A DNA stretch of 64,000 nucleotides from an uncultured Bacteroidales bacterium. Lineage in GTDB: Bacteria; Bacteroidota; Bacteroidia; Bacteroidales; Muribaculaceae. The position numbers and the translations under genes are program-made. The stretch lies in assembly GCA_947644715.1 (NCBI GenBank), contig CANSAP010000006.1, positions 1 through 64,000 of the forward strand, in the 5' to 3' direction. Positions 1 through 64,000 of this stretch are shown one piece after another. The notes beneath the pieces are model-generated. The model saw only the letters and a list, made by a program, of their open reading frames with translations. It had not been told where the DNA came from and searched no databases. Every line of letters starts with the position of its first letter. The first letter of the stretch is position 1.

Positions 1-312
1 ACTTCTGTGTCTAAAAATATATGTTAAGACAGAGGCGGCTGATTTTTAGGGAAATTGCATCTAAGGTGAGGGAGCATAGCGGGCTATGTGACCGAGCCGC
101 CGATGCGATTTCACAAAAAGCAGCCGGACATTGGCTTGGAATCCAAGCCGCATTTCTGAGTGAGGCTAAAAATAAATGTTCTGTCCCGCATCTTTAAGCG
201 TCTTCAGCCCTTTGGTTCGGTCACATAGCCCGCTATGCTCCCTCACCTGCATGACTGAAGCCATCTTAAAGCTGCGGCCTCTGTCTTAACATATATTTTT
301 AGACACACTCTT
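1..312. repeat. Long imperfect palindromic repeat element, copy A (may be cut by the window edge)
   Basis: Ends tctgtgtctaaaaatatatgttaagacagaggc / gcctctgtcttaacatatatttttagacacactctt are inverted repeats; an internal inverted repeat ggtgagggagcatagcgggctatgtgaccga recurs as its reverse complement near 217-247. Both arms recur at 50345-50510. Confidence 0.85.
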
Positions 313-1447
313 AGAGCTTCAGGCACTTGGAATAGAGGGCCACGGTTTGATGCGCTATGGTGTCCCAATTATATGGGGTCATGTCGTAGTCCCTACAGTT
401 ATAGGGGGGCATGTCGTATTCCCTGTGCAGGCGGGGGGAGGCGAGCTTGCGCTGAAGGGCTGAGGCTAAGGCCTCTTCGTTGCCCACCGGAAAGAAATCC
501 TCGGGAGCAAGCTGCTCCAATTTATTGGCAGGAATGTCGCTAACAAGCACATCCCTGCCATAACTCATTGCTTCAAGCAGGGATATTGGCAGACCTTCGT
601 GGCTCGACGGAAGTACAAAGAGAGCGGCATGAGCCAAGAGCTGATTCAGCGCCGACCCTTTAACAAATCCGGTGAGAACCACCCCGGCACGACGCGCCTG
701 CTCCTTGAGCGCTTCGGAATAATGATCAGCATGGTCAGCATCTCCGGCAATCGCCAATCGAAAACCACGTCGGGCAAGGCCGGTTTTCTCAAAGGCTCGA
801 ATCAGGGCGTCAAAGTTTTTTTCAGGCACGAAGCGCCCTACGGCAAGCACATACCTCCCACGCACCAAGCCACGCCACTCGATAAAATCCGTGTAGTTAT
901 ACTCCTGTAAGTCAGGGGCCGGCACTCCGTTAAATATCAGCTCCGTGTCAGTGCGGCCATATTTATCGGCGAGCAACGACGCTATAACCTTAGAGATAAC
1001 AATGATTCGGTTAGCATACTTAGCTCCCATTTTTTCGCCGGTCTTGAGCACAGCCTTTGCCAGGCGTCCCCACTTACCCCGGTCGTAGTCCGGCCCATGA
1101 TGAGTGACTACTACCTTCATTCCGAGCAGACGGGCGAGGGGCACCATAAGCGAGGGGCCGATGGCATGAATGTGAAGTATGTCAGGCTTCATGCGACGAG
1201 CGGCCCACACGGCGAGAAAAGTATGCAACACAGCCTCAAGACTCTTGCGGCGGGGAGCATAGATGTCACGCAGTTTAACCCCTTTGAATTCAGAGCGGTC
1301 CTTGTCGTGAGCGACGTAGCAACTGCGGCGAATCACAGTCACGTCATGCCCCATGGCGGCGATGCGCGGAAACAATTCCTCGCAATGCGTCTCGACTCCA
1401 CCGAGTACGCCCGGAATGCCCCGGGTGCCTGTCACCACAATCTTCAT
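311..1447 (-). CDS. Glycosyltransferase family 4 protein
   Basis: GT-B fold motifs: GTRGIPGVLGGVETHCEEL N-terminus, AVGRFVPEKNFDALIRAF, SSHEGLPISLLEAMSYG. Confidence 0.9.
   Translation of the reverse strand: MKIVVTGTRGIPGVLGGVETHCEELFPRIAAMGHDVTVIRRSCYVAHDKDRSEFKGVKLRDIYAPRRKSLEAVLHTFLAVWAARRMKPDILHIHAIGPSLMVPLARLLGMKVVVTHHGPDYDRGKWGRLAKAVLKTGEKMGAKYANRIIVISKVIASLLADKYGRTDTELIFNGVPAPDLQEYNYTDFIEWRGLVRGRYVLAVGRFVPEKNFDALIRAFEKTGLARRGFRLAIAGDADHADHYSEALKEQARRAGVVLTGFVKGSALNQLLAHAALFVLPSSHEGLPISLLEAMSYGRDVLVSDIPANKLEQLAPEDFFPVGNEEALASALQRKLASPRLHREYDMPPYNCRDYDMTPYNWDTIAHQTVALYSKCLKL
369..428 (-). repeat. Two tandem 30-bp units inside the 3' end of the glycosyltransferase gene
   Basis: Units 369-398 and 399-428, similar but not identical; in-frame, giving YDMPPYNCRD / YDMTPYNWDT. 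Confidence 0.8.
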
Positions 1448-1453
1448 TTCCGT

Positions 1454-2512
1454 TCAGAATTTGTCTCTCAAATCACCTTGACATGGGTCCTGGCCAACAT
1501 CATACCAGGTTTTATCCAGGCATGGTTTCAGGCCGCGCAATGAACGCAACTTATTTTTGACAGCCCACTTTAGAGGATGCTTGATATATTTGTGCATGAC
1601 GGGGGAGGCGGTACCCACCATCCAGCAATTCTTTGGGCACTTTCTCACCATTTCCCTGACCTTCTGAGCCTGTTCGGAGTTCCAGATTGTCATAAAGTCA
1701 GCCTGATGGATATTGCCCATTGACTCTTTCCAATATCGGGATTCCATACCGTTGCAGGGGAACACTTCTCCCCAGGGGTCAATGAAGAAGTTGGCTGAGC
1801 CGGCTTCGCAGGGAAGCATGCGACGTCCCCCCTCAATATAGTTTATCAAGCCCATATTGAAGAACGCCCGGAACCAAGATTTCGGATGATTCTCTTTCAG
1901 CTGCCACTCCACAAGCTGTTCAAAATCGCTGCACACTTCATCGCGGTTGGTGATTTTATTGTCGTCCTTATGGAAATAATAGGAGTTATGAAACGCGGCG
2001 GTGGCAAATTCAAGACCAAGCGACTGCGACAATTGATAGAGCGAGAGCATATCCTTGGAATTATGATTGGAGACGGTGCAACCGAAGCCTATATCCTTGA
2101 GTCCCATATGCTTGAGACGCAACAGAGTGCGCAATCCCTTATCAAAGCCACCTTCACGACCACGCAACTCGTCATTCTTGCAAGAGAGTCCCTCGATGGA
2201 AATACGTATGCCAATCTTGGGGAAACGCTTTGCCAGCTCTATCACCCTGTCTTCAAAATAACCGGAGGTTGATATAACGATGCGATCGGTGTGCTTGTAG
2301 CACTCCTCTACAATCTCGGGTAAGTCCTCCCTGATGAAGGGCTCGCCACCTGTGAGGTTAATGAATTTGAGTTGGGGCAAAGACTTGAGATCCTGTGCCT
2401 TTATTTCCTCTTTCTTATCTGTGGGATATTGCCAGATATTACACATGCGGCAGCGCATGGGACATCTGTATGTAAGTATGATTGAAGCGTCAGTAGGTGT
2501 CTGTACTTTCAT
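1454..2512 (-). CDS. Radical SAM/SPASM domain protein
   Basis: CPMRCRMCNIW (CxxxCxxC) near the N-terminus; C-terminal cysteines CEAG..CNG..CPKNCW typical of SPASM/twitch. Confidence 0.9.
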   Translation of the reverse strand: MKVQTPTDASIILTYRCPMRCRMCNIWQYPTDKKEEIKAQDLKSLPQLKFINLTGGEPFIREDLPEIVEECYKHTDRIVISTSGYFEDRVIELAKRFPKIGIRISIEGLSCKNDELRGREGGFDKGLRTLLRLKHMGLKDIGFGCTVSNHNSKDMLSLYQLSQSLGLEFATAAFHNSYYFHKDDNKITNRDEVCSDFEQLVEWQLKENHPKSWFRAFFNMGLINYIEGGRRMLPCEAGSANFFIDPWGEVFPCNGMESRYWKESMGNIHQADFMTIWNSEQAQKVREMVRKCPKNCWMVGTASPVMHKYIKHPLKWAVKNKLRSLRGLKPCLDKTWYDVGQDPCQGDLRDKF

Positions 2513-2523
2513 AAAGTTGCATT

Positions 2524-3756
2524 TCAGCTCCGAGAGCTTTTAATTACTGAATCATAGAACGTCATCAACGCCGAATAGTTCGCCTCAGGGCTAAAATTGC
2601 GGTCAGCAAACTTACGGCAAGCATTACACATGACGTTATACTCCGCAGGAGTGAGCCGGCAGGCTTGTGAGATTTTGTCTGCAAGAGTTTCTTTATCGCC
2701 TGCCTTAAAAATGAAGCCGGTGACTCCATCCTCTATAATTTCCGGAATACCGCCAATCTCAGCGCCTATTACCGGGGTGCCGACGGCATATGACTCAATG
2801 ATACTGAGTGGATTATTCTCATAACATTCAGACGGCACCACGACAAACCGAGCCTCTCCCACAAGTTTCTGCAATTCCAAGCCTGATTTATAGCCTACAA
2901 ACTCCACATTGCCATGACATTCATGCGAAACAAAACTCTTGAGATCGGACTCCTGCGGTCCGGTGCCGGCAACCACGAATTTCACATCCGGCTTATGCGC
3001 CGCCACACTAAGCAATGTTTTGATTCCTTTCTCTGAAGACAATCGACCGAAATACAGGAAATAGGATTTTGTCTCATAACCTGCGTCCTGATGGTCAGTG
3101 AAGTTGTAAATTCTTACTGAGGGAAGCTTTTTCAATGCCGGCATATACTTCTCATGCATATTCCTCACGAAATCACTGACATATATAATGCCATCAAGCA
3201 TTTTAGCAGGATTAAACAAGGCATTGCGCAGATACTGTTCGGAGGCCATCATTGCGCTGAGAGCTTTGCTCCCTTTGCAACAGTTGTTGGCAATGCATCG
3301 GAAGAATTTATGTCCTTCACATTGCTCGCACACCTCTCCTTTGCCGTTGCGACACACTGATGCCGGGCAGACAATGCGATAGTCATGCGTGGTAAGCACC
3401 ACAGGCACGTGCGCGGCGCGAAGGACTCGCAGCACAGAGGGGGTGAGCTGTCCCCATATCAGATGCACATGCGCAATATCAGGTTTCTCACGCTCTATCA
3501 GAGCTTTCAGATTGGCTGCCGCCTCCACATGATAATAATAGGTGAAGATATTTTTTATCTTTCCTATCACGCCGCGGCGTGTCCCTTTGGACTCCGGGAA
3601 AAAGTCACTGTATGAAGACTCTATATTCTCCGGCCATTTCAACGCGAAATTAACCACTTCATGCCCGTGCTCCTCAAGGAGACGGGTTGTATTGAAGTAC
3701 ACGGCCTCGGATCCGCCTTTACGATAGTGAAAGGCATTGAGCTGGAGAATTTTCAT
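2524..3756 (-). CDS. Glycosyltransferase family 4 protein
   Basis: KGGSEAVYFNTTRLLEEHGHEV N-terminus, YFGRLSSEKGIKTLL, PSECYENNPLSIIESYAVGTPVIGAEIGGIPEII. Confidence 0.92.
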   Translation of the reverse strand: MKILQLNAFHYRKGGSEAVYFNTTRLLEEHGHEVVNFALKWPENIESSYSDFFPESKGTRRGVIGKIKNIFTYYYHVEAAANLKALIEREKPDIAHVHLIWGQLTPSVLRVLRAAHVPVVLTTHDYRIVCPASVCRNGKGEVCEQCEGHKFFRCIANNCCKGSKALSAMMASEQYLRNALFNPAKMLDGIIYVSDFVRNMHEKYMPALKKLPSVRIYNFTDHQDAGYETKSYFLYFGRLSSEKGIKTLLSVAAHKPDVKFVVAGTGPQESDLKSFVSHECHGNVEFVGYKSGLELQKLVGEARFVVVPSECYENNPLSIIESYAVGTPVIGAEIGGIPEIIEDGVTGFIFKAGDKETLADKISQACRLTPAEYNVMCNACRKFADRNFSPEANYSALMTFYDSVIKSSRS

Positions 3757-3867
3757 TGGTAACTAATGCAATCTGAATGCATTGTAGGAACGTGTCTCTG
3801 AGCTTTTTTATTGCAGGTCTCACAAAAAAATGTTAACTTCGCAGTCCACTCTTTTGCCTCCCCTATT

Positions 3868-5688
3868 ATGCAAGCTATTATATTGGCGGCCGGACTCGGT
3901 CGCCGTCTCGGCGAATTTACAGCCGAAAACACCAAGTGCATGCTTCCGGTCAACGGCATAAGACTCATTGACCGCATGCTGGCCCAGCTCGACACGCTGC
4001 AGCTGGAGCGCATTGTGATTGTCACCGGATACGCCGCCGACAATCTGCGCGCACACATCGCCACGCTCCCCTGCCGCACCCCGGTGGTGTTCGTGCACAA
4101 CCCGGTCTTCGACCGCACCAATAATATCTACTCCCTCTGGCTGGCTCGTGACTACATGGCCATGACTGACACCCTGCTGCTCGAAAGCGACCTGATTTTC
4201 GAGCCGGCTATCCTGAGCCTCGCCCTCGACAGCCCGGAACCCAATGTGGCTCTCGTCAGCAAATACGAAACCTGGAACGACGGCACGATGGTCACCATCG
4301 ACTCCGATTGCAACATCGTCAACTTCATCACTAAGAAGGCTTTTGACTATGCTGACGTCGAGGATTATTACAAGACCGTGAACATCTACAAGTTCTCATC
4401 TGACTTCGCCCGCAACCGCTATCTCCCCTTCCTGGATGCCTACATCAAGATGCTGGGTGAAAACGAATACTACGAGCAGGTGCTCCGTGTGCTGACTCTG
4501 ATTGACTCATCAGGCATGAAGGCTCTCCCGGTGAACGGGCTGCGATGGTACGAGATTGACGATGTGCAGGACCTGCGTATCGCCGAGGCTATGTTTGCCG
4601 CCCCCGAAGAGCGGCTGCGAATGATGCAGCGCGCCTTCGGAGGATATTGGAGGTATCCGCGCCTGCTCGATTTCTGCTACCTTGTCAATCCTTACTTCCC
4701 CCGCCGCCACATGGTCGAGGAGATGAAAGCCAATTTCGATGTGCTGCTCCGTCAATACCCCTCCGGAATGGGTGTCAACTCCCTGCTGGCCGGCAAATAT
4801 TTCGGCATCAGCGATGAGCTGGTGCTCCCGGGCAATGGTGCCGCCGAGCTTATCAAGGCTCTGATGGAGGGGGAGTGCGGACGAGTTGGTGTCGTGTTCC
4901 CCACCTTCGAGGAATACCCGAACCGCCTTCCGGCCGAGCGCGTGGTCGCTTTCCACCCGGATAATGAGGATTTTGCCTACTCAGCCGACGACCTTATCAG
5001 CTTCTTTTCCGGGAAGGATATCTCGTCGTTACTCATCGTTAATCCTGACAACCCGAGCGGCAATTTCATTCCGCGCGCCGAACTGATTCGACTCTGCGAA
5101 TGGGCGCGCTCGCGCGGTGTGCGGCTGATTGTAGACGAATCCTTCGTGGATTTTGCCGACGATGGTGTGAACGCTTCCCTGCTCGACAACGAGACACTCC
5201 GCGAATGGGCCGACACGCTCATTGTCATGAAATCCATCTCGAAAAGCTATGGTGTGCCGGGATTGCGCCTCGGCATTCTTGCCTCCGGCGACACAGCTCT
5301 CATCGCGCGGCTGAAAAAGCAAGTGGCCATCTGGAACATCAATTCCTTTGCCGAATTCTACATGCAGATTTATGGCAAATATCAGAACGATTACCTGCGG
5401 GCCTGCGATAGTTTCCGCGCCGAGCGCGCCCTCTTCCTCCGGGAATTGCAGGCTGTGCCGGGGCTGAGGGTCATCCCCTCCCAGGCCAATTACTTCCTGT
5501 GTGAGATTACGGGCGGCATCACGGCTCACGAGCTGACACTGCGGCTCCTCTCCGAGCAGAACATTCTAATAAAGGACTGCTCCTCAAAACATGGATTCCC
5601 GGCCGGGCGGCAGTATGTGCGCATAGCCGTGCGCGACCGCAAGGACAACGCAACTCTGACCCGCGCGATGTTAAACCTCTTAAAATAA
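3868..5688 (+). CDS. Bifunctional nucleotidyltransferase / class I-II (HisC/CobD-like) PLP-dependent aminotransferase-fold protein
   Basis: ORF 3811-5688; ATG at 3868 gives MQAIILAAGLGRRLGEFTAENTKCMLPV (NTP transferase signature). C-terminal half has GNGAAELI, NPDNPSGNF, VDESFVDF, SISKSYGVPGLRLGIL (PLP lysine region). Confidence 0.9.
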   Translation: MQAIILAAGLGRRLGEFTAENTKCMLPVNGIRLIDRMLAQLDTLQLERIVIVTGYAADNLRAHIATLPCRTPVVFVHNPVFDRTNNIYSLWLARDYMAMTDTLLLESDLIFEPAILSLALDSPEPNVALVSKYETWNDGTMVTIDSDCNIVNFITKKAFDYADVEDYYKTVNIYKFSSDFARNRYLPFLDAYIKMLGENEYYEQVLRVLTLIDSSGMKALPVNGLRWYEIDDVQDLRIAEAMFAAPEERLRMMQRAFGGYWRYPRLLDFCYLVNPYFPRRHMVEEMKANFDVLLRQYPSGMGVNSLLAGKYFGISDELVLPGNGAAELIKALMEGECGRVGVVFPTFEEYPNRLPAERVVAFHPDNEDFAYSADDLISFFSGKDISSLLIVNPDNPSGNFIPRAELIRLCEWARSRGVRLIVDESFVDFADDGVNASLLDNETLREWADTLIVMKSISKSYGVPGLRLGILASGDTALIARLKKQVAIWNINSFAEFYMQIYGKYQNDYLRACDSFRAERALFLRELQAVPGLRVIPSQANYFLCEITGGITAHELTLRLLSEQNILIKDCSSKHGFPAGRQYVRIAVRDRKDNATLTRAMLNLLK

Positions 5689-5697
5689 GCACTCCCG

Positions 5698-7128
5698 GTG
5701 AGCGATAGTCTGTCGCATAAAGCAGCCAGAGGCACCATCTGGGCCTCCGCCGACCGCATCGGGTGCATGGTGCTCCAGTTTCTGATTAATCTCGTGCTGG
5801 CCCGCCTGCTGACCCCGGGCGATTTCGGAGCCGTCGGGATGCTGGCCATTTTCATATCAGTGAGCAATGTGCTCGTCGACGGCGGATTCGCCTCTGCCCT
5901 GATTCAGAAAAAGAACCCCACCCAAACGGATTGGAGCACTATCTTCTTCTGGAATCTCGGGCTCTCCTGCTTCCTGTACCTTATTATATTCCTGTGCGCC
6001 CCCTTTGTAGCCGACTACTTCCACATGCCGGTGCTCTCGGGAGTGCTCCGCGGCATCGGACTGACCCTGATTTTGGGCGCGATGAATGCCATTCAGCTCA
6101 CTCGGCTGCGCAAGCAGTTCGCATTCCGCACGATTGCCATAGCCAACATTTCCGCATACATCGTCTCAGGGCTCGTGGCCTGCGCGCTCGCCTTGACAGG
6201 ATGGGGCGTCTGGAGCCTTGTCATAATGCAGGTGCTTCAAATGATTGTCATCCTCGTCATTTTCAGTATTTTAACCCGGTGGAAGCCAGCCCTCGTCTTT
6301 TCCATCCCAACACTGCGCGCCCTCTTCGGCTACGGCGGCTACCTGCTCGGAGCCAATATCCTGCAAGAGATTGCAAAGAACCTGCAAGGAATCATCATCG
6401 GTCGCCGATTCTCCGCCACAGCCATGGGCTACTACTCACAGGCCTATAAGCTCGACAGAATCACCTCTTACTCCATGCCTCAAGTCATCGTGCAGGTGAT
6501 GTTCCCCCTCTACTCCTCACTTCAAGATAACCTGCCGGCACTGCGCGAGATGCTGCTGCGCAACGTCAGAGTGATTGCTTTCCTGATTTTCCCTACAATG
6601 GGAATACTTATATTCGCAGCGCCCGAACTCATCGGATTCCTCTATGGAGACAAATGGCTCCCCGCCGCTCCCTACTTCAGGATTCTATGCGTGGCCGGCA
6701 TGTTTGCCTGCCTGCAAAACATCAACTATTATGCAGTCGCCGCCCGAGGTGCCAGCCGCGCCCTCTTCCTCTGGAGCTTCTGGAAATGGGGATTCCTCCT
6801 CGCAGCACTCTTCGCCGGAGCCGCACTGGCAGGAATGGACGGACTGATGTGGGCCATGGTGGCCGGCGAAGCCAACATATATATCGTGAACGCAGCCCTG
6901 GCCGCGCGCCACACCGGCCTTCCCCTCGGCCGCCAACTGCTCGCGCTCTGCCCCGTGCTGCTCGCCGTCGGAGCCGCTTACCTCGCGGCACTCCTCACCG
7001 CGCCCTACACAGGGACACTCGTCAGTGCCCTCCTCCTCGCCCTGCTCTTCCTCGCCATAGCCCGCCTCGCCCGGTTCTCAGCATTAGCCGATGCACTGAC
7101 GCTGCTAAAAAAGATTATGAAAAAATGA
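5698..7128 (+). CDS. Lipopolysaccharide/oligosaccharide flippase (Wzx-like, MOP superfamily)
   Basis: Multi-TM protein; N-terminus KAARGTIWASADRIGCMVLQFLINLVLARLLTPGDFG is typical; GTG start. Confidence 0.88.
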   Translation: MSDSLSHKAARGTIWASADRIGCMVLQFLINLVLARLLTPGDFGAVGMLAIFISVSNVLVDGGFASALIQKKNPTQTDWSTIFFWNLGLSCFLYLIIFLCAPFVADYFHMPVLSGVLRGIGLTLILGAMNAIQLTRLRKQFAFRTIAIANISAYIVSGLVACALALTGWGVWSLVIMQVLQMIVILVIFSILTRWKPALVFSIPTLRALFGYGGYLLGANILQEIAKNLQGIIIGRRFSATAMGYYSQAYKLDRITSYSMPQVIVQVMFPLYSSLQDNLPALREMLLRNVRVIAFLIFPTMGILIFAAPELIGFLYGDKWLPAAPYFRILCVAGMFACLQNINYYAVAARGASRALFLWSFWKWGFLLAALFAGAALAGMDGLMWAMVAGEANIYIVNAALAARHTGLPLGRQLLALCPVLLAVGAAYLAALLTAPYTGTLVSALLLALLFLAIARLARFSALADALTLLKKIMKK

Positions 7129-7937
7129 CAATAGACAAAGCCCTCAACGATGAATTGCGCGCACGCTTTAACCCCGACGGCTCGCAGCTCCGCGCCGTGC
7201 AGCTCCGCCTGCTCGACATGCTCAAACGCTTCGACGCCCTCTGCCGCAAGCATGGCATAAAGTATTGGCTCTCATCCGGCACATGCCTGGGAGCCATGCG
7301 CCACGGAGGCTTCATCCCCTGGGACGACGATGTGGACATCGACATAGAATACTCCGACTTCCGCCGCCTGCGCCGAATACTGCGCACAACACCCCCCGAA
7401 GGCTTCGCATATCAGGACCGCCACTCCGACCCGGAATATGTACTGACATTCCCCAAACTGCGCGACCTGCATTCCCACATCGACGAGCTTAACCGACAGG
7501 ACCGCCGCTGGCGATTCCAGGGATGCTATATTGACATTTTCCCCTTAGTGCACGCTTCATCTCTGAAACTGCATGTTTTGGCCCGCCGCATCCATCATCT
7601 CACCGTGCGTCGCGCAGCAAAAATCAAGCGCGACAACTTGCGAAAACTTGCACTTCCACTGGCCTATAGCATATACTACGGCTTCGCCAACCCAATATTC
7701 CGCATAGCCGGATATCTGGGCAACCGGAACAGACGACGCCACATGCCGGGCACATGGTATCCCGGAGCACGCGACGCCCGCGACTTCCGCGAAGTGAAAT
7801 ATGTGCCCTTCGAAGACACACTTCTCCCCGTGCCCGCCAACGTCGATGCCTACCTCACCCGCATCTTCGGAGACTGGAAAGCCCTCCCCGACCCCGACTC
7901 AATCGAGACCCACATCAACCGCGTAACCCTCTCATAA
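7125..7937 (+). CDS. LicD family phosphotransferase
   Basis: ATG at 7125 overlaps the flippase stop (ATGA). Motifs KYWLSSGTCLGAMRHGGFIPWDDDVDIDI. The track ORF 6654-7937 extends spuriously upstream. Confidence 0.92.
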   Translation: MTIDKALNDELRARFNPDGSQLRAVQLRLLDMLKRFDALCRKHGIKYWLSSGTCLGAMRHGGFIPWDDDVDIDIEYSDFRRLRRILRTTPPEGFAYQDRHSDPEYVLTFPKLRDLHSHIDELNRQDRRWRFQGCYIDIFPLVHASSLKLHVLARRIHHLTVRRAAKIKRDNLRKLALPLAYSIYYGFANPIFRIAGYLGNRNRRRHMPGTWYPGARDARDFREVKYVPFEDTLLPVPANVDAYLTRIFGDWKALPDPDSIETHINRVTLS

Positions 7938-7965
7938 CCACCTCGACGAAGGTGTGTCTAAAACC

Positions 7966-8003
7966 ACAACAGCGACAAACCTCACGATTTGCCGCTGTTG
8001 TGC
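7966..8003 (+). terminator. Stem-loop downstream of licD-like gene
   Basis: cacaacagcgacaaa / tttgccgctgttgtg, 14 of 15 paired; no strong T-tract. Confidence 0.5.
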
Positions 8004-8337
8004 GTAAGGGCTTCCAAGGAAACCGCTACAATAACTAACTAATTAACCTAATATCAACATTTATCTATTTACCAAAAATCTATCTTTCGTCTGTTCTCAC
8101 TGTCAGAGGCTCTTTCGGTGCCTCTTACGACTATAAAACACCCGCCACAGCCCCAAAGTTCGCCGCCACATGTTAAAAAAATATTAAGAGTGACTACGAG
8201 TATTCCAAAACCTAATGCAGGCGAAAATTACACCTTATTTAATACTCAGGGCAAAAAAATAGCTGAAAAATTTCGTCACACGGGAAATTTCCATTAATTT
8301 TGCACTTTGAAAAATAACACTCGAAATAATTGCACTC

Positions 8338-9057
8338 ATGGCAGACAAGCATAACCACACACAAGAGGCAACCGGCATCGACAACCTCAACGAAAGCCTC
8401 ACCTCTTTCGGCTCTAAAATGGAGCAAAACAAAGGAAAAATCGGCTGGATTGTTCTGGCCGTAATCGTAGTAGCAGTAGCCGTCTTCGGCTTCGTGTTCT
8501 TCAACAACCGCAGCAACGACGAGTCCGCCCGCAAATACAGCGGCCTCGAAGTGAAAATCGAAGAACAAGTGCAGAAAGCCGCACCCGCAGCCCAAGACTC
8601 CCTGCGCAACGCCCTTTGGATTAAAGAACTCCAGGCACTTGCAACCTCCGAAAAAGGCAAACCCGGCGCAACCCTCGCCAACATCAACCTCGCCGGTCGC
8701 TACTACGACGAAGCAAAATACAAAGAAGCACTCGCAGCCATCGAAGCAGCCGACATCGACGAACCCATCATGAAGGGACAGATACTCGTGCTCAAAGGTG
8801 ACTGCTACGTAGGCCTCAAGCAATACCCCCAGGCAATCGAAGCCTACGACGCCGCCATCTCCGCCAGCGGCAACACCCCTGACACCGCCGTGCGCGCAAT
8901 GGCCAAAAAAGCCCTCGTGCTCGACGCCCAGAAGAAATATGCCGACGCCAAAGCCGTCTACGAACTGATGCTCAAAGACTACGCAATGGAAGCCGCCAAC
9001 CAAGGCATCAACCCCGAAGCCTATATCGCCCGCGAAAACGCTCGCCTCGGCAAATAA
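8338..9057 (+). CDS. Tetratricopeptide repeat protein with N-terminal TM helix (YfgM-like)
   Basis: IGWIVLAVIVVAVAVFGFVFF helix then TPR repeats (ALAAIEAADIDEPIMKGQILVLKGDCYVGLKQYPQAIEAYDAAI). Confidence 0.85.
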   Translation: MADKHNHTQEATGIDNLNESLTSFGSKMEQNKGKIGWIVLAVIVVAVAVFGFVFFNNRSNDESARKYSGLEVKIEEQVQKAAPAAQDSLRNALWIKELQALATSEKGKPGATLANINLAGRYYDEAKYKEALAAIEAADIDEPIMKGQILVLKGDCYVGLKQYPQAIEAYDAAISASGNTPDTAVRAMAKKALVLDAQKKYADAKAVYELMLKDYAMEAANQGINPEAYIARENARLGK

Positions 9058-9156
9058 CCCTCCCACCCTGACGCTACGAGCCTGCGCCCCCTGCGCAGAC
9101 TCCCATCCATAAGCACATACCATAAAATAATAAAACAAACAATTGCTTATTTTATG

Positions 9157-9195
9157 AAAGAGTCGACATCCCGCGGGATTCGACTCTTTTCTTTT
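9157..9195 (+). terminator. Rho-independent terminator
   Basis: aaagagtcgacatccc gc gggattcgactcttt followed by tcttttc. Confidence 0.75.
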
Positions 9196-9578
9196 CCGCC
9201 CATCCCAACACCACCTGCCTGCTGCTCCCCCACTCCAAGTCCTTAACCAACAACAATCCATTATATTTCCCACAAAAAACATAGTCAAGTTGCCACACCT
9301 CCCTGACAGCTCGAACCTCGCCCCCCAATGAGTTCTTTTGTGGAGCAGATATATCATTTGTGAAAGCAGATGATTTATCGGAAGCGATGTGTAAAAATGA
9401 GAAGTCAGTTAAGTCCCAAGATACAATGATGAACGTTGTTCAGATTGATTTTATTCCATAATCCAACCTTATTGACGACATACACAAAATAATGGGCGTT
9501 CCAAACAACAGATATAAACCCAAATCCAATTTATTCAATGGGTTTCAGGGTGGTTACGTGGGGTTAAATCGCCTTCGT

Positions 9579-9860
9579 TTAGTTTAAGACGCGCAAAAAC
9601 GGCCAGCATAGCAGACAGGCCACCAGGCTGATAACCATTATCAGGAATAAGGTCTTGAGCGTTATTTTCAGGACGGGATGCCACGCCCTGCTGTCGATAT
9701 ACATTGTGACGGCCTGAAGATAATTCCCATTTACTCTGTCTAAATAGGAGAGATCCTCACGCTTAGGAGATGAATACTGCCCGTCCTTCCCGGACAACGA
9801 ACTCATGTCGCCGACTATCGCCTTAGCTGCCGGCCGTCGGCCTTTCTTACGCTTAGTCAT
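9579..9860 (-). CDS. Small hypothetical membrane protein (93 aa)
   Basis: Basic N-terminus MTKRKKGRRP and a C-terminal hydrophobic helix TLFLIMVISLVACLLCWPFL; lies upstream-divergent of nothing else coding. Confidence 0.55.
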   Translation of the reverse strand: MTKRKKGRRPAAKAIVGDMSSLSGKDGQYSSPKREDLSYLDRVNGNYLQAVTMYIDSRAWHPVLKITLKTLFLIMVISLVACLLCWPFLRVLN

Positions 9861-9918
9861 ATCGAATACGAAAGCGAGATAACTATTGGATTTTCAATTA
9901 GTTATCTCGCTTTTGGGG

Positions 9919-9999
9919 TGCCCAGAACAGGACTCGAACCTGCACGTCTCTCAACACTCGCACCTGAAACGAGCGCGTCTACCATTCCGCCACCTGGGC
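9919..9999 (-). tRNA. tRNA-Leu (anticodon CAG)
   Basis: Reverse complement GCCCAGGTGGCGGAATGGTAGACGCGCTCGTTTCAGGTGCGAGTGTTGAGAGACGTGCAGGTTCGAGTCCTGTTCTGGGCA; acceptor, anticodon loop TTCAGGT, variable arm and GGTTCGAGTCC T arm all present. Confidence 0.97.
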
Positions 10000-10463
10000 C
10001 TCTGCTCGGGAGAAGGCATTGCGGCTGCTCGCTTGCAACTCATCGGGATGCTTTGCCTCTCTCTTGCGGGTGCAAAGTTAGTTACTTTTTTTGGTGTGTG
10101 CAAGTTTTTGCCGATATTTTTTGTTAGCTTTGTCTTAATCGGATGGATTTGAGTCTGTGTTAGAGTGCGTGGGGGGGCTCGCACGAAATTAGCCTGGAAA
10201 GATTCTATTGCCTCGTTGAGGGTTTGCCCGGAATTCTCCGGATGGTGTCATCGGGCTGTTGATTAGGTTGCGTGATGCCATGCTTTATTGTTCTCGTAAT
10301 ACCTTATTTATAGCAATGGCTCGAGAGGGTGGTTGGTCGCGATGGCCTCGCGGAGGAGTCCGCACCGCCCAGGGTGCGGAGTGGAGCTTCTATCATTGTG
10401 AGGGGTTCGGACAGGGGCAACGCGGGGATTCGGGGGTGGGGGCTACTTATTTTTAAGGATTTT

Positions 10464-10495
10464 TTTGGTGGTATTGTGAAAATACGCTAATTTTG
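10464..10495 (+). promoter_or_regulatory. Bacteroidetes-type promoter upstream of frdC
   Basis: -33 TTTG at 10464-10467, 20-nt spacer, -7 TAATTTTG (TAnnTTTG) at 10488-10495. Confidence 0.65.
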
Positions 10496-10657
10496 TGGCA
10501 AGTTAGCTCTTATGTGCCGGCGCCCGGAGCGATGCATGACTGCTTCGTTCTTTCCCGACGCGGGGACGCCTGTGCACTTAAACAGGAGCTATATACCTGA
10601 AGAACAGACAATTAAATAACCAAAAATCATATCACAATCCCCTAAAAACAGTACGCT

Positions 10658-11521
10658 ATGTGGTTAACAAGCTCATCTGTGGGACGTAAGTTCATCATGG
10701 CCCTCACGGGCGCGGCTCTCGTCCTATTTGTCACATTTCACTGTCTGATGAACAGTGTGGCCATCTTGTGGCCGTCGGCTTACAATGCTGTCTGCGAATT
10801 CCTGGGTGCCAATTGGTACGCCCTGATTGCGTCGGCCGGCTTGGGCCTCCTCGTGGTCATACACATTCTTTATGCTCTTTGGCTGACGATTCAGAACCGT
10901 GCAGCCCGCGGCAGCGTGCGCTACGCTATTGAGAAGCGCCCCGCCTCTGTTGAGTGGTCTTCCAAGAACATGCTCGTGCTCGGCATCGTAGTGGTTTGCT
11001 TCCTGGGCATCCACCTCATTCAGTTCTGGGCCAAGATGCAGCTCGCTGAGATTCTTGGAGTTGAGGGTGAGTTCCCTGCTGCGGCCGGCACTCTGTTCCT
11101 CGCTCAGGCATTCAGCTGCTGGTGCACTCCGGTGGTTTACGCCATTGGCTTCATTGCTCTTTGGCTGCACCTCAACCATGGTTTCTGGAGCATGTTCCAG
11201 AGTGTGGGTTGGGACAACACGGCCTGGATTCCCCGTCTGCAGTGCATTGGCAAATGGTGGGTAGGCATCGTTATGGTGCTCTTCTTCATCCAGATCGGTG
11301 TGTTCACCTACAACGCCAACACCGGCTTCTATGAGAACGACCCCGTTCTTCAGGAGCAGTATCAGGAGATGCGTTCCGGCGAAATCATCAATCCTTCCGA
11401 CCCCTCTGCTCCCTGCCCCTTCGGTGCATGCGAGAAGGGCCCCAAGTGCGACAAGCCCTGTGCTCAGGACGAAGTGCTTGAAGTTGAGGCTATCGAGGCG
11501 GAAAACACTATTAATCAATAA
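10658..11521 (+). CDS. frdC: Succinate dehydrogenase/fumarate reductase cytochrome b subunit
   Basis: [28 protein letters not shown]; five-TM profile; followed by the flavoprotein and Fe-S subunits. Confidence 0.93.
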
Positions 11522-11538
11522 TTCTTTTCACAGCCGAT

Positions 11539-13563
11539 ATGGAAACTAAAGTAGAAAAAGTAAAGGTAATGAATCCGGCGGATAGCAAAATCCCCGAGGG
11601 TCCTGTCGCTGAGAAATGGACCAACTATAAGGCTCATCAGAAGCTGGTTAACCCTGCCAACAAGCGTCGTCTTGACGTAATCGTGGTGGGCACCGGCCTG
11701 GCCGGCGCTTCCGCCGCCTCCACTTTGGCCGAGATGGGCTTCAATGTGCTCAACTTCTGCATCCAGGACAGCCCCCGCCGCGCGCACTCAATTGCCGCAC
11801 AGGGTGGTATCAATGCCGCCAAGAACTATCAGAACGACGGCGACAGCGTATATCGCCTTTTCTATGACACCGTGAAGGGTGGTGACTACCGTGCCCGCGA
11901 GGCCAACGTTTACCGTCTGGCTGAGGTGTCAAACAATATCATCGACCAGTGTGTGGCTCAGGGTGTTCCCTTCGCCCGTGAATATGGCGGTCTGCTTGCC
12001 AACCGCTCCTTCGGCGGTGCTCAGGTGTCACGCACATTCTACGCCAAGGGTCAGACCGGTCAGCAGCTGCTGCTCGGTGCATACTCCAGCCTCAACCGTC
12101 AGATTGAGCTTGGCAAGGTTAAGAGCTTCAACCGCTACGAGATGCACGACGTGGTTCTCATCAAGGATCAGGATGGCGTGGAGCGTGCGCGCGGCATTAT
12201 CGCCAAGAACCTCGTGACCGGCAAGATGGAGCGTTTCGCAGCCCACGCTGTGGTAATCGCCACCGGTGGCTACGGTAACACCTACTTCCTTTCAACCAAC
12301 GCTATGGCATGCAACGTGTCAGCCGCCATGGCCTGCTACCGCAAGGGTGCCCTCTTCGCTAACCCCGCTTACGTGCAGATTCACCCCACCTGTATCCCCG
12401 TGCATGGCGACAAGCAGTCGAAGCTGACCCTCATGTCAGAGTCCCTGCGTAACGACGGCCGCATCTGGGTGCCCAAAGACATTGAGGATGCCAAGAAGCT
12501 GCAGAAGGGTCTCATCAAGGGTAGCGATATCCCCGAAGAGAAGCGCGACTACTATCTGGAACGCCGCTACCCGGCTTTCGGTAACCTCGTGCCCCGTGAT
12601 GTTGCCTCCCGCGCAGCCAAAGAGCGTTGCGACCATGGCTACGGTGTGAACAACACCGGTTTGGCCGTGTTCCTCGACTTCTCCGAGGCTATCAACCGCC
12701 TGGGCATCGACACCGTGCGTCAGCGCTACGGCAACCTCTTCGACATGTATGAGGAAATCACCGACGTTAACCCCGGCGAGCTCGCCAACACCGTTGACGG
12801 CGTGAACTACTATAACCCCATGATGATCTTCCCCGCCATCCACTACACAATGGGTGGCATCTGGGTGGACTACGAGCTGCAGACCACCATCAAGGGTCTC
12901 TTCGCAATCGGCGAATGTAACTTCTCCGACCATGGTGCCAACCGCCTCGGCGCATCAGCACTCATGCAGGGCCTGGCTGACGGTTACTTCGTGCTCCCCT
13001 ACACCATTCAGAACTACCTGAGTGACCAGATCACCGTACCCCGCTTCAGCACCGACGCTCCCGAATTCGATGAAGCCGAGAAGCGTTGTCAGGACAAGAT
13101 GAACCGCCTGATGAACATCCGCGGTCAGCGTTCCGTTGACTCCATCCACAAGGAGCTGGGCCACATCATGTGGGAATACGTAGGCATGGGCCGCACCAAA
13201 GAGGGACTCGAGACCGCTATCGAGAAACTGGCCGAGCTGCGCAAAGTCTTCGACAAAGACCTCTACATCCCCGGCGACCAGAAGGGCATGAACATCGAGC
13301 TTGACAAGGCCTTCCGCCTGAACGACTTCATCACCATGGGTCAGCTCATGGCTTACGATGCCATCAACCGCAACGAGAGCTGTGGCGGCCACTTCCGCGA
13401 AGAATACCAGACGGAAGAGGGTGAGGCCAAGCGTGACGACGAGAACTACTTCTACGTTTCCTGCTGGGACTACCAGGGCTCTGACGACAAAGCCCCCGAG
13501 CTCATCAAGGAACCCCTCCACTACGAGGCTATCAAGGTTCAGACCCGTAACTACAAGTCATAA
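11539..13563 (+). CDS. frdA: Fumarate reductase/succinate dehydrogenase flavoprotein subunit
   Basis: FAD motif [68 protein letters not shown]. Confidence 0.97.
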
Positions 13564-13633
13564 CAAACCACCTGTGAAGGCAGGAGGCCGCCCGGCGCGG
13601 CACTCCTCCCTCACACTCTAATGATAAAATACA

Positions 13634-14401
13634 ATGGAAGATAACAATAACGTAATGAAAGTCAATCTCCGTGTATGGCGCCAGAGCGGCCCCAAGGAGA
13701 AAGGTGGTTTCGTGACTTACAAAGACGTGGAGACCACCCCCGACACCTCATTCCTCGAGACCCTCGACATTCTCAACGAGCGCCTCATCAATGAGGATCA
13801 CCAGGAACCCATCGCCTTCGACCATGACTGTCGTGAAGGCATCTGCGGCATGTGCTCGCTCTACATCAACGGCCACCCCCACGGCCCCGCAGTAGGCGCC
13901 ACCACCTGCCAGCTCTATATGCGTCGCTTCGAGGATGGTGAAACCATCACCGTAGAACCTTGGCGCTCCGCCGCCTTCCCCGTAATCAAGGACCTCATCG
14001 TTGACCGCAACGCCTTCGACAAAATCCAGCAGGCCGGCGGCTACGTCTCCTTCAACTGCGGCGGTGCTCAGGATGCCAACGACCTGCCCATCTCCAAAGT
14101 GGCTGCCGACGAGGCCATGGACTCAGCTACATGCATCGGCTGCGGCGCCTGCGTGGCCGCATGTAAGAACGGCTCCGCCATGCTCTTCGTTTCAGCCAAG
14201 GTAAGCCAGTTCGCACTCCTGCCCCAGGGTCAGGTTGAAGCAGACCGTCGTGTGCGCGCCATGGTTGCCCGCATGGACGAACTCGGCTTCGGTAACTGCA
14301 CCAACACCGGTGCCTGCTCCGCCGAGTGCCCCAAGCAGATTAAGCTCTACAACATCGGCCGCATGAACCGCCAGTTCATCGCAGCCAAGTGCAAGGAATA
14401 A
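13634..14401 (+). CDS. frdB: Fumarate reductase/succinate dehydrogenase iron-sulfur subunit
   Basis: [20 protein letters not shown] (2Fe-2S) and [14 protein letters not shown] / [13 protein letters not shown] clusters. Confidence 0.97.
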
Positions 14402-14487
14402 TCCATTAATCAAGAAGCTACACACGCACCTCGTCGGGATGGATCCTGACCGGGTGCGTGTGCGGCATTTACCCTCCACCACCACTC

Positions 14488-15219
14488 ATGAACACAAAAG
14501 CCATATCCCGAGTCTCGCTCATCCTCCTGGTCATAATGCTTGGAGGAATGCTTGCAGGTTGCCGCAAAAACGTCTTCACCCTCGAAGGTAAAATCGAAGG
14601 GGGAGAAAGCACCACCATCTATCTGAGCTGGCGAGCCGCCTCCGGCACCCGCGACTTCCTCGCCTCACAGGCCGTGCCACTCACCTCCACAGCCTTCAAA
14701 GTGGAAGGACCCGTGAAGCGCCCCTCGGTTATATGGATCTTTTCCTCCGGCCGCTCACTACTCTCAGCCATATATGTGGAACGCGGCAACAGCCTCACCC
14801 TCTCCGGCAAGATGAACGAGCCGCGGCTTTGGCAAGTCTCCGGCAACGAAGTCATGGAGGAGGTCAGCGCCTGGGCTCAATCCAATGCCCCCGCACTGAA
14901 AGCCGGGAGCACAGCCGGAATAAATTCAGCCGTGGCAGCCTACGTAAAAGCCAACCCCGGCTCACGCGCCGCACTCTTCCTTCTGCTCACGACCTATGAC
15001 CGCAACGGAGCCGAGCAGGAATTCACCCGACTGCTCAACCTCTTCAAAGACCGCGACATGGTAGCCGAAATGCAAGCCGCTTGCCTCGAACCGGCCGACA
15101 CCTCAATAGAGACACTTGCCCCCGAACGCATGAAACGAATCGAAGAGGTATTGCAGACTGACTCCACAGCAACAGATCCGGCCCCCCGTGCCATTGCCGA
15201 CTCACTAACTAAAAAGTAA
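14488..15219 (+). CDS. DUF4369-like lipoprotein
   Basis: Lipoprotein signal MLAGC; FTLEGKIEGGESTTIYL..., VERGNSLTLSGKMNEPRLWQVSGNEVMEEV resembles DUF4369; ATG at 14488. Confidence 0.7.
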   Translation: MNTKAISRVSLILLVIMLGGMLAGCRKNVFTLEGKIEGGESTTIYLSWRAASGTRDFLASQAVPLTSTAFKVEGPVKRPSVIWIFSSGRSLLSAIYVERGNSLTLSGKMNEPRLWQVSGNEVMEEVSAWAQSNAPALKAGSTAGINSAVAAYVKANPGSRAALFLLLTTYDRNGAEQEFTRLLNLFKDRDMVAEMQAACLEPADTSIETLAPERMKRIEEVLQTDSTATDPAPRAIADSLTKK

Positions 15220-15222
15220 ACT

Positions 15223-16794
15223 ATGCTGTCGAAAATCACAAGCGCCGCCGTGCATGGCATAGAGGCCCTCCCGGTGACCATCGAGACAGTCGTTGACCGC
15301 GGCTCCAATTTCGTAATCGTAGGCCTCCCCGACAAAGCCATACAAGAGAGTCAGACCCGCATAGAAAACGCCATGAAGCACGGAGGGCTGCGCTTCCCAC
15401 ACCGTCGCGTGGTGATAAACCTTGCCCCCGCCGACGTGCGCAAAGAGGGTGCAGCCTTCGACCTTCCTATGGCCCTCGGAGTGCTGACCGCCGCCGAAGA
15501 TATTCAGTGTGACACCCTGGAGACCTACATGATAACAGGCGAACTGAGCCTCGACGGCTCAGTACTCCCCGTGAAAGGAGTGCTCCCAATGGCCATCAAA
15601 GCTCGCGAGATGGGACTGAAACGAATGATTGTGCCGGCAGCCAATGCCACCGAAGCCGCCGTCGTGAACGATGTGGAAGTGCTTGGGGTGGAAAACATCG
15701 CTCAGGCCGTCAGCATCCTGCGCGGCACCGACGATGCCGTGCAGCCAACCGTGATTGACACCCGCAACGAATTCATGCGCCAAGCCGACAAATTTGACTT
15801 CGACTTCTCAGAAGTCAAAGGACAAGAAAGCGTCAAACGCGCCTTCGAGGTTGCCTGCGCCGGAGGACACAACATCCTGCTCGTCGGCTCTCCCGGCTCC
15901 GGAAAGAGCATGATGGCCAAGCGCCTCCCCTCCATCCTTCCCCCTCTGAGCCTGCATGAAGCACTCGAAACCACAAAAATACATTCCGTGGCAGGCAGAC
16001 TCGAACGCGGCTCCATGCTGATGACACGCCGCCCCTTCCGCTCACCTCACCACACGGTCAGCCCCGTGGCACTCGTAGGGGGCGGCTCCCCACCACAACC
16101 CGGAGAAATCAGCCTGGCACACAACGGAGTGCTCTTCCTCGATGAATTCCCCGAATTCCCACGCCACGTGCTCGAGGTGCTCCGTCAGCCGATTGAAGAC
16201 CGCTTCATCACCGTATCACGCGCCAAATTCAGCGTAGACTATCCGGCCTCCTTCATGCTCGTGGCCAGTATGAACCCCTGCCCCTGCGGTTATTACGGTC
16301 ATCCCACCCGCGCCTGCACCTGTATGCCCGGCCAAGTGCAGCGCTACATGAGCCGCATCTCAGGCCCCATGCTCGACCGCATCGACCTGCAAATAGAAAT
16401 CCAGCCCGTGAGCTTCGACCACATGGCCTCCACCGCACCGGCAGAAAGCTCCGCCGCCATCCGCGAGCGTGTAGTGAAAGCACGCCTACTGCAGCAAGAG
16501 CGCTTCAAGAATGAGCCCGGAGTGCACTGCAACGCCCAAATGGGCACCCGTCACCTCCACCGCTACGCCTGGCCCGATGCCGAAGGGCTGTCGCGCCTGC
16601 GGGAAGCCATGGACCGCCACAACATGTCAGCCCGCGCCTTCGACCGCATCCTGCGCGTAGCACGCACCATAGCCGACCTTGCCGGCTGCAAGCATGTAGA
16701 GAGCGCCCACATAGCCGAAGCCATCACCTACCGCAACCTCGACCGCGCCACCTACGGCCAGACCCAAACCTCCCCCCTCCCTTTCTCCCCCTGA
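15223..16794 (+). CDS. comM: YifB/ComM family Mg-chelatase-like AAA ATPase
   Basis: GIEALPVTIETVVDRGSNFVIVGLPDKAIQES, Walker A GSPGSGKSMMAKRLPSILPPL, FRSPHHTVSPVALVGGGSPPQPGEISLAHNGVLFLDEFPEF. Confidence 0.97.
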   Translation: MLSKITSAAVHGIEALPVTIETVVDRGSNFVIVGLPDKAIQESQTRIENAMKHGGLRFPHRRVVINLAPADVRKEGAAFDLPMALGVLTAAEDIQCDTLETYMITGELSLDGSVLPVKGVLPMAIKAREMGLKRMIVPAANATEAAVVNDVEVLGVENIAQAVSILRGTDDAVQPTVIDTRNEFMRQADKFDFDFSEVKGQESVKRAFEVACAGGHNILLVGSPGSGKSMMAKRLPSILPPLSLHEALETTKIHSVAGRLERGSMLMTRRPFRSPHHTVSPVALVGGGSPPQPGEISLAHNGVLFLDEFPEFPRHVLEVLRQPIEDRFITVSRAKFSVDYPASFMLVASMNPCPCGYYGHPTRACTCMPGQVQRYMSRISGPMLDRIDLQIEIQPVSFDHMASTAPAESSAAIRERVVKARLLQQERFKNEPGVHCNAQMGTRHLHRYAWPDAEGLSRLREAMDRHNMSARAFDRILRVARTIADLAGCKHVESAHIAEAITYRNLDRATYGQTQTSPLPFSP

Positions 16795-16804
16795 AGAACG
16801 CCCC

Positions 16805-16918
16805 CAGCTGAAGCTGAAACCTTCAACAAATTAATTAGCTCAGTTTACAGATAACAAAGTGGCAGTATTTCACAAAGACCAAAGCAAATTAATTTGTAAG
16901 GATGTCGGCTTCAGCCGA
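16805..16918. repeat. Inverted pair of REP-like palindromic units
   Basis: cagctgaagctg (16805-16816) plus acaaattaatt (16826-16836), mirrored by aattaatttgt (16887-16897) plus tcggcttcagccga (16905-16918). Confidence 0.7.
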
Positions 16919-16950
16919 ACCGCAATACCTTAGCAACTCCCCTCCACCAA

Positions 16951-17859
16951 ATGGCAGACAAACAGATTTACCGCGCACCTTGGCACGATTATAAATCCCG
17001 GTGCATATACATGATTACACTTACCAAACTACCCGGCATTCCCAATTTCGGAGCGGTCGCCGGCGATGCACGCATCAAGCCCGGGAACAGAGGTTGCGCA
17101 GAAATTCAGCTATCTCCGATAGGACGCATTATTCGCAACTGCATACATGAATTTAGCTTGCTTGATTCGAGAGTCAGGGTGCTTCAATATGCGGTCATGC
17201 CTGACCACATTCATATTTTGGTATTCGTTACCAAACAGATGGAAAAGCCTTTGGGGGCGCTTATTGCCAGGTGGAAAGTGACCGTAAACCGGACTCGGGG
17301 TGGAGAGGCAGTCTTCAATGAGGGATACAATGACCAAATACTAAAGCCGGGGCGCTCACTCGACACCCTGTTTCGCTACATAAAAGAGAATCCTCATCGA
17401 CTGGCTGCACGCCAACAATTTCCCGAATATTTTAGGAGATGCTATAATGTCTTAATTGAAGGGAAGCGATATAACACCTATGGCAACTTCTTCTTGCTTA
17501 AAAATCCTTTCAAAGAACAGGTTATCGTTCATAGGAGAGACAGCGAGTCGGAGCATGAGACTAATCGGCACCGGTGGATGTATTGTGCATCCAACGGGGG
17601 AGTCCTCATATCACCTTTCATTTCAACAAAAGAGAAAGAGATTCGCCGTCAGGCAGAATCATTAGGAGGAAGCATCATTTTAATAATTCCCGAGGCATTC
17701 GGCTCCCGTTTCAAGCCGGCTGCGCATGATTTTCAACAGTGCGAGCAGGGAAAGCTTCTGATTATTGCTCCGGCACAGTCAGCAGAACGGCAACCATTGT
17801 CGCGTGACCAGTGTCTTGCAATGAATGAACTGGCATTAACCATAGCAACTGCCGGATGA
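16951..17859 (+). CDS. REP-associated tyrosine transposase (RAYT/IS200-like HUH) with DprA-like C-terminal domain
   Basis: HUH motif MPDHIHILVFV, candidate catalytic Tyr in LFRYIKENPHRLAARQ; C-terminal NGGVLISPFISTKEKEIRRQAESLGGSIILIIPEAFGSRFKPAAHDFQQCEQGKLLIIAP...LSRDQCLAMNELA. Confidence 0.85.
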   Translation: MADKQIYRAPWHDYKSRCIYMITLTKLPGIPNFGAVAGDARIKPGNRGCAEIQLSPIGRIIRNCIHEFSLLDSRVRVLQYAVMPDHIHILVFVTKQMEKPLGALIARWKVTVNRTRGGEAVFNEGYNDQILKPGRSLDTLFRYIKENPHRLAARQQFPEYFRRCYNVLIEGKRYNTYGNFFLLKNPFKEQVIVHRRDSESEHETNRHRWMYCASNGGVLISPFISTKEKEIRRQAESLGGSIILIIPEAFGSRFKPAAHDFQQCEQGKLLIIAPAQSAERQPLSRDQCLAMNELALTIATAG

Positions 17860-17862
17860 GGT

Positions 17863-18282
17863 ATGGGGTTGGACAGGAGTGAGGCTTACGAGTGGGGGGT
17901 GCTGGCTGAGGAGTTGGCTGTGGAGCACCTGGTCAGGGAGGGCTATGCCATTCGGGAACGGCGGTGGCGCATGGGCGCCTCTCATGCGGAGATTGATATT
18001 ATTGCCGAGTTGCCGGGGGTGATGGTGTTCGCTGAGGTCAAGGCTCGCAGTCCGTATGCCGGAGAAACGCGCGAGGAGTGGGCCGCTGACCCGACGTCGC
18101 CGGCTGAGGCTGTGGATATGCGCAAGCGGCGGATGATTGCCCGTGCAGCTGACTCATACCTGCGGATGCAGGAGCAGGACTATGACTATCGGTTTGACAT
18201 TATCACGGTGCTCGGCACCCCGGACGATTACATCCTTACGCATATAGCCGATGCCTTCATTGCGCCGGTTTCGTCCCGCTGA
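17863..18282 (+). CDS. yraN: YraN family protein (UPF0102 endonuclease-like)
   Basis: G..AEELAVEHLVREGYAIRERRWR..HAEIDIIAELPGVMVFAEVKAR. Confidence 0.93.
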   Translation: MGLDRSEAYEWGVLAEELAVEHLVREGYAIRERRWRMGASHAEIDIIAELPGVMVFAEVKARSPYAGETREEWAADPTSPAEAVDMRKRRMIARAADSYLRMQEQDYDYRFDIITVLGTPDDYILTHIADAFIAPVSSR

Positions 18283-18302
18283 GTGAGGTGCGCTAAAAAA
18301 GA

Positions 18303-18342
18303 ACACCCGGCCAGAAGCCTGCAAAGGCGACTGACCGGGTGT
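18303..18342. terminator. Terminator between convergent yraN and pckA
   Basis: acacccggccag / ctgaccgggtgt, 11 of 12 paired. Confidence 0.75.
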
Positions 18343-18372
18343 CGGTATTATTTGGTCTAACTATTCAGCTGA

Positions 18373-19977
18373 TTAGAGCTGGGGGCCGGCAGCTACGAGA
18401 GCCTTGCCTGCCTCGTTGCCCTCGAACTTCTTGAAGTTCTTGATGAACATCTCGGCGAGAGTCTTGGCCTTAGCTTCCCATTCTTTGGGATCGGCGTAGG
18501 TGTCGCGGGGATCAAGAATCTTGGGATCAACACCGGGGAGTTCGGTGGGGATCACGAAGTCGAAGATGGGGAGCACCTTGGTGGGAGCTTTGAGGATATC
18601 GCCGTTGAGGATATCGTCGATGATGCCACGGGTGTCGCGGATAGAGATACGCTTGCCTGTGCCGTTCCAACCGGTGTTCACGAGATAAGCCTTGGCGCCG
18701 CTCTTCTCCATTTTCTTAACGAGCTCTTCAGCATACTTAGTGGGGTGCAGGCTGAGGAATGCTGCGCCGAAGCAAGCGGAGAAGGTGGGAGTGGGCTCAG
18801 TGATGCCGCGCTCGGTACCAGCGAGTTTGGCGGTGAAGCCGGAGAGGAAGTAGTACTTAGCCTGCTCGGGGTTGAGGATGCTCACGGGGGGCAGCACGCC
18901 GAATGCGTCAGCAGAAAGGAAGATAACCTGCTTTGCAGCGGGACCCTTTGAGACGGGCTTAACGATGTTCTCGATGTGGTAGATGGGGTAAGAAACGCGG
19001 GTGTTCTCGGTCACGCTCTTGTCAGCGAAATCGATTTTGCCGTTAGCGTCTACGGTTACGTTCTCGAGCAGAGCGTCGCGACGGATAGCGTTGTAGATAT
19101 CGGGCTCGCTCTCCTTGTCGAGGTTGATAACCTTAGCGTAGCAGCCACCTTCGTAGTTGAATACGCCCTCGTCGTCCCAGCCGTGCTCGTCGTCGCCGAT
19201 GAGTTTGCGTTTGGGGTCGGTTGAGAGGGTGGTCTTACCTGTGCCGGAGAGGCCGAAGAAGATAGCGCTCTCAGTCTCGTCCATGTTGGTGTTAGCAGAG
19301 CAGTGCATGGAAGCGATGCCGCGCAGGGGGTTGAAGTAGTTCATCATTGAGAACATACCCTTCTTCATCTCGCCGCCATACCAGGTGTTGAGGATAACCT
19401 GCTCCTTCTCGGTGAGGTTGAAGGCAACCACAGTCTCTGAGTGGAGGCCGAGCTCCTTGTAGTTTTCAACCTTAGCCTTGGAAGCGTTGAAGACAACGAA
19501 GTCGGGGGTGAAGTCAGCGAGCTCCTCCTTGGAGGGACGGATGAACATGTTGGTCACGAAGTGAGCCTGCCAGGCCACTTCCATGATGAAGCGCACTTTG
19601 AGGCGGGTAGCGGGGTTGGCACCGCAGTAGCAGTCAACCACGAAGAGGGTCTTGTCGCTGAGCTCCTTAACGGCCTTTTCCTTCAGCTCGTTCCACACCT
19701 TGGTGTCGATGGGCTTGTTGTCGTTCTTGTATTCCTCAGATGTCCACCACACGGTGTTTTCGCTGGTAGCATCCTTTACGAGGTATTTGTCTTTGGGCGA
19801 ACGGCCGGTGTAGATACCGGTCATTACATTAACTGCGCCGAGTTCGGTTTCCTGGCCTTTTTCGAAGCCTTCGAGACCGGGAGCAGTCTCATACTTGTAA
19901 AGTTCTTCGTAAGAGGGGTTGTGGATGATTTCCTTAACATCCTTGATGCCGTACTGGCTGAGATTCAGTTCTGCCAT
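18373..19977 (-). CDS. pckA: Phosphoenolpyruvate carboxykinase (ATP)
   Basis: [56 protein letters not shown]. Confidence 0.98.
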
Positions 19978-20277
19978 AGCTTGAATTACGGGTTATAAAA
20001 ATGGTTTTTGATTAATCTATACTCTAAACAATCTATCTTTGATTATGTTGCGCTCCGCGCGCGTTAAATCTCGTGCAAAAGTACAAAAAAAACCTGACAT
20101 GGAGGGAAGAACAGCTCCGTTTTTTGTTGTGAATGTGAAAAAGCCTTATTATTCTTGGCCGTGCAGAGTTTTATTCTTAATTTTGCAGGGTGGATAACAG
20201 GGCATTACTTCGGGCTCAGGTCTGCGGCCCGGTTATTCGCAAACGGCTGAAAATATTCATACTAACATATCACGCAA

Positions 20278-20937
20278 ATGAAAAAACTTTTACTCTCAAT
20301 GGCTCTCGTGGCCGCAGCAGCAGCTCCCGCAGCAGCCGCTGACTATGAATTCTACATCACCACCAATGCCGAGAGCGCTGCCTCCGGAGCGACTTCCGGC
20401 TATGAGCTCGTGCAGGAGGGCAAGGAATATGTAGCTAATCCCGAGATGGAGGGGATTCAGCTCGAATGCGCCGCCTTCATTAAAGTTGTCAATAATACAT
20501 CCTCTGACGCCCAGTGTCTGGTTTCCGTGACCAAGGTTTACGACAATAATGATTTCGCAGGTCTCACCCCGCTGTGGCAGACTTGTCTCGGCTTTGTTTG
20601 CCAGACAGGCGATGTAACTGCAACGGTTAACGCCAACTCCTCGACTCCCGGCGGCATCGGCGAACATATCGGCTACACTGTGTATTGCCTGGACCCCTCC
20701 GCAGCTGAGAATGTAAAATTTGATTCAAAGTATAATGTAACCATGAAGATGGGTGACACTACCCGCTCCTTCTCCATTCTTTACACATCCACTCCTGCCG
20801 CTGTCGAGACTATCGACGTAGCCGGCGGACAGGCTGAATATTTCAACATGCAGGGTCTGCGTGTGAGCGAGCCTGTTAAGGGACAGATGTACATCGTCCG
20901 TCAGGGTGGCAAAGTCTCCAAGACTGTTGTCCGCTAA
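20278..20937 (+). CDS. Secreted hypothetical protein with C-terminal sorting-like domain
   Basis: Sec signal peptide MKKLLLSMALVAAAAAPAAAA; C-terminus YFNMQGLRVSEPVKGQMYIVRQGGKVSKTVVR. Confidence 0.75.
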   Translation: MKKLLLSMALVAAAAAPAAAADYEFYITTNAESAASGATSGYELVQEGKEYVANPEMEGIQLECAAFIKVVNNTSSDAQCLVSVTKVYDNNDFAGLTPLWQTCLGFVCQTGDVTATVNANSSTPGGIGEHIGYTVYCLDPSAAENVKFDSKYNVTMKMGDTTRSFSILYTSTPAAVETIDVAGGQAEYFNMQGLRVSEPVKGQMYIVRQGGKVSKTVVR

Positions 20938-20957
20938 CTTTCGGCCGACTGAATTGC

Positions 20958-20993
20958 TTCGGCAAAACAGTTAAATTCGGCAAAACAGTTAAA
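20958..20993 (+). repeat. Perfect 2 x 18-bp tandem repeat just before comEC start
   Basis: ttcggcaaaacagttaaa repeated twice. Confidence 0.95.
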
Positions 20994-20994
20994 C

Positions 20995-22896
20995 ATGTTT
21001 ATACCCCCGCAGCTTCCCCGTGCGCCTTTTGCGGCGATTACCGGGGCATTCTGCGGGGGGCTCTTATTGTGTTTCCGCGCGGGCGCTTCGGCTTCTGCCG
21101 GGTTGGGATTGCTGCTCGGGGGCGCTGTTCTGTGGATTCTTCTGGAGTGGAGGCGAGTGCGCTTCACGATGCGCGATCTGACATGGCTGCCGGTGATTCT
21201 CTGCTTTTGCGGCACGGGAATCCTGACGGCATCCATCAATCTGCCTATGGATGTTCAGGAGATTCCTGACGGATACCTTGCACGGGGTATCGTAAGGGAA
21301 TCTGCCGGCACGGAGTCAGGCTCACGGCTCACGGTGGAGGTCACAAGTCTCACGCCGCGCCGGAGCGGCGAGGAGCGGAGGCTGCACACCAAGCTGCTGC
21401 TCTACACTGATTCGGTTCCTCTGACAGCAGGGGACCGGATTACTTTCCCGGCCATCTTCACCCCGGCCTCCGGTGAGCCGGCCTATCTCAGCTATCTGTT
21501 CAGCAGGGGGATTGATTTCACGCAGAGCTGCCCCTCCCGGCTTATCGCCCACACGGGTCATGAGCGCTCGCTCCTTACGCTTGCCGGGGATGCCCGCCTC
21601 AGGATTGTGGAGCGTCTGAATGAGTCAGCCCTGAAGACTGACACGAAAGTGTTTATGGCAGCGCTGCTCACCGGCCTGCGCTCCGACATGACTCGCGAGA
21701 CGCGAGCTGCATTCACGGCCGCCGGGATTGCTCACGTGCTGGCCGTCAGCGGGTTGCATGTCGGCATAGTGGTGCTTATCCTGGCATTGCTTCTGCGCCC
21801 GCTGGATTACATCAATGGGCGCAGGCTACGGTATCTGCTCACGATTGCCGGCATCTGGTGCTTCGCGCTGCTTGCCGGTCTGGGAGCGCCGGTGGTCAGA
21901 GCGGCTGTGATGGCGAGCTGCGTGATTATTGCCATACTGTTGCAACGGCCGAGATTGGCACTCAACTCTCTGTGTCTGGCGGCGTTCCTGATACTCCTGG
22001 TGGATCCGCGCGCACTGTTTGACGCAGGATTTCTGCTGAGCTTCTGTGTGACCGGAGGCATTCTGTTTCTTGTCTCGGGGCTGACTCCGGCCCGGGAGCG
22101 GATGCACCCTTGGCTTCACAACGCAACACTTTGGATAGCAGTTCCTTGCGTAGCGTTTCTGAGTTCCTGGATGCTGACCGCCCGTTTCTTTCATTCCGTT
22201 CAGCTTTGGTTCCTCCCGGTCAACCTTCTGCTGGCGCCGCTTCTCCCCTTTTATTTCGGCATCGGAGTGCTGTATATTCTGCTGCTTTTCGCCGGAGTGG
22301 ATTGCAGCCTCTGCGCCACACTGCTTGATGGAGGCTATGCCGCACTGATGCACTGCGCCACATGGGCCGGAAATCTGCCCGGCTCACATGTCAGCCTGTA
22401 TATCAATGAGTTGCCGATATGGTTCTATATGGGAGCACTCATCTGCTTTGCTCTTTACCTGAGCTTTGGCGGGAAATGGAAACTGCTTTCAGCCCTGGGC
22501 GGGGTAGTGGCATCCGGGCTGCTGATTATGCTTGCACCGGCTCCGGTGCCACCCGACACCCTGGAGCTTGGGAGGGGAGCCTCCCGCTGCCTGCTGCGCT
22601 CCACCCGCCGAGGCGAGCCGGAAAAGATGGAATTGCCACGCGGCTCCCTGAGCTGCGCAGAGCTGCAGGGGCACACAATCATTTTCCTTGACAGCGCCAT
22701 GAGCAGCAGTCCCGCCCGAGAGCCGTTGCATTGCGACTGGCTGATTATCGGGTCACGCTATCAGGGCACTTTGGCGGAGGCTTACCGGCAGTTTACGCCC
22801 GACAGCCTCGTCTGGCATCAATCAGTGTCACCGAGCCGCCGCGAAGAGATGGAAGCCGAATTCAAAGCCGCCGGAGAGCGGCATCCTCAATTGTAG
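20995..22896 (+). CDS. comEC: ComEC/Rec2 family competence protein
   Basis: DUF4131-like N-terminus, VLAVSGLHVGIVVLILALLLRPL, LGAPVVRAAVMASCVIIAILLQR. Confidence 0.92.
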   Translation: MFIPPQLPRAPFAAITGAFCGGLLLCFRAGASASAGLGLLLGGAVLWILLEWRRVRFTMRDLTWLPVILCFCGTGILTASINLPMDVQEIPDGYLARGIVRESAGTESGSRLTVEVTSLTPRRSGEERRLHTKLLLYTDSVPLTAGDRITFPAIFTPASGEPAYLSYLFSRGIDFTQSCPSRLIAHTGHERSLLTLAGDARLRIVERLNESALKTDTKVFMAALLTGLRSDMTRETRAAFTAAGIAHVLAVSGLHVGIVVLILALLLRPLDYINGRRLRYLLTIAGIWCFALLAGLGAPVVRAAVMASCVIIAILLQRPRLALNSLCLAAFLILLVDPRALFDAGFLLSFCVTGGILFLVSGLTPARERMHPWLHNATLWIAVPCVAFLSSWMLTARFFHSVQLWFLPVNLLLAPLLPFYFGIGVLYILLLFAGVDCSLCATLLDGGYAALMHCATWAGNLPGSHVSLYINELPIWFYMGALICFALYLSFGGKWKLLSALGGVVASGLLIMLAPAPVPPDTLELGRGASRCLLRSTRRGEPEKMELPRGSLSCAELQGHTIIFLDSAMSSSPAREPLHCDWLIIGSRYQGTLAEAYRQFTPDSLVWHQSVSPSRREEMEAEFKAAGERHPQL

Positions 22897-23133
22897 GCAT
22901 ACGAAGCCGCTGCACAGGAAGCCGAACAGAGAGCCGTATACTCAAATTTAAGTATTTTTAATGCATAGGGTTACTTCTTTTATTGATTTTCTTGGGGATT
23001 TTGAAAGTATAGCCTAACTTTGTCTTAGTTTTTAATATTGAAAGCTTCCTGCTGACTATAAAACAGGAGACATCTCCCGAGCCGGCAGCGGGCTTCAGCA
23101 ACGGTTTTTCGCTTACTCCTCTCCCGCTAAACA

Positions 23134-26100
23134 ATGCTTAGGGTTCTATTTACTTTTATTTGTCTTGCGAGCATTCTGCTGTCATCTAATGCCTCCACCC
23201 TGCCGTCAGGCGCCGCCGCTTCCCACGCCTCTCAAAAGGAGCTGCAAGGGGTCGTGACCGACACTGAGGGGGAGCCGGTGGTGGGTGCCATGATAAAGGT
23301 CAAGAAGTCGTCGCTGGGAGCGGCCACCGACATTGACGGCCATTACAGCCTCGCCGGCAGGCCCCGCGAGGGAGCCGTAATCACGGTGTCAGCCATGGGA
23401 ATGAAGAGCATAGATGTCACCTATCACGGGGAGCCGGTCATGAATTTCACTATGGAGACCGACCCCACTATGCTTCAGGAGGTTACGGTCGTTGCAGAGC
23501 CCAACATCAATGATATTGATGTCAGAAGCCGGTCAGGCGTCGTGCAGACAGTCGACATGAAGCGACTGACCGAAAAGCCGGTCATGGACATGGGGCTTGC
23601 ATTGCAGGGAGCCGTGCCGGGACTGATTGTGACCAACACCGGCGAACTTGGCTCAAAGCCTACAATCCGCATACGCGGCAATCAGTCGCTGCGCGCCGGC
23701 GACTCTGCCAACGAGCCGCTCTATGTGCTTGACGGCAAGGTGATTTCCGCCGACACTTTCCGCTCGCTCAATCCCCAGGATATCCGTGAGATAAAGGTGC
23801 TGAAGGATGCGGCAGCCTGCGCGCTCTATGGCATCAAGGCGGCCAACGGCGTGATTGAGGTCTCCTCTAAGCGAGGAAGCCACTTCGGCGCCGTCGATAT
23901 CAATTACACTCTCAGCATGGGTGTCACGCTGAAAGGGAGGCGGGGTGTCGACGTAATGAAGTCAGCCGAAAAGCTGGAGCTGGAGCGGCTCATGATGAAT
24001 GAAGCCACGCCGGGCTACCGATACAGCGCTGACTATTTCCGTAAGCACTATGCCGGCTCGCCCAACCTCGACGCAATGATTGCCTCGGGAGCCGCAACGC
24101 TCGACTCGCTGCGCGCCATCAATACCGACTGGTTCAACCGCCTGATGCGCACAGCGCTCTATCAGAACCACAATCTTTCGGTGAGAGGGGGTGGCGAACA
24201 GGCCTCCTACTTCATGAGCGCCAACATCTCAACACAGGGGGGACAGATTGAAGGGAACAGCACCCTGCGCGGCACCCTGCGCATGGGGCTTGACCTGGCC
24301 ATCGGCAAAATCGGCGACTTCACGCTCACCATGGATGGAGGATACACCGACAACAAGACCCCCAACGGAAGCAGCTTCTCCCCGGCCTCACTCATCTATA
24401 ATCTGAATCCTTATGAGACTCCGGAGAGCCTCCAACTCTGGTCTTACCCGAACCGCTCGCTCGCCGACCTGCTCTACCAATACAGCGGCAACAGCACCGA
24501 GAAGCGTGCCGGTATCTCCTCAAGCATCCAGCTGCGCCCCCTGCCTGACCTGGATATCTCAGCCGTAGCCGGACTGGACTATCTGCTCTCGGAGTCCACA
24601 CAGTTCACTCCGGCCTCCTCCTATTCCGAACAGCAGAGCGGCTTCAGCGCCGCCGAACTCGGACGCCTTGCCAAGGACAAGAACACGCTGATGAATTTCA
24701 CCTACAACGTGCGCGCCGTCTACAATCACCTCTTCGCTGACCGCCATGACGTGACCCTCAGCCTTAACCATGACTATTATCTGACTAACACCGACAACCT
24801 CGGCATCATCGGATATGGTGTGGGCAACCAGCCCTCGGCCGCCCTCATCAACCAGTCACTCACGGGTGCCCGCAAGCCCGCCGTCTCCGCTCTCAAAGAG
24901 AAAGTTGCGCAACTTGGTGTCGGGGCTGTGGCCGGCTACACCTTCGACCGCACCTATGACCTCTTCGCCACCTATAAGCTTGACGCCTCCTCGCTGCTCC
25001 CCTCTGACAAGCGCTGGAACTCGGCCTGGGCCGTTGGCGCCGGAATCACACCTTCATCCTATCCCTTCCTGGCCGGCAACCGGGTGCTGACGCGCCTCAA
25101 CCTGAAAGCGAGCTACGGCAGCACCGCCTCCCTGGCCGGGGTCAGCGCGGCGCAGACCATAGCCACCTTCGCCTATCTTGAAGAGACCTACGACAACTCA
25201 CGCCTTCTCCAGCTCCTGGCTCTCTATAACCGCGACCTGAAGCCGGAACACACCACCTCCATCGACGCCGGCCTGCACATGGGGCTGTTCAACCTCGTGA
25301 GCCTCGACCTGCAATGGTATCGCCGCGAGACAGCCGACGCACTGCTGGATGTGCCCGTGGCGGCCAGCAACGGCTTCAGCATGATGAAGCGCAACATCGG
25401 CACCCTGCGCAACGACGGCGTGGAGGCGGGCATCTCGCTGAACCTCTCTGACCTGCATCCTGACTGGCAATTCCGGTTCAGCACTACGGCGGCCTACAAC
25501 CGCAACAAAGTGGTCGACCTCTACTACACCGACAAGCTCTACACCAGCGACTACTCTCTGATTCCTGACTTTCAGGTCGGAAAAGCCTATGACATTCTCT
25601 ACGGCCTGCAGCAGACAGGCATAAACTCCGTGACCGGGCTTCCGATTTTCATCGGCAAGGATGGTCGCGAGATAGAGCCGGGCAAGACGAAACTCACCCG
25701 CGACGATTTCATAGTGCTCGGCCACCTGACACCCCCCTTCTCAGGCACCATCAGCCTGGGGGTGAGTTGGCGTGAATTTGAGCTGGATGCCGACTTCTAC
25801 TGGGTCTCCGGAGGTGTGCGGCAATACAACTACACTTACGTGCGTAACCGCGACGATGTCAACTACAACGCCCTGGCCGGCCTGACCGAAACCATGTGGT
25901 TCCATCGAGGCGACGTCGACAAGCTCTACTACTCCCCCTTCTATGCCTCTTCGGCCATTGAGACCCTCTCCTATGCCAACACCTCCAACACCGGGTCGTC
26001 AGACTATCTGCGACTCTCCATGCTCTCGCTTCGCTACCGCCTGCCGCAGACGCTGCTCCGCCACACCGGCAATCTCATCAAGTATGCTTCGGTTGCCCTT

Positions 26101-26214
26101 CAGGCCTCCAATCTCTTCACCATCACCCCTTACAGCGAATCTGACCCTGAGACCGGTAAACTCGGTGCCTCCATCCAGCCGGTAATAACAATGAATCTTA
26201 GCGTAACATTCTGA
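23134..26214 (+). CDS. SusC/RagA family TonB-linked outer membrane protein
   Basis: Carboxypeptidase-like domain LQGVVTDTEGEPVVGAMIKVK, plug NQSLRAGDSANEPLYVLDGKVISADTFRSLNPQDIREIKVLKDAAACALYGIKAANGVIEV, terminal VTF. Confidence 0.97.
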   Translation: MLRVLFTFICLASILLSSNASTLPSGAAASHASQKELQGVVTDTEGEPVVGAMIKVKKSSLGAATDIDGHYSLAGRPREGAVITVSAMGMKSIDVTYHGEPVMNFTMETDPTMLQEVTVVAEPNINDIDVRSRSGVVQTVDMKRLTEKPVMDMGLALQGAVPGLIVTNTGELGSKPTIRIRGNQSLRAGDSANEPLYVLDGKVISADTFRSLNPQDIREIKVLKDAAACALYGIKAANGVIEVSSKRGSHFGAVDINYTLSMGVTLKGRRGVDVMKSAEKLELERLMMNEATPGYRYSADYFRKHYAGSPNLDAMIASGAATLDSLRAINTDWFNRLMRTALYQNHNLSVRGGGEQASYFMSANISTQGGQIEGNSTLRGTLRMGLDLAIGKIGDFTLTMDGGYTDNKTPNGSSFSPASLIYNLNPYETPESLQLWSYPNRSLADLLYQYSGNSTEKRAGISSSIQLRPLPDLDISAVAGLDYLLSESTQFTPASSYSEQQSGFSAAELGRLAKDKNTLMNFTYNVRAVYNHLFADRHDVTLSLNHDYYLTNTDNLGIIGYGVGNQPSAALINQSLTGARKPAVSALKEKVAQLGVGAVAGYTFDRTYDLFATYKLDASSLLPSDKRWNSAWAVGAGITPSSYPFLAGNRVLTRLNLKASYGSTASLAGVSAAQTIATFAYLEETYDNSRLLQLLALYNRDLKPEHTTSIDAGLHMGLFNLVSLDLQWYRRETADALLDVPVAASNGFSMMKRNIGTLRNDGVEAGISLNLSDLHPDWQFRFSTTAAYNRNKVVDLYYTDKLYTSDYSLIPDFQVGKAYDILYGLQQTGINSVTGLPIFIGKDGREIEPGKTKLTRDDFIVLGHLTPPFSGTISLGVSWREFELDADFYWVSGGVRQYNYTYVRNRDDVNYNALAGLTETMWFHRGDVDKLYYSPFYASSAIETLSYANTSNTGSSDYLRLSMLSLRYRLPQTLLRHTGNLIKYASVALQASNLFTITPYSESDPETGKLGASIQPVITMNLSVTF

Positions 26215-27608
26215 TGTCAGCGACCATGAGATATACCCTTTCAGCCACCCTCTTCCTGCTGATGCTCCTGTCGGGCTGCTCGCTCGACATCCCCTACGAG
26301 AACCAATTCTCTGACCCGGATGCAATAACCACTCCCGAAACCGGGCGCGAGCTGCTGGCTTACGCCTATAATTCCCTCCCCAATCCGGAGTTTGACCTCG
26401 CGCTGCTTGCCGATGATTTCGAGCCTACTTACTGGGCTCCGCGCAATTCATCGCTCAACAATGAATACACCTGGCAGCCGCAGGCGCTGATTGACCTGAG
26501 TGCCTCGCTATGGACTGAGTATTACGAGGTTATAGCCTCACTGAACGCTCTGCTTGAGCGCACCCCTGACATAAAGGTGAGCTCGGAGGCTGACCGCACG
26601 GCGCTGAACAATCTCACCGCTGAGGCCTACACGCTGAAAGCCTTCTGCTATTTCCGTCTGTTGCAGCTTTTTGCCTCCGGCCCTGACACGCCCGATGCTG
26701 ACGGAATCATTCTCAAGGATAAAGTGGCTATGGAGAACCTTCCCCGCCGCCCGATTAAAGACTGCATCGCGGAGATTCGCTCGTTGCTCACCCGCGCCCG
26801 GGAGCTTGGCAACAGCGGCGCCAACAAAGCTTGGATTACCTCCGACGCCACTCTGCTGCTCTCTGCGCAGGTGGAGCTGTATGCCGGCAACTGCGCAGAG
26901 GCTGCCCACCTCGCCCGTGAGTTGCTCGACAAATATGGGTTCGAGGTCTTCGCTCCCCAGGCCTATGATGCGCTTTGGAACAGCACCACGAGCGCCGAGC
27001 AAATCTTCATCTTCAACAGTCCCGACCGCACGGGCAGCTTCTATCAGGAGATTGTCTATGACACAAATTCCGGCGACTATTTCTCAGTAGCCCCGGCCAT
27101 AGCCGCCGCTTACGGGCCGACCGACTGCCGCACCCCCTGGAGCATATGCGAAGTGACCACCTCGGCTCTCGGCACTCTGCCCTTCATCGGAAAATACAAT
27201 CGGCTGCGCCGCGAAAAGCGGGAGATTACGTTCGTCAATAAGATGCGTCTCTCCAACGCTCTGTTCACGGCGGCTGAAGCGCTGGTCCGGGAGGGACAGG
27301 GGGCAGAAGCCCGCTCGATCATGAATGAATATCTGTCGCGCCGCGGCGCCGAGCTGCTGGCCGACGATTTGACCGGCGACCCACTGATGCTCGCAATCCT
27401 GCACCAGAAGCAGCTCGAATTTCTCGGTGAGGGGGAACGCTTCTTCGACCTGAAGCGCTATCGCGCCACTCTGCTTAACACCCCTTCCACCCGCATTCCC
27501 CCCGCCGGAGACTACCGATGGCTCCTCCCGATTCCTAAGGATGAATATCTCTATAATGAGGCAGCCAATCAAAATCCCGAGTGGCCGAAATCCTCTTTTA
27601 ATGATTGA
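26214..27608 (+). CDS. RagB/SusD family nutrient-binding lipoprotein
   Basis: Lipobox LLSGCS; SusD-like AEAYTLKAFCYFRLLQLFA and RREKREITFVNKMRL..EALVREGQGAEARSIMNEYLSRRG..LAILHQKQLEFLGEGERFFDLKRY. Confidence 0.96.
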   Translation: MSATMRYTLSATLFLLMLLSGCSLDIPYENQFSDPDAITTPETGRELLAYAYNSLPNPEFDLALLADDFEPTYWAPRNSSLNNEYTWQPQALIDLSASLWTEYYEVIASLNALLERTPDIKVSSEADRTALNNLTAEAYTLKAFCYFRLLQLFASGPDTPDADGIILKDKVAMENLPRRPIKDCIAEIRSLLTRARELGNSGANKAWITSDATLLLSAQVELYAGNCAEAAHLARELLDKYGFEVFAPQAYDALWNSTTSAEQIFIFNSPDRTGSFYQEIVYDTNSGDYFSVAPAIAAAYGPTDCRTPWSICEVTTSALGTLPFIGKYNRLRREKREITFVNKMRLSNALFTAAEALVREGQGAEARSIMNEYLSRRGAELLADDLTGDPLMLAILHQKQLEFLGEGERFFDLKRYRATLLNTPSTRIPPAGDYRWLLPIPKDEYLYNEAANQNPEWPKSSFND

Positions 27609-27647
27609 GATACTGCTTGATTTATCTTTCAAAATAATTAATACACT

Positions 27648-28934
27648 ATGAAAAAAGTTTTCCACTATCTGGCCCTGGCAGTCTGCCTGCTCCCGGCCAT
27701 GGTATCCTGTTCGGACGAGAACAATGAACCCCAAAGCGGGGTCACCAACCACATCTATCTGAGCCTGCCCGGCGGCACGTCGACCCTCGCTGAAGGGAGC
27801 GACGAGGCTCTGACTGTTGATGTGACTCTCAGCTATGCGCCCTCAGCTGACCTCACTCTGAAATTTGAAGCGGAGAATGACCTTGACGGTGTGCTGACCC
27901 TCACTGACAACACAGTCAGCATCACTGCCGGAAGCACCACCGGCTCCTTCACCATCTCCGCCCGGAATGCCACCGGTCTCACCGCTCCCGCCTCCTTCTC
28001 TTTCAAGGTGGCTGAGGTTACACCTGCCGGCACTCCGGTTGACATCAAGGAAAATGTGACCGTCACTGTCAATCCGGCATCCGGCGCCACCCCTCTCACT
28101 CCCGAACTGAAAGCGCTCGTCGAAACCTGGAAAACGAAATATGGCATCGACATCACCCCCTGGCTGGGCAACATCAAGCTCTCCGGCTCCTTGCAGTTCC
28201 CCGGCAGTGGCACCCGCGATGCGTTCGTCTCACCCTCCACACTGACCCTCTCCGGCTCCACTCTGTTCAATCTCAGCACAGAGTCAACCGAGGAGATGCC
28301 TGTGCTCAACATGGATGAGAACCCCATGGGTCTGACTGACTATCTCTACCGCTCTTTCCTGCGCCTCACTGTGGATGACCGCGAATACTTCGCTCTGGAG
28401 GATGAAGGCTCCGGGCTGGAACTCATGGAGCTGCTCAACTGGAACGCAACATCGCAGGAAACCTTCGGGGTGACTCTGCCCGGCCTGCGCATAACCTCTA
28501 TCGCCAATGGCAAAGCCAATGTGGAATTTGTCAGCGAAGGGGAGCGACTCATCTATGGCACCAACGGTCAGCCCATCTACAATCCGGAGTATGACATGAA
28601 TCTCACCTATAACTATGCCTCCAGCTGGATTCCGTTCAACTACACCTACTCAGCTTGGAGCCGTCAGCTCGACATGATTGCCAACGGTGTTCCCTCTGCT
28701 CTGGAACTGCTCACCTATGGAGTGAGCGCCGCTCCGGCCACTTATCTCGGCATCTCCGATGTGCTGGAGGATGCCTGGGAGGTTGACGAAGAGGAGGATG
28801 GTGTGGCCAATCTCTATGTGCGTCCCTCCGGTGTGATTGACTTCAACGCCGGCACCATGACCTTCACCTTCCCCTTCGACCATGCTGACCAGTATGGCTA
28901 CTCCCGCGTGACTGTTGTCTATTCCTTAAAGTAA
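27648..28934 (+). CDS. Hypothetical surface lipoprotein with Calx-beta-like N-terminal repeat
   Basis: Lipobox AMVSCSDENN; LYLTFKFE-type beta repeats ADLTLKFEAENDLDGVLTLTDNTVSITAGSTTGSFTISARNATG. Confidence 0.7.
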   Translation: MKKVFHYLALAVCLLPAMVSCSDENNEPQSGVTNHIYLSLPGGTSTLAEGSDEALTVDVTLSYAPSADLTLKFEAENDLDGVLTLTDNTVSITAGSTTGSFTISARNATGLTAPASFSFKVAEVTPAGTPVDIKENVTVTVNPASGATPLTPELKALVETWKTKYGIDITPWLGNIKLSGSLQFPGSGTRDAFVSPSTLTLSGSTLFNLSTESTEEMPVLNMDENPMGLTDYLYRSFLRLTVDDREYFALEDEGSGLELMELLNWNATSQETFGVTLPGLRITSIANGKANVEFVSEGERLIYGTNGQPIYNPEYDMNLTYNYASSWIPFNYTYSAWSRQLDMIANGVPSALELLTYGVSAAPATYLGISDVLEDAWEVDEEEDGVANLYVRPSGVIDFNAGTMTFTFPFDHADQYGYSRVTVVYSLK

Positions 28935-28946
28935 AGTAATCTCGCC

Positions 28947-31811
28947 TTGAATCGTTACGTACTTTCGGTTGTGCGCATTGCCGCTCTCCTGCTGGGGGCG
29001 GCAATGGCCGCACCTGCATTCGCCCAATCCACCTCTCTGAATGAAGAGATTAAGCTCCCGGCTGAGGCCCGCGAGGGGCGCCTGAAGAACGGGCTGCGTT
29101 ATCTTATTCTCCCCAACGACATTCCGGCCGGACGCGTGGAATTCCGGCTGGTGTGGCGCGTGGGAGCGCTCCAGCAGGAGGAGGACCAGGGGGGCGCCGC
29201 TCATTTCCTGGAGCATCTGGCGTTCGGAGGATCCACTCACTTCCCCGGCCGCAGCGCCGTGGCCTATCTGGAATCAATGGGAATGAAGTATGGAGTGGAC
29301 ATCAATGCTTTCACCGGCCATGACCGCACCATCTACATGTTTGCAGCTCCGGCCGACTCTTTACGTAACAACGGCTTTGCAAAGCCACTGGGCATCATCC
29401 GCGACTGGATTGACCAACTGACCATCAACCCGGCACGCGTGGAAACTGAAAAGGGGATTATCCTGGAGGAGCTGCGCAGCTTCTATCAGGAGGATCCCTT
29501 CTACGACCTGAAAATCGGTCAAAACCGTTACAGCCAACGGATGCCTCTGGGCACTCCGGAGGAAATCCGCCGGATGACCGCCGACCGTCTCCGCAGCTAC
29601 TACGACACCTGGTATGCCCCCCGCTTTGCCTCGGTGGTCATTGTGGGTGATCTGGACCCTGACTCTCTTGAGCGCGAATTGACCGATATGCTGGCTCCCA
29701 TTCCGGCGCGGCCCGACCCCGGCTTTCGCTCCTATCCGCTGGAATACAGCCCGTCGCGCAACATTATGCTTGACATTGACTCTCTCGCCTCGCGCGACGA
29801 GGTGGAGTTCATTGTTCCTCATCCGGGCATAGTCACACACACGCTCGCCGATGCCCGCCGGCGCGAATTGAATGCTGTCGTCACAGCTGCTCTCGCCAAG
29901 CGTCTTGCTGACCGGGGAATCAAGACCGATGTGAGCGACGCCTGGTATCTGGGCGACACCAATCATCTGGTGCTGACCGCCCGCAGCAGCGCCGGGCTTC
30001 CGATTGATTCCTGCATAGCTCTGACTGCCCGCGAGGTCAAGGGCGCGCTCCGCTTCGGCTTCCTCCCTGAGGAGATTGAGTATCATGCCGGGCGCGCCGC
30101 AGGGCGCCTCGACAATTCCGCTCACTCGGATTATTCATCTGCAGCATGGTGTGAGGAGCTTGCTGACCGCTACCTCTCCGGCGACAGCTATGTCACTGAC
30201 TCCGATCAGCTCACGCGCCTGCGCGAAGCCGTGGCCGGCATCTCGGCCGCCGAGGCTGATTCGCTGCTGCTGGTCTGGATGGATTGCATGGACAAGTCGC
30301 TGCTGCTGGCGGTGCGCACATCTCCCGACCGAGCCTCCCGCCTGTCTCTCGACCACCTGACCCGGGCCTGGGCCGACGGCTTCAACAGCGAGCCGCTCCC
30401 TTACGCGTTCGCCGCTCCCGAGGCTACGCCCCGACGCGAGATTGCGGCTCCGCCAATTCTGACCACCCCCCGGCAGCCCCGCCCGGAGGCTATCATCAAC
30501 CGGGAAGTGCTTTCCCCTTTGGAGCTGCACACATACACCCTGACTAACGGGATGCAGCTCGCCGTGCGCCGAACCACCGATGATGGCCCGGCCATGTTTG
30601 CAATGGTTGCTCCGGGTGGCTTCAGCTCCATTCCCGCTGACCGCCTCCCCCTGCTCGGCGATGCCGCAAGCTATATTGACCTGGGGGGAATCGCCGCCAT
30701 GCCTTACGAGGAGTTGTCTGACTACATGTATGAGAGCGGACTCACCCTCAGCACTGCCATCGAAAAAGACTGGCACGGTTTTCTCGGCGCGTTTGAGCCG
30801 GCTCGCCACACGGAGTTCTTCAATCTCCTCCATGAGAAAATCCTCCACCCGGAATTGCGCTATGAGGACTTCGAGGAGATTCGTCTCTCCATGCTCGAGG
30901 ATGCAGGTAAGGAGTCGATGCTCGAAAAGATGCTGAACCGCGCCCCGGACCGCCGACTGCGTGCACGCCTCGACGAGCTGATGGGCAACTCACTCCCCTC
31001 CTCCGCCCCCACTGACACTGCTGCTCTCAAGCGCAACATCCGCAACATGAGCCTCGACAGCATCGCCGCTTTCTATCAGAAACTCTATCTGAACCCCGAG
31101 CGCTGCACATTTATCGTGGCCGGCAACTGCAATCCCGATTCAATCGCCGCTGACTTCGCGGCTCTCTTTTCCGACCTGCCCGCTGCCTCGCAGACCCTCA
31201 CCCGCTTCTCCCCCCTCAGTCTGCCGCAGAAGACTCTGGTGGAGCAGTTTCCCAACGAGAACCCTTCGCAGACCGAATTCGACTACATCTTCTTTTCCTC
31301 TTACTCTCCCGGCCTGCGCAACTCCCTCATTCTTAAAATCATGAATGCTCTGCTCGGCAACCGCGTCATCAGCGAATTGCGCGAAAGCCGCTCGCTGGTC
31401 TATTCCCCTTACGTGGGGCTGACCTATGAGGGATTGCCGCGCGGCTACTGCTACTTCGACATCAATTCCTCTGCCGACAATGCCAACATGGAAGCTGTCG
31501 AAGCGGCTCTGCGCGATGTGATTCACTCCCTGCGCTCCACTCCCCCGACAGCCTCGGAGCTGGAGGCAATCAAGCTCTCATGCAAAATTGCCAAGCGCGA
31601 GACACTCACCCCCTATTCCCCCTCAGCTTGGCGCACCACCCTGATTTCCCTGCTGAAAAACGGCGAGAGTTTCTCTGACTTTAATAACTACGACTCCATA
31701 ATTGACTCCATCACTCCCGAAGAGATTCAGCAGGCTTTCGATTCGATGATTACGCCTGACCTCTATCTGCTTCTCTACATGAGCCGACAAACCATTCCTC
31801 ACCATGATTAA
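28947..31811 (+). CDS. M16 family zinc peptidase (pitrilysin/insulinase-like)
   Basis: Inverted zinc motif HFLEH in AAHFLEHLAFGGSTHFPG; signal peptide ending APAFAQ; 954 aa consistent with fused M16 halves; TTG start. Confidence 0.95.
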   Translation: MNRYVLSVVRIAALLLGAAMAAPAFAQSTSLNEEIKLPAEAREGRLKNGLRYLILPNDIPAGRVEFRLVWRVGALQQEEDQGGAAHFLEHLAFGGSTHFPGRSAVAYLESMGMKYGVDINAFTGHDRTIYMFAAPADSLRNNGFAKPLGIIRDWIDQLTINPARVETEKGIILEELRSFYQEDPFYDLKIGQNRYSQRMPLGTPEEIRRMTADRLRSYYDTWYAPRFASVVIVGDLDPDSLERELTDMLAPIPARPDPGFRSYPLEYSPSRNIMLDIDSLASRDEVEFIVPHPGIVTHTLADARRRELNAVVTAALAKRLADRGIKTDVSDAWYLGDTNHLVLTARSSAGLPIDSCIALTAREVKGALRFGFLPEEIEYHAGRAAGRLDNSAHSDYSSAAWCEELADRYLSGDSYVTDSDQLTRLREAVAGISAAEADSLLLVWMDCMDKSLLLAVRTSPDRASRLSLDHLTRAWADGFNSEPLPYAFAAPEATPRREIAAPPILTTPRQPRPEAIINREVLSPLELHTYTLTNGMQLAVRRTTDDGPAMFAMVAPGGFSSIPADRLPLLGDAASYIDLGGIAAMPYEELSDYMYESGLTLSTAIEKDWHGFLGAFEPARHTEFFNLLHEKILHPELRYEDFEEIRLSMLEDAGKESMLEKMLNRAPDRRLRARLDELMGNSLPSSAPTDTAALKRNIRNMSLDSIAAFYQKLYLNPERCTFIVAGNCNPDSIAADFAALFSDLPAASQTLTRFSPLSLPQKTLVEQFPNENPSQTEFDYIFFSSYSPGLRNSLILKIMNALLGNRVISELRESRSLVYSPYVGLTYEGLPRGYCYFDINSSADNANMEAVEAALRDVIHSLRSTPPTASELEAIKLSCKIAKRETLTPYSPSAWRTTLISLLKNGESFSDFNNYDSIIDSITPEEIQQAFDSMITPDLYLLLYMSRQTIPHHD

Positions 31812-32679
31812 GACCTTAGTATTCAGCTCTCTTATCCTCTCAGCCTCCCTCTGCGCATCCGCTCAGTCGCCGGTCGCTTACCGCCTGTTTGACAACCGGG
31901 GGCAGGAGGTATCCTTCACCCAAATGACCGATTCCCTCTCCCGCGCCGACGTCGTCTTCATTGGCGAGAACCACAACTGCCCCATAGCCCATTGGATGGA
32001 GTATAAGATTACTGAGGACCTCCATGGGCGTCGCGGCCCCTCCCTCGTGCTTGGAGAAGAGATGATGGAGGCTGACAATCAGCTGATTCTTGACGAATAC
32101 ATGCAGCGCCTCATCAGCTATGACCGCTTTGAGGCTGAAGCTCGGCTGTGGCCGAATTATTCGACTGACTATTACCCGGTTATCCTCTACGCCAAAGAGC
32201 ATTCCATCCCCTTTGTGGCCACCAACGTGCCCCGCCGCTATGCGAATGCCGTCAGCCAGGAGGGGCTTGCCTGCCTCGACTCCCTGTCAGACGAAGCCAA
32301 GAGATTCATCGCTCCGCTGCCCATTACGTTCAGCTACGACTCCGCCACCGACGACCGCTTCGCCGCCATGCAGATGCTGAGCCGCCGCTCCCCCGAAGAG
32401 ATGCGTCGGCTCTCGGAGGCTCAGGCCCTGAAAGATGCCACCATGGCCTGGTTCATCTCCCGAAATCTGCCGAAAAACGGTCTCTTCCTCCACATCAACG
32501 GCTCCATGCACTCCAACAGCCGCGAAGGCATAATTCCCTATCTGCTCGAATATGCCCCCGGGCTGAACATAGCCACAGTCACCTCTCTGCGTCTCGATGA
32601 CCCCGCTGACCTGACTGACTACCTCGGCCTGGCGGACTTTTACATCGTGGTTCCCGAAGACTTCCCGACGAGCTACTGA
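31804..32679 (+). CDS. ChaN family (heme-binding-type) protein
   Basis: VVFIGENHNCPIAHWMEYKI...LVLGEEMMEADNQ..DEYMQ..YPVILYAKEHSIPFVATNVPRRYANAVSQEG; signal peptide; 8-nt overlap with the M16 gene. Confidence 0.88.
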   Translation: MIKTLVFSSLILSASLCASAQSPVAYRLFDNRGQEVSFTQMTDSLSRADVVFIGENHNCPIAHWMEYKITEDLHGRRGPSLVLGEEMMEADNQLILDEYMQRLISYDRFEAEARLWPNYSTDYYPVILYAKEHSIPFVATNVPRRYANAVSQEGLACLDSLSDEAKRFIAPLPITFSYDSATDDRFAAMQMLSRRSPEEMRRLSEAQALKDATMAWFISRNLPKNGLFLHINGSMHSNSREGIIPYLLEYAPGLNIATVTSLRLDDPADLTDYLGLADFYIVVPEDFPTSY

Positions 32680-32733
32680 CCCGCCGCCGTTGGGAATTTG
32701 AAAAATTTGGTGTAAATTTGCAGTTAATTCCCA

Positions 32734-34182
32734 ATGGCATCACAAGGTCAACATATCGAGCAACACCTGGGTCAGCACCTGCAACAGCGTCTCACGCCGC
32801 TGCAGGTGCGCTTCGTGCGTATGCTCGAGATGAACCGCAGTGAGGCCGACGAAGCCGTCGAAAAGGAGCTGGCCGACAATCCCGCGCTGGAACAGATTGA
32901 CGACTCCCTGCCCGAGACACCCACCGAGCATGGCGACCGCTTCCGTGAATCCTCAGAAGACCTCCAACGCAAGGACTATGCCGACCCCGACGAGATTCCC
33001 TGGTACAGACTGCGCACCCCCGACTCCGGCCGCACGGACATCTACATCCCGGTGACCCCCGACGACGGCGACGACCTGTACTCCTCTCTTCTCACCCAGC
33101 TCTCGGAGCTGCACCTCTCGCCCGAGGTCAGGGACACGGCTGAATACATCATCGACAGTCTCGATGCCAACGGCTATCTCACCCGCTCCCCCGCCGGGAT
33201 GCTAAGCGACATAATCATAGCCACCGGGCGGGAAGTCTCGCCACAGACAATGACGCAGGCTCTGGAGGCTGTGCGCAGCCTGGACCCGGCCGGTGTGGGC
33301 GCCCTGTCGCTCGAACAATGCATGGAGCTGCAACTGCTCCGCCTCCCCCAATCCACCGCACGCGAAGATGCTTTGGAGATTGTGCGCCGCTGCTGGGACT
33401 CTTTTCTCAAGCGCCACTCCCACAAGATTACTTCGCGCCTGCGCATCAGCAGCGAACGCACCGCAGCAGCCGTCGCACTCATTGCCCGCCTGAACCCCAA
33501 GCCGGGAGGCGCCGTGGGGAACGAACGCGGCAGTCGCGCGGCAGCCATCGTCCCCGACTTTATTGTGGACACTGACGATGACGGCTCTCTTACCGTCAGC
33601 CTCGGCGGCCGCAATCCCCGCCTCGCCATCGAAGCCTCATTCGAAAGCGCCATGAAGCTGATGCAGTCGCGCGAAAACCGCAAACCCAAAGGTGCTGACT
33701 ACATAACCGCCCGCTATAACGATGCCCGCGACTTCATTGCCCTCGTCCGCCAACGCCGGGAAACGCTCCTGGCCGTAATCACCGCCATTGCAAAAATCCA
33801 AAAAGAATACTTCCTGACCGGCGACGAGTCCACCCTCCGCCCCATGACACTGAAAGATGTCGCAGCCATAATCGGCAACGACCCCAGCACCGTCTCCCGC
33901 TCCACCTCAGGCAAATACGTCCAGACCCGCGCCGGCATCAAACCGATGCGCTTCTTCTTCTCCGAGGGTTACAGCGTCGATGATGGGGCGGATGTCTCAG
34001 CCCGCCAGGTGCAGGCTGCCCTAAAGAAAATAGTGGAGCAGGAGGATTCGAGCCACCCCCTGAGCGACGAAGCCCTCTGCACGCGCCTGAGCGAACAGGG
34101 CTTCGACGTCAGCCGCCGCACCGTAGCAAAATACAGAGACAGGCTCGGAATACCCGTAGCCCGTCTCCGCAAAACGCATTGA
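32734..34182 (+). CDS. rpoN: RNA polymerase sigma-54 factor
   Basis: N-terminal LQQRLTPLQVRFVRMLEMN, STLRPMTLKDVAAIIGNDPSTVSRSTSGKYVQTRAGIKPMRFFFSEG, C-terminal RRTVAKYRDRLGIPVARLRK. Confidence 0.98.
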   Translation: MASQGQHIEQHLGQHLQQRLTPLQVRFVRMLEMNRSEADEAVEKELADNPALEQIDDSLPETPTEHGDRFRESSEDLQRKDYADPDEIPWYRLRTPDSGRTDIYIPVTPDDGDDLYSSLLTQLSELHLSPEVRDTAEYIIDSLDANGYLTRSPAGMLSDIIIATGREVSPQTMTQALEAVRSLDPAGVGALSLEQCMELQLLRLPQSTAREDALEIVRRCWDSFLKRHSHKITSRLRISSERTAAAVALIARLNPKPGGAVGNERGSRAAAIVPDFIVDTDDDGSLTVSLGGRNPRLAIEASFESAMKLMQSRENRKPKGADYITARYNDARDFIALVRQRRETLLAVITAIAKIQKEYFLTGDESTLRPMTLKDVAAIIGNDPSTVSRSTSGKYVQTRAGIKPMRFFFSEGYSVDDGADVSARQVQAALKKIVEQEDSSHPLSDEALCTRLSEQGFDVSRRTVAKYRDRLGIPVARLRKTH

Positions 34183-34192
34183 GATGTCGGCC

Positions 34193-35436
34193 TTACCGAC
34201 TGAACACCTTATAATGTTGGGTGCCGACTGTGACAATATATAATCCTGAAGGAAGCTGCACTGTGCCGGATGGTCCACGGTACACCGTTTTGCCTCCCAT
34301 ATCAGTAATTGACACTTTATCATCGCCGGTTATCAGAAGTGCACCCTTCAAGCTGCTCACCTTAAATCCGGAACAGGTTATTCTTTCCACGCCATCAGTA
34401 TCCAGCGCCTTAATTACTGCAAAATTCTTCCAAAGCGGAGCCTCCTTATAGACTTCCACCGATTCTGACGGAACCTCAAGCTCACAGCCGGCAGCACACT
34501 TTGCCGCCCAGTCTTCAAACAATATAGCAGGAACAGGTTCATGCAGCCGGATACTCGACAATGCCTCGCAACCGTCAAACACATCGTCCAATTCATCAAT
34601 TTGCCCGGCTGCAATAGTAACCTTCTTCAAGTTTTTGCAAAACTGATAGCTCCCTTTGTTTGTTTGATTTGCACAAGCGCGGCAGGAATGCTCACTTCCT
34701 CAATAGTGGAGTAATCAAACGCCGAATAGCCAATACTCGTCAGCGCTTCCCAATTAGGATATATCCGCACTCCGGAACCATAAAACGCGTATTGACCGAT
34801 TGACGTTACATTCTCCACGCCTGACAGTTCCATTCCCGGTGCAACCTGAGTGCCACATCTGAAAAACGTCTGCGACAAGATAGCAGAACAGCCAAGGCTG
34901 AAGTGCAATTTTTTCATAGAGGAGCAGGACTGAAACGCATTTGGGCCTACCCATTCCACACAATCCGGCAACGTGAGTTCCTCTAACGCACTACAACCGT
35001 GGAACGCTCCTATATCAATCTTTGTTAAAGACTCAGGAAGAGTGACTGATGTCAGCGCGTCACAATTATAAAACGCGCCCACACCGATTTCACTGACAGC
35101 ATAGACGGATGATTCCGGAGAATTGTCGGGACGTACCGATGCCGGAACAGTCACGTCTCCGCGGTATGAATTACCCTTCCAAGAGGTATAATCATACACC
35201 ATTAAATCCCGCTCCGGCCCAACATATGCCGGGGTATCTTTCTTCTCTGTGTTTCCACACACAACGGCTACTGTCTTAGACTCCTCGGAGAGGACTGAAT
35301 AATAAATCCCGTCCACCTCGAAATCATAAGCCTGCCCAACGACGCTACCGTTAGATGTGCTACTCAAGCCAAGCAGGATGAACGTTAGTAATAGAATTTT
35401 CTTCATAGTGCATCGTTTAGAGTTTGTCTGCCACAA
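34193..35436 (-). pseudogene. BspA-like leucine-rich repeat surface protein split by a frameshift
   Basis: ORF 34627-35436 carries signal peptide and LRR_5 repeats (IGVGAFYNCDALTSVTLPESLTKIDIGAFHGCSALEELTLP); ORF 34193-34630 continues LKKVTIAAGQ... to a sorting-like C-terminus. Frames join in the next frame at (CAAA)3. Confidence 0.8.
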
Positions 35437-35668
35437 AGATATAAACTATTATTAAAACCACCAAATAAATTCTAAAAAAAATTAACATCCTATAATTACC
35501 GACATCAGCGATGGATTCAAATAGATATTAAGCAATCTTTGCCACTTGAATTTGTTCGACATTTTGCTTTCTCACATCAGTTCATTACGTCAAATCGCAT
35601 TTCACGCTCTGACTGCGGTCAGCTTCTATAAGCGGACATCCAAGCATTTTGAAATAATGAAAAGGAAT

Positions 35669-35699
35669 TTTGGCGGTTAAAAAATTTGTGTTACCTTTG
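35669..35699 (+). promoter_or_regulatory. Bacteroidetes-type promoter driving the riboswitch transcript
   Basis: -33 TTTG (35669-35672), exactly 19-nt spacer, -7 TACCTTTG (35692-35699). Confidence 0.75.
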
Positions 35700-35960
35700 C
35701 ACCCGAGCAAGGCTCCGAAGCTGTTCGCTATGTGCGGCGGCCGAGGATTAAAAGGGAAAGCCGTGAAATCCGGCTACAGTACCCGCTGCTGTAAGTCTCA
35801 ATTCATCGCACTATGCGCGATGGGTTTCATTCTTCGCCTCGCCTGTGCCTGAGCGCACAGGAGGTCACTGAGTTCCAACCACGGAATTTGGGAAGGCTTG
35901 CGAAGTGATTGAGAGGAGACGAGTCAGAAGACCTGCCATGCCGCGACATAGCCGGAATAC
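35700..35960 (+). promoter_or_regulatory. Cobalamin (AdoCbl-type) riboswitch
   Basis: aaagggaaagccgtgaaatccggctacagtacccgctgctgtaag core plus canonical B12 box AGTCAGAAGACCTGCC at 35922-35937. Boundaries approximate. Confidence 0.95.
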
Positions 35961-36048
35961 TGCGCTTCGGGAATATAGGCTCGGTAATCCTCAATACTCG
36001 TCACTCTCCACCCCACTCCGGCGGGGCGGTTGTGGTGCTACGGAGCAT

Positions 36049-36115
36049 AGGCTTTTCCTGTTATGTCGGTTAACCTGATTTATTCCAATTAACCTATTAA
36101 TAACAGTAAAAGCCT
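36049..36115 (+). promoter_or_regulatory. Inverted repeat between riboswitch and start codon (candidate expression platform)
   Basis: aggcttttcctgtta (36049-36063) and taacagtaaaagcct (36101-36115), 14 of 15 complementary, 8 nt before the ATG. Confidence 0.65.
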
Positions 36116-36123
36116 ATTAATCA

Positions 36124-39100
36124 ATGTCTACAAAGCTACTAAAGCTAACCGCGCTGCTCGCGCTGTTCCTTTGGTTTCCGGCAAGGGCGGATATTCCAAC
36201 CTACGACATGCCGAAAAGGGACATGAAAGATGCGGTGCAGACTGTGGAGGAGCAACTGCTCTTCTACGACCATGGAGGTGCTACGGGTAACATCCAAAGC
36301 CTCTACTACCAGACTCTCTGTGTCTTCAAAAGCGCCAATGAGGGGGATGCCCTCTCAATCACGTTCAACAGTGTCGACCTCAACGGCCCAGTGCTCTACA
36401 TCTATGATGGCGAAATCAGCGCTTACAATAAGGTGACCGAGGGTTATATCGGAACCGTAACCGGCACCGAGACAGCCTCTTTCGAGGCAGCCTCCGGCAC
36501 ACTGTCTGTGCTCTACTATTCCACCGGCTATGCCAACAGCGGTGCCGGTTGGGAAGCCCTGCTTGAGTCTGTCCCCTCCAAGGATATGGAATGGGTGTCG
36601 GCCGCTGCCAACACGGCGTTCTCCACGAATATATATCCCGGCGCCACGACGGTACCGCTCATGTGCGTTGACATGCTCACCGACGGCGGAGGCAATCCCC
36701 TTAATCTCAACAATATAACTTTCGCACTTGAGGGCGACGGCATGGCAGCTTTCAAGAATCTGCGCTGCATGGTGAACCGTGACCAGAACAGTCCCGCCGG
36801 TGGCGACATCTTCGGCGAGGCATTCGATGCAGCAGCCCCAACCATGACCTTCTCCGGCGCTCACGCGCTGAAATCAAAGCACAATTACATCTGGCTTGTG
36901 GCCGACATTGATGTGGCGGCTTCCGCCGGCACATCGGTTTCACCCGTATGCTCTTCTCTGAAAGTAGCTGACGCGGAACGACTGTCAACTCCCCTGACCG
37001 GCTCTGCGGCTGAAATCAAAAACATGCTCTTCATGCCCACGGGCCCGGCCACCTATAAGATTGGCGACACTCCCCTGCTCTTCTATGATGATGGAGGACC
37101 GGAAGGCAACATAACTCTCAATTTCGAGGGCGAAGTGACCTTTGAGCCGGAACATGACGGAAAGAAGGTGCGTGTAGTCTTTGAATCGCTCGACCTGTTC
37201 AACACCTCAACCATCGGCAAAAACGATGTACTGAAGATTTATAACGGCCGTGCGGCCGACAATACGGCGCTGCTCGCCTCGCTGCTCAATGACCCTCTCA
37301 CGATTCATTCCACAGCGGTCGACGGCTCGCTGACCGTAACCTTCCAAAGCCTGACCGGCGTTAATCCGAAGAGCGGTTGGGTGGCTCGTGTCGAGGAGTT
37401 CACTCCGCAGCCCATGACCGTCACCGCCCTGACAGCCACCGGCCTGTCAGGCATCAATACGGCTGCCGGCTCTGCTGCCAAAGCGCTCAGTTTTGAAGCA
37501 ACGACCGTCGGCACCGAACCGGCTGCCACGCTCAACGCCGTGACCCTCAGCCTGGCCGGAAGCACCGCTCCTATTGCATCGGTGAGCCTGACTGACCTCA
37601 ATGGCAATCTCCTCGGGGAGGCTGACGTTACATCTGAGTCCGTCACGCTGACTCTCTCGGCTCCCGTGGCTCTCGGCGAACGCGACAACATCTTCAACGT
37701 CAATATCACTCCGGCAACATCCGCCCTGAGTGGACAGACAATCGCGGCTGCCTTGCAAAATGTTCAACTCAGTTCCGGCAGCATGACCCCCTCAGCCTCC
37801 ACTCCGGCTGCTGTGGAAATCAATAATGTCTGCCAACTGACCCGCGACTATCATGAGCACACAATCTTCGGAGAGTGGACGCTCACCCATGAACCTCACT
37901 CCAACTCTTACCTGGGCTACGACGGCACTGCCGGCGAACGCAAGGTGACCCTGCATCCCGGCACCGAGGGTATGTTCATTGAACTGGAGTTCAATTCCTT
38001 CTACGTAAACTGGCCCACCTGGGGCAACGCACCCTCCTTCAAGGTTTACTCAGGCTCGGAGGCCACCGGCGAACCAATCTGGACCATGACTCAGGCCAAT
38101 GCCAAGACCGGTCCCGAGACCCCGCTCCGCTCATCCTCTGTGGATGGAGCCATGACAATCGTCTTCAATCCCAATGGCAACAACGGAGCCATGGGCCAGG
38201 GTTTCAATGCCGCCGTGCGCGAATACATCCCCGCCCCGATGCAGCTCTCGCAGGTTGAGGTTAGTCAGGCAAGCACCGACCCGGTGCAGAGCGGCGACAC
38301 GAATGTGGCTGTCCTGCGCATCGCCACAACCACTACCGGCGACCTTAACCCCCTCCCCTTCGAGTCGCTCTCCATCGACCTCAAGGATGCCAAGGGAAGC
38401 GTAAAGAGCGCCAAACTCTATTCCACAGGTCGCTCCGATCAGTTCACCACCGGCAATCTGATTGCCACTGCCGATGTGCAGGCCGAGGCCTCTTCCGTAA
38501 CTCTCACCCCGACGGCCACCACCCGCCTTGCGGAAAAAACCTGCTACTATTGGCTCGCATTCGATATGAACGAGCAGATTGAGCCTGGGCATGACATTGA
38601 TGCAGCCGTGACTGAAATGAAGGTCAACGGGGCTGCCGTCTCAGGCATTATCACCCCCGACCCCGAGGGCGCCCGTCCCTCTGTGGCCGTCTATCTCTTC
38701 GACGGCGATGACCGTGTGGTGGATGTCAAGGGGACTCTGCTCTTCTACGACGATGGAGGCGCCACAGGCAAATACACCACTACCCACAAAGGCAAAGTCA
38801 CTTTCCGTCCTGCCGAGGGTGAGATTATCCGCTTTGCCTTCAAGCAGTTCTATACCAATATCAGCGACTACTTCTACGTATACGACGGAGCTGCAGCCTC
38901 CGGTGCACTGCGAGCCAAGCTCTCAAGCTCCAAGACTGACCTGGCTGACATTTTCTCCACCTCTGAGGATGGCTGTCTCTCCGTAGACTTCAATCCCACG
39001 AAGAATAACATCAACGACGGCTGGTATATCGAAGTCTCTTCCGTACGCCCCGAACCGCTTCACATCGCCACAGCCGAATTGACGGCTGTCGAGGATGCCC

Positions 39101-42100
39101 GCCTGCTGCGCGGCGCCGAGAAGCTGCTTGTGGCCCGTCTGCGTCTGGAGGTTGAGGGCAACCGCGGCCCGGTTCCCTTCACTGAGTTCAGCTTCGACAC
39201 TGCCGGCTCCACAGCCGGACTGCTTGCCGGACTCTCGCTCACCAGCTCCGAGCAGCTCGAGTCTTATAATGATGTCAACGAGATAGCCTCCGCTGCCACC
39301 GGCGCTCTTTCCTCTCCCGACTTCGCTATCTCCACCCCCGGCACCTACTATCTCTGGCTGCGTGCCGACATTGCAGCCGACGCGCCCGCTGCAGGCTCTC
39401 TGAAGGTGGCTCTCGCTTCCGTAGCCAATGCCGACGGCTCTCTTTGGAACACCCCCGGCGAACAGCTCGAACTGGCTCTCACCCCCGGCATGAACGGCAC
39501 CTATACCATCGGCGCTTCCCCGGAGGCTGACTACGCTACCATCCAGGCTGCCGCCGACGCCCTGAAGCAGGGTGTGGATGGCCCCGTGACTTTCCTCATC
39601 GAGAGTGGCGACTACAAGGAGCTTGTCTCCATTCCCGAAATACCCGGTGCCGGCGAGGCTCACCCCGTGACCTTCCGCAGCGCCTCCGGCAACCGCGCGG
39701 ACGTGACTCTGCACTATGATTCCTACACCGCCTCCTACGGCCAGCCGGAATATGGTGTGCTCACTGTGAAGGGTGCCGACTGGCTTACGCTGGAAGCACT
39801 CACGTTGACCAGCTCCGCCAATGCCTTCCCGATGATTGTGAAGCTCCAGGATGCCTCACGTCACTTCACTATGCGCGACTGCCACGTGTATTCGCCTCAC
39901 CGCTCCGGAACCTCCGACCCCACTCTGGTGGAATGCTACGTAAGCTCCGAGGCTGTGCCTGACCGCAACAATGACTATGCGAGCTTCGAGAACTGTCTGT
40001 TCGAGGGTGGATACATGGGTGTGCAACTGGGTGGCACCTCAATTGTGAACCCTGTGGCGCTCCCTGTTGAGAAGGGTGGTTCAATCACCGACTGCACCTT
40101 CATCGGCCAATACTCAAAGGGTATCTATCTGAGCGCTGAGTCAGGCGCCCGCCTGCTCCGCAACTACTTCGAGAGTCAGCCGAACAGCTATTCCTCCTAC
40201 TATGCCATGGACCTGCTCAACGGCTATGATGACCTGCTCGTGGAGGGCAACATAATCAATCATGCCTATCCGGTAAGCTCCTCATCCGGCATCTATGTGC
40301 GCAATCTCTATGGCAGCGCCGAAAAGGCTCCGGCCATCATCAACAATGAAATCGTAATCAGCAACGCCACCAGCGCCGTGCGCGGCATCACGATTCAATA
40401 TCCGGTGCCCTATCTCCGGTTGGCTCACAACAGTGTGAGCATCTCCGGCACAGCCTCCTCTTCCGCCTGCCTCTACGTCAACGACACTATGAGCGAGGCT
40501 GTCGTGGCCAATAATATCTTCGACAACCGCGCCGCAGGCTACGCCGTGCGTGTGCAGAAGGCCGAATATATGCCGGCAGCTTTCACCACCAATATGATGC
40601 GCTCCTCGGCTGAGGCGCCCCTGAACTATCTTGCCGGCGACATTGCCGACCTCGAAGCCTGGGCAACCGCAGCCTCTGACCCCACTGCGTTCACCGCCGA
40701 TGTGGAATACCTGGCCGAAGACATTCTCGAGCCGATGGATTTCGCTCCGTTGACCAAGGGTACCCCGCTGCCGTATGTAACTGCTGACATCTCCGGCACT
40801 CCGCGCGATGCCGCCGCTCCCACCGTAGGTGCATACGAGGCTTCTGCTCTGTCTGTCACTCCGGCTCCCGCCGAAGGTTACCCGCTGATTGACTGCGTGA
40901 CTCATGAGTCTGCCCGCTTGACATTGGCTGCAAATTGCCATGCCGCAGCCCGCGTGCTTGTGCTTGAAGCTTCCGCCGAAGCTCCCGAGGCTGAAGCGGT
41001 CGAGGCCTCAGAACTGACTCTCAGCCTGCGCAAGAACCGTCCCGCATCTCTCATCCTGCCTGACCTCGCCCCCAACACTGAGTATAAGGCTTGGCTTGTG
41101 ATTACATCCCTGCGTGGCGAAAGTGGCGAGCTCTTTGCAGCGCCCGAGTTTGAGACCACTTATGCGCCGACTACTGTCTCAACCTTCGAGAATGTGCAGA
41201 TGATTGGCGACGACGCTCCCGGCTCTTTCCTCGATGGAACCGCACGTTTTGACGGGTTCCTGGTGGAAGAGGAGGAGAATCTTCCCGTGGCCGGTTCCTC
41301 CCGGGTTGCTGTCATGGAGGACACTGAAGCTACCGTGACTCTGACCAATGCCTCCAACCTGACTCTCGACGGTTTCTGGCTCCGCAACTCTGAGGAGGTT
41401 GAGCTGACGGCTCTCTCTGAGGAGGGTCAGGAATTGACCTCAAAGACTCTGCCCGCAAACGGCTGGCGTTACGTCAACCTGCGCGACATGGGCGAGATGG
41501 CTGCTCTGACCCTCTATACTGAAGGGGCTGCCGCTATTGATGATTTCAGCGGCCAACCCGCACAGCTCTCTGCCCGGGTGCAAGGTGCCGAAACCGGCAT
41601 CGCTCAGGGTGACACCTTCTCTCTGACGGCTATGGCCGAAGGTGGTGTGCAGCCCTTCACTTACAGCTGGACCGACAAGGCCGGCTCTCCGCTCGGCTCC
41701 GAGGCTCTGCTTTCCCGCACGGCTGAGGTGACTGACTTATATACTGTGAAGGTTACTGATGCCTGGGGTGCCGAAGCTACCGCCTCCGCCCGCCTGAATG
41801 TTTCAGGCGACATGGTTATCGCCACTTTCGACGACCTCTATCTTGAGCCTGATTCCAAGTGGCATGGCGACCTCAACGACCCGGACTACACGTCAGGCAC
41901 GTTCCTCTCCGGTTCCTTCGAGTTCAGCAATTACTATATGGCTGACTGGAATTCCTGGAGCTGGTTCGGCTACGCCAACCTCGAGGGTACCAATTACTCA
42001 AGCTACAATGATGACATGGTCTGCGCCGCAGGCAGCGGTCATGATTCAGCCGGCTACGGTGTGGCCTTCATGGGTGATTATTATGGCCCGACGCTGATGT

Positions 42101-42879
42101 CGATGACTAACTCCGACGCACCTCAGACTATCCCCGGCCTGTGGCTCAACAACACTGAGTGGGTACGCCTCTCTGTGCTGGAAGGTGACGGCATGAGCGA
42201 CAAGTTTGAGCAGGGTGACTACTGCGCCGTGCGCATCAGCGGCGAGAAGGAGGATGGCTCTTACACTGACCCGCTGGAGATTCGCCTGGCTGACTATACT
42301 TCTGAAGATGAAGGTGACTGGTATGTGCTCGACACCTGGCAGTGGTTCCCGCTTGAATCCCTGGGTGCCGTGAAGAAACTCCGCTGGGAGTTCACCTCCA
42401 CTAAGCGCAATGCCTACGGTGTGACCACCCCCTCCTATGTCTGCATCGATGACTTGGGTGACACCTGCTCCGTAGAGGAACTGGCCGCACTCAGCATCTG
42501 CGAGGATGACCGCTCCATCGACCTGACCGAATACTTCGACTTCGACCCCGAGGAGGGCAACATCTCCTATGAACTTCTCTCGGGCGATGCAACCATAGTT
42601 GAGGGTAAGGCCGTTGTGACTGCTCCCGCTTTGGAATCCACCACTCTGGTAGTGCGCGCCGCGCAGCGTGGCCGTCAGCAATGGATTTCTCTGCCTGTGG
42701 ATGTCACTGTCTCCTCCGTTGACCGTGTGAATGCTTCCGACATAATCGGTTACAGCATCTACAACACTCAGGGCATCCTGCTCCACACCGGAAGCGAAAT
42801 GCCCCGCCTTGACTCCGGCATCTACATCGTGGTGCGCCACACAGCCTCCGGCTCCGTGAGCACCGTAGAACGCCGATAA
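36124..42879 (+). CDS. Giant secreted multi-domain protein: CUB-like repeats, BNR-associated-like modules, parallel beta-helix, DUF4465-like domain, C-terminal sorting-like domain
   Basis: Four modules of type LLFYDDGGATGKYTTTHKGKVTFRP...DYFYVYDGA; beta-helix region from GASPEADYATIQAAADALKQG; IATFDDLYLEPDSKWHGDLNDPDYTSGTFLSGSFEFSNYY...GLWLNNTEWVRLSVLEGDG...; C-terminus YSIYNTQGILLHTGSEMPRLDSGIYIVVRH. Confidence 0.88.
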   Translation: MSTKLLKLTALLALFLWFPARADIPTYDMPKRDMKDAVQTVEEQLLFYDHGGATGNIQSLYYQTLCVFKSANEGDALSITFNSVDLNGPVLYIYDGEISAYNKVTEGYIGTVTGTETASFEAASGTLSVLYYSTGYANSGAGWEALLESVPSKDMEWVSAAANTAFSTNIYPGATTVPLMCVDMLTDGGGNPLNLNNITFALEGDGMAAFKNLRCMVNRDQNSPAGGDIFGEAFDAAAPTMTFSGAHALKSKHNYIWLVADIDVAASAGTSVSPVCSSLKVADAERLSTPLTGSAAEIKNMLFMPTGPATYKIGDTPLLFYDDGGPEGNITLNFEGEVTFEPEHDGKKVRVVFESLDLFNTSTIGKNDVLKIYNGRAADNTALLASLLNDPLTIHSTAVDGSLTVTFQSLTGVNPKSGWVARVEEFTPQPMTVTALTATGLSGINTAAGSAAKALSFEATTVGTEPAATLNAVTLSLAGSTAPIASVSLTDLNGNLLGEADVTSESVTLTLSAPVALGERDNIFNVNITPATSALSGQTIAAALQNVQLSSGSMTPSASTPAAVEINNVCQLTRDYHEHTIFGEWTLTHEPHSNSYLGYDGTAGERKVTLHPGTEGMFIELEFNSFYVNWPTWGNAPSFKVYSGSEATGEPIWTMTQANAKTGPETPLRSSSVDGAMTIVFNPNGNNGAMGQGFNAAVREYIPAPMQLSQVEVSQASTDPVQSGDTNVAVLRIATTTTGDLNPLPFESLSIDLKDAKGSVKSAKLYSTGRSDQFTTGNLIATADVQAEASSVTLTPTATTRLAEKTCYYWLAFDMNEQIEPGHDIDAAVTEMKVNGAAVSGIITPDPEGARPSVAVYLFDGDDRVVDVKGTLLFYDDGGATGKYTTTHKGKVTFRPAEGEIIRFAFKQFYTNISDYFYVYDGAAASGALRAKLSSSKTDLADIFSTSEDGCLSVDFNPTKNNINDGWYIEVSSVRPEPLHIATAELTAVEDARLLRGAEKLLVARLRLEVEGNRGPVPFTEFSFDTAGSTAGLLAGLSLTSSEQLESYNDVNEIASAATGALSSPDFAISTPGTYYLWLRADIAADAPAAGSLKVALASVANADGSLWNTPGEQLELALTPGMNGTYTIGASPEADYATIQAAADALKQGVDGPVTFLIESGDYKELVSIPEIPGAGEAHPVTFRSASGNRADVTLHYDSYTASYGQPEYGVLTVKGADWLTLEALTLTSSANAFPMIVKLQDASRHFTMRDCHVYSPHRSGTSDPTLVECYVSSEAVPDRNNDYASFENCLFEGGYMGVQLGGTSIVNPVALPVEKGGSITDCTFIGQYSKGIYLSAESGARLLRNYFESQPNSYSSYYAMDLLNGYDDLLVEGNIINHAYPVSSSSGIYVRNLYGSAEKAPAIINNEIVISNATSAVRGITIQYPVPYLRLAHNSVSISGTASSSACLYVNDTMSEAVVANNIFDNRAAGYAVRVQKAEYMPAAFTTNMMRSSAEAPLNYLAGDIADLEAWATAASDPTAFTADVEYLAEDILEPMDFAPLTKGTPLPYVTADISGTPRDAAAPTVGAYEASALSVTPAPAEGYPLIDCVTHESARLTLAANCHAAARVLVLEASAEAPEAEAVEASELTLSLRKNRPASLILPDLAPNTEYKAWLVITSLRGESGELFAAPEFETTYAPTTVSTFENVQMIGDDAPGSFLDGTARFDGFLVEEEENLPVAGSSRVAVMEDTEATVTLTNASNLTLDGFWLRNSEEVELTALSEEGQELTSKTLPANGWRYVNLRDMGEMAALTLYTEGAAAIDDFSGQPAQLSARVQGAETGIAQGDTFSLTAMAEGGVQPFTYSWTDKAGSPLGSEALLSRTAEVTDLYTVKVTDAWGAEATASARLNVSGDMVIATFDDLYLEPDSKWHGDLNDPDYTSGTFLSGSFEFSNYYMADWNSWSWFGYANLEGTNYSSYNDDMVCAAGSGHDSAGYGVAFMGDYYGPTLMSMTNSDAPQTIPGLWLNNTEWVRLSVLEGDGMSDKFEQGDYCAVRISGEKEDGSYTDPLEIRLADYTSEDEGDWYVLDTWQWFPLESLGAVKKLRWEFTSTKRNAYGVTTPSYVCIDDLGDTCSVEELAALSICEDDRSIDLTEYFDFDPEEGNISYELLSGDATIVEGKAVVTAPALESTTLVVRAAQRGRQQWISLPVDVTVSSVDRVNASDIIGYSIYNTQGILLHTGSEMPRLDSGIYIVVRHTASGSVSTVERR

Positions 42880-42984
42880 ATCGGGAAAAGCAAACAGTTT
42901 TTCTTTGCTAATAATTATATAGGTTTGGTAAGACCCGCGCCGGGAAGTGATTTCCGGGCGCGGGTCGCTTTATGTACTGGCAGT

Positions 42985-43068
42985 TATTATTTCTTGGGGG
43001 TCAGGTATTATTTCTTGGGGGTCAGGTATTATTTCTTGGGGGTCAGGTATTATTTCTTGGGGGTCAGG
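42985..43068. repeat. Four perfect tandem copies of a 21-bp unit at the 3' end of the Sel1-repeat gene
   Basis: tattatttcttgggggtcagg x4; the last copy encodes the gene's terminal LTPKK-stop. Confidence 0.97.
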
Positions 43069-44027
43069 CGCACGATTGCTTCATGGGCATTCGTTATGCC
43101 TGCTTCTACGGCCTGCGCAAGCCAATCGGCCGCTGTGCGTTGCTGCTCATCCTGCGTGGTTTCATCGGCAAATGCGTCAGGGAACTGCTGGAGGGTCTCT
43201 CCGACTATGTAGGCAGCCGAGGGGTCACCCTGTAATGCCGCGTGCCAGAAGAGGTGCATCGCATGGTCGTAGTCGTAAGGCACACCCCAACCCTGCGCGT
43301 AGCTCTGCGCAAGAAGCGCAAGTGCATATGGGTCATCAGCCTTGGCCGCCTGCATGAAAAGTGGCGATGAAATCGGGAAAATACGGTCGTTGAAGTATTC
43401 CAATCCCACCTCTCTCGCCTCCTCAGCCGAAAGCTGCTCCGCCTCGGGAGCGACCAGCAGCCACAGCCTCTCGGCAGCCGGACGAAAACCTTTGGCGGCA
43501 GCTCCGCGCAGCAAAGAGGCTGCAAGCACAGAGTCTTTTGGCACTTCGGGGTTATCCAAAAGCAATTCACCAAGCGAGGTCATAGCAGCCGGCACCCCGG
43601 CCTCTGCGCCACGCTCATACCAATAGAGAGCCTTCTTCATGTCGCGCTTAACTCCGCCGGAGCCGGTGGAGAGCAGCCACCCGAGATTATTGAATGCCTT
43701 GGGGTCCGGCTCCGGGGCGGTGGCGGCACGCTGAATCCACATCAGCATTGTGTCGGGAGCGAGGTCGAAATATCTGTAACCTAACAGGTTGCAAGCCGGA
43801 GCATAACCTTTTTCCGCCGACGCACGCAGCAGGGAGTCTGCCCGCACTGAGTCAGGAACAACCCCGCCGCGTCCCGTCTCCAGAAGATAGGACAACCGAT
43901 ACATGGCCACACTGTCACCCTCGCGCACCTGCTCTTCAAGCTGCTGCACCTGCGGGGCTGCTTCCATTCCTGCTATGCCGGCCAACGCTGCGGGCAGCAG
44001 AGCCATTCCAAATAATATTCGCTTCAT
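43050..44027 (-). CDS. Sel1-like/TPR repeat protein with signal peptide
   Basis: AMYRLSYLLETGRGG, NLLGYRYF, FNNLGWLLSTGSGGVKRDMKKALYWYERGAEAGVPAAMTSLGELLL, ALLAQSYAQGWGVPYDYDHAMHLFWHAALQG. Confidence 0.9.
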   Translation of the reverse strand: MKRILFGMALLPAALAGIAGMEAAPQVQQLEEQVREGDSVAMYRLSYLLETGRGGVVPDSVRADSLLRASAEKGYAPACNLLGYRYFDLAPDTMLMWIQRAATAPEPDPKAFNNLGWLLSTGSGGVKRDMKKALYWYERGAEAGVPAAMTSLGELLLDNPEVPKDSVLAASLLRGAAAKGFRPAAERLWLLVAPEAEQLSAEEAREVGLEYFNDRIFPISSPLFMQAAKADDPYALALLAQSYAQGWGVPYDYDHAMHLFWHAALQGDPSAAYIVGETLQQFPDAFADETTQDEQQRTAADWLAQAVEAGITNAHEAIVRLTPKK

Positions 44028-44058
44028 AAAGATTTAACGCATAAGGGGTTAGTTCGGT

Positions 44059-44874
44059 TTACCGACGGGGCAGCAACCGAGCCATGACGTAGAAGAGCGT
44101 CAGCGTGAGCACAATAGTGGCCGAGGCAGGAACACCGATGAAATAGGAGATGAACAGACCGGCCACTCCTCCAACCACTGCCACGCCCATCGACACAAAA
44201 ACAGTGCTGCTGAACCGCCTGCACCATACTTCCGCCACAAGCTGCGGCAGCGTCAACAGACTCATCAGCAGCATGATACCCACGAGTCTGATGGTCAACA
44301 CAATAGCCACAGCCACAAAGACTGTCATCAGATAGTTAACGACCTTTACCGGCAGGCGGTTGACCCTGGCGAAATCCGGGTCAAATGCCACGGCAACTAT
44401 CGTGCGGTAACCGAAGAGGAAGAATAGCGCCAGCAATAACGTGAACCCGGCAAAGAGCCATAGATCAGTCTGCGTTACGGTCAGCACATTGCCGAACAGG
44501 AAGGAGTTCAACTCAGGCACATAGCCTGACGTGAGGAAAATAAACAGTATGCCGAGCGCCATGCCGACGGCCCAAACCACAGCTATCGCTGAGTCAGAGC
44601 GCACACGATGGCGCGTGGTCAGCCATTCAACCCCCACGCTCCCGGCCACGGCAGCCACAGCGGCCATGGCTATCGGACTGACTCCGAGCCAGTAGCCAAG
44701 ACCAAGGCCACCGAAGCAGGCATGAGTAATACCGCCGGAGATAAACACGAGTCTGCGGCTGATGATGTACGTTCCGATAATAGCCACCCCCACTGAGATT
44801 ATGATGACTCCCAGCAGCGCGCGTTGAAAAAAAGGATAAGCAAGTATGTCCATATAATTCAGTTGCTCAACCAC
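44059..44874 (-). CDS. Metal ABC transporter permease (ABC-3 / ZnuB-like)
   Basis: ALLGVIIISVGVAIIGTYIISRRLVFISGGITHACFGGLGLGYWLG; LVGIMLLMSLLTLPQLVAE. Confidence 0.92.
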   Translation of the reverse strand: MVEQLNYMDILAYPFFQRALLGVIIISVGVAIIGTYIISRRLVFISGGITHACFGGLGLGYWLGVSPIAMAAVAAVAGSVGVEWLTTRHRVRSDSAIAVVWAVGMALGILFIFLTSGYVPELNSFLFGNVLTVTQTDLWLFAGFTLLLALFFLFGYRTIVAVAFDPDFARVNRLPVKVVNYLMTVFVAVAIVLTIRLVGIMLLMSLLTLPQLVAEVWCRRFSSTVFVSMGVAVVGGVAGLFISYFIGVPASATIVLTLTLFYVMARLLPRR

Positions 44875-44909
44875 CGAATTTTATCGATGAAACCGAGCTT
44901 TTTCATCAT

Positions 44910-46166
44910 TTATCGAGTTATTACTACCCCGGCCGCGGCCATCTCTTCCCAAAAGCCCGGGAAGGATTTGTCCACCACATCCGGCGAGCCGGACATAACT
45001 ATCGGCACCCGGGGAGACAGCGACGCGAAAGCCATGGCCATGCGATGGTCGCCATGCGGATTTAGCGCTTCAGCCGGTGCGCTCAACTGAGACGTTCCAT
45101 CCCAATGAAGCGCCGAGTCACCAACACTGAGTTTTACACCCATTTTGCCGAATTCATCGCATAAAACCTGAAGTCGATCGGACTCTTTGACCCGCAGATG
45201 CGCGATGCCGCTGATATCAAACGGGATGCCAAGCGCCACGCAACTGCTCACCACTGCCGGAACGAGGTCGGGCGTGGCGCGCATGTCCCGGCAAAAGAAT
45301 TCCGCTTGATTTCCCCCCGGCAACAGAAGCACACCTTTGCCTCTACGCACTGTGTTCACCCCCAGCAGCCTGTAAATCTCCTCGCAGGCTGCATCCCCCT
45401 GAAGAGAGAGGGCGGATGATGTCAGGGAATCAACGGCTACACCCTCGCCGCTCGCCGCCGCCAGGGCATAGAAATAGGAGGCTGCGCTCCAGTCGCTCTC
45501 CTGCATATAAGTCTCCGGGAAGCAATAGCTCCCCTCATTAATTGAGAGTTCCATCACCTCGGAGCCGGCTTTCAGCTTCCCTTCCCGAATACTTCCGGGC
45601 ACGCCATAGAAAGCCATAAGCTTCATGGTCATCTCGATATATGAAAGCGAGACCGGCTCCCCTTGCAACTGAAGCACCAAGCCCCCCTTGACCATCGGGC
45701 CAATCAGCAGCAGCGCCGTAATGAATTGGGAGCTGACGGAAGCATCAATCTTTATCGGGCCGGGATAAACCGGGCGGGAGCCATGCACAGTGAGAGACTC
45801 CGGAGTCTGCTCAAGATCCGCGCCCAGCAGGCTTAACGCCTCCAGCAGCGGCTTCATGGGCCGGCTCATCACCCGCCCCTCGCCACGCAGGGTTACGGTC
45901 ACACCGGGGCGGGAGGCATAGATGGCTGCAAGCAGCCGCAGAGCCGTGCCGGACTCCCCGACAAACGCCTCTCCGCGCGCCGCGCCCGATTGCAGACACT
46001 CCATCAGCACCTGCTCGTCGCGACACAGCATCCCGCCATTCCTGCGCAGCACGCCTCCCGACAAATAGTCCAGACACATCACCCGCGCCGAGATGCTTTT
46101 CGAATGCGGGAGACTGACTGTCGGCATTCCCGACGCAGGCCGTCGGTATGTAATTGCATAATCCAT
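44910..46166 (-). CDS. aroA: 3-phosphoshikimate 1-carboxyvinyltransferase (EPSP synthase)
   Basis: LPHSKSISARVMCLDYLSGG, GESGTALRLLAAIYASRPG, IKIDASVSSQFITALLLIGP, ALNPHGDHRMAMAFA. Confidence 0.96.
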   Translation of the reverse strand: MDYAITYRRPASGMPTVSLPHSKSISARVMCLDYLSGGVLRRNGGMLCRDEQVLMECLQSGAARGEAFVGESGTALRLLAAIYASRPGVTVTLRGEGRVMSRPMKPLLEALSLLGADLEQTPESLTVHGSRPVYPGPIKIDASVSSQFITALLLIGPMVKGGLVLQLQGEPVSLSYIEMTMKLMAFYGVPGSIREGKLKAGSEVMELSINEGSYCFPETYMQESDWSAASYFYALAAASGEGVAVDSLTSSALSLQGDAACEEIYRLLGVNTVRRGKGVLLLPGGNQAEFFCRDMRATPDLVPAVVSSCVALGIPFDISGIAHLRVKESDRLQVLCDEFGKMGVKLSVGDSALHWDGTSQLSAPAEALNPHGDHRMAMAFASLSPRVPIVMSGSPDVVDKSFPGFWEEMAAAGVVITR

Positions 46167-46288
46167 AACTCCGCAAAATTACTGAATCCCCGCCGTTCCG
46201 CCAAACCGATTTTGATATTTCGCTGAAATTGACTACCTTTGCCGATTAATAAGATATATAATAAGAGACAGATAAAGACTACTTGTAT

Positions 46289-47851
46289 ATGGCAATCGAA
46301 GAACTCAGCGAACAGGAGATAGTGCGTCGCAATTCACTTGCCGCCCTGCGTGAGCGCGGCATCGAACCCTATCCCGCCGCCCTCTACCCCGTGGACGCAT
46401 GGTCTGCGGAAATCAAAGAATCATTCAACGATGAGCAGGAGCCTCCCCGCTCCGTGACCGTGGCCGGCCGAATCATGAGCCGCCGCATCATGGGCAAAGC
46501 TGCCTTCATGGAGCTGCAGGACAAAGAGGGGCGCATCCAGATTTACGTCAGCCGCGACGACCTCTGTCCCGGCGAAGACAAAGACCTGTATAACGTAGTC
46601 TTCAAGAAACTTCTCGACATAGGCGACATCATCGGCATCCGCGGCTTCGTCTTCCGCACCAAAACCGGCGAAATATCCATACACGCTCAGGAACTCACCC
46701 TGCTCTCAAAGAGCCTCCGCCCCCTGCCCATCGTAAAGATGAAGGATGGCAAGGCCTATGATGCCTTCACCGACCCGGAGCTGCGCTACCGCCGCCGCTA
46801 CGTTGACCTCATTGTCAACGCCGGCGTCAAGGAAATCTTCCTCAAGAAGACCCGCATGTTCCAGTCAATGCGCAACTTCTTCAACGCCCGCGGATGGGTG
46901 GAGGTGGAGACCCCCGTACTCCAGGGTATTCCCGGCGGTGCTGCCGCACGCCCCTTCATAACTCACCACAACGCGCTCGACGTTGACCTCTATCTGCGCA
47001 TCGCCAACGAGCTTTACCTCAAGCGCCTCATCGTGGGTGGCATGGATGGTGTCTATGAATTCTCCCGCAACTTCCGCAACGAAGGCATGGACCGCACCCA
47101 CAACCCCGAGTTCACCTGCATGGAAATCTACGTAGCCTTCAAGGACTACAACTGGATGATGGACATGACCGAGCAGATGCTCCAGCAGATTGCTCTCGAT
47201 GTGAACGGCACGACCGAAGTGCAGTATGGCGAGCACACCATCTCCTTCAAAGCCCCCTTCCCCCGCGTGACCATGCGTCAGGCTATCCTCGACCATACCG
47301 GCTACGACATCGAGGGCAAGAGCGAAGATGAACTGCGCGCCGCAGCCAAGGGGATGGGCATCGAAATCGATCCCGGCATGGGCAAAGGCAAAATCATCGA
47401 TGAAATCTTCGGCGAGAAGTGCGAAGGCACCTACATCCAGCCTACTTTCATCACCGACTATCCCATCGAGATGTCACCCCTGACCAAGCGCCACCGCAAC
47501 AACCCCGAGCTCACCGAACGCTTCGAGCTGATGGTGGGTGGCAAGGAGCTGGCCAACGCTTACTCTGAGCTGAATGACCCCATCGACCAATACGAGCGTT
47601 TCGTGGACCAGATGCACCTGGCTGACAAGGGTGACGACGAGGCTATGATTATCGACCACGACTTCATCCGCGCCCTCGAATACGGTATGCCCCCCACCTC
47701 CGGCATGGGTATCGGCATGGATCGCCTTGCAATGCTCCTGACCGGGCAGACCACCATTCAGGAAGTGCTGCTCTTCCCGCAGATGCGTCCGCAGGTAAAG
47801 GCGAAAAAAGCCGATGAAACCGAAGAAAACACTGAAGCAACCGCCGAATAA
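46289..47851 (+). CDS. lysS: Lysine--tRNA ligase (class II)
   Basis: [99 protein letters not shown]. Confidence 0.98.
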
Positions 47852-47866
47852 ACACCTTCCCTCAAC

Positions 47867-48874
47867 ATGGCTTCTTCCATAGGCAAAATGGGCAACATAG
47901 CCGTAATCGGCTCCGGCTCCTGGGCCACCGCATTGGCCAAGCTCCTGCTCGGCAACGTCGACCACATCATGTGGTATCAGCGCCGTCCGGAGCGCATCGA
48001 GGAGTTCGTGCGCCTGGGTCATAACCCCGGCTATCTGACCGATGTGGCCTTCAACACCTCGCGCATTCACTTCTCCTCTGACATCAACCGTGTCTGCGAC
48101 TGGGCCGACACCCTCGTGCTTGCCATCCCCTCACCCTACGTGAAGGGTGCTCTGGATCAAATCAGCGTCCCGCTGCGCGGCAAGACGATAGCCTCTGCCG
48201 TGAAAGGCATCGTGCCGGAGGAGAACCGCCTCGTGACCCAATACCTCGTGGAGCACTTCGGATGCCGCGACACCGACATGGTGGTCATCGGCGGCCCTTG
48301 CCATGCAGAGGAGGTGGCTCTCGAACGCCTCAGCTATCTGACCATCGGCAGCCACGACCGCACCCGCTGCGCCGACTTCGCCCGCTGCCTGGCCGGCAAA
48401 AACCTGCGCACAATCCTCTCCGACGACGTCGACGGCATCGAATATGCCGCCGTGCTGAAGAACGTCTACGCCATAGCCTCCGGCATAATCCATGGCATGA
48501 ACACCGGCGACAACTTCTGCGCCATGCTCATCAGCAACGCCGTGCGCGAGATGCGTCGATTCATCAACACTGCCTCACCCATGGAGCGCGACATAGCCCG
48601 CTCAGCATATTTGGGCGACCTGCTCGTCACAGCCTACTCCCGCTTCTCCCGCAACCACAACTTCGGGTCGATGATTGGGCGCGGCTATTCCGTGAAAGCA
48701 GCCATGATGGAGATGGCAATGGTGGCCGAAGGCTACTACGGCACCAAATGCATGCATGACATCAACGAGAAGATGGGAGTCGAAATGCCTATCCTCTCCT
48801 GCGTCTACCGCATCCTCTACGACCTCGTGCCGGCACGCCTGGCTATTCAGGCACTGACCGACACCTTCGTCTGA
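47867..48874 (+). CDS. gpsA: NAD(P)H-dependent glycerol-3-phosphate dehydrogenase
   Basis: IAVIGSGSWATALAKLL, VVIGGPCHAEEVALERLSYLTIGS, AAVLKNVYAIASGIIHGMNTGDNFCAMLISNAVREM. Confidence 0.96.
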   Translation: MASSIGKMGNIAVIGSGSWATALAKLLLGNVDHIMWYQRRPERIEEFVRLGHNPGYLTDVAFNTSRIHFSSDINRVCDWADTLVLAIPSPYVKGALDQISVPLRGKTIASAVKGIVPEENRLVTQYLVEHFGCRDTDMVVIGGPCHAEEVALERLSYLTIGSHDRTRCADFARCLAGKNLRTILSDDVDGIEYAAVLKNVYAIASGIIHGMNTGDNFCAMLISNAVREMRRFINTASPMERDIARSAYLGDLLVTAYSRFSRNHNFGSMIGRGYSVKAAMMEMAMVAEGYYGTKCMHDINEKMGVEMPILSCVYRILYDLVPARLAIQALTDTFV

Positions 48875-48937
48875 AACATTTACGCACTCCGGGGCGTTAC
48901 ATCCAAAACAGACACAAGTTTCCAATATAACCCGAAT

Positions 48938-50275
48938 ATGAAAACAATCGCAATTGACATTCAGCATGCCCTCTACTTCGCAGGCAAGGAGCGCTATGAA
49001 GCTCTTCAGCCCGCAGCCGTAAAGGGTCTTGAAAACCTTAACAATAACACCGGTGCCGGCAACGACTTCCACGGCTGGGTTAAGCTCCCCTCCGAAATCT
49101 CTCAGGCCGACATCGACGACATCAACGCCACCGCCGAAAAGCTCGCCGCCGGCTGCGACTACGTAGTCTGCATCGGCATCGGCGGCTCCTACCTCGGCGC
49201 CAAGGCTGTCATCGAAGCTCTCTCCGACTCTTTCGCAGCCTATGCCCCCAAGGGCAAGCACCCCAAGGTGCTCTTCGCAGGTCAGAACATCGGCGAAGAC
49301 TATCTCTCAGAGCTTCAGAAGTTCCTGGCCGACAAGCGCTTCGGCATCATCGTAATCTCCAAGAGCGGCACCACTACCGAACCCGCCATCGCCTTCCGTC
49401 TGCTCAAGGAGCAGCTTGAGAAGCAGGCAGGCAAAGATGCTGCCAAGGAGCTGATTGTTGCCATCACTGATGCCAAGAAGGGCGCTCTGCGCACCCTGGC
49501 CGACTCCGAAGGCTACAAGACTTTCATCATTCCCGACAACGTAGGTGGCCGCTTCTCCGTCCTCACCCCCGTGGGTCTGCTCCCCATCGCTGTGGCAGGC
49601 TTCCAAATCGACAAGCTCGTGGCCGGTGCCAAGGCTATGGAACAGACCACTCTTCACGCCACCCCCTCCAACCCTGCACTCGTCTATGCCATGATGCGCA
49701 ACGCCCTTTATGAGGATGGCAAGAAAATTGAGGTGCTCGTGAACTATCACCCCAAGCTCCACTACTTCGCTGAATGGTGGAAGCAGCTCTACGGCGAGAG
49801 CGAAGGCAAGGAGAACAAGGGCATCTTCCCCGCATCAGTTGACCTCACCACTGACCTTCACTCCATGGGTCAGTACCTCCAGGAGGGTGAGCGCACTCTG
49901 TTTGAGACCGTTATCTCCGTAGAAACCAGCAACTTCGAGCTGCGCATTCCCGGCGACAAGGACAACCTCGACGGTCTGAACTATCTGACCGGCCGCCGTG
50001 TGGACGAAGTCAACAAGATGGCTGAGCTGGGCACCCGCATCGCCCACGTAGAGGGTGGTGTGCCCGTCATCAAGCTCACCATTCCCCAGCTTGATGAGCA
50101 CACCCTCGGCGAGCTCATCTACTTCTTCGAGAAGGCTTGCGGCATCTCCGGCTACATCCTGGGGGTCAACCCCTTCAACCAGCCCGGCGTAGAGGCCTAC
50201 AAGAAAAACATGTTCGCCCTGCTCGAAAAGCCCGGCTACGAAGAAGCCACCAAAGCCATCCAGAGCAAAATCTGA
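48938..50275 (+). CDS. pgi: Glucose-6-phosphate isomerase
   Basis: [53 protein letters not shown]. Confidence 0.97.
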
Positions 50276-50344
50276 TAACCCTGATATATAGATAAATGAG
50301 TAGAGGTCGCTCAGCTGGGCGGCCTCTACTTGTTTTTGTTCATC

Positions 50345-50510
50345 TTAGAGTGTGTCTAAAAATATATGTTAAGACAGAGGCCGCAGCTTTAAGATGGCTT
50401 CAGTCATGCAGGTGAGGGAGCATAGCGGGCTATGCTCCCTCACCTTAGATGCAATTTCCCTAAAAATCAGCCGCCTCTGTCTTAACATATATATTTAGAC
50501 ACACTCTTAA
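50345..50510. repeat. Palindromic repeat element, copy B (inverted relative to copy A, lacking its centre)
   Basis: Left arm is the reverse complement of copy A right arm (about 223-312) and right arm is the reverse complement of copy A left arm; core hairpin ggtgagggagcatag cggg ctatgctccctcacc. Confidence 0.9.
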
Positions 50511-50586
50511 AGAGCGGCGAACAATCGGACGGCGGCGGCGTTATATAGGCATAAGACATTTTTAACTTTGACAAATATTGTAGATT

Positions 50587-51111
50587 ATGAAAAAACTGTT
50601 ACTCGCTCTCGCCGTCATGCTCGGATTCGGCATTTCGGCCTCAGCCCAGAAGGCTGAAATCCAACTCAACTATGGCGGCTATACTCAGATGGACTGCATG
50701 GACATGCATGACGGCTGGGGTGGTGTTAACAATGCTTGGGGCGCCGTGACCGCCGGTGTCAACTTCCGCGTGGCTCCCAAGTTCTGGATCGGTCCCTCCT
50801 ATTCATTCTCTTCCACTTCCACAAAGGGTGGCTCCAATGCAAGCCATATCGCCTACCACGTAATCATGCTCAACGCCCGCTATGAATACTGGCGCAACAG
50901 CATCGTAAAGCTCTACGGCCACGTAGGTCTCGGTGCCGACATCAGCTATATGCAGCCCAAGGGTGGCGACAATTTCTCGAAGGGCTACGTAGCCTTCCAG
51001 GTATCACCGCTCGGTGCTCAGGTTGACCTTAGCCGCAACGTCTCCATCTTCGGCGAAATCGGCTTCGGCGCCCAGGGTCTGGCTCAGGTCGGCTTCCGCT
51101 TCGGATTGTAA
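50587..51111 (+). CDS. Outer membrane beta-barrel protein
   Basis: Signal peptide MKKLLLALAVMLGFGISASAQ; alternating barrel strands; ends GFRFGL. Confidence 0.75.
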   Translation: MKKLLLALAVMLGFGISASAQKAEIQLNYGGYTQMDCMDMHDGWGGVNNAWGAVTAGVNFRVAPKFWIGPSYSFSSTSTKGGSNASHIAYHVIMLNARYEYWRNSIVKLYGHVGLGADISYMQPKGGDNFSKGYVAFQVSPLGAQVDLSRNVSIFGEIGFGAQGLAQVGFRFGL

Positions 51112-51180
51112 AAAAGACGTGATGCAACCAACCATAAAATATTACAGATAACAACCTTCATACATTAAGTATTTCTGCCG

Positions 51181-51224
51181 AATTCCCCGCCCTTCCGCTC
51201 AGTGGAGGGCGGGGAATTTTTTAT
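51181..51224 (+). terminator. Rho-independent terminator
   Basis: aattccccgccct / agggcggggaatt 13-bp stem followed by a T-tract. Confidence 0.85.
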
Positions 51225-51392
51225 TCCTTTTTAATCCACTTAACATCTTTTAACAAATTGGGAGGATGGAATTGTAGAATTCTAATTAAATTTGCACAAA
51301 ATTTCGAGTACACATCACGATTCTTTGTCTAAATTCTCTCCGCACTCGAAACGACTTCTTATGTTAACCTTCACATTTTCAATAGCTAACTA

Positions 51393-51916
51393 ATGAGAAA
51401 ATTAACAGTTATCCTCATTTCACTTTTAGCGTGTCTGTGCGTGGTGCCCGCATCCGCTGCCAAAAAGTATAAATGGACCTATGGCGACCATGCCCTTCAG
51501 GTGTACACTACCGGCCAGGGCAAAAACCGTACTCAACTCGTAAAGGCTTGGGCCGTTGCAAAGAATGCCGACAAGGCTATCGAGCAGGCAAAGATGGATG
51601 CCGTTTCCGCAGCCTGTTCACCGGTATCGGCTTCGATGAAAAGACCCACGGAATGGGTGTCTCAAACCTGCAACCCCTTGTAACTGAGGCTCAATACAAA
51701 GAATTTGAGTCACTCTTCCAGGAATTTTTCAAGACCGGCGAGTTCCTCAACTACGTGCGTGAAGTGAATGCTGCTTACCCCTCCGGCGAAAACAATGTGG
51801 CTGCTCCCGGCGGCCGTCGTGTGGGCGTGAACCTTGTGCTTGACTATCCGGCTCTCAACAAATGGCTGGAAGAAAACGGCGTGAAGAAAGGCCTTGGTGG
51901 TCACTTCCGCAACTAA
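51393..51916 (+). pseudogene. Secreted protein of envelope cluster, reading frame interrupted
   Basis: 51393 frame has signal peptide and ...QAKMDAVSAA; 51473 frame continues LFTGIGFDEKTHGMGVSNLQPLVTEAQ.... One extra C at 51613-51614 (GCAGCCTG to GCAGCCCTG) restores one continuous frame. Confidence 0.8.
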
Positions 51917-51944
51917 TATTATTAACTTAACTCCTTAACTATCA

Positions 51945-52910
51945 ATGAAAAAGATTTTTCTTTCCCTGATGCTTCTGCTGGCTGCCGGCATCACCGCTTA
52001 CGCTGCCGACGCCAAGAAGCCCAAACTGATGGTATTCCCCTCAGATGACTGGTGTGTAGCCAAAGGATATACCCTTCCCGGCACTCAGACCCCTGACTAT
52101 GAGAAGGCTCTTCAGGATGTTGACATGGATGGCGCCGTAGCCGTCATGGGTGACATCATGGCCGAAATGGGCTACGAGATGTTCTCGCTCAAGCAGGAGC
52201 TGAAGCAGATTCACACCGAAGATGCTTACAGCATGGCCGTTACCTCAAAGGCTGACGGCATGGTGCAGGAGAGCGACCGCGACCTCATCACCCGCAACGT
52301 GGGCTGTGACTTCATCGTGGAGCTTTCACTGCTCAACAAGCCTTTCGGCGCACGCCGCACAATCGAATTCAAGGCTCAGACTATCGACGCCGCTTCCCGC
52401 AAGATTCTGCATGGCGATATCGGCACCTCATCAGCCTCCTCCGCTCCCACCCCCATCCTCGTCAAAGAGGCCGTAGGTGGTTTCATCGACAATTTCTGCC
52501 ACAAGATTGACCTGGCTTTCACCAACATCGAGCAGAATGGCCGCGAAGGCTCAATCGTCTTCAAGATTGCCGACGACTGCCCCCTCTGCTTCGAGGATGA
52601 AGTGAGCATCGACGGCGAAAGCGGCGAGCTGGCCGAATATATCAACTACTGGCTTGAGGAGCACGCCGTGGACGGCAACTGCAACCTCAATCAGAAGAGC
52701 CGCGAGACCCTTCGCTTCGACCAGGTTCGCTTCCCGCTCTTCGCAGCGGTGGCTGCCGGCGGCTTCGGCTCCAAGAAGGGCAAAGTGAAGGCACAGACCA
52801 TGGAGAGCTTCGTGAAGCCCATCGAACGCGACCTGGCTCGCTTCGGAGTGAGTGTTACTTCAGTACCCATCGGCCAAGGTTCCGTGTACATCGTGCTCGG
52901 CGGCAAGTAA
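51945..52910 (+). CDS. Secreted hypothetical protein (possibly DUF6175-like)
   Basis: Signal peptide; KPKLMVFPSDDWCVAKGYTLPGTQTPDYEKALQDVDMDGAVAVMGDIMAEMGYEMFSLKQELKQI. Family name from memory. Confidence 0.6.
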   Translation: MKKIFLSLMLLLAAGITAYAADAKKPKLMVFPSDDWCVAKGYTLPGTQTPDYEKALQDVDMDGAVAVMGDIMAEMGYEMFSLKQELKQIHTEDAYSMAVTSKADGMVQESDRDLITRNVGCDFIVELSLLNKPFGARRTIEFKAQTIDAASRKILHGDIGTSSASSAPTPILVKEAVGGFIDNFCHKIDLAFTNIEQNGREGSIVFKIADDCPLCFEDEVSIDGESGELAEYINYWLEEHAVDGNCNLNQKSRETLRFDQVRFPLFAAVAAGGFGSKKGKVKAQTMESFVKPIERDLARFGVSVTSVPIGQGSVYIVLGGK

Positions 52911-52925
52911 TTCCGGCTTCAGCAT

Positions 52926-53861
52926 ATGAAGAAATTAGTTATCGTTCTGACCTTGGCGCTCGCCGCTCTCGGCCTGCGCGCCCAGTCAGCCCTTCCGGCT
53001 CAGGTCGTGCTCACCCCCTACGTGGTGCATGACGCCAACACTCCCAAGGCTGACCAGATTCTGCTCGACAAGCTTAATCGCATCGTAACCAAATATGGCG
53101 TGAGCGGAACCAACGACCTCGGTTCTCCGTTCATCATCACCGGCCATGCCATCGAGCTGAGCCGTGAGACCACCGCCACCGCTCCCCCGCACACAGCTGT
53201 GGACCTTTCGCTGACCCTCTACATCGGCAACGGTGAGGATGGTACTAAGTTCGCCACCTGCAACATGAACCTGCGCGGTGTGGGCAATTCTTTGGACGGA
53301 GCATACGCCGCCGCCTTCAAGAAAATCAATGTGAATGACCCCGAGCTGGCTGCAGCCATCGACGAGGGTCGCGCACGCATCGCCAAGTATTATGCCGAGG
53401 CAGGTCCGGGTCTCATCCGCAAGGCGGAGGCATTTGCCGGAGCCGGCAACTATGCTGATGCTTACGGAGTGCTGCTCCGCATACCGCCGGTTTGCCCCCA
53501 GTATGAGCAGGCTCAGCAGATGGTTCTCTCGCTCGTGCAGCAGGAGAGCGATGCCAATAACGGCGACATCATCGCTAAGGCTCGTGCGGCTTGGAGCGCC
53601 AACCCCAACGAGGCAGGTGCAGCCGAAGCCAAGCGTCTGTTGGCCGGCATGAGCAACGCCAGCAGCAAGATGCGCGCCTCTGCCGACGCCCTGATGAAGG
53701 AGATGGCCACTCGCCTCCAGAAGGTGGATGATGCCGAGCGTGCAGCCGATGCCAAGCGTGAGGCTAACGCCCATGCAGAGCGTCTGGCAGCTATCGACGG
53801 CGCCACCAAAGTTGCAGTGGCCAAGGCCAAGCAGCCTGTCTACAACATCTGGTGGTGGTAA
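52926..53861 (+). CDS. Secreted hypothetical protein of envelope cluster
   Basis: Signal peptide ALAALGLRAQ; VVLTPYVVHDANTPKADQILLDKLNRIVTKYGVSG; Ala-rich coiled C-terminus. Confidence 0.65.
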   Translation: MKKLVIVLTLALAALGLRAQSALPAQVVLTPYVVHDANTPKADQILLDKLNRIVTKYGVSGTNDLGSPFIITGHAIELSRETTATAPPHTAVDLSLTLYIGNGEDGTKFATCNMNLRGVGNSLDGAYAAAFKKINVNDPELAAAIDEGRARIAKYYAEAGPGLIRKAEAFAGAGNYADAYGVLLRIPPVCPQYEQAQQMVLSLVQQESDANNGDIIAKARAAWSANPNEAGAAEAKRLLAGMSNASSKMRASADALMKEMATRLQKVDDAERAADAKREANAHAERLAAIDGATKVAVAKAKQPVYNIWWW

Positions 53862-53890
53862 TCCCCTGATTTCTTTATTTCCCCTACACT

Positions 53891-53942
53891 CTGCATCCCC
53901 CTCACAGGGGGTGCAGTCGAATATTACGCCCTTCGGCGTAAT
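53891..53942 (+). other. Two adjacent intergenic hairpins
   Basis: ctgcatccccct/agggggtgcag (53891-53916, one bulge) and attacgcc cttc ggcgtaat (53923-53942); no T-tract. Confidence 0.75.
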
Positions 53943-53989
53943 GCTCCAAAAGACTAAACTACTATTAACCAACTAATTAACCCACTTTT

Positions 53990-55492
53990 ATGAACAAAAC
54001 ACTCCGACTCGCCCTCGGCCTGCTGCTGATGGCTGTCATCACGCCTTTGGCATGGGGTGCCAAGCCTTTCTACGACTCCAAGAGCTGGATCGTGAATGTG
54101 GCCGGCGACGCCCAGTTCCTTAAGGACAACGGATTTGGCACCAAAGTATATGACCTTGGTGAACTCGGCCTGAAAGTGCCTAATCTGCTCACTCAGATTC
54201 CCGACACCACAGTGTGCAAGGAGATTGCCGCCCAACTGACCCGCGAGGGCTACGGCAAGAAAGTAATCGACGCTCTGACCGACGGTGGCAAGGGTGAAAG
54301 CATGCTTCTCAAGGAGGCTCTCTGGAATGCTCAGAAGCAGGACCTGGAGTTCGCCAGCGAGACTGCGAATGCAGCTGCCGGCCAGGATGTATCCCAGCTC
54401 GTGGCCGAGGATTACCTCCCCATCCTGACTCACAACTACATCGTGCTGACCTATAAGAATCCCGTGCAGATTAAGGACAGCAAGACCGGTGCTATACGCA
54501 CTGAATATGTGCCCTACTATGCAATCTTCCGTGTTGACGTGACCAACGAAGAGGCTTTCGATATCATGTCACACCTGGGTGACCCCATCTACAACGACAT
54601 GAAGTTCCCCGTTTCCTACTGCTACTCCGGCAAATGGGAAGAGGACAAGACCGAGGCTAAGATTGCCAAGAACGTGCCCGACCTGGCAGTTCGCGGCGTT
54701 CTGCTTCAGCGTAACCCCGCCCGCATCAGCATGGGTGAGAACGTAGGCATGAAGAAGGGTGACCTCGTGAGCATCTACTCACAGCAAGTTGACGCCAACG
54801 GCAACCCCTTCTCTAAGCGTATCAGCCGCGCCCGCGTATGCGGCGTATGGGATGAAGAGGCTCAGGTGAACTTCGTGGCCGGCACCGCCGGTAACCGTAA
54901 GAACGGCGACATCGTCGTGCGCACTCCCGACTCCCGCCAGTTCATCGGCATCCAGGCTTCCTACGGCACTCACACTTGGGGTGGTCAGATTGTCTATGAC
55001 TACGAGTTTGACTACACCCGCTCCGGCATCGTGCACCACCTGCTCGCTGACCTGGCCTTCAATATGACCGACCACCCCGGCGACAAGTTCATCACTTCAA
55101 AGGATCCCTACAACTGGCGCAAGGCTCCCTGGTTCGCCAACATCGGTGTAGGTTACGGTATCGGCAAGACCTTCCTGGGCTACCTCGACGTAATGCCTTA
55201 CGTAATGGCACAGTATGAAATGAGCCTTATGATGAAGAGCGACTTCGGCTTGGGCGATGCAACCGGCGACACTAAGGATTCCAGCATGCCCATGGGCAGC
55301 GCCCTCCGTGTTCCCGTTGGTCTGCGTCTGGCTGCCAACGTGGCTTACCCCGTGCGCATCATCCTCGATGCAGGCTACGCTTTCAACGTTGGCTTCGGCG
55401 AGGACTATGACATCATCAAGCAGACTAACAAGTTCATGGGCGTTAAGCGTAACGGCCTCTTCATCAACCTCGGTGTAGCATTCGGCTTCTAA
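53990..55492 (+). CDS. Outer membrane protein with periplasmic N-terminal domain, paralog 1
   Basis: Signal peptide; FYDSKSWIVNVAGDAQFL; GENVGMKKGDLVSIYSQ (FlgT/CsgG-associated-like loop); barrel-like C-terminus ending GVAFGF. Confidence 0.7.
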   Translation: MNKTLRLALGLLLMAVITPLAWGAKPFYDSKSWIVNVAGDAQFLKDNGFGTKVYDLGELGLKVPNLLTQIPDTTVCKEIAAQLTREGYGKKVIDALTDGGKGESMLLKEALWNAQKQDLEFASETANAAAGQDVSQLVAEDYLPILTHNYIVLTYKNPVQIKDSKTGAIRTEYVPYYAIFRVDVTNEEAFDIMSHLGDPIYNDMKFPVSYCYSGKWEEDKTEAKIAKNVPDLAVRGVLLQRNPARISMGENVGMKKGDLVSIYSQQVDANGNPFSKRISRARVCGVWDEEAQVNFVAGTAGNRKNGDIVVRTPDSRQFIGIQASYGTHTWGGQIVYDYEFDYTRSGIVHHLLADLAFNMTDHPGDKFITSKDPYNWRKAPWFANIGVGYGIGKTFLGYLDVMPYVMAQYEMSLMMKSDFGLGDATGDTKDSSMPMGSALRVPVGLRLAANVAYPVRIILDAGYAFNVGFGEDYDIIKQTNKFMGVKRNGLFINLGVAFGF

Positions 55493-55516
55493 TACACATA
55501 ACACGCAATTAAGACA

Positions 55517-55915
55517 ATGAAAGTTCTCAATAAAATCATGCGCCACGCCATGTGGCTGCTCATCGCAGTGCCCGCACTCTCTTTCACTCTGCAGAGCTGC
55601 AAAAGCGATGACGAGATGTACCTCAAGAACATCTATCCCAAAGAGATGACTATGACCGTTAACGAAATCCGTCCCGTGATGGAAATCGCTGAATGGCTCC
55701 AGAAGGATCTCGAAAAGAGTGACGGCGAATTCTATTCCATCCCTGAAGCTCTGGCCAAGATTGACGCCTACCGCATTGATAACGAAGACGTAATCATCGG
55801 CGGCCAAGTTAACGGCGTTGACTGCGTGCAGGCTATCAAGGAAGGCTCTGCCAACATCGAAGTGCTCGATGAGGAGGAAGAGGTGCTCTACACTATCCAC
55901 GTAACAGTTATCTAA
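55517..55915 (+). CDS. Small Ig-like (Big-type) lipoprotein, paralog 1
   Basis: Lipobox LQSCKSDDEM; KEMTMTVNEIRPV...CVQAIKEGSANIEVLDEEEEVLYTIHVTVI. Confidence 0.65.
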   Translation: MKVLNKIMRHAMWLLIAVPALSFTLQSCKSDDEMYLKNIYPKEMTMTVNEIRPVMEIAEWLQKDLEKSDGEFYSIPEALAKIDAYRIDNEDVIIGGQVNGVDCVQAIKEGSANIEVLDEEEEVLYTIHVTVI

Positions 55916-55989
55916 CCCCAATATTACAGCCTTAAGCGAGAGAGGGAGCGAAGAGTAATCTGCGTTTCCTCTCTCCGTTTCGCATTACA

Positions 55990-57456
55990 ATGAATAAATT
56001 TCTACGCCTAAGTTTCCTTATGCTTCTGACGGCCATGGTGCTTCTTCCGGCCAAGGGAGCTAAAGTTTTCTACGACTCCAAGAGCTGGATTGTGAATGTG
56101 GCCGGCGACCCGCAGTTCCTGATTAACAACGGTTTTAAGTCAAAGGTCAACCCTATTGAGTCGCTGACCGTTCCGTATCTTCTCACATCCATTCCCACTG
56201 AGGCCAATTGCCAACGGATTGCGCGCGACCTCACGGAGCAGGGATACGGTAAAAAATTTATTGACGCCCTGACCGAAAACGGCACTTCTGACACATATCT
56301 GAAAAAACTCGCTCTCTGGAATGCCAACAAGCAGGACATCGAGTTTGGCGCGGAGAATCTGCGTGCCGACAATCCGGATGCGCTTGAGACGCTGCTGGCC
56401 GACGACTATGAGCCTATCCTTCAGAATAACTTCATTGTGCTCACCCACACCGCCTGCACCACTAATAAGAACGGCAAGCAGACCTGCGTGACTTACTACG
56501 CCATCTTCCATGTGGATGTAACGAAGGAGGAGGCCTTCGACATTGTGGCTCACATCGGCGACCCGCTTTATAAGGATATGAAATTCCCCGTCTCCTATGT
56601 TTACTCAGGCACGTATAGCGAGGATGATACGGAAGCACAAATAGCCAAGCATGTGCCTGCCCTGGCTGTGCGCGGCGTGCTGCTGCGCCGTCACCCGGCC
56701 CGAATCTCCATCGGTGAGAATGCAGGAATACAGAAGGGTGACCTGGTCTCCATCTACAGTCAGCGCTCCGACAAAGATGGCAATCAATACTCCAAGCGCA
56801 TCAGCCGCGCCCGCGTATGCGGAGTGTGGGGTGACGAGGCCCAGGTGAACTTCGAGGCCGGTACGGCCGGCAACCGTAAGAACGGCGACGTGGTGGTGCG
56901 CACTCCTGACAGCCATTACCGCTGGGGTATCAAGGCTACTTACATGCCTCACGTCTGGGGTGGTGAAATCTTCATGGATGGCAAATCAGGCTTTACCCGC
57001 TCCGGCATAATTCACCACATGCTCCTGGGGCTGGGCTTCAGCATGACCGACCACCCCGGCGACAAATATGTTGTGCTCGACCGCAACGGCGAATTCCAGG
57101 CTCCGATGTTCGCCAACATCGGCCTCGGCTACGGTATCGGCAAGACCTTCCTCGGCTTCATGGATGTAATGCCCTTCTTCATGGTGCAATACGAGGCCGG
57201 CTTCATGCTCTCGAAATTCTCCGATCTGCTTGACGAGGATGAGACCAAAGGCTCGGCGCCCTTTGCCTCCTCAGTGCGAATCCCCATCGGCCTGCGCCTG
57301 AGCTTCAACCTCTCCTATCCCTGTAAGATATTCGTGGAGGGTGGCTACGCAGCCCGCCTTGGTTTCGGCGATGATGACAAAATCATCAAGCAGGCCTGTG
57401 AGTATCAGGGAGCAAAGCGCTCAGGAGTGTTCGTAAACCTTGGTTTCATCTTCTAA
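55990..57456 (+). CDS. Outer membrane protein with periplasmic N-terminal domain, paralog 2
   Basis: Extensive similarity to 53990-55492: FYDSKSWIVNVAGDPQFL, GENAGIQKGDLVSIYSQRSDKDGNQYSKRISRARVCGVWGDEAQVNFEAGTAGNRKNGDVVVRTPDS. Confidence 0.75.
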   Translation: MNKFLRLSFLMLLTAMVLLPAKGAKVFYDSKSWIVNVAGDPQFLINNGFKSKVNPIESLTVPYLLTSIPTEANCQRIARDLTEQGYGKKFIDALTENGTSDTYLKKLALWNANKQDIEFGAENLRADNPDALETLLADDYEPILQNNFIVLTHTACTTNKNGKQTCVTYYAIFHVDVTKEEAFDIVAHIGDPLYKDMKFPVSYVYSGTYSEDDTEAQIAKHVPALAVRGVLLRRHPARISIGENAGIQKGDLVSIYSQRSDKDGNQYSKRISRARVCGVWGDEAQVNFEAGTAGNRKNGDVVVRTPDSHYRWGIKATYMPHVWGGEIFMDGKSGFTRSGIIHHMLLGLGFSMTDHPGDKYVVLDRNGEFQAPMFANIGLGYGIGKTFLGFMDVMPFFMVQYEAGFMLSKFSDLLDEDETKGSAPFASSVRIPIGLRLSFNLSYPCKIFVEGGYAARLGFGDDDKIIKQACEYQGAKRSGVFVNLGFIF

Positions 57457-57475
57457 CCTCACAAGATTCACTACT

Positions 57476-58084
57476 ATGATACAAATAAAAAAAATCATAA
57501 GTGCTCTCGCCATGCTCATGCTGGCACTTCCACTAATAACGCTCCAGAGCTGCAAGAGCGACGAGGATGACCTCATCCGTAACGTTTTTGACATTCCGAC
57601 GGAACTTTCTGTAACGTATGGAGAAAGCACACCGATTATGGCACTCAAAACTGACATGGAAGACCAATTGGTATTTCCTTCCAACGCTCTGAATTTCACG
57701 TCAGTGTCTGAGGATGAGTCAATTGTCAAGATGGTTTCACCTATGACTGCTGAAGCCGTAGGTATCGGCTTCTCAAATGTAAAAATCTACAACAGCAATA
57801 ATGAGGAGATTGCAACCGTGCGCATCACGGTAAATCCCACTCATGAAGTGACCATCAAAGTAGGCGAGACAGTCCGCATCAAGGATATACTCGGATCCCT
57901 GGCTACTACGCAGACCATCTCAAATATGCTTCCCGATGATGCAAATATTGCAACCGTAACATGGGTCGGAGCATATGCCTGTATCAAAGGAGTAAGCCCC
58001 GGTGTAACATACGTAGGAGTAAAAGGCTATAACCCCGACTATAGCCGCCATCCCGTAATGATAAAAGTTACCGTAGAGCCGTAA
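57476..58084 (+). CDS. Ig-like (Big-type) lipoprotein, paralog 2
   Basis: ATG at 57476; lipobox LQSCKSDEDD as in paralog 1; PTELSVTYGESTPI..., VKVTVEP-like end. Confidence 0.65.
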   Translation: MIQIKKIISALAMLMLALPLITLQSCKSDEDDLIRNVFDIPTELSVTYGESTPIMALKTDMEDQLVFPSNALNFTSVSEDESIVKMVSPMTAEAVGIGFSNVKIYNSNNEEIATVRITVNPTHEVTIKVGETVRIKDILGSLATTQTISNMLPDDANIATVTWVGAYACIKGVSPGVTYVGVKGYNPDYSRHPVMIKVTVEP

Positions 58085-58092
58085 CTCACAAG

Positions 58093-58156
58093 CTCATCAA
58101 ATAAACCGCAGGCCGCCTCCCGACTCGGGGAAGCGGCCTGCGGTTTATTTGATGAG
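58093..58156. terminator. Bidirectional-type hairpin, copy 1
   Basis: ctcatcaaataaaccgcaggccgc and its perfect 24-nt reverse complement gcggcctgcggtttatttgatgag, 16-nt loop. Confidence 0.85.
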
Positions 58157-58184
58157 GCGCGTTGTCAGATGAAGAGGCGGCGGG
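58108..58184. repeat. Direct repeat copy 1 of terminator plus pfkA 3' tail
   Basis: About 77 bp, roughly 95 percent identical to 59003-59079 (offset 895 bp). Confidence 0.9.
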
Positions 58185-58307
58185 GCAATCGTCTTATGCT
58201 TGATGCTGCATCGGTTTCCCTATCGTAGAAAACTTTCACACACATGTTATTGTTAAATTCATAGATAAGGGGCTGAACGTTTTTTTGTATTTTTTCTATC
58301 AAATAAA

Positions 58308-58339
58308 TTTGCGCTGAACGATTTTTTCTCTTAACTTTG
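58308..58339 (+). promoter_or_regulatory. Bacteroidetes-type promoter for the two-ORF cassette
   Basis: TTTG 58308-58311, 20-nt spacer, TAACTTTG 58332-58339. Confidence 0.65.
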
Positions 58340-58364
58340 CAAATGAATCATATCAATAACAAAT

Positions 58365-58496
58365 ATGAAACCGACTGACACCATCCGCATTTCGCATCCG
58401 TCGGCTGCCTTAGTCGCATTCATTACGGATGCCCGTCGCCGTAAGGGCGACCGTATTGAGTCCATGCGTCAAGAATTTCTCAAAAAACAGAAATAA
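58365..58496 (+). CDS. Small ORF (43 aa) preceding 58508 gene
   Basis: MKPTDTIRISHPSAALVAFITDARRRKGDRIESMRQEFLKKQK; below the ORF-track size cut-off; sits 25 nt downstream of a promoter and 11 nt before the next ORF. Confidence 0.6.
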   Translation: MKPTDTIRISHPSAALVAFITDARRRKGDRIESMRQEFLKKQK

Positions 58497-58507
58497 CGCA
58501 GAGGCAT

Positions 58508-58993
58508 ATGTCAAGCATTCAAAATGTGTTCTCAGATAACGAGGGTAACCACTTGCTGGTCGCCCTCGACTTTTGTGATGACATCTATAAACTAAACGCG
58601 CTCAATATTCCTGAAGAATTTGCCGATACACAAATTATCGACATTAATATCGGTAAAGTCTATGTAAATCAAAAGATACACTTTTCCGTCTTTTTCAAGA
58701 TGAGCACATGGCTTATGGAACAGTTCCAAAAATATCCTGATGCCATATTCACATATATCTGCGCTATTCAAGAGCTTCCGAATAATCATCCTCAGCTAAA
58801 TCCGCAGCAGTTCAGATGGCAATTATTTGATGCCTTATCGACCCGGATTCTTCGTAATGCTGACATACAGACTCAGGACGTAATTATCGGCTCCGGCGAA
58901 TATCAGACCTTCGGGAGAGCTTTTTACAGACTCAGTCAAGCGCCTATAATTCATTTGGTTACAGCCAATATTAAAGATAAATACGATGCTTGA
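58508..58993 (+). CDS. Hypothetical protein (161 aa; possibly DUF6169-like)
   Basis: MSSIQNVFSDNEGNHLLVALDF...DAIFTYICAIQELPNNHPQLNPQQFRWQLFDALSTRI; co-directional with the 43-aa ORF. Family name uncertain. Confidence 0.65.
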   Translation: MSSIQNVFSDNEGNHLLVALDFCDDIYKLNALNIPEEFADTQIIDINIGKVYVNQKIHFSVFFKMSTWLMEQFQKYPDAIFTYICAIQELPNNHPQLNPQQFRWQLFDALSTRILRNADIQTQDVIIGSGEYQTFGRAFYRLSQAPIIHLVTANIKDKYDA

Positions 58994-59002
58994 CCAAGCA
59001 GC

Positions 59003-59079
59003 GCAGGCCGCCTCCCGACCCGGGGAAGCGGCCTGCTGTTTATCTGATGAGGCGCGTTGTCAGATGGAGAGGCGGCGCA
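59003..59079. repeat. Direct repeat copy 2: pfkA terminator and 3' coding tail
   Basis: gcaggccgcctcccgacccggggaagcggcctgctgtttatctgatgaggcgcgttgtcagatggagaggcggcg; spans pfkA stop at 59060-59062. Confidence 0.9.
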
Positions 59080-60040
59080 GGGTGGCGAGCAGCTCGCGGT
59101 TGATGGGCTTCTCGTTCTTGATGGCTTTGGTGAAGGGGACGTAGACTATCTCGTCGTTCTTTATGCCTATCATTACGTTGCGCTGGTCATCGAGCAGAGC
59201 GTCGACGGCCGCTGCGCCCATGCGGGAGGCTATGATGCGGTCGAAGGCTGTGGGGCTGCCGCCTCGCTGCAGGTGGCCGAGGATGGTCACTCGCACATCG
59301 TAGTCAGGATATTCATTCTTCACGCGCTCGGCCAGCCCCATGGCGCCACCGGTAATCGGGCTCTCGGCCACAAGCACGATGGAGGAGTTCTTACTCTTGC
59401 GGAAGCCGCTCTGAATGAGGTCGGCCAGCTGGTCAACCTGAGTGCTGATTTCAGGAATGATAGCAGCCTCGGCTCCGGAGGCAATAGCGCCGTTCAGGGC
59501 GAGGAATCCGGCATCACGACCCATGACCTCGATGAAGAAGAGGCGCTCATGGCTGGTGGCTGTGTCACGGATTTTATCGACACACTCCATGATGGTGTTC
59601 AGGGCGGTGTCGTAGCCGATTGTGGAGTCGGTGCCGTAGAGGTCATTGTCAATTGTACCGGGCAGCCCGACGATGGGGAAGGAATATTCGTTGCCGAAAA
59701 TGCGGGCACCGGTCAGGGAGCCGTCGCCGCCGATCACCACCAGGGCATCAATGCCACGGCGCTTCAGCACATCGTAGGCAGCCTGACGCCCCTCTTCGGT
59801 CTGGAACTCCTTGCAGCGGGCAGTCTTCAGGATTGTGCCGCCACGCTGGATTATGTTGGAGACATTCTGAGTGGAAAATTCCTCGATTTCATCGGTAATA
59901 AGACCGCGGTAACCACGGTAGATGCCAAACACTTTGAAGCCGGCAAAAATGGCGGCACGGGTCACGGCGCGTATGGCGGCATTCATGCCCGGCGCATCAC
60001 CACCGGAGGTGAGGATGCCCACTGATTTGATTCTCGACAT
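59060..60040 (-). CDS. pfkA: ATP-dependent 6-phosphofructokinase
   Basis: [66 protein letters not shown]. Start placed at MSRIKSVG. Confidence 0.97.
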
Positions 60041-60169
60041 ATATTTCGGGTTTTGATAAAATTTCAATATCTGCGTTCAAGAGGCAAAATTAATAAATAC
60101 TTTGGAGAAGTCCAACCCTATATGCCAAAGTTTTTCTAACTTTGCATGAAATAGACTTGCACTGCACTT

Positions 60170-60799
60170 ATGTTAACAAATTACGACAATATAGTGTTTG
60201 ACCTCGGCGGGGTTCTTCTGACCCTCGACCGCGACTTATGCGTGAGTAACCTGGAAGCCCTCGGCCTTTCCGATGCGGCGTCGCTGCTTGATCTATACAA
60301 GCAGAGCGGCGACTTCCTCGCCCTGGAGGAGGGGCGCATGTGGGGAGCTGAGTTCCTTGACCGTCAGCGGGCTAAATGCTCCGGCACGACGGTGACCAAT
60401 ATGCAAATCAATGAGGCTGTCAACAGTTTCATAAACGGGCTGCCCGTCGAGAGACTGAAGGCTCTGCGCGAGCTGAAAGCCGCCGGAAAGCGGCTGTTCA
60501 CTCTCAGCAACACCAATCCGCTGATGTTCCCCACCCGCATCTCCAATCTCTTCCGCGCCGAGGGACTGGAGATTGACGACTATTTCGACGGCCACATTCT
60601 CTCCTACCGTGAGCAGGTGTGCAAACCGGCTCCTGAAATCTATCAGCGGCTGCTGCGCCGTTACCGGCTCGATCCGGAACGCACACTTTTCCTCGATGAC
60701 TCCGCAAAGAATTGCGAAGCCGCCGAGCAGGAGGGGATTCGTTCCGTGCTCATTCCCGAAGGAGCAGAGTTTATGGATATACTTCAATTCATCGACTGA
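60170..60799 (+). CDS. HAD family phosphatase
   Basis: NIVFDLGGVLLTLDRD, LFTLSNTNPLM, PERTLFLDDSAKNCEAAEQEGIRSVL. Confidence 0.92.
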   Translation: MLTNYDNIVFDLGGVLLTLDRDLCVSNLEALGLSDAASLLDLYKQSGDFLALEEGRMWGAEFLDRQRAKCSGTTVTNMQINEAVNSFINGLPVERLKALRELKAAGKRLFTLSNTNPLMFPTRISNLFRAEGLEIDDYFDGHILSYREQVCKPAPEIYQRLLRRYRLDPERTLFLDDSAKNCEAAEQEGIRSVLIPEGAEFMDILQFID

Positions 60800-60802
60800 C
60801 CG

Positions 60803-61708
60803 ATGCAGGGTGTTCGATTTGCCACAATAGGCACATTCGACGGTGTGCACCGCGGCCATCAGCTGCTACTGGCCGCGCTGAAGGAGGAGGCGGAACGCAC
60901 CGGACTCTCCCCGGCGGCCTTCATCTTTGAGACGCATCCGCTGGCAGTGATAGCCCCGGAGCGGGTACCCCCTCAGCTATCAAGCTTCGAGCAGAAGGCC
61001 GCACTGGTGCGGGCCTGCGGTGTGGAGCCTGTCAGGCTGCGGTTTGACGCACAGATGCGCGGCATGACCTCGCGCATGTTCATGGCAAAAATTCGCGATG
61101 AATTCGGAGTAAAAGGACTTCTCGTGGGGCATGACAACCGCTTCGGAAGCGACCGCGAGGCAACCGTTGCGGACTACGTGAGACATGGAGCCGAGCTCGG
61201 GATAATAGTGAAGGAGGCCCCGGTGCTTCCCGGCATCAATTCCTCGGCTGTGCGCCGCGCTCTGCTTGAGGGGGATGTGGCGGCCGGACGCCGGATGCTC
61301 GGCCGGCCATATAGGCTGACCGGCACTGTGGTACACGGACAACATCTCGGCTCACAGCTCGGATTTCCCACGGCCAATCTCGCCCCCGATTCAGCCGGTG
61401 CACTTGTGCCTGCCCGGGGTGTATATGCCACCCGCGTCCGTATAGCGGGCAGTGAGGAGGTCTTCCCGGCCGTGACCAACATAGGCGTGCGACCCACAGT
61501 GAAAGACGCCGACGGCTCCCTGAGCATCGAGACCCACATCCCGGGCTATGATGCCGATCTGTATACTAAGACAATTTCGCTCGATTTCATCGACAAAATT
61601 CGCAATGAAAAACAATTCTCCTCGCTCGATGAACTACGCTCGCGCCTGTTCGTTGATATAGAGGAGGCCAAGCGTATTCTCTCCACACAAACCGACTATT
61701 CAGATTAA
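60803..61708 (+). CDS. ribF: Bifunctional riboflavin kinase/FAD synthetase
   Basis: FATIGTFDGVHRGHQLLLAAL, LVGHDNRFGSDR, INSSAVRRALLEGDVAAGRRMLGRPYRLTGTVVHGQHLGSQLGFPTANL. Confidence 0.97.
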   Translation: MQGVRFATIGTFDGVHRGHQLLLAALKEEAERTGLSPAAFIFETHPLAVIAPERVPPQLSSFEQKAALVRACGVEPVRLRFDAQMRGMTSRMFMAKIRDEFGVKGLLVGHDNRFGSDREATVADYVRHGAELGIIVKEAPVLPGINSSAVRRALLEGDVAAGRRMLGRPYRLTGTVVHGQHLGSQLGFPTANLAPDSAGALVPARGVYATRVRIAGSEEVFPAVTNIGVRPTVKDADGSLSIETHIPGYDADLYTKTISLDFIDKIRNEKQFSSLDELRSRLFVDIEEAKRILSTQTDYSD

Positions 61709-61712
61709 CGAT

Positions 61713-62372
61713 ATGGAAATTATAAATTTTGCAGACACACCCTCGTTGGTCAGTCGCTACATGCTTGAGCTGCGCGACGTAAATATTCAGACGGATCCCA
61801 TGCGCTTCCGCCACAACCTGGAGCGCATAGGCCAGATTATGGCTTATGAAATTTCCAAGCGCCTCGATTACAAGCAGGTGGATGTCACCACTCCGCTCGG
61901 CATCTCCCGCTCACTCACTCCTGCCGACGAGGTCGTGATTGGCACCATACTGCGCGCCGGGTTGCCGCTGCATCAGGGCTTCCTCAGCTACTTCGACCGC
62001 GCGGAGAACGCCTTCGTCAGCGCCTACCGAAAATATCGCGACAAGAGCAGCGACAAGTTTGATGTGCTGATTGAATACCTGGCCTCGCCGAGCATCGAGG
62101 GCAAAGTGCTGATGCTTGTCGACCCGATGCTTGCCACCGGCTCCTCAATGGAGTTAGGCTACCGTGCGCTGCTGAGCAAGGGTAATCCCAAGCATATCCA
62201 TGTGGCTGCCGTAATAGCTTCGCAGCAGGCCGTGGACTACGTGAAGCGCACCTTCCCGGCAGACAAAACCACAGTCTGGATTGGAGCAATCGACCCCGAG
62301 CTGAACCCGCACTCCTACATAGTTCCCGGTCTTGGCGACGCCGGCGACCTCGCCTTCGGCACCAAAGAGTAA
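61713..62372 (+). CDS. upp: Uracil phosphoribosyltransferase
   Basis: VVIGTILRAGLPLHQGFLSYFD, VLMLVDPMLATGSSMELGYRALL, AIDPELNPHSYIVPGLGDAGDLAFG. Confidence 0.95.
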   Translation: MEIINFADTPSLVSRYMLELRDVNIQTDPMRFRHNLERIGQIMAYEISKRLDYKQVDVTTPLGISRSLTPADEVVIGTILRAGLPLHQGFLSYFDRAENAFVSAYRKYRDKSSDKFDVLIEYLASPSIEGKVLMLVDPMLATGSSMELGYRALLSKGNPKHIHVAAVIASQQAVDYVKRTFPADKTTVWIGAIDPELNPHSYIVPGLGDAGDLAFGTKE

Positions 62373-62426
62373 CCTCCGAACGGCGTCCTCACATCAATGA
62401 TGCTCAGAGAATTGCATAGTATTATG

Positions 62427-62479
62427 AGAGTGTGTTTGGATTAAAAAAGTTAAATTCGGTTTACATCCAAACACACTCT
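62427..62479. repeat. Short inverted-repeat element sharing terminal AGAGTGTGT with copies A/B
   Basis: agagtgtgtttggat (62427-62441) and atccaaacacactct (62465-62479), perfect 15-bp stem. Confidence 0.75.
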
Positions 62480-62510
62480 TAACATTATAGTAATGTGTTG
62501 ATTTTCGCAT

Positions 62511-63557
62511 ATGGAAACAATTATATCGTTTTCAAACGAATCAGAATATAATGAAATGCTGCAACAGACTGTCGCAGTTATTGAGGCGGCTCGGACTAAA
62601 GTTGCCAAAGCCGTTGTTTCCACATCCAATGAGATGCATTGGAATATAGGGCGCATCCTCCATGACAAAAAACTTGACAGTAAACATGGAGACAGTATTG
62701 TCAAACGGTTGTCAGTAGATTTGAAAGCGGCGTTTCCCAAAATGGGCATGTCTGTCAGTAATTTATGGAATATGAAGCGTTTTTACGTTCGATTCCACGA
62801 CTCATCTCAAAAACTACAACAGGCTGTTGTAGTTTTGCCTTGGGGACACCTTAACTATCTAATTACCCAATTTGGTAAGGATGATGACGCTATCCTATAT
62901 TATGCCCAAAAGACCATTGAGAAAGGTTGGAGCAGGGAGCTGCTAACCAACGCTGTGAGGATGAAAATGCACCTCTCCCTTCCGGAGAAAAATGCCTCAA
63001 ATAATTTCGGTCTGGCGTTACCGGACACACAAGCTGAATATGCCAATGAAGTGTTCAAGGACACCTATAATATGGGATTCCTTGGCGTGACAGAGCCAAT
63101 ACTTGAATTGGAATTAGAAAGACGCCTCGTTGAGAAAATCAAACAATTCCTTCTCGAATTAGGTCAGGGCTTTACTTACATTGGCAATCAGCATACACTC
63201 AACTACCGGGGCAAGGAGCACAAGGTTGATATGCTGTTTTTCCATAGAGGTCTGCGGTCATTGGTGGCCATTGACCTCAAAATATCAGAATTTCGTGCTG
63301 AATATGTGGGCAAGATGAATCTGTATCTATCATTGCTTGACAAACTTGAAAAGCGAGAGGACGAGAATCCCTCAATCGGCATTATCCTTTGTGCAGAAAA
63401 AGACAACGTAGAAGTGGAACTGGCGTTGGACGGATTCACAAAACCAATTGGAGTTGCGGATTATAAACTCATAATCCCCCAAAATGAGTTGAAACAACTT
63501 ATCAGTGATGAGATAAAGAGTTTCAATATAGAAGATAAAAAAATCGCAAGTAGTTGA
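62511..63557 (+). CDS. PDDEXK nuclease domain protein, DUF1016/YhcG family
   Basis: MHWNIGRIL, LSVDLKAAFPKMGMSVSNLWNMKRFY, LPWGHLNYLI, nuclease region YRGKEHKVDMLFFHRGLRSLVAIDLKISEFRAEYVGKMNLYLSLLD. Confidence 0.93.
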   Translation: METIISFSNESEYNEMLQQTVAVIEAARTKVAKAVVSTSNEMHWNIGRILHDKKLDSKHGDSIVKRLSVDLKAAFPKMGMSVSNLWNMKRFYVRFHDSSQKLQQAVVVLPWGHLNYLITQFGKDDDAILYYAQKTIEKGWSRELLTNAVRMKMHLSLPEKNASNNFGLALPDTQAEYANEVFKDTYNMGFLGVTEPILELELERRLVEKIKQFLLELGQGFTYIGNQHTLNYRGKEHKVDMLFFHRGLRSLVAIDLKISEFRAEYVGKMNLYLSLLDKLEKREDENPSIGIILCAEKDNVEVELALDGFTKPIGVADYKLIIPQNELKQLISDEIKSFNIEDKKIASS

Positions 63558-63577
63558 TTCCAACCAACTTGCGATTT
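63541..63577 (+). terminator. Stem-loop at the end of the DUF1016 gene
   Basis: aaatcgcaag / cttgcgattt 10-bp stem overlapping the stop codon region. Confidence 0.6.
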
Positions 63578-63584
63578 ATTAAAG

Positions 63585-63655
63585 TTGTCTTACCAGGATT
63601 CGAACCTGGACAAACAGAACCAAAACCTGTTGTGCTACCATTACACCATAAGACA
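63585..63655 (-). tRNA. tRNA-Gln (anticodon TTG)
   Basis: Reverse complement TGTCTTATGGTGTAATGGTAGCACAACAGGTTTTGGTTCTGTTTGTCCAGGTTCGAATCCTGGTAAGACA; anticodon loop TTTTGGT. Confidence 0.96.
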
Positions 63656-63875
63656 GTGCCTGCCGTGGATGGCGCCGTGGGGCGCGCATTTTTCAGCGGT
63701 GCAAAGTTAGGCACTTTTTTCGGAGTGACAAAATTTTCCGGCAGGTTTTTTCGCGTCCGTCTGTGTCCGGGCTTTTTAATGAGAGGATATATAACTTTTT
63801 GTGCATTGGCGCGTTATAGTCTATGAAGGCCATGAGGCCTCACCTAATCTGTAACCCAAAATATATAATTACGAT

Positions 63876-64000
63876 ATGGATAAATTAAGTTATGCATGGG
63901 GTCTGGCTATGGGCCAGCAGCTCCATGGCATGGGGGTCAATGACCTCGATGTTGAGAGCTATGCCGACGCCGTAAAGGCTGTCATGGACCGCACTGAACC
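63876..64000 (+). CDS. FKBP-type peptidyl-prolyl isomerase, N-terminal part (truncated by window)
   Basis: MDKLSYAWGLAMGQQLHGMGVNDLDVESYADAVKAVMDRTEP resembles the Mip/FkpA dimerisation domain. Confidence 0.75.
   Translation, partial: MDKLSYAWGLAMGQQLHGMGVNDLDVESYADAVKAVMDRTE

Follow-up and report, generated by a model that had tools for sequence, protein, structure and literature searches.

A conserved SusC-SusD-DUF4929-M16-ChaN operon of Bacteroidales that may serve in haem acquisition

Positions 23134-32679 of the window (the whole 64,000-nucleotide stretch of DNA analyzed) contain five co-directional genes on the + strand, encoding a SusC transporter, a SusD lipoprotein, a DUF4929 lipoprotein, an M16 protease and a ChaN-family protein (Table 1). 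This run had originally been predicted from the DNA sequence alone, together with overlaps of 1 nt between SusC and SusD and 8 nt between M16 and ChaN, and the ORF coordinates and Pfam/NCBIfam profiles recover all of it, including the HFLEH motif of the protease; the protein then described as a surface lipoprotein belongs to the DUF4929 family. The set is flanked by genes for ComEC (20995-22896) and RpoN (32734-34182), neither of which is a CAZyme by Pfam, and thus has no adjoining glycan enzyme, as had been predicted. HmuY and HmuR are not among the five genes by Pfam/NCBIfam, a CbiX-like gene is absent from the 64-kb window, and no Rfam element or riboswitch was found in the operon leader. 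The host genome (2.4 Mb), whose closest operon relatives in a ChaN tree are Muribaculaceae, contains hmuRSTUV-like genes on another contig (L184), not beside the operon, and a feoB candidate, suggesting that a downstream route exists.

Table 1. Coordinates, strand and supporting matches of the operon features in the window
Feature	Coordinates	Strand	Evidence
Leader/promoter region of operon	22897..23133	+	237-nt gap, ComEC to SusC
SusC/RagA-type TonB-dependent outer-membrane transporter, 1026 aa	23134..26214	+	Plug; TIGR04056 E 3.6e-158, above cut-off
SusD-type lipoprotein lid, 464 aa, lipobox Cys22	26214..27608	+	SusD_RagB PF07980 + SusD-like_3 PF14322
DUF4929 lipoprotein, 428 aa, lipobox Cys21	27648..28934	+	PF16283 E 1e-68
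Exported M16 zinc protease, 954 aa, TTG start	28947..31811	+	Peptidase_M16 PF00675 + M16_C PF05193; HFLEH 86-90
Exported ChaN-family protein, 291 aa	31804..32679	+	PF04187 (Cofac_haem_bdg/ChaN) E 7e-57, 193 bits vs cut-off 27.7

Among solved structures, a PDB sequence search places the peptide transporter RagA nearest to SusC (E 4e-69), a relationship that was counted against a haem function. The lipobox cysteines of SusD and DUF4929 (Cys22 and Cys21) are invariant in 27 orthologues. An AF2 model of the DUF4929 lipoprotein, a check proposed with the original prediction, has a pLDDT of 86.6, and its best-fitting Foldseek matches are Calx-beta/Ig-like domains of ~115 residues; for the rest of the model, a further domain, Foldseek returned no solved relative. 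A PDB sequence search with DUF4929 gave no match, and no mention of the family was found in the literature searched. The HxxEH motif is present in all M16 orthologues examined, and a candidate third zinc ligand, E168, lies 82 residues past the first His of HFLEH. In a profile search, the best solved relatives of the protease are 9ldy and PqqL, with full-length matches, and FusC, with a match covering two thirds. The operon M16 shares 24% identity with the other M16 protein of the host genome (933 aa), compared with 31-55% among operon copies, and is therefore distinct from it.

The ChaN-family protein contains the motifs GENH (54-57) and NGSMH (232-236), and its model (pLDDT 92) has as its best fold match the cofacial haem-ChaN of Campylobacter jejuni (2g5g, E 2e-15; TM 0.76 normalized to the target length, 19% identity across the match), with EreC-type esterases as the second match. 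GExH and GxxH motifs are common to both ChaN proteins, whereas their sequence similarity is marginal (E 0.024), and the C. jejuni protein was deposited as a lipoprotein, whereas the signal peptide of the operon protein shows no evident lipobox. The PF04187 profile is described as ChaN, haem-binding, Tiki superfamily. Residues invariant among 57 proteins include G54, E55, H57, H63, W64, E86, E89, R144, R145, Y146, K210, D211, H230, G233 and H236; these look like an active site, suggesting that ChaN may have a catalytic role, and E55, H57, E86, H230 and H236 may also belong to an enzyme of the Tiki/EreA fold, which was likewise counted against the haem reading. A tree of 83 ChaN proteins places the operon copies on one branch (support 80/93), together with a row from a contig edge and an M16+ChaN pair, and sets 52 stand-alone copies apart.

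Conservation of the neighbourhood, named beforehand as a check, was investigated in part through relatives found by a ChaN-alignment search of genome contigs; a single-sequence DUF4929 scan of the contigs found no relative. The order SusC-SusD-DUF4929-M16-ChaN recurs in ~36 distinct gut and oral Bacteroidales genomes after removal of duplicates, with uneven sequence sampling across genomes, so that lack of co-occurrence is not the case. Named carriers include Bacteroides faecis, Phocaeicola faecicola, Prevotella amnii, Hoylesella buccalis and Paramuribaculum intestinale. Recurrence of five genes in the same order is far beyond chance, and the five-gene set is a genuine conserved unit. Among 399 Bacteroidaceae-type genomes, the whole set is present in 16 of the 16 that contain DUF4929. 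Above the cut-off, DUF4929 is rare (4/149 genomes across the order and 5/198 in the family), and the operon is therefore patchy even within a genus. Its flanks differ from genus to genus, indicating that the five genes are the unit, and no carbohydrate enzyme occurs within this unit in the ~36 genomes, whose flanks are only partly annotated.

Several variants of the arrangement were found. In genome G008, M16 and ChaN are fused in a single 1252-aa ORF. One locus (L015) is without ChaN, and in genome G087 SusCD-DUF4929 lies at one place (L018), with the M16+ChaN pair on another contig (L145); both the lack of ChaN at the former and the lack of M16+ChaN at the latter were counted against the haem reading, whereas the G008 fusion and the staying together of M16 and ChaN at L145 were counted in its favour. 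An apparent M16-ChaN fusion at L077 is an artefact, since the protein has 305 aa and an M16 match of merely 16 bits. The 947-aa and 353-aa neighbours at L035 were rejected as a receptor pair, showing no SusC/SusD likeness by sequence search, and weak DUF4929 matches in G106, G082 and G241 were rejected as operon copies, the loci being unrelated.

The first link to haem is the presence of hmuSTUV directly upstream of susC, on the same strand, in three lineages. The gene order is HmuY-HmuR-HmuS-HmuT-HmuU-HmuV-SusC-SusD-DUF4929-M16-ChaN in P. faecicola (L186/L177; hmu-susC gap ~48), HmuS-T-U-V-SusC-SusD-DUF4929-M16-ChaN in genome G475 (L188/L170; overlap 41 as called), and HmuS-T-U-V-SusC-SusD-DUF4929 in G087 (L187/L018; gap ~18). 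No hmuR or hmuY precedes hmuS at the G087 and G475 loci, so that SusCD-DUF4929 there takes the position of the outer-membrane receptor. The chance of at least three hmu-susC adjacencies is 4e-7 to 1e-5, a rough estimate that ignores shared ancestry. In most operon-bearing genomes, including the host genome, the operon is not beside hmu genes, and comparison of 23 upstream regions found only AT-rich words and no shared operator or Fur-like box; both observations were counted against a role in haem uptake.

The second link is an exported CbiX/ferrochelatase-like gene, which abuts susC upstream in Prevotella-type copies (spacing of about -3 to 37 nt). It is present in 6 of the 399 genomes, five of which are all five operon-bearing g164 genomes, where it lies directly upstream of susC (hypergeometric 3e-7 over the 399 genomes, uncorrected for shared ancestry). 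The proteins of these five share 43-95% identity with the P. amnii query, and one of the genomes contains a second CbiX-like copy at a contig edge (L182). In the sixth genome, the gene occurs in a TonB receptor-HmuY-CbiX-flavodoxin arrangement; relatives in other Bacteroidales (L142-L144) are similarly neighbours of TonB receptors and of HmuY or flavodoxin. A comparable case is IhtB of Porphyromonas gingivalis, a putative ferrochelatase/reverse ferrochelatase (PMC13227078) that is tied to haem metabolism like the CbiX-like gene, the likeness being one of function and context only. The third link is the occurrence of stand-alone ChaN genes beside hmu genes, co-directionally in Petrimonas (L055) and divergently in two Marinilabiliaceae-type genomes (L056, L058).

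With these three independent kinds of linkage, an association of the operon with haem appears well supported by context. A further lead, and a lead only, comes from Prevotella intermedia, in which five genes described as a 'TonB-dependent transport system' (PIOMA14_I_0804-08) are induced 5- to 33-fold by low iron (PMC10434189, Table 3) and may represent a copy of the operon; M16, insulinase and CbiX genes go unnamed in a paper on the iron stimulon of Bacteroidetes. The original prediction proposed import of a peptide or of an iron- or haem-bearing protein. Its haem part is strengthened by the three links, while for protein import the single argument is the M16 gene.

Taken together, the operon probably functions in haem (iron) acquisition through import and digestion of a haem-bearing protein or peptide, a reading that we favour with some reserve. 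Capture of the haem-bearing cargo, a protein or a peptide, would take place at the cell surface through the DUF4929 lipoprotein together with the SusD lid, and SusC would carry this cargo across the outer membrane, with energy supplied by TonB and the ExbB/D-like HmuU/HmuV. The exported M16 protease would cut the polypeptide in the periplasm, and ChaN would take and hold the freed haem and hand it on to the inner-membrane hmu machinery, including the de-chelatase HmuS. In Prevotella-type copies, ChaN would instead hand haem to the exported CbiX-like chelatase, which would free the iron. HmuS has been shown in B. theta to remove iron from haem, and HmuU/HmuV power haem import into the periplasm (PMC12583661). 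Import of large ligands by SusCD pairs is established (PMC7782687, PMC7618045). Free haem, haem peptides and a folded haemoprotein are all conceivable as cargo, and we infer its identity, the direction in which haem is passed on and each enzymatic activity from gene content and context.

The hmuYRSTUV system of Bacteroidota lies beside the whole five-gene set, or beside three of its genes, in the three lineages, and would supply ExbB/D-like energizing proteins and the iron-releasing HmuS to the operon. Its own receptor differs from the operon: HmuY/HmuR, a haemophore with a smaller TonB receptor, has neither SusD nor a protease. RagAB of P. gingivalis is a SusCD-type transporter for peptides and includes the closest solved relative of the operon SusC. 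RagAB is not known to have an M16, ChaN or DUF4929 partner or a linkage to haem. It provides the model for the leading alternative, in which SusCD imports oligopeptides, M16 and a Tiki-like metalloprotease of the ChaN fold digest them for amino acids, and haem is incidental. The relationship to RagA, the digestion of peptides by M16 enzymes, the suitability of the invariant GExH/NGxxH residues of ChaN for a metalloenzyme, and the EreC esterase fold match would all suit such a system. However, the hmuSTUV linkage in three lineages and the exported chelatase of Prevotella-type copies are unexpected for plain peptide nutrition, and the partly annotated flanks revealed no cytoplasmic peptide transporter or peptidase that recurs. 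Oligopeptide nutrition is thus unlikely, though it is the rival to be taken most seriously.

A cargo other than haem, such as a corrinoid or another metal-tetrapyrrole, or a zinc- or iron-peptide, is improbable. CbiX and CobN-like proteins are also part of cobalamin metabolism, and the Bacteroides faecis operon has a cation efflux gene upstream, but HmuY and HmuR belong to the same gene run in P. faecicola. Moreover, no cobalamin riboswitch was found by Rfam at seven operon loci examined or before the host operon, which speaks against a corrinoid cargo.

In its general logic, the operon is an instance of protease-associated TonB-dependent import, a kind already known from the Fus system of Pectobacterium (FusA/FusB/FusC) and YddB/PqqL of E. 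coli, which likewise combine a TonB-dependent receptor with an exported full-length M16 protease (PMC6071955, PMC6793856). FusC digests imported ferredoxin (PMC6071955), and a strict system of this type, in which M16 degrades an imported iron-sulphur protein for its iron, would account for the transporter, the exported protease and the full-length similarity of the latter to PqqL. However, in place of a FusA-type receptor the operon has SusC and SusD with a DUF4929 lipoprotein, it includes an added ChaN-family protein, its linked genes are those of haem and not of Fe-S clusters, and the TonB-like FusB is missing from the operon and the adjoining genes. With these differences in receptor and FusB, and an M16 protease nearer to 9ldy and PqqL than to FusC, which matches only part of its length, the operon is not a Fus system, and ferredoxin import in the strict sense is very improbable. 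The analogy to FusA/FusC drawn in the original prediction accordingly holds for the pairing of a TonB-dependent receptor with an exported M16 protease, and fails for the FusA-type receptor and FusB. A text search of Grinter 2019 (PMC6793856) found no SusCD-M16 system, with SusC appearing only as a distant group.

Glycans are the usual cargo of SusCD pairs, but an ordinary glycan-utilization locus whose carbohydrate enzymes disappeared from its vicinity, or were never required there, is scarcely credible, given the lack of such enzymes within the unit in ~36 genomes (flanks partly annotated), the constant M16 and ChaN partners and the linkage to haem genes.

Returning to haem acquisition, a more specific and more tentative proposal, to which we assign somewhat less than an even chance, is that in Bacteroidales SusCD-DUF4929 can replace HmuY/HmuR as the outer-membrane receptor of the hmu system and import whole haem-bearing peptides or proteins, which M16 digests and ChaN unloads. 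This would make it the first SusCD importer of haem or haemoproteins, and the first import-and-cleave system based on SusCD. No description of SusCD, M16 import-and-cleave and hmu together was found in the literature searched. As the predicted partners form a small, conserved set that occurs in named species, the system is directly testable. Many gut Bacteroidales are unable to make haem, and their uptake of haem from proteins is only partly understood. If the proposal is true, SusCD transporters feeding haem-bearing polypeptides to the hmu de-chelatase would have a role beyond glycans and peptides, DUF4929 and the ChaN proteins of Bacteroidota would gain a function, and protease-associated import as described in Pectobacterium and E. 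coli would extend to a main phylum of the gut.

Prevotella-type copies of the operon carry, immediately 5' of susC, a gene for an exported CbiX/ferrochelatase-like protein (class II chelatase), relatives of which are found outside these copies within HmuY/TonB receptor loci. The M16 and ChaN proteins are fused in a single 1252-aa open reading frame at one locus, which carries two numbers (L016 and L080). M16+ChaN pairs without adjoining SusCD occur at two others. In genome G087, hmuSTUV adjoins the SusCD-DUF4929 genes, on a contig separate from the M16+ChaN pair. A recurring neighbourhood surrounds many of the stand-alone ChaN genes: an S41 peptidase and a Wzy_C-domain protein, in most cases together with dCMP deaminase.

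In Paramuribaculum intestinale DSM 100749, susC is apparently truncated and adjoins a 392-aa ORF; the latter may be a transposase, and the operon is possibly interrupted. In genome G535, a second DUF4929 gene lies immediately 3' of the complete operon, in opposite orientation. Next to hmuY, Phocaeicola faecicola encodes a histidine-containing protein of 117-119 aa and, after it, a TonB receptor; Bacteroides faecis has two such protein-receptor pairs, both downstream of the operon.

Features in the window and in loci of related genomes (L-numbers, own coordinates)
Feature	Location	Strand	Remark
CbiX-like chelatase gene	L036:457-1362; L039:420-1316; L045:273-1178		upstream of susC
CbiX-like chelatase gene	L169, L174-L176, L180		upstream of susC
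M16-ChaN fusion	L016:5585-9343	-	
The same fusion	L080:7091-10849		
M16+ChaN pairs	L145:6926-10665; L035:6988-10873		
Apparently truncated susC, P. intestinale	L024:1-2406		
Second DUF4929 gene, G535	L174:15280-16509	-	
Histidine-containing protein, then TonB receptor, P. faecicola	L186:5962-8817		
The same, B. faecis	L028:12589-18271		twice
Stand-alone ChaN	L061, L065, L070, L074, L078, L096, L098		S41 peptidase/Wzy_C neighbourhood
Cobalamin riboswitch	window 35693-35954	+	RF00174, 67.6 bits
2251-aa protein	window 36124-42879	+	DUF4465, BNR_assoc_N and beta-helix domains

Within the window, the cobalamin riboswitch precedes the gene of the 2251-aa protein on the same strand, and btuB was not found among the neighbours checked with Pfam. 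This giant is probably a surface protein, and may be under B12 control.

Follow-up and report, generated by a model that had tools for sequence, protein, structure and literature searches.

A cobalamin riboswitch precedes the gene for a very large secreted DUF4465 protein in an uncultured Muribaculaceae bacterium: a conserved giant variant of the BtuJ family

The window, by which we mean the entire 64,000-nt stretch of DNA analyzed here (positions 1 to 64,000 of contig CANSAP010000006.1, assembly GCA_947644715.1, from an uncultured, gut-type Bacteroidales bacterium of the Muribaculaceae), carries a cobalamin riboswitch followed by a gene for a protein of 2251 amino acids, hereafter the giant (Table 1). 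This is the sole gene behind the riboswitch, as the gene upstream (34627-35436, minus strand) is divergently oriented and the gene downstream (43050-44027, minus strand) is convergent. The covariance model RF00174 matched well above its cut-off and over its complete length (model positions 1-189, E 1.5e-14 for the window), and both the exact B12 box and the riboswitch core at about 35751-35795 can be read from the sequence. The promoter reads TTTG-N19-TACCTTTG, and its -7 motif, TAnnTTTG, stands at the start of the aptamer in 28 of 31 compared riboswitches, where 1.9 occurrences are expected from shuffles. A sigma-70 promoter scan yielded only a chance match on the minus strand. For the expression platform, neither a strong intrinsic terminator nor a sequestered start gave a clear or consistent signal. 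The preliminary description of this DNA, made from the sequence alone, had listed the B12 box, the core, the promoter with 19-nt spacing and a single gene under the riboswitch, with a convergent gene downstream, and all of these proved correct. It had also stated that btuB is missing from the window. This holds as well: the TonB receptor at 23134-26214 was rejected as a BtuB candidate, as it is of the SusC type and paired with a SusD-type partner. Receptor, partner and a DUF4929 protein stand in a row (23134-28934, plus strand) and make up an ordinary nutrient-uptake set.

Table 1 Features of the giant gene and its upstream region (window coordinates)
Feature	Position	Strand	Basis
Bacteroidetes-type promoter TTTG-N19-TAnnTTTG	35669..35699	+	Sequence; motif recurrence in compared riboswitches
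Cobalamin riboswitch aptamer RF00174	35693..35954	+	67.6 bits, cut-off 31.5
B12 box AGTCAGAAGACCTGCC	35922..35937	+	Sequence; aligned to RF00174 consensus
169-nt leader linking aptamer and start codon (presumed expression platform)	35955..36123	+	Sequence
Giant DUF4465 protein, 2251 aa	36124..42879	+	ORF; Pfam; 24 family orthologues
Signal peptide, no lipobox cysteine near N-terminus	36124..36189	+	Read from sequence
CUB + BNR_assoc_N-type unit 1, residues 30-304	36211..37035	+	Profile matches
CUB + BNR_assoc_N-type unit 2, residues 300-572	37021..37839	+	Model pLDDT 94.4; CUB folds in PDB; local HMMs
CUB + BNR_assoc_N-type unit 3, residues 598-851	37915..38676	+	Local HMMs; PF14873 at 710-836
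CUB + BNR_assoc_N-type unit 4, residues ~855-1125	38686..39498	+	Profile + local HMMs; BNR half weak
Parallel beta-helix, residues ~1130-1600	39511..40923	+	PF13229 (right-handed beta-helix) at 1249-1419
Ig/SprB-like spacer, residues ~1820-1895	41581..41808	+	Weak PF13573; all-beta model
DUF4465 (BtuJ-type) domain, residues 1897-2111	41812..42456	+	PF14717; PDB 9hmu, 9fct, 9i2l; predicted fold
T9SS-type C-terminal sorting-like tail, residues ~2195-2251	42706..42876	+	Below threshold here; recognisable via orthologues

The 24 family orthologues of the giant are 27-38% identical to it over the aligned part. Most of the protein precedes the DUF4465 domain. The four CUB-like modules and the parallel beta-helix named in the preliminary description were recovered, the modules by profile and fold searches, with the refinement that a BNR_assoc_N-type domain follows each CUB half; the last of these BNR halves is too weak to be called by local HMMs in the window giant. 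Among the orthologues, Pfam detected CUB (PF00431) in 10/22 and the beta-helix in 13/22. A profile built from residues 300-572 as aligned from 21 orthologues found four copies of the unit in the whole window genome, all of them within the giant. When a sample of other Bacteroidales was searched, seven proteins of 1773-3027 amino acids besides the window giant matched the unit over its full length with more than 150 bits, and six of these seven also carry DUF4465.

Because no cysteine occurs before residue 66, the lipoprotein signal of the BtuJ1/BtuJ2 subtype is lacking at the N-terminus. The proposed sorting-like C-terminus stood only in part: it is recognizable mainly through the orthologues (TIGR04183 in 12/22, PF18962 in 10/22), while the tail of the window giant itself stays below the thresholds of the Pfam and NCBIfam models, and the NCBIfam search of the giant returned no family. 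A type IX secretion system (T9SS) is represented in the window genome by SprA/Sov (SprA_N, E 4e-185). According to the accessible part of PMC12751083, 229 of 824 DUF4465 proteins carry the T9SS C-terminal signal IPR026444 and 88 of 824 IPR013424, and the window giant probably belongs to this class of DUF4465 proteins with a C-terminal secretion signal. Where a T9SS tail would be expected, the BtuH-like protein of genome G109 (L064:3696-4886) has a C-terminal Dockerin_1 match instead, and so has one giant of the set; a dockerin-like C-terminus is seen in the giant of L043 (2076-8255).

PF14717 (DUF4465) matched residues 1941-2111 with 149.4 bits (cut-off 25, E 1.8e-43), in support of the DUF4465-like domain noted in the preliminary description, and the complete domain matches the solved DUF4465 proteins. 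A predicted model of residues 1690-2251 (pLDDT 89.9) has the augmented jelly-roll fold of the BtuJ family. Its best PDB match is 9hmu, a DUF4465-B12 complex (target-normalised TM 0.86), followed by 4jqr and BtuJ1 (0.79-0.82; 0.79-0.80 for BtuJ1, 9fct), with a lower value of 0.55-0.56 for BtuJ2 (9i2l). Recent work (PMC13398666, PMC12751083) reports DUF4465 to be a family of B12 binders, named BtuJ; within the portions of these reports available to us, B12 binding is described for eight divergent DUF4465 proteins (PMC13398666), and BtuJ1 and BtuJ2 are described as tight B12 binders that are enriched on vesicles and deliver B12 through them (PMC12751083). The BtuJ1 pocket residues are also named in the available portion of the latter. 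In our alignment W78, Y97, T242 and Y245 are kept as W1942, Y1961, T2102 and Y2105, whereas Y146 is replaced by W2013 in the DE-helix and N241 by T2101. A tryptophan occupies the place of BtuJ1 Y146 in the solved DUF4465 protein 4jqr as well, for which we found no B12 complex. The T-P-x-Y motif of the HI-loop is present as TTPSY, and its tyrosine, Y2105, is nearly invariant. The domain is thus a member of the BtuJ family and, judged by alignment and model, a predicted cobalamin binder. The relation to BtuH suggested in the preliminary description is wrong: BtuH is a different domain, present in the genome as a separate riboswitch-controlled protein, and the BtuH structures 7biz and 8blw are not among the PDB matches of the giant at E<=1.

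The combination of riboswitch and giant recurs in relatives. DUF4465 is present in 126 of 198 genomes of the family, and 24 further giants were taken from them, selected because the DUF4465 match lay in a long frame; RF00174 lies directly upstream and on the same strand in 22 of the 24. All 29 assessable giants, i.e., the window giant, 23 from the same family and five from other Bacteroidales families, have a cobalamin riboswitch ahead of them, 27 immediately upstream and two as members of a riboswitch operon. Not all of them count as independent: L094 and L095 are closely related, and elsewhere the set contains several pairs from one genus. Two giants cut by contig ends (L060, L092) and a DUF4465 frame of 496 amino acids (L062) were left out of this count. 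The riboswitch is directly upstream of the giant in L093, L094, L095 and L097 from other families. L064 and L058 cover one and the same giant gene; here the gene order behind the riboswitch is BtuB, BtuG (DUF5074), BtuH-like protein and, in fourth place, the giant. In L096, from another family, a BtuH-like gene stands between riboswitch and giant. In L093, btuB, btuG, two btuH-like genes and a DUF4465 gene lie just upstream of the giant, which has its own riboswitch. Both the RF00174 search and the survey of homologues for upstream riboswitches had been proposed in the preliminary description, and both came out clearly positive; neither of the two refuting outcomes that it had attached to them occurred. 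Since every assessable giant sits under a cobalamin riboswitch, we reject a chance or isolated riboswitch as the reading of the element in the window.

Three observations on single relatives are added here. A relative of 1745 amino acids (L098, G022:C8, 5342-10576, minus strand) has the riboswitch, CUB/BNR units, beta-helix and a sorting-like tail and lacks DUF4465; because it keeps riboswitch and arm without this domain, the arm may have a B12-related role of its own. A version of 1333 amino acids (L047, G150:C8, 1024-5022, minus strand) lacks units 1-3 and retains the last unit, the beta-helix and DUF4465, owing either to a real deletion or to assembly collapse of repeats. For one giant, the Bacteroidetes sRNA family BTncRNA_FopS was matched a short distance upstream of the riboswitch (L057:8248-8315, minus strand).

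The window genome contains three RF00174 riboswitches, located upstream of a BtuB-like receptor, a BtuH-like protein and the giant. The BtuB-like TonB receptor on contig C49 matches TIGR01779 with E 8.2e-33, which is below the equivalog cut-off, and the BtuH-like protein (383 amino acids, L005) matches 8blw and 7biz in the PDB. A second, small DUF4465 protein of 264 amino acids (L063:7044-7838, plus strand) has a lipoprotein-like N-terminus and no RF00174 within its 16-kb locus; a DUF5074 match is found on C13. Directly downstream of the BtuB-like receptor gene a secreted protein of 414 amino acids is encoded (L004:22-1266, minus strand), without significant match in Pfam or the PDB. The assembly contains methylmalonyl-CoA mutase and neither CbiC nor the MetH activation domain; as it is 97.85% complete, the lack of any one item falls short of proof. 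This pattern is in keeping with an organism that uses B12 and does not make it.

In our view it is very likely that the window giant is a riboswitch-controlled, secreted, long-armed surface cobalamin binder that works with BtuB; the large surface cobalamin binder of the preliminary description is therewith the best-supported reading, given an RF00174 match over threshold and a riboswitch kept in all assessable giants. Computation established the riboswitch, the DUF4465 assignment with its predicted fold, the conserved pocket, the domain architecture and, in relatives, co-regulation and operon linkage; from these results we infer repression by B12, B12 binding, T9SS export and hand-over to BtuB. 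Speaking against this reading are the two pocket substitutions relative to BtuJ1, the sub-threshold sorting tail, the loss of DUF4465 in L098 and the failure to find a clear terminator or sequestered start. When cobamides are scarce, the riboswitch would permit expression of the giant gene. The protein would then cross the inner membrane by means of its signal peptide and the outer membrane through the type IX secretion system, to be displayed on the cell or released around it. There the C-terminal jelly-roll may capture cobalamin in the aromatic pocket known from BtuJ1 and BtuJ2, and the vitamin could then move on, perhaps by way of the BtuH-like protein, to the BtuB-like receptor, whose gene lies elsewhere in the genome under a riboswitch of its own. 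For the beta-helix and the four CUB+BNR units we conjecture the role of a long arm that would position the binder or hold it in place, with glycans or glycoproteins as the most likely sites of attachment. Glycans are a reasonable first guess for the arm ligand, as BNR_assoc_N-type domains occur in sialidases.

Less probable, though a serious candidate, is a released or vesicle-borne scavenger resembling BtuJ1 and BtuJ2, which would load B12 for later delivery or deny it to competitors. The signal peptide without lipobox and the T9SS-type tail fit such a protein, as does the vesicle enrichment of BtuJ proteins cited above; location is not decidable from sequence, however, and a released scavenger is a variant of the surface binder rather than a contradiction to it. 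About 70% of the giant consists of CUB, BNR_assoc_N-type and beta-helix regions, and L098 retains arm and riboswitch after all, such that the protein might primarily serve adhesion to glycans or matrix, induced when the cell is starved of B12, with DUF4465 secondary or its B12 binding lost. This we consider unlikely, because DUF4465 is found in 22/22 aligned orthologues (though these were collected via a DUF4465 match), the HI-loop tyrosine is nearly invariant and L047 exhibits the reverse loss. Binding of a cobamide-carrier protein as an alternative to cobalamin binding finds little support.

The arm also invites comparison with cubilin, since the unit profile has cubilin CUB5-8 in the intrinsic-factor complex (3kq4) as its best PDB match and the unit occurs in the window genome exclusively in the giant, four times. 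CUB units binding a host B12 carrier (intrinsic factor or haptocorrin), from which DUF4465 strips the vitamin, would make the protein a bacterial cubilin-like receptor, and taking B12 from intrinsic factor is a known activity of BtuG (PMC6143338). Yet cubilin is matched as CUB domains in general would be (independent E 0.02 for the best domain), PCPE-1 and neuropilins rank first when the predicted model of unit 2 is compared with solved structures, and CUB-only or BNR-only matches are frequent in other large Bacteroidales surface proteins. The resemblance is intriguing but generic, and we regard such a receptor as most improbable. It is likewise very unlikely that the arm itself recognizes some B12-bearing partner, be it a surface partner or a carrier glycoprotein of host or microbial origin, for presentation to DUF4465; if it did, the giant would constitute a distinct outer-surface or extracellular B12 machine and a bacterial functional analogue of cubilin.

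In the accessible portions of the DUF4465 literature (PMC13398666, PMC12751083) we found no description of CUB/BNR/beta-helix giants or of their systematic riboswitch control, and literature searches combining riboswitch with Muribaculaceae or DUF4465 with CUB returned nothing relevant. The novelty lies in the architecture: the giants are a conserved variant, of T9SS type and under riboswitch control, within the known DUF4465/BtuJ family of B12 binders. In Bacteroidales, B12 capture thus probably extends beyond the small lipoproteins studied in Bacteroides thetaiotaomicron to very large secreted proteins that form a widespread class. Through the riboswitch, a giant that otherwise resembles an adhesin is linked to a single vitamin, which makes its function directly testable and raises the question of what a B12 binder gains from a conserved arm about 1600 residues long.

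Among known systems, cubilin has the generic CUB fold in common with the arm, and sialidases of Bacteroidales share the BNR_assoc_N family (PF14873) with the giant, which lacks their sialidase domain. BtuH is likewise a B12-binding surface protein under riboswitch control, but its domain is different; it is encoded separately in the window genome and beside giants in L064, L093 and L096. The closest likeness is to BtuJ1 and BtuJ2 (DUF4465, IPR027828) of Bacteroides thetaiotaomicron, with which the giant shares the domain family, the predicted augmented jelly-roll, most pocket residues, control by a cobalamin riboswitch and export, the latter being predicted for the giant. BtuJ1 and BtuJ2 are small lipoproteins (solved chains of 256 and 305 residues) encoded in btu operons, whereas the giant is a non-lipoprotein of far greater length that adds a four-unit arm and a beta-helix and usually stands alone behind its own riboswitch.
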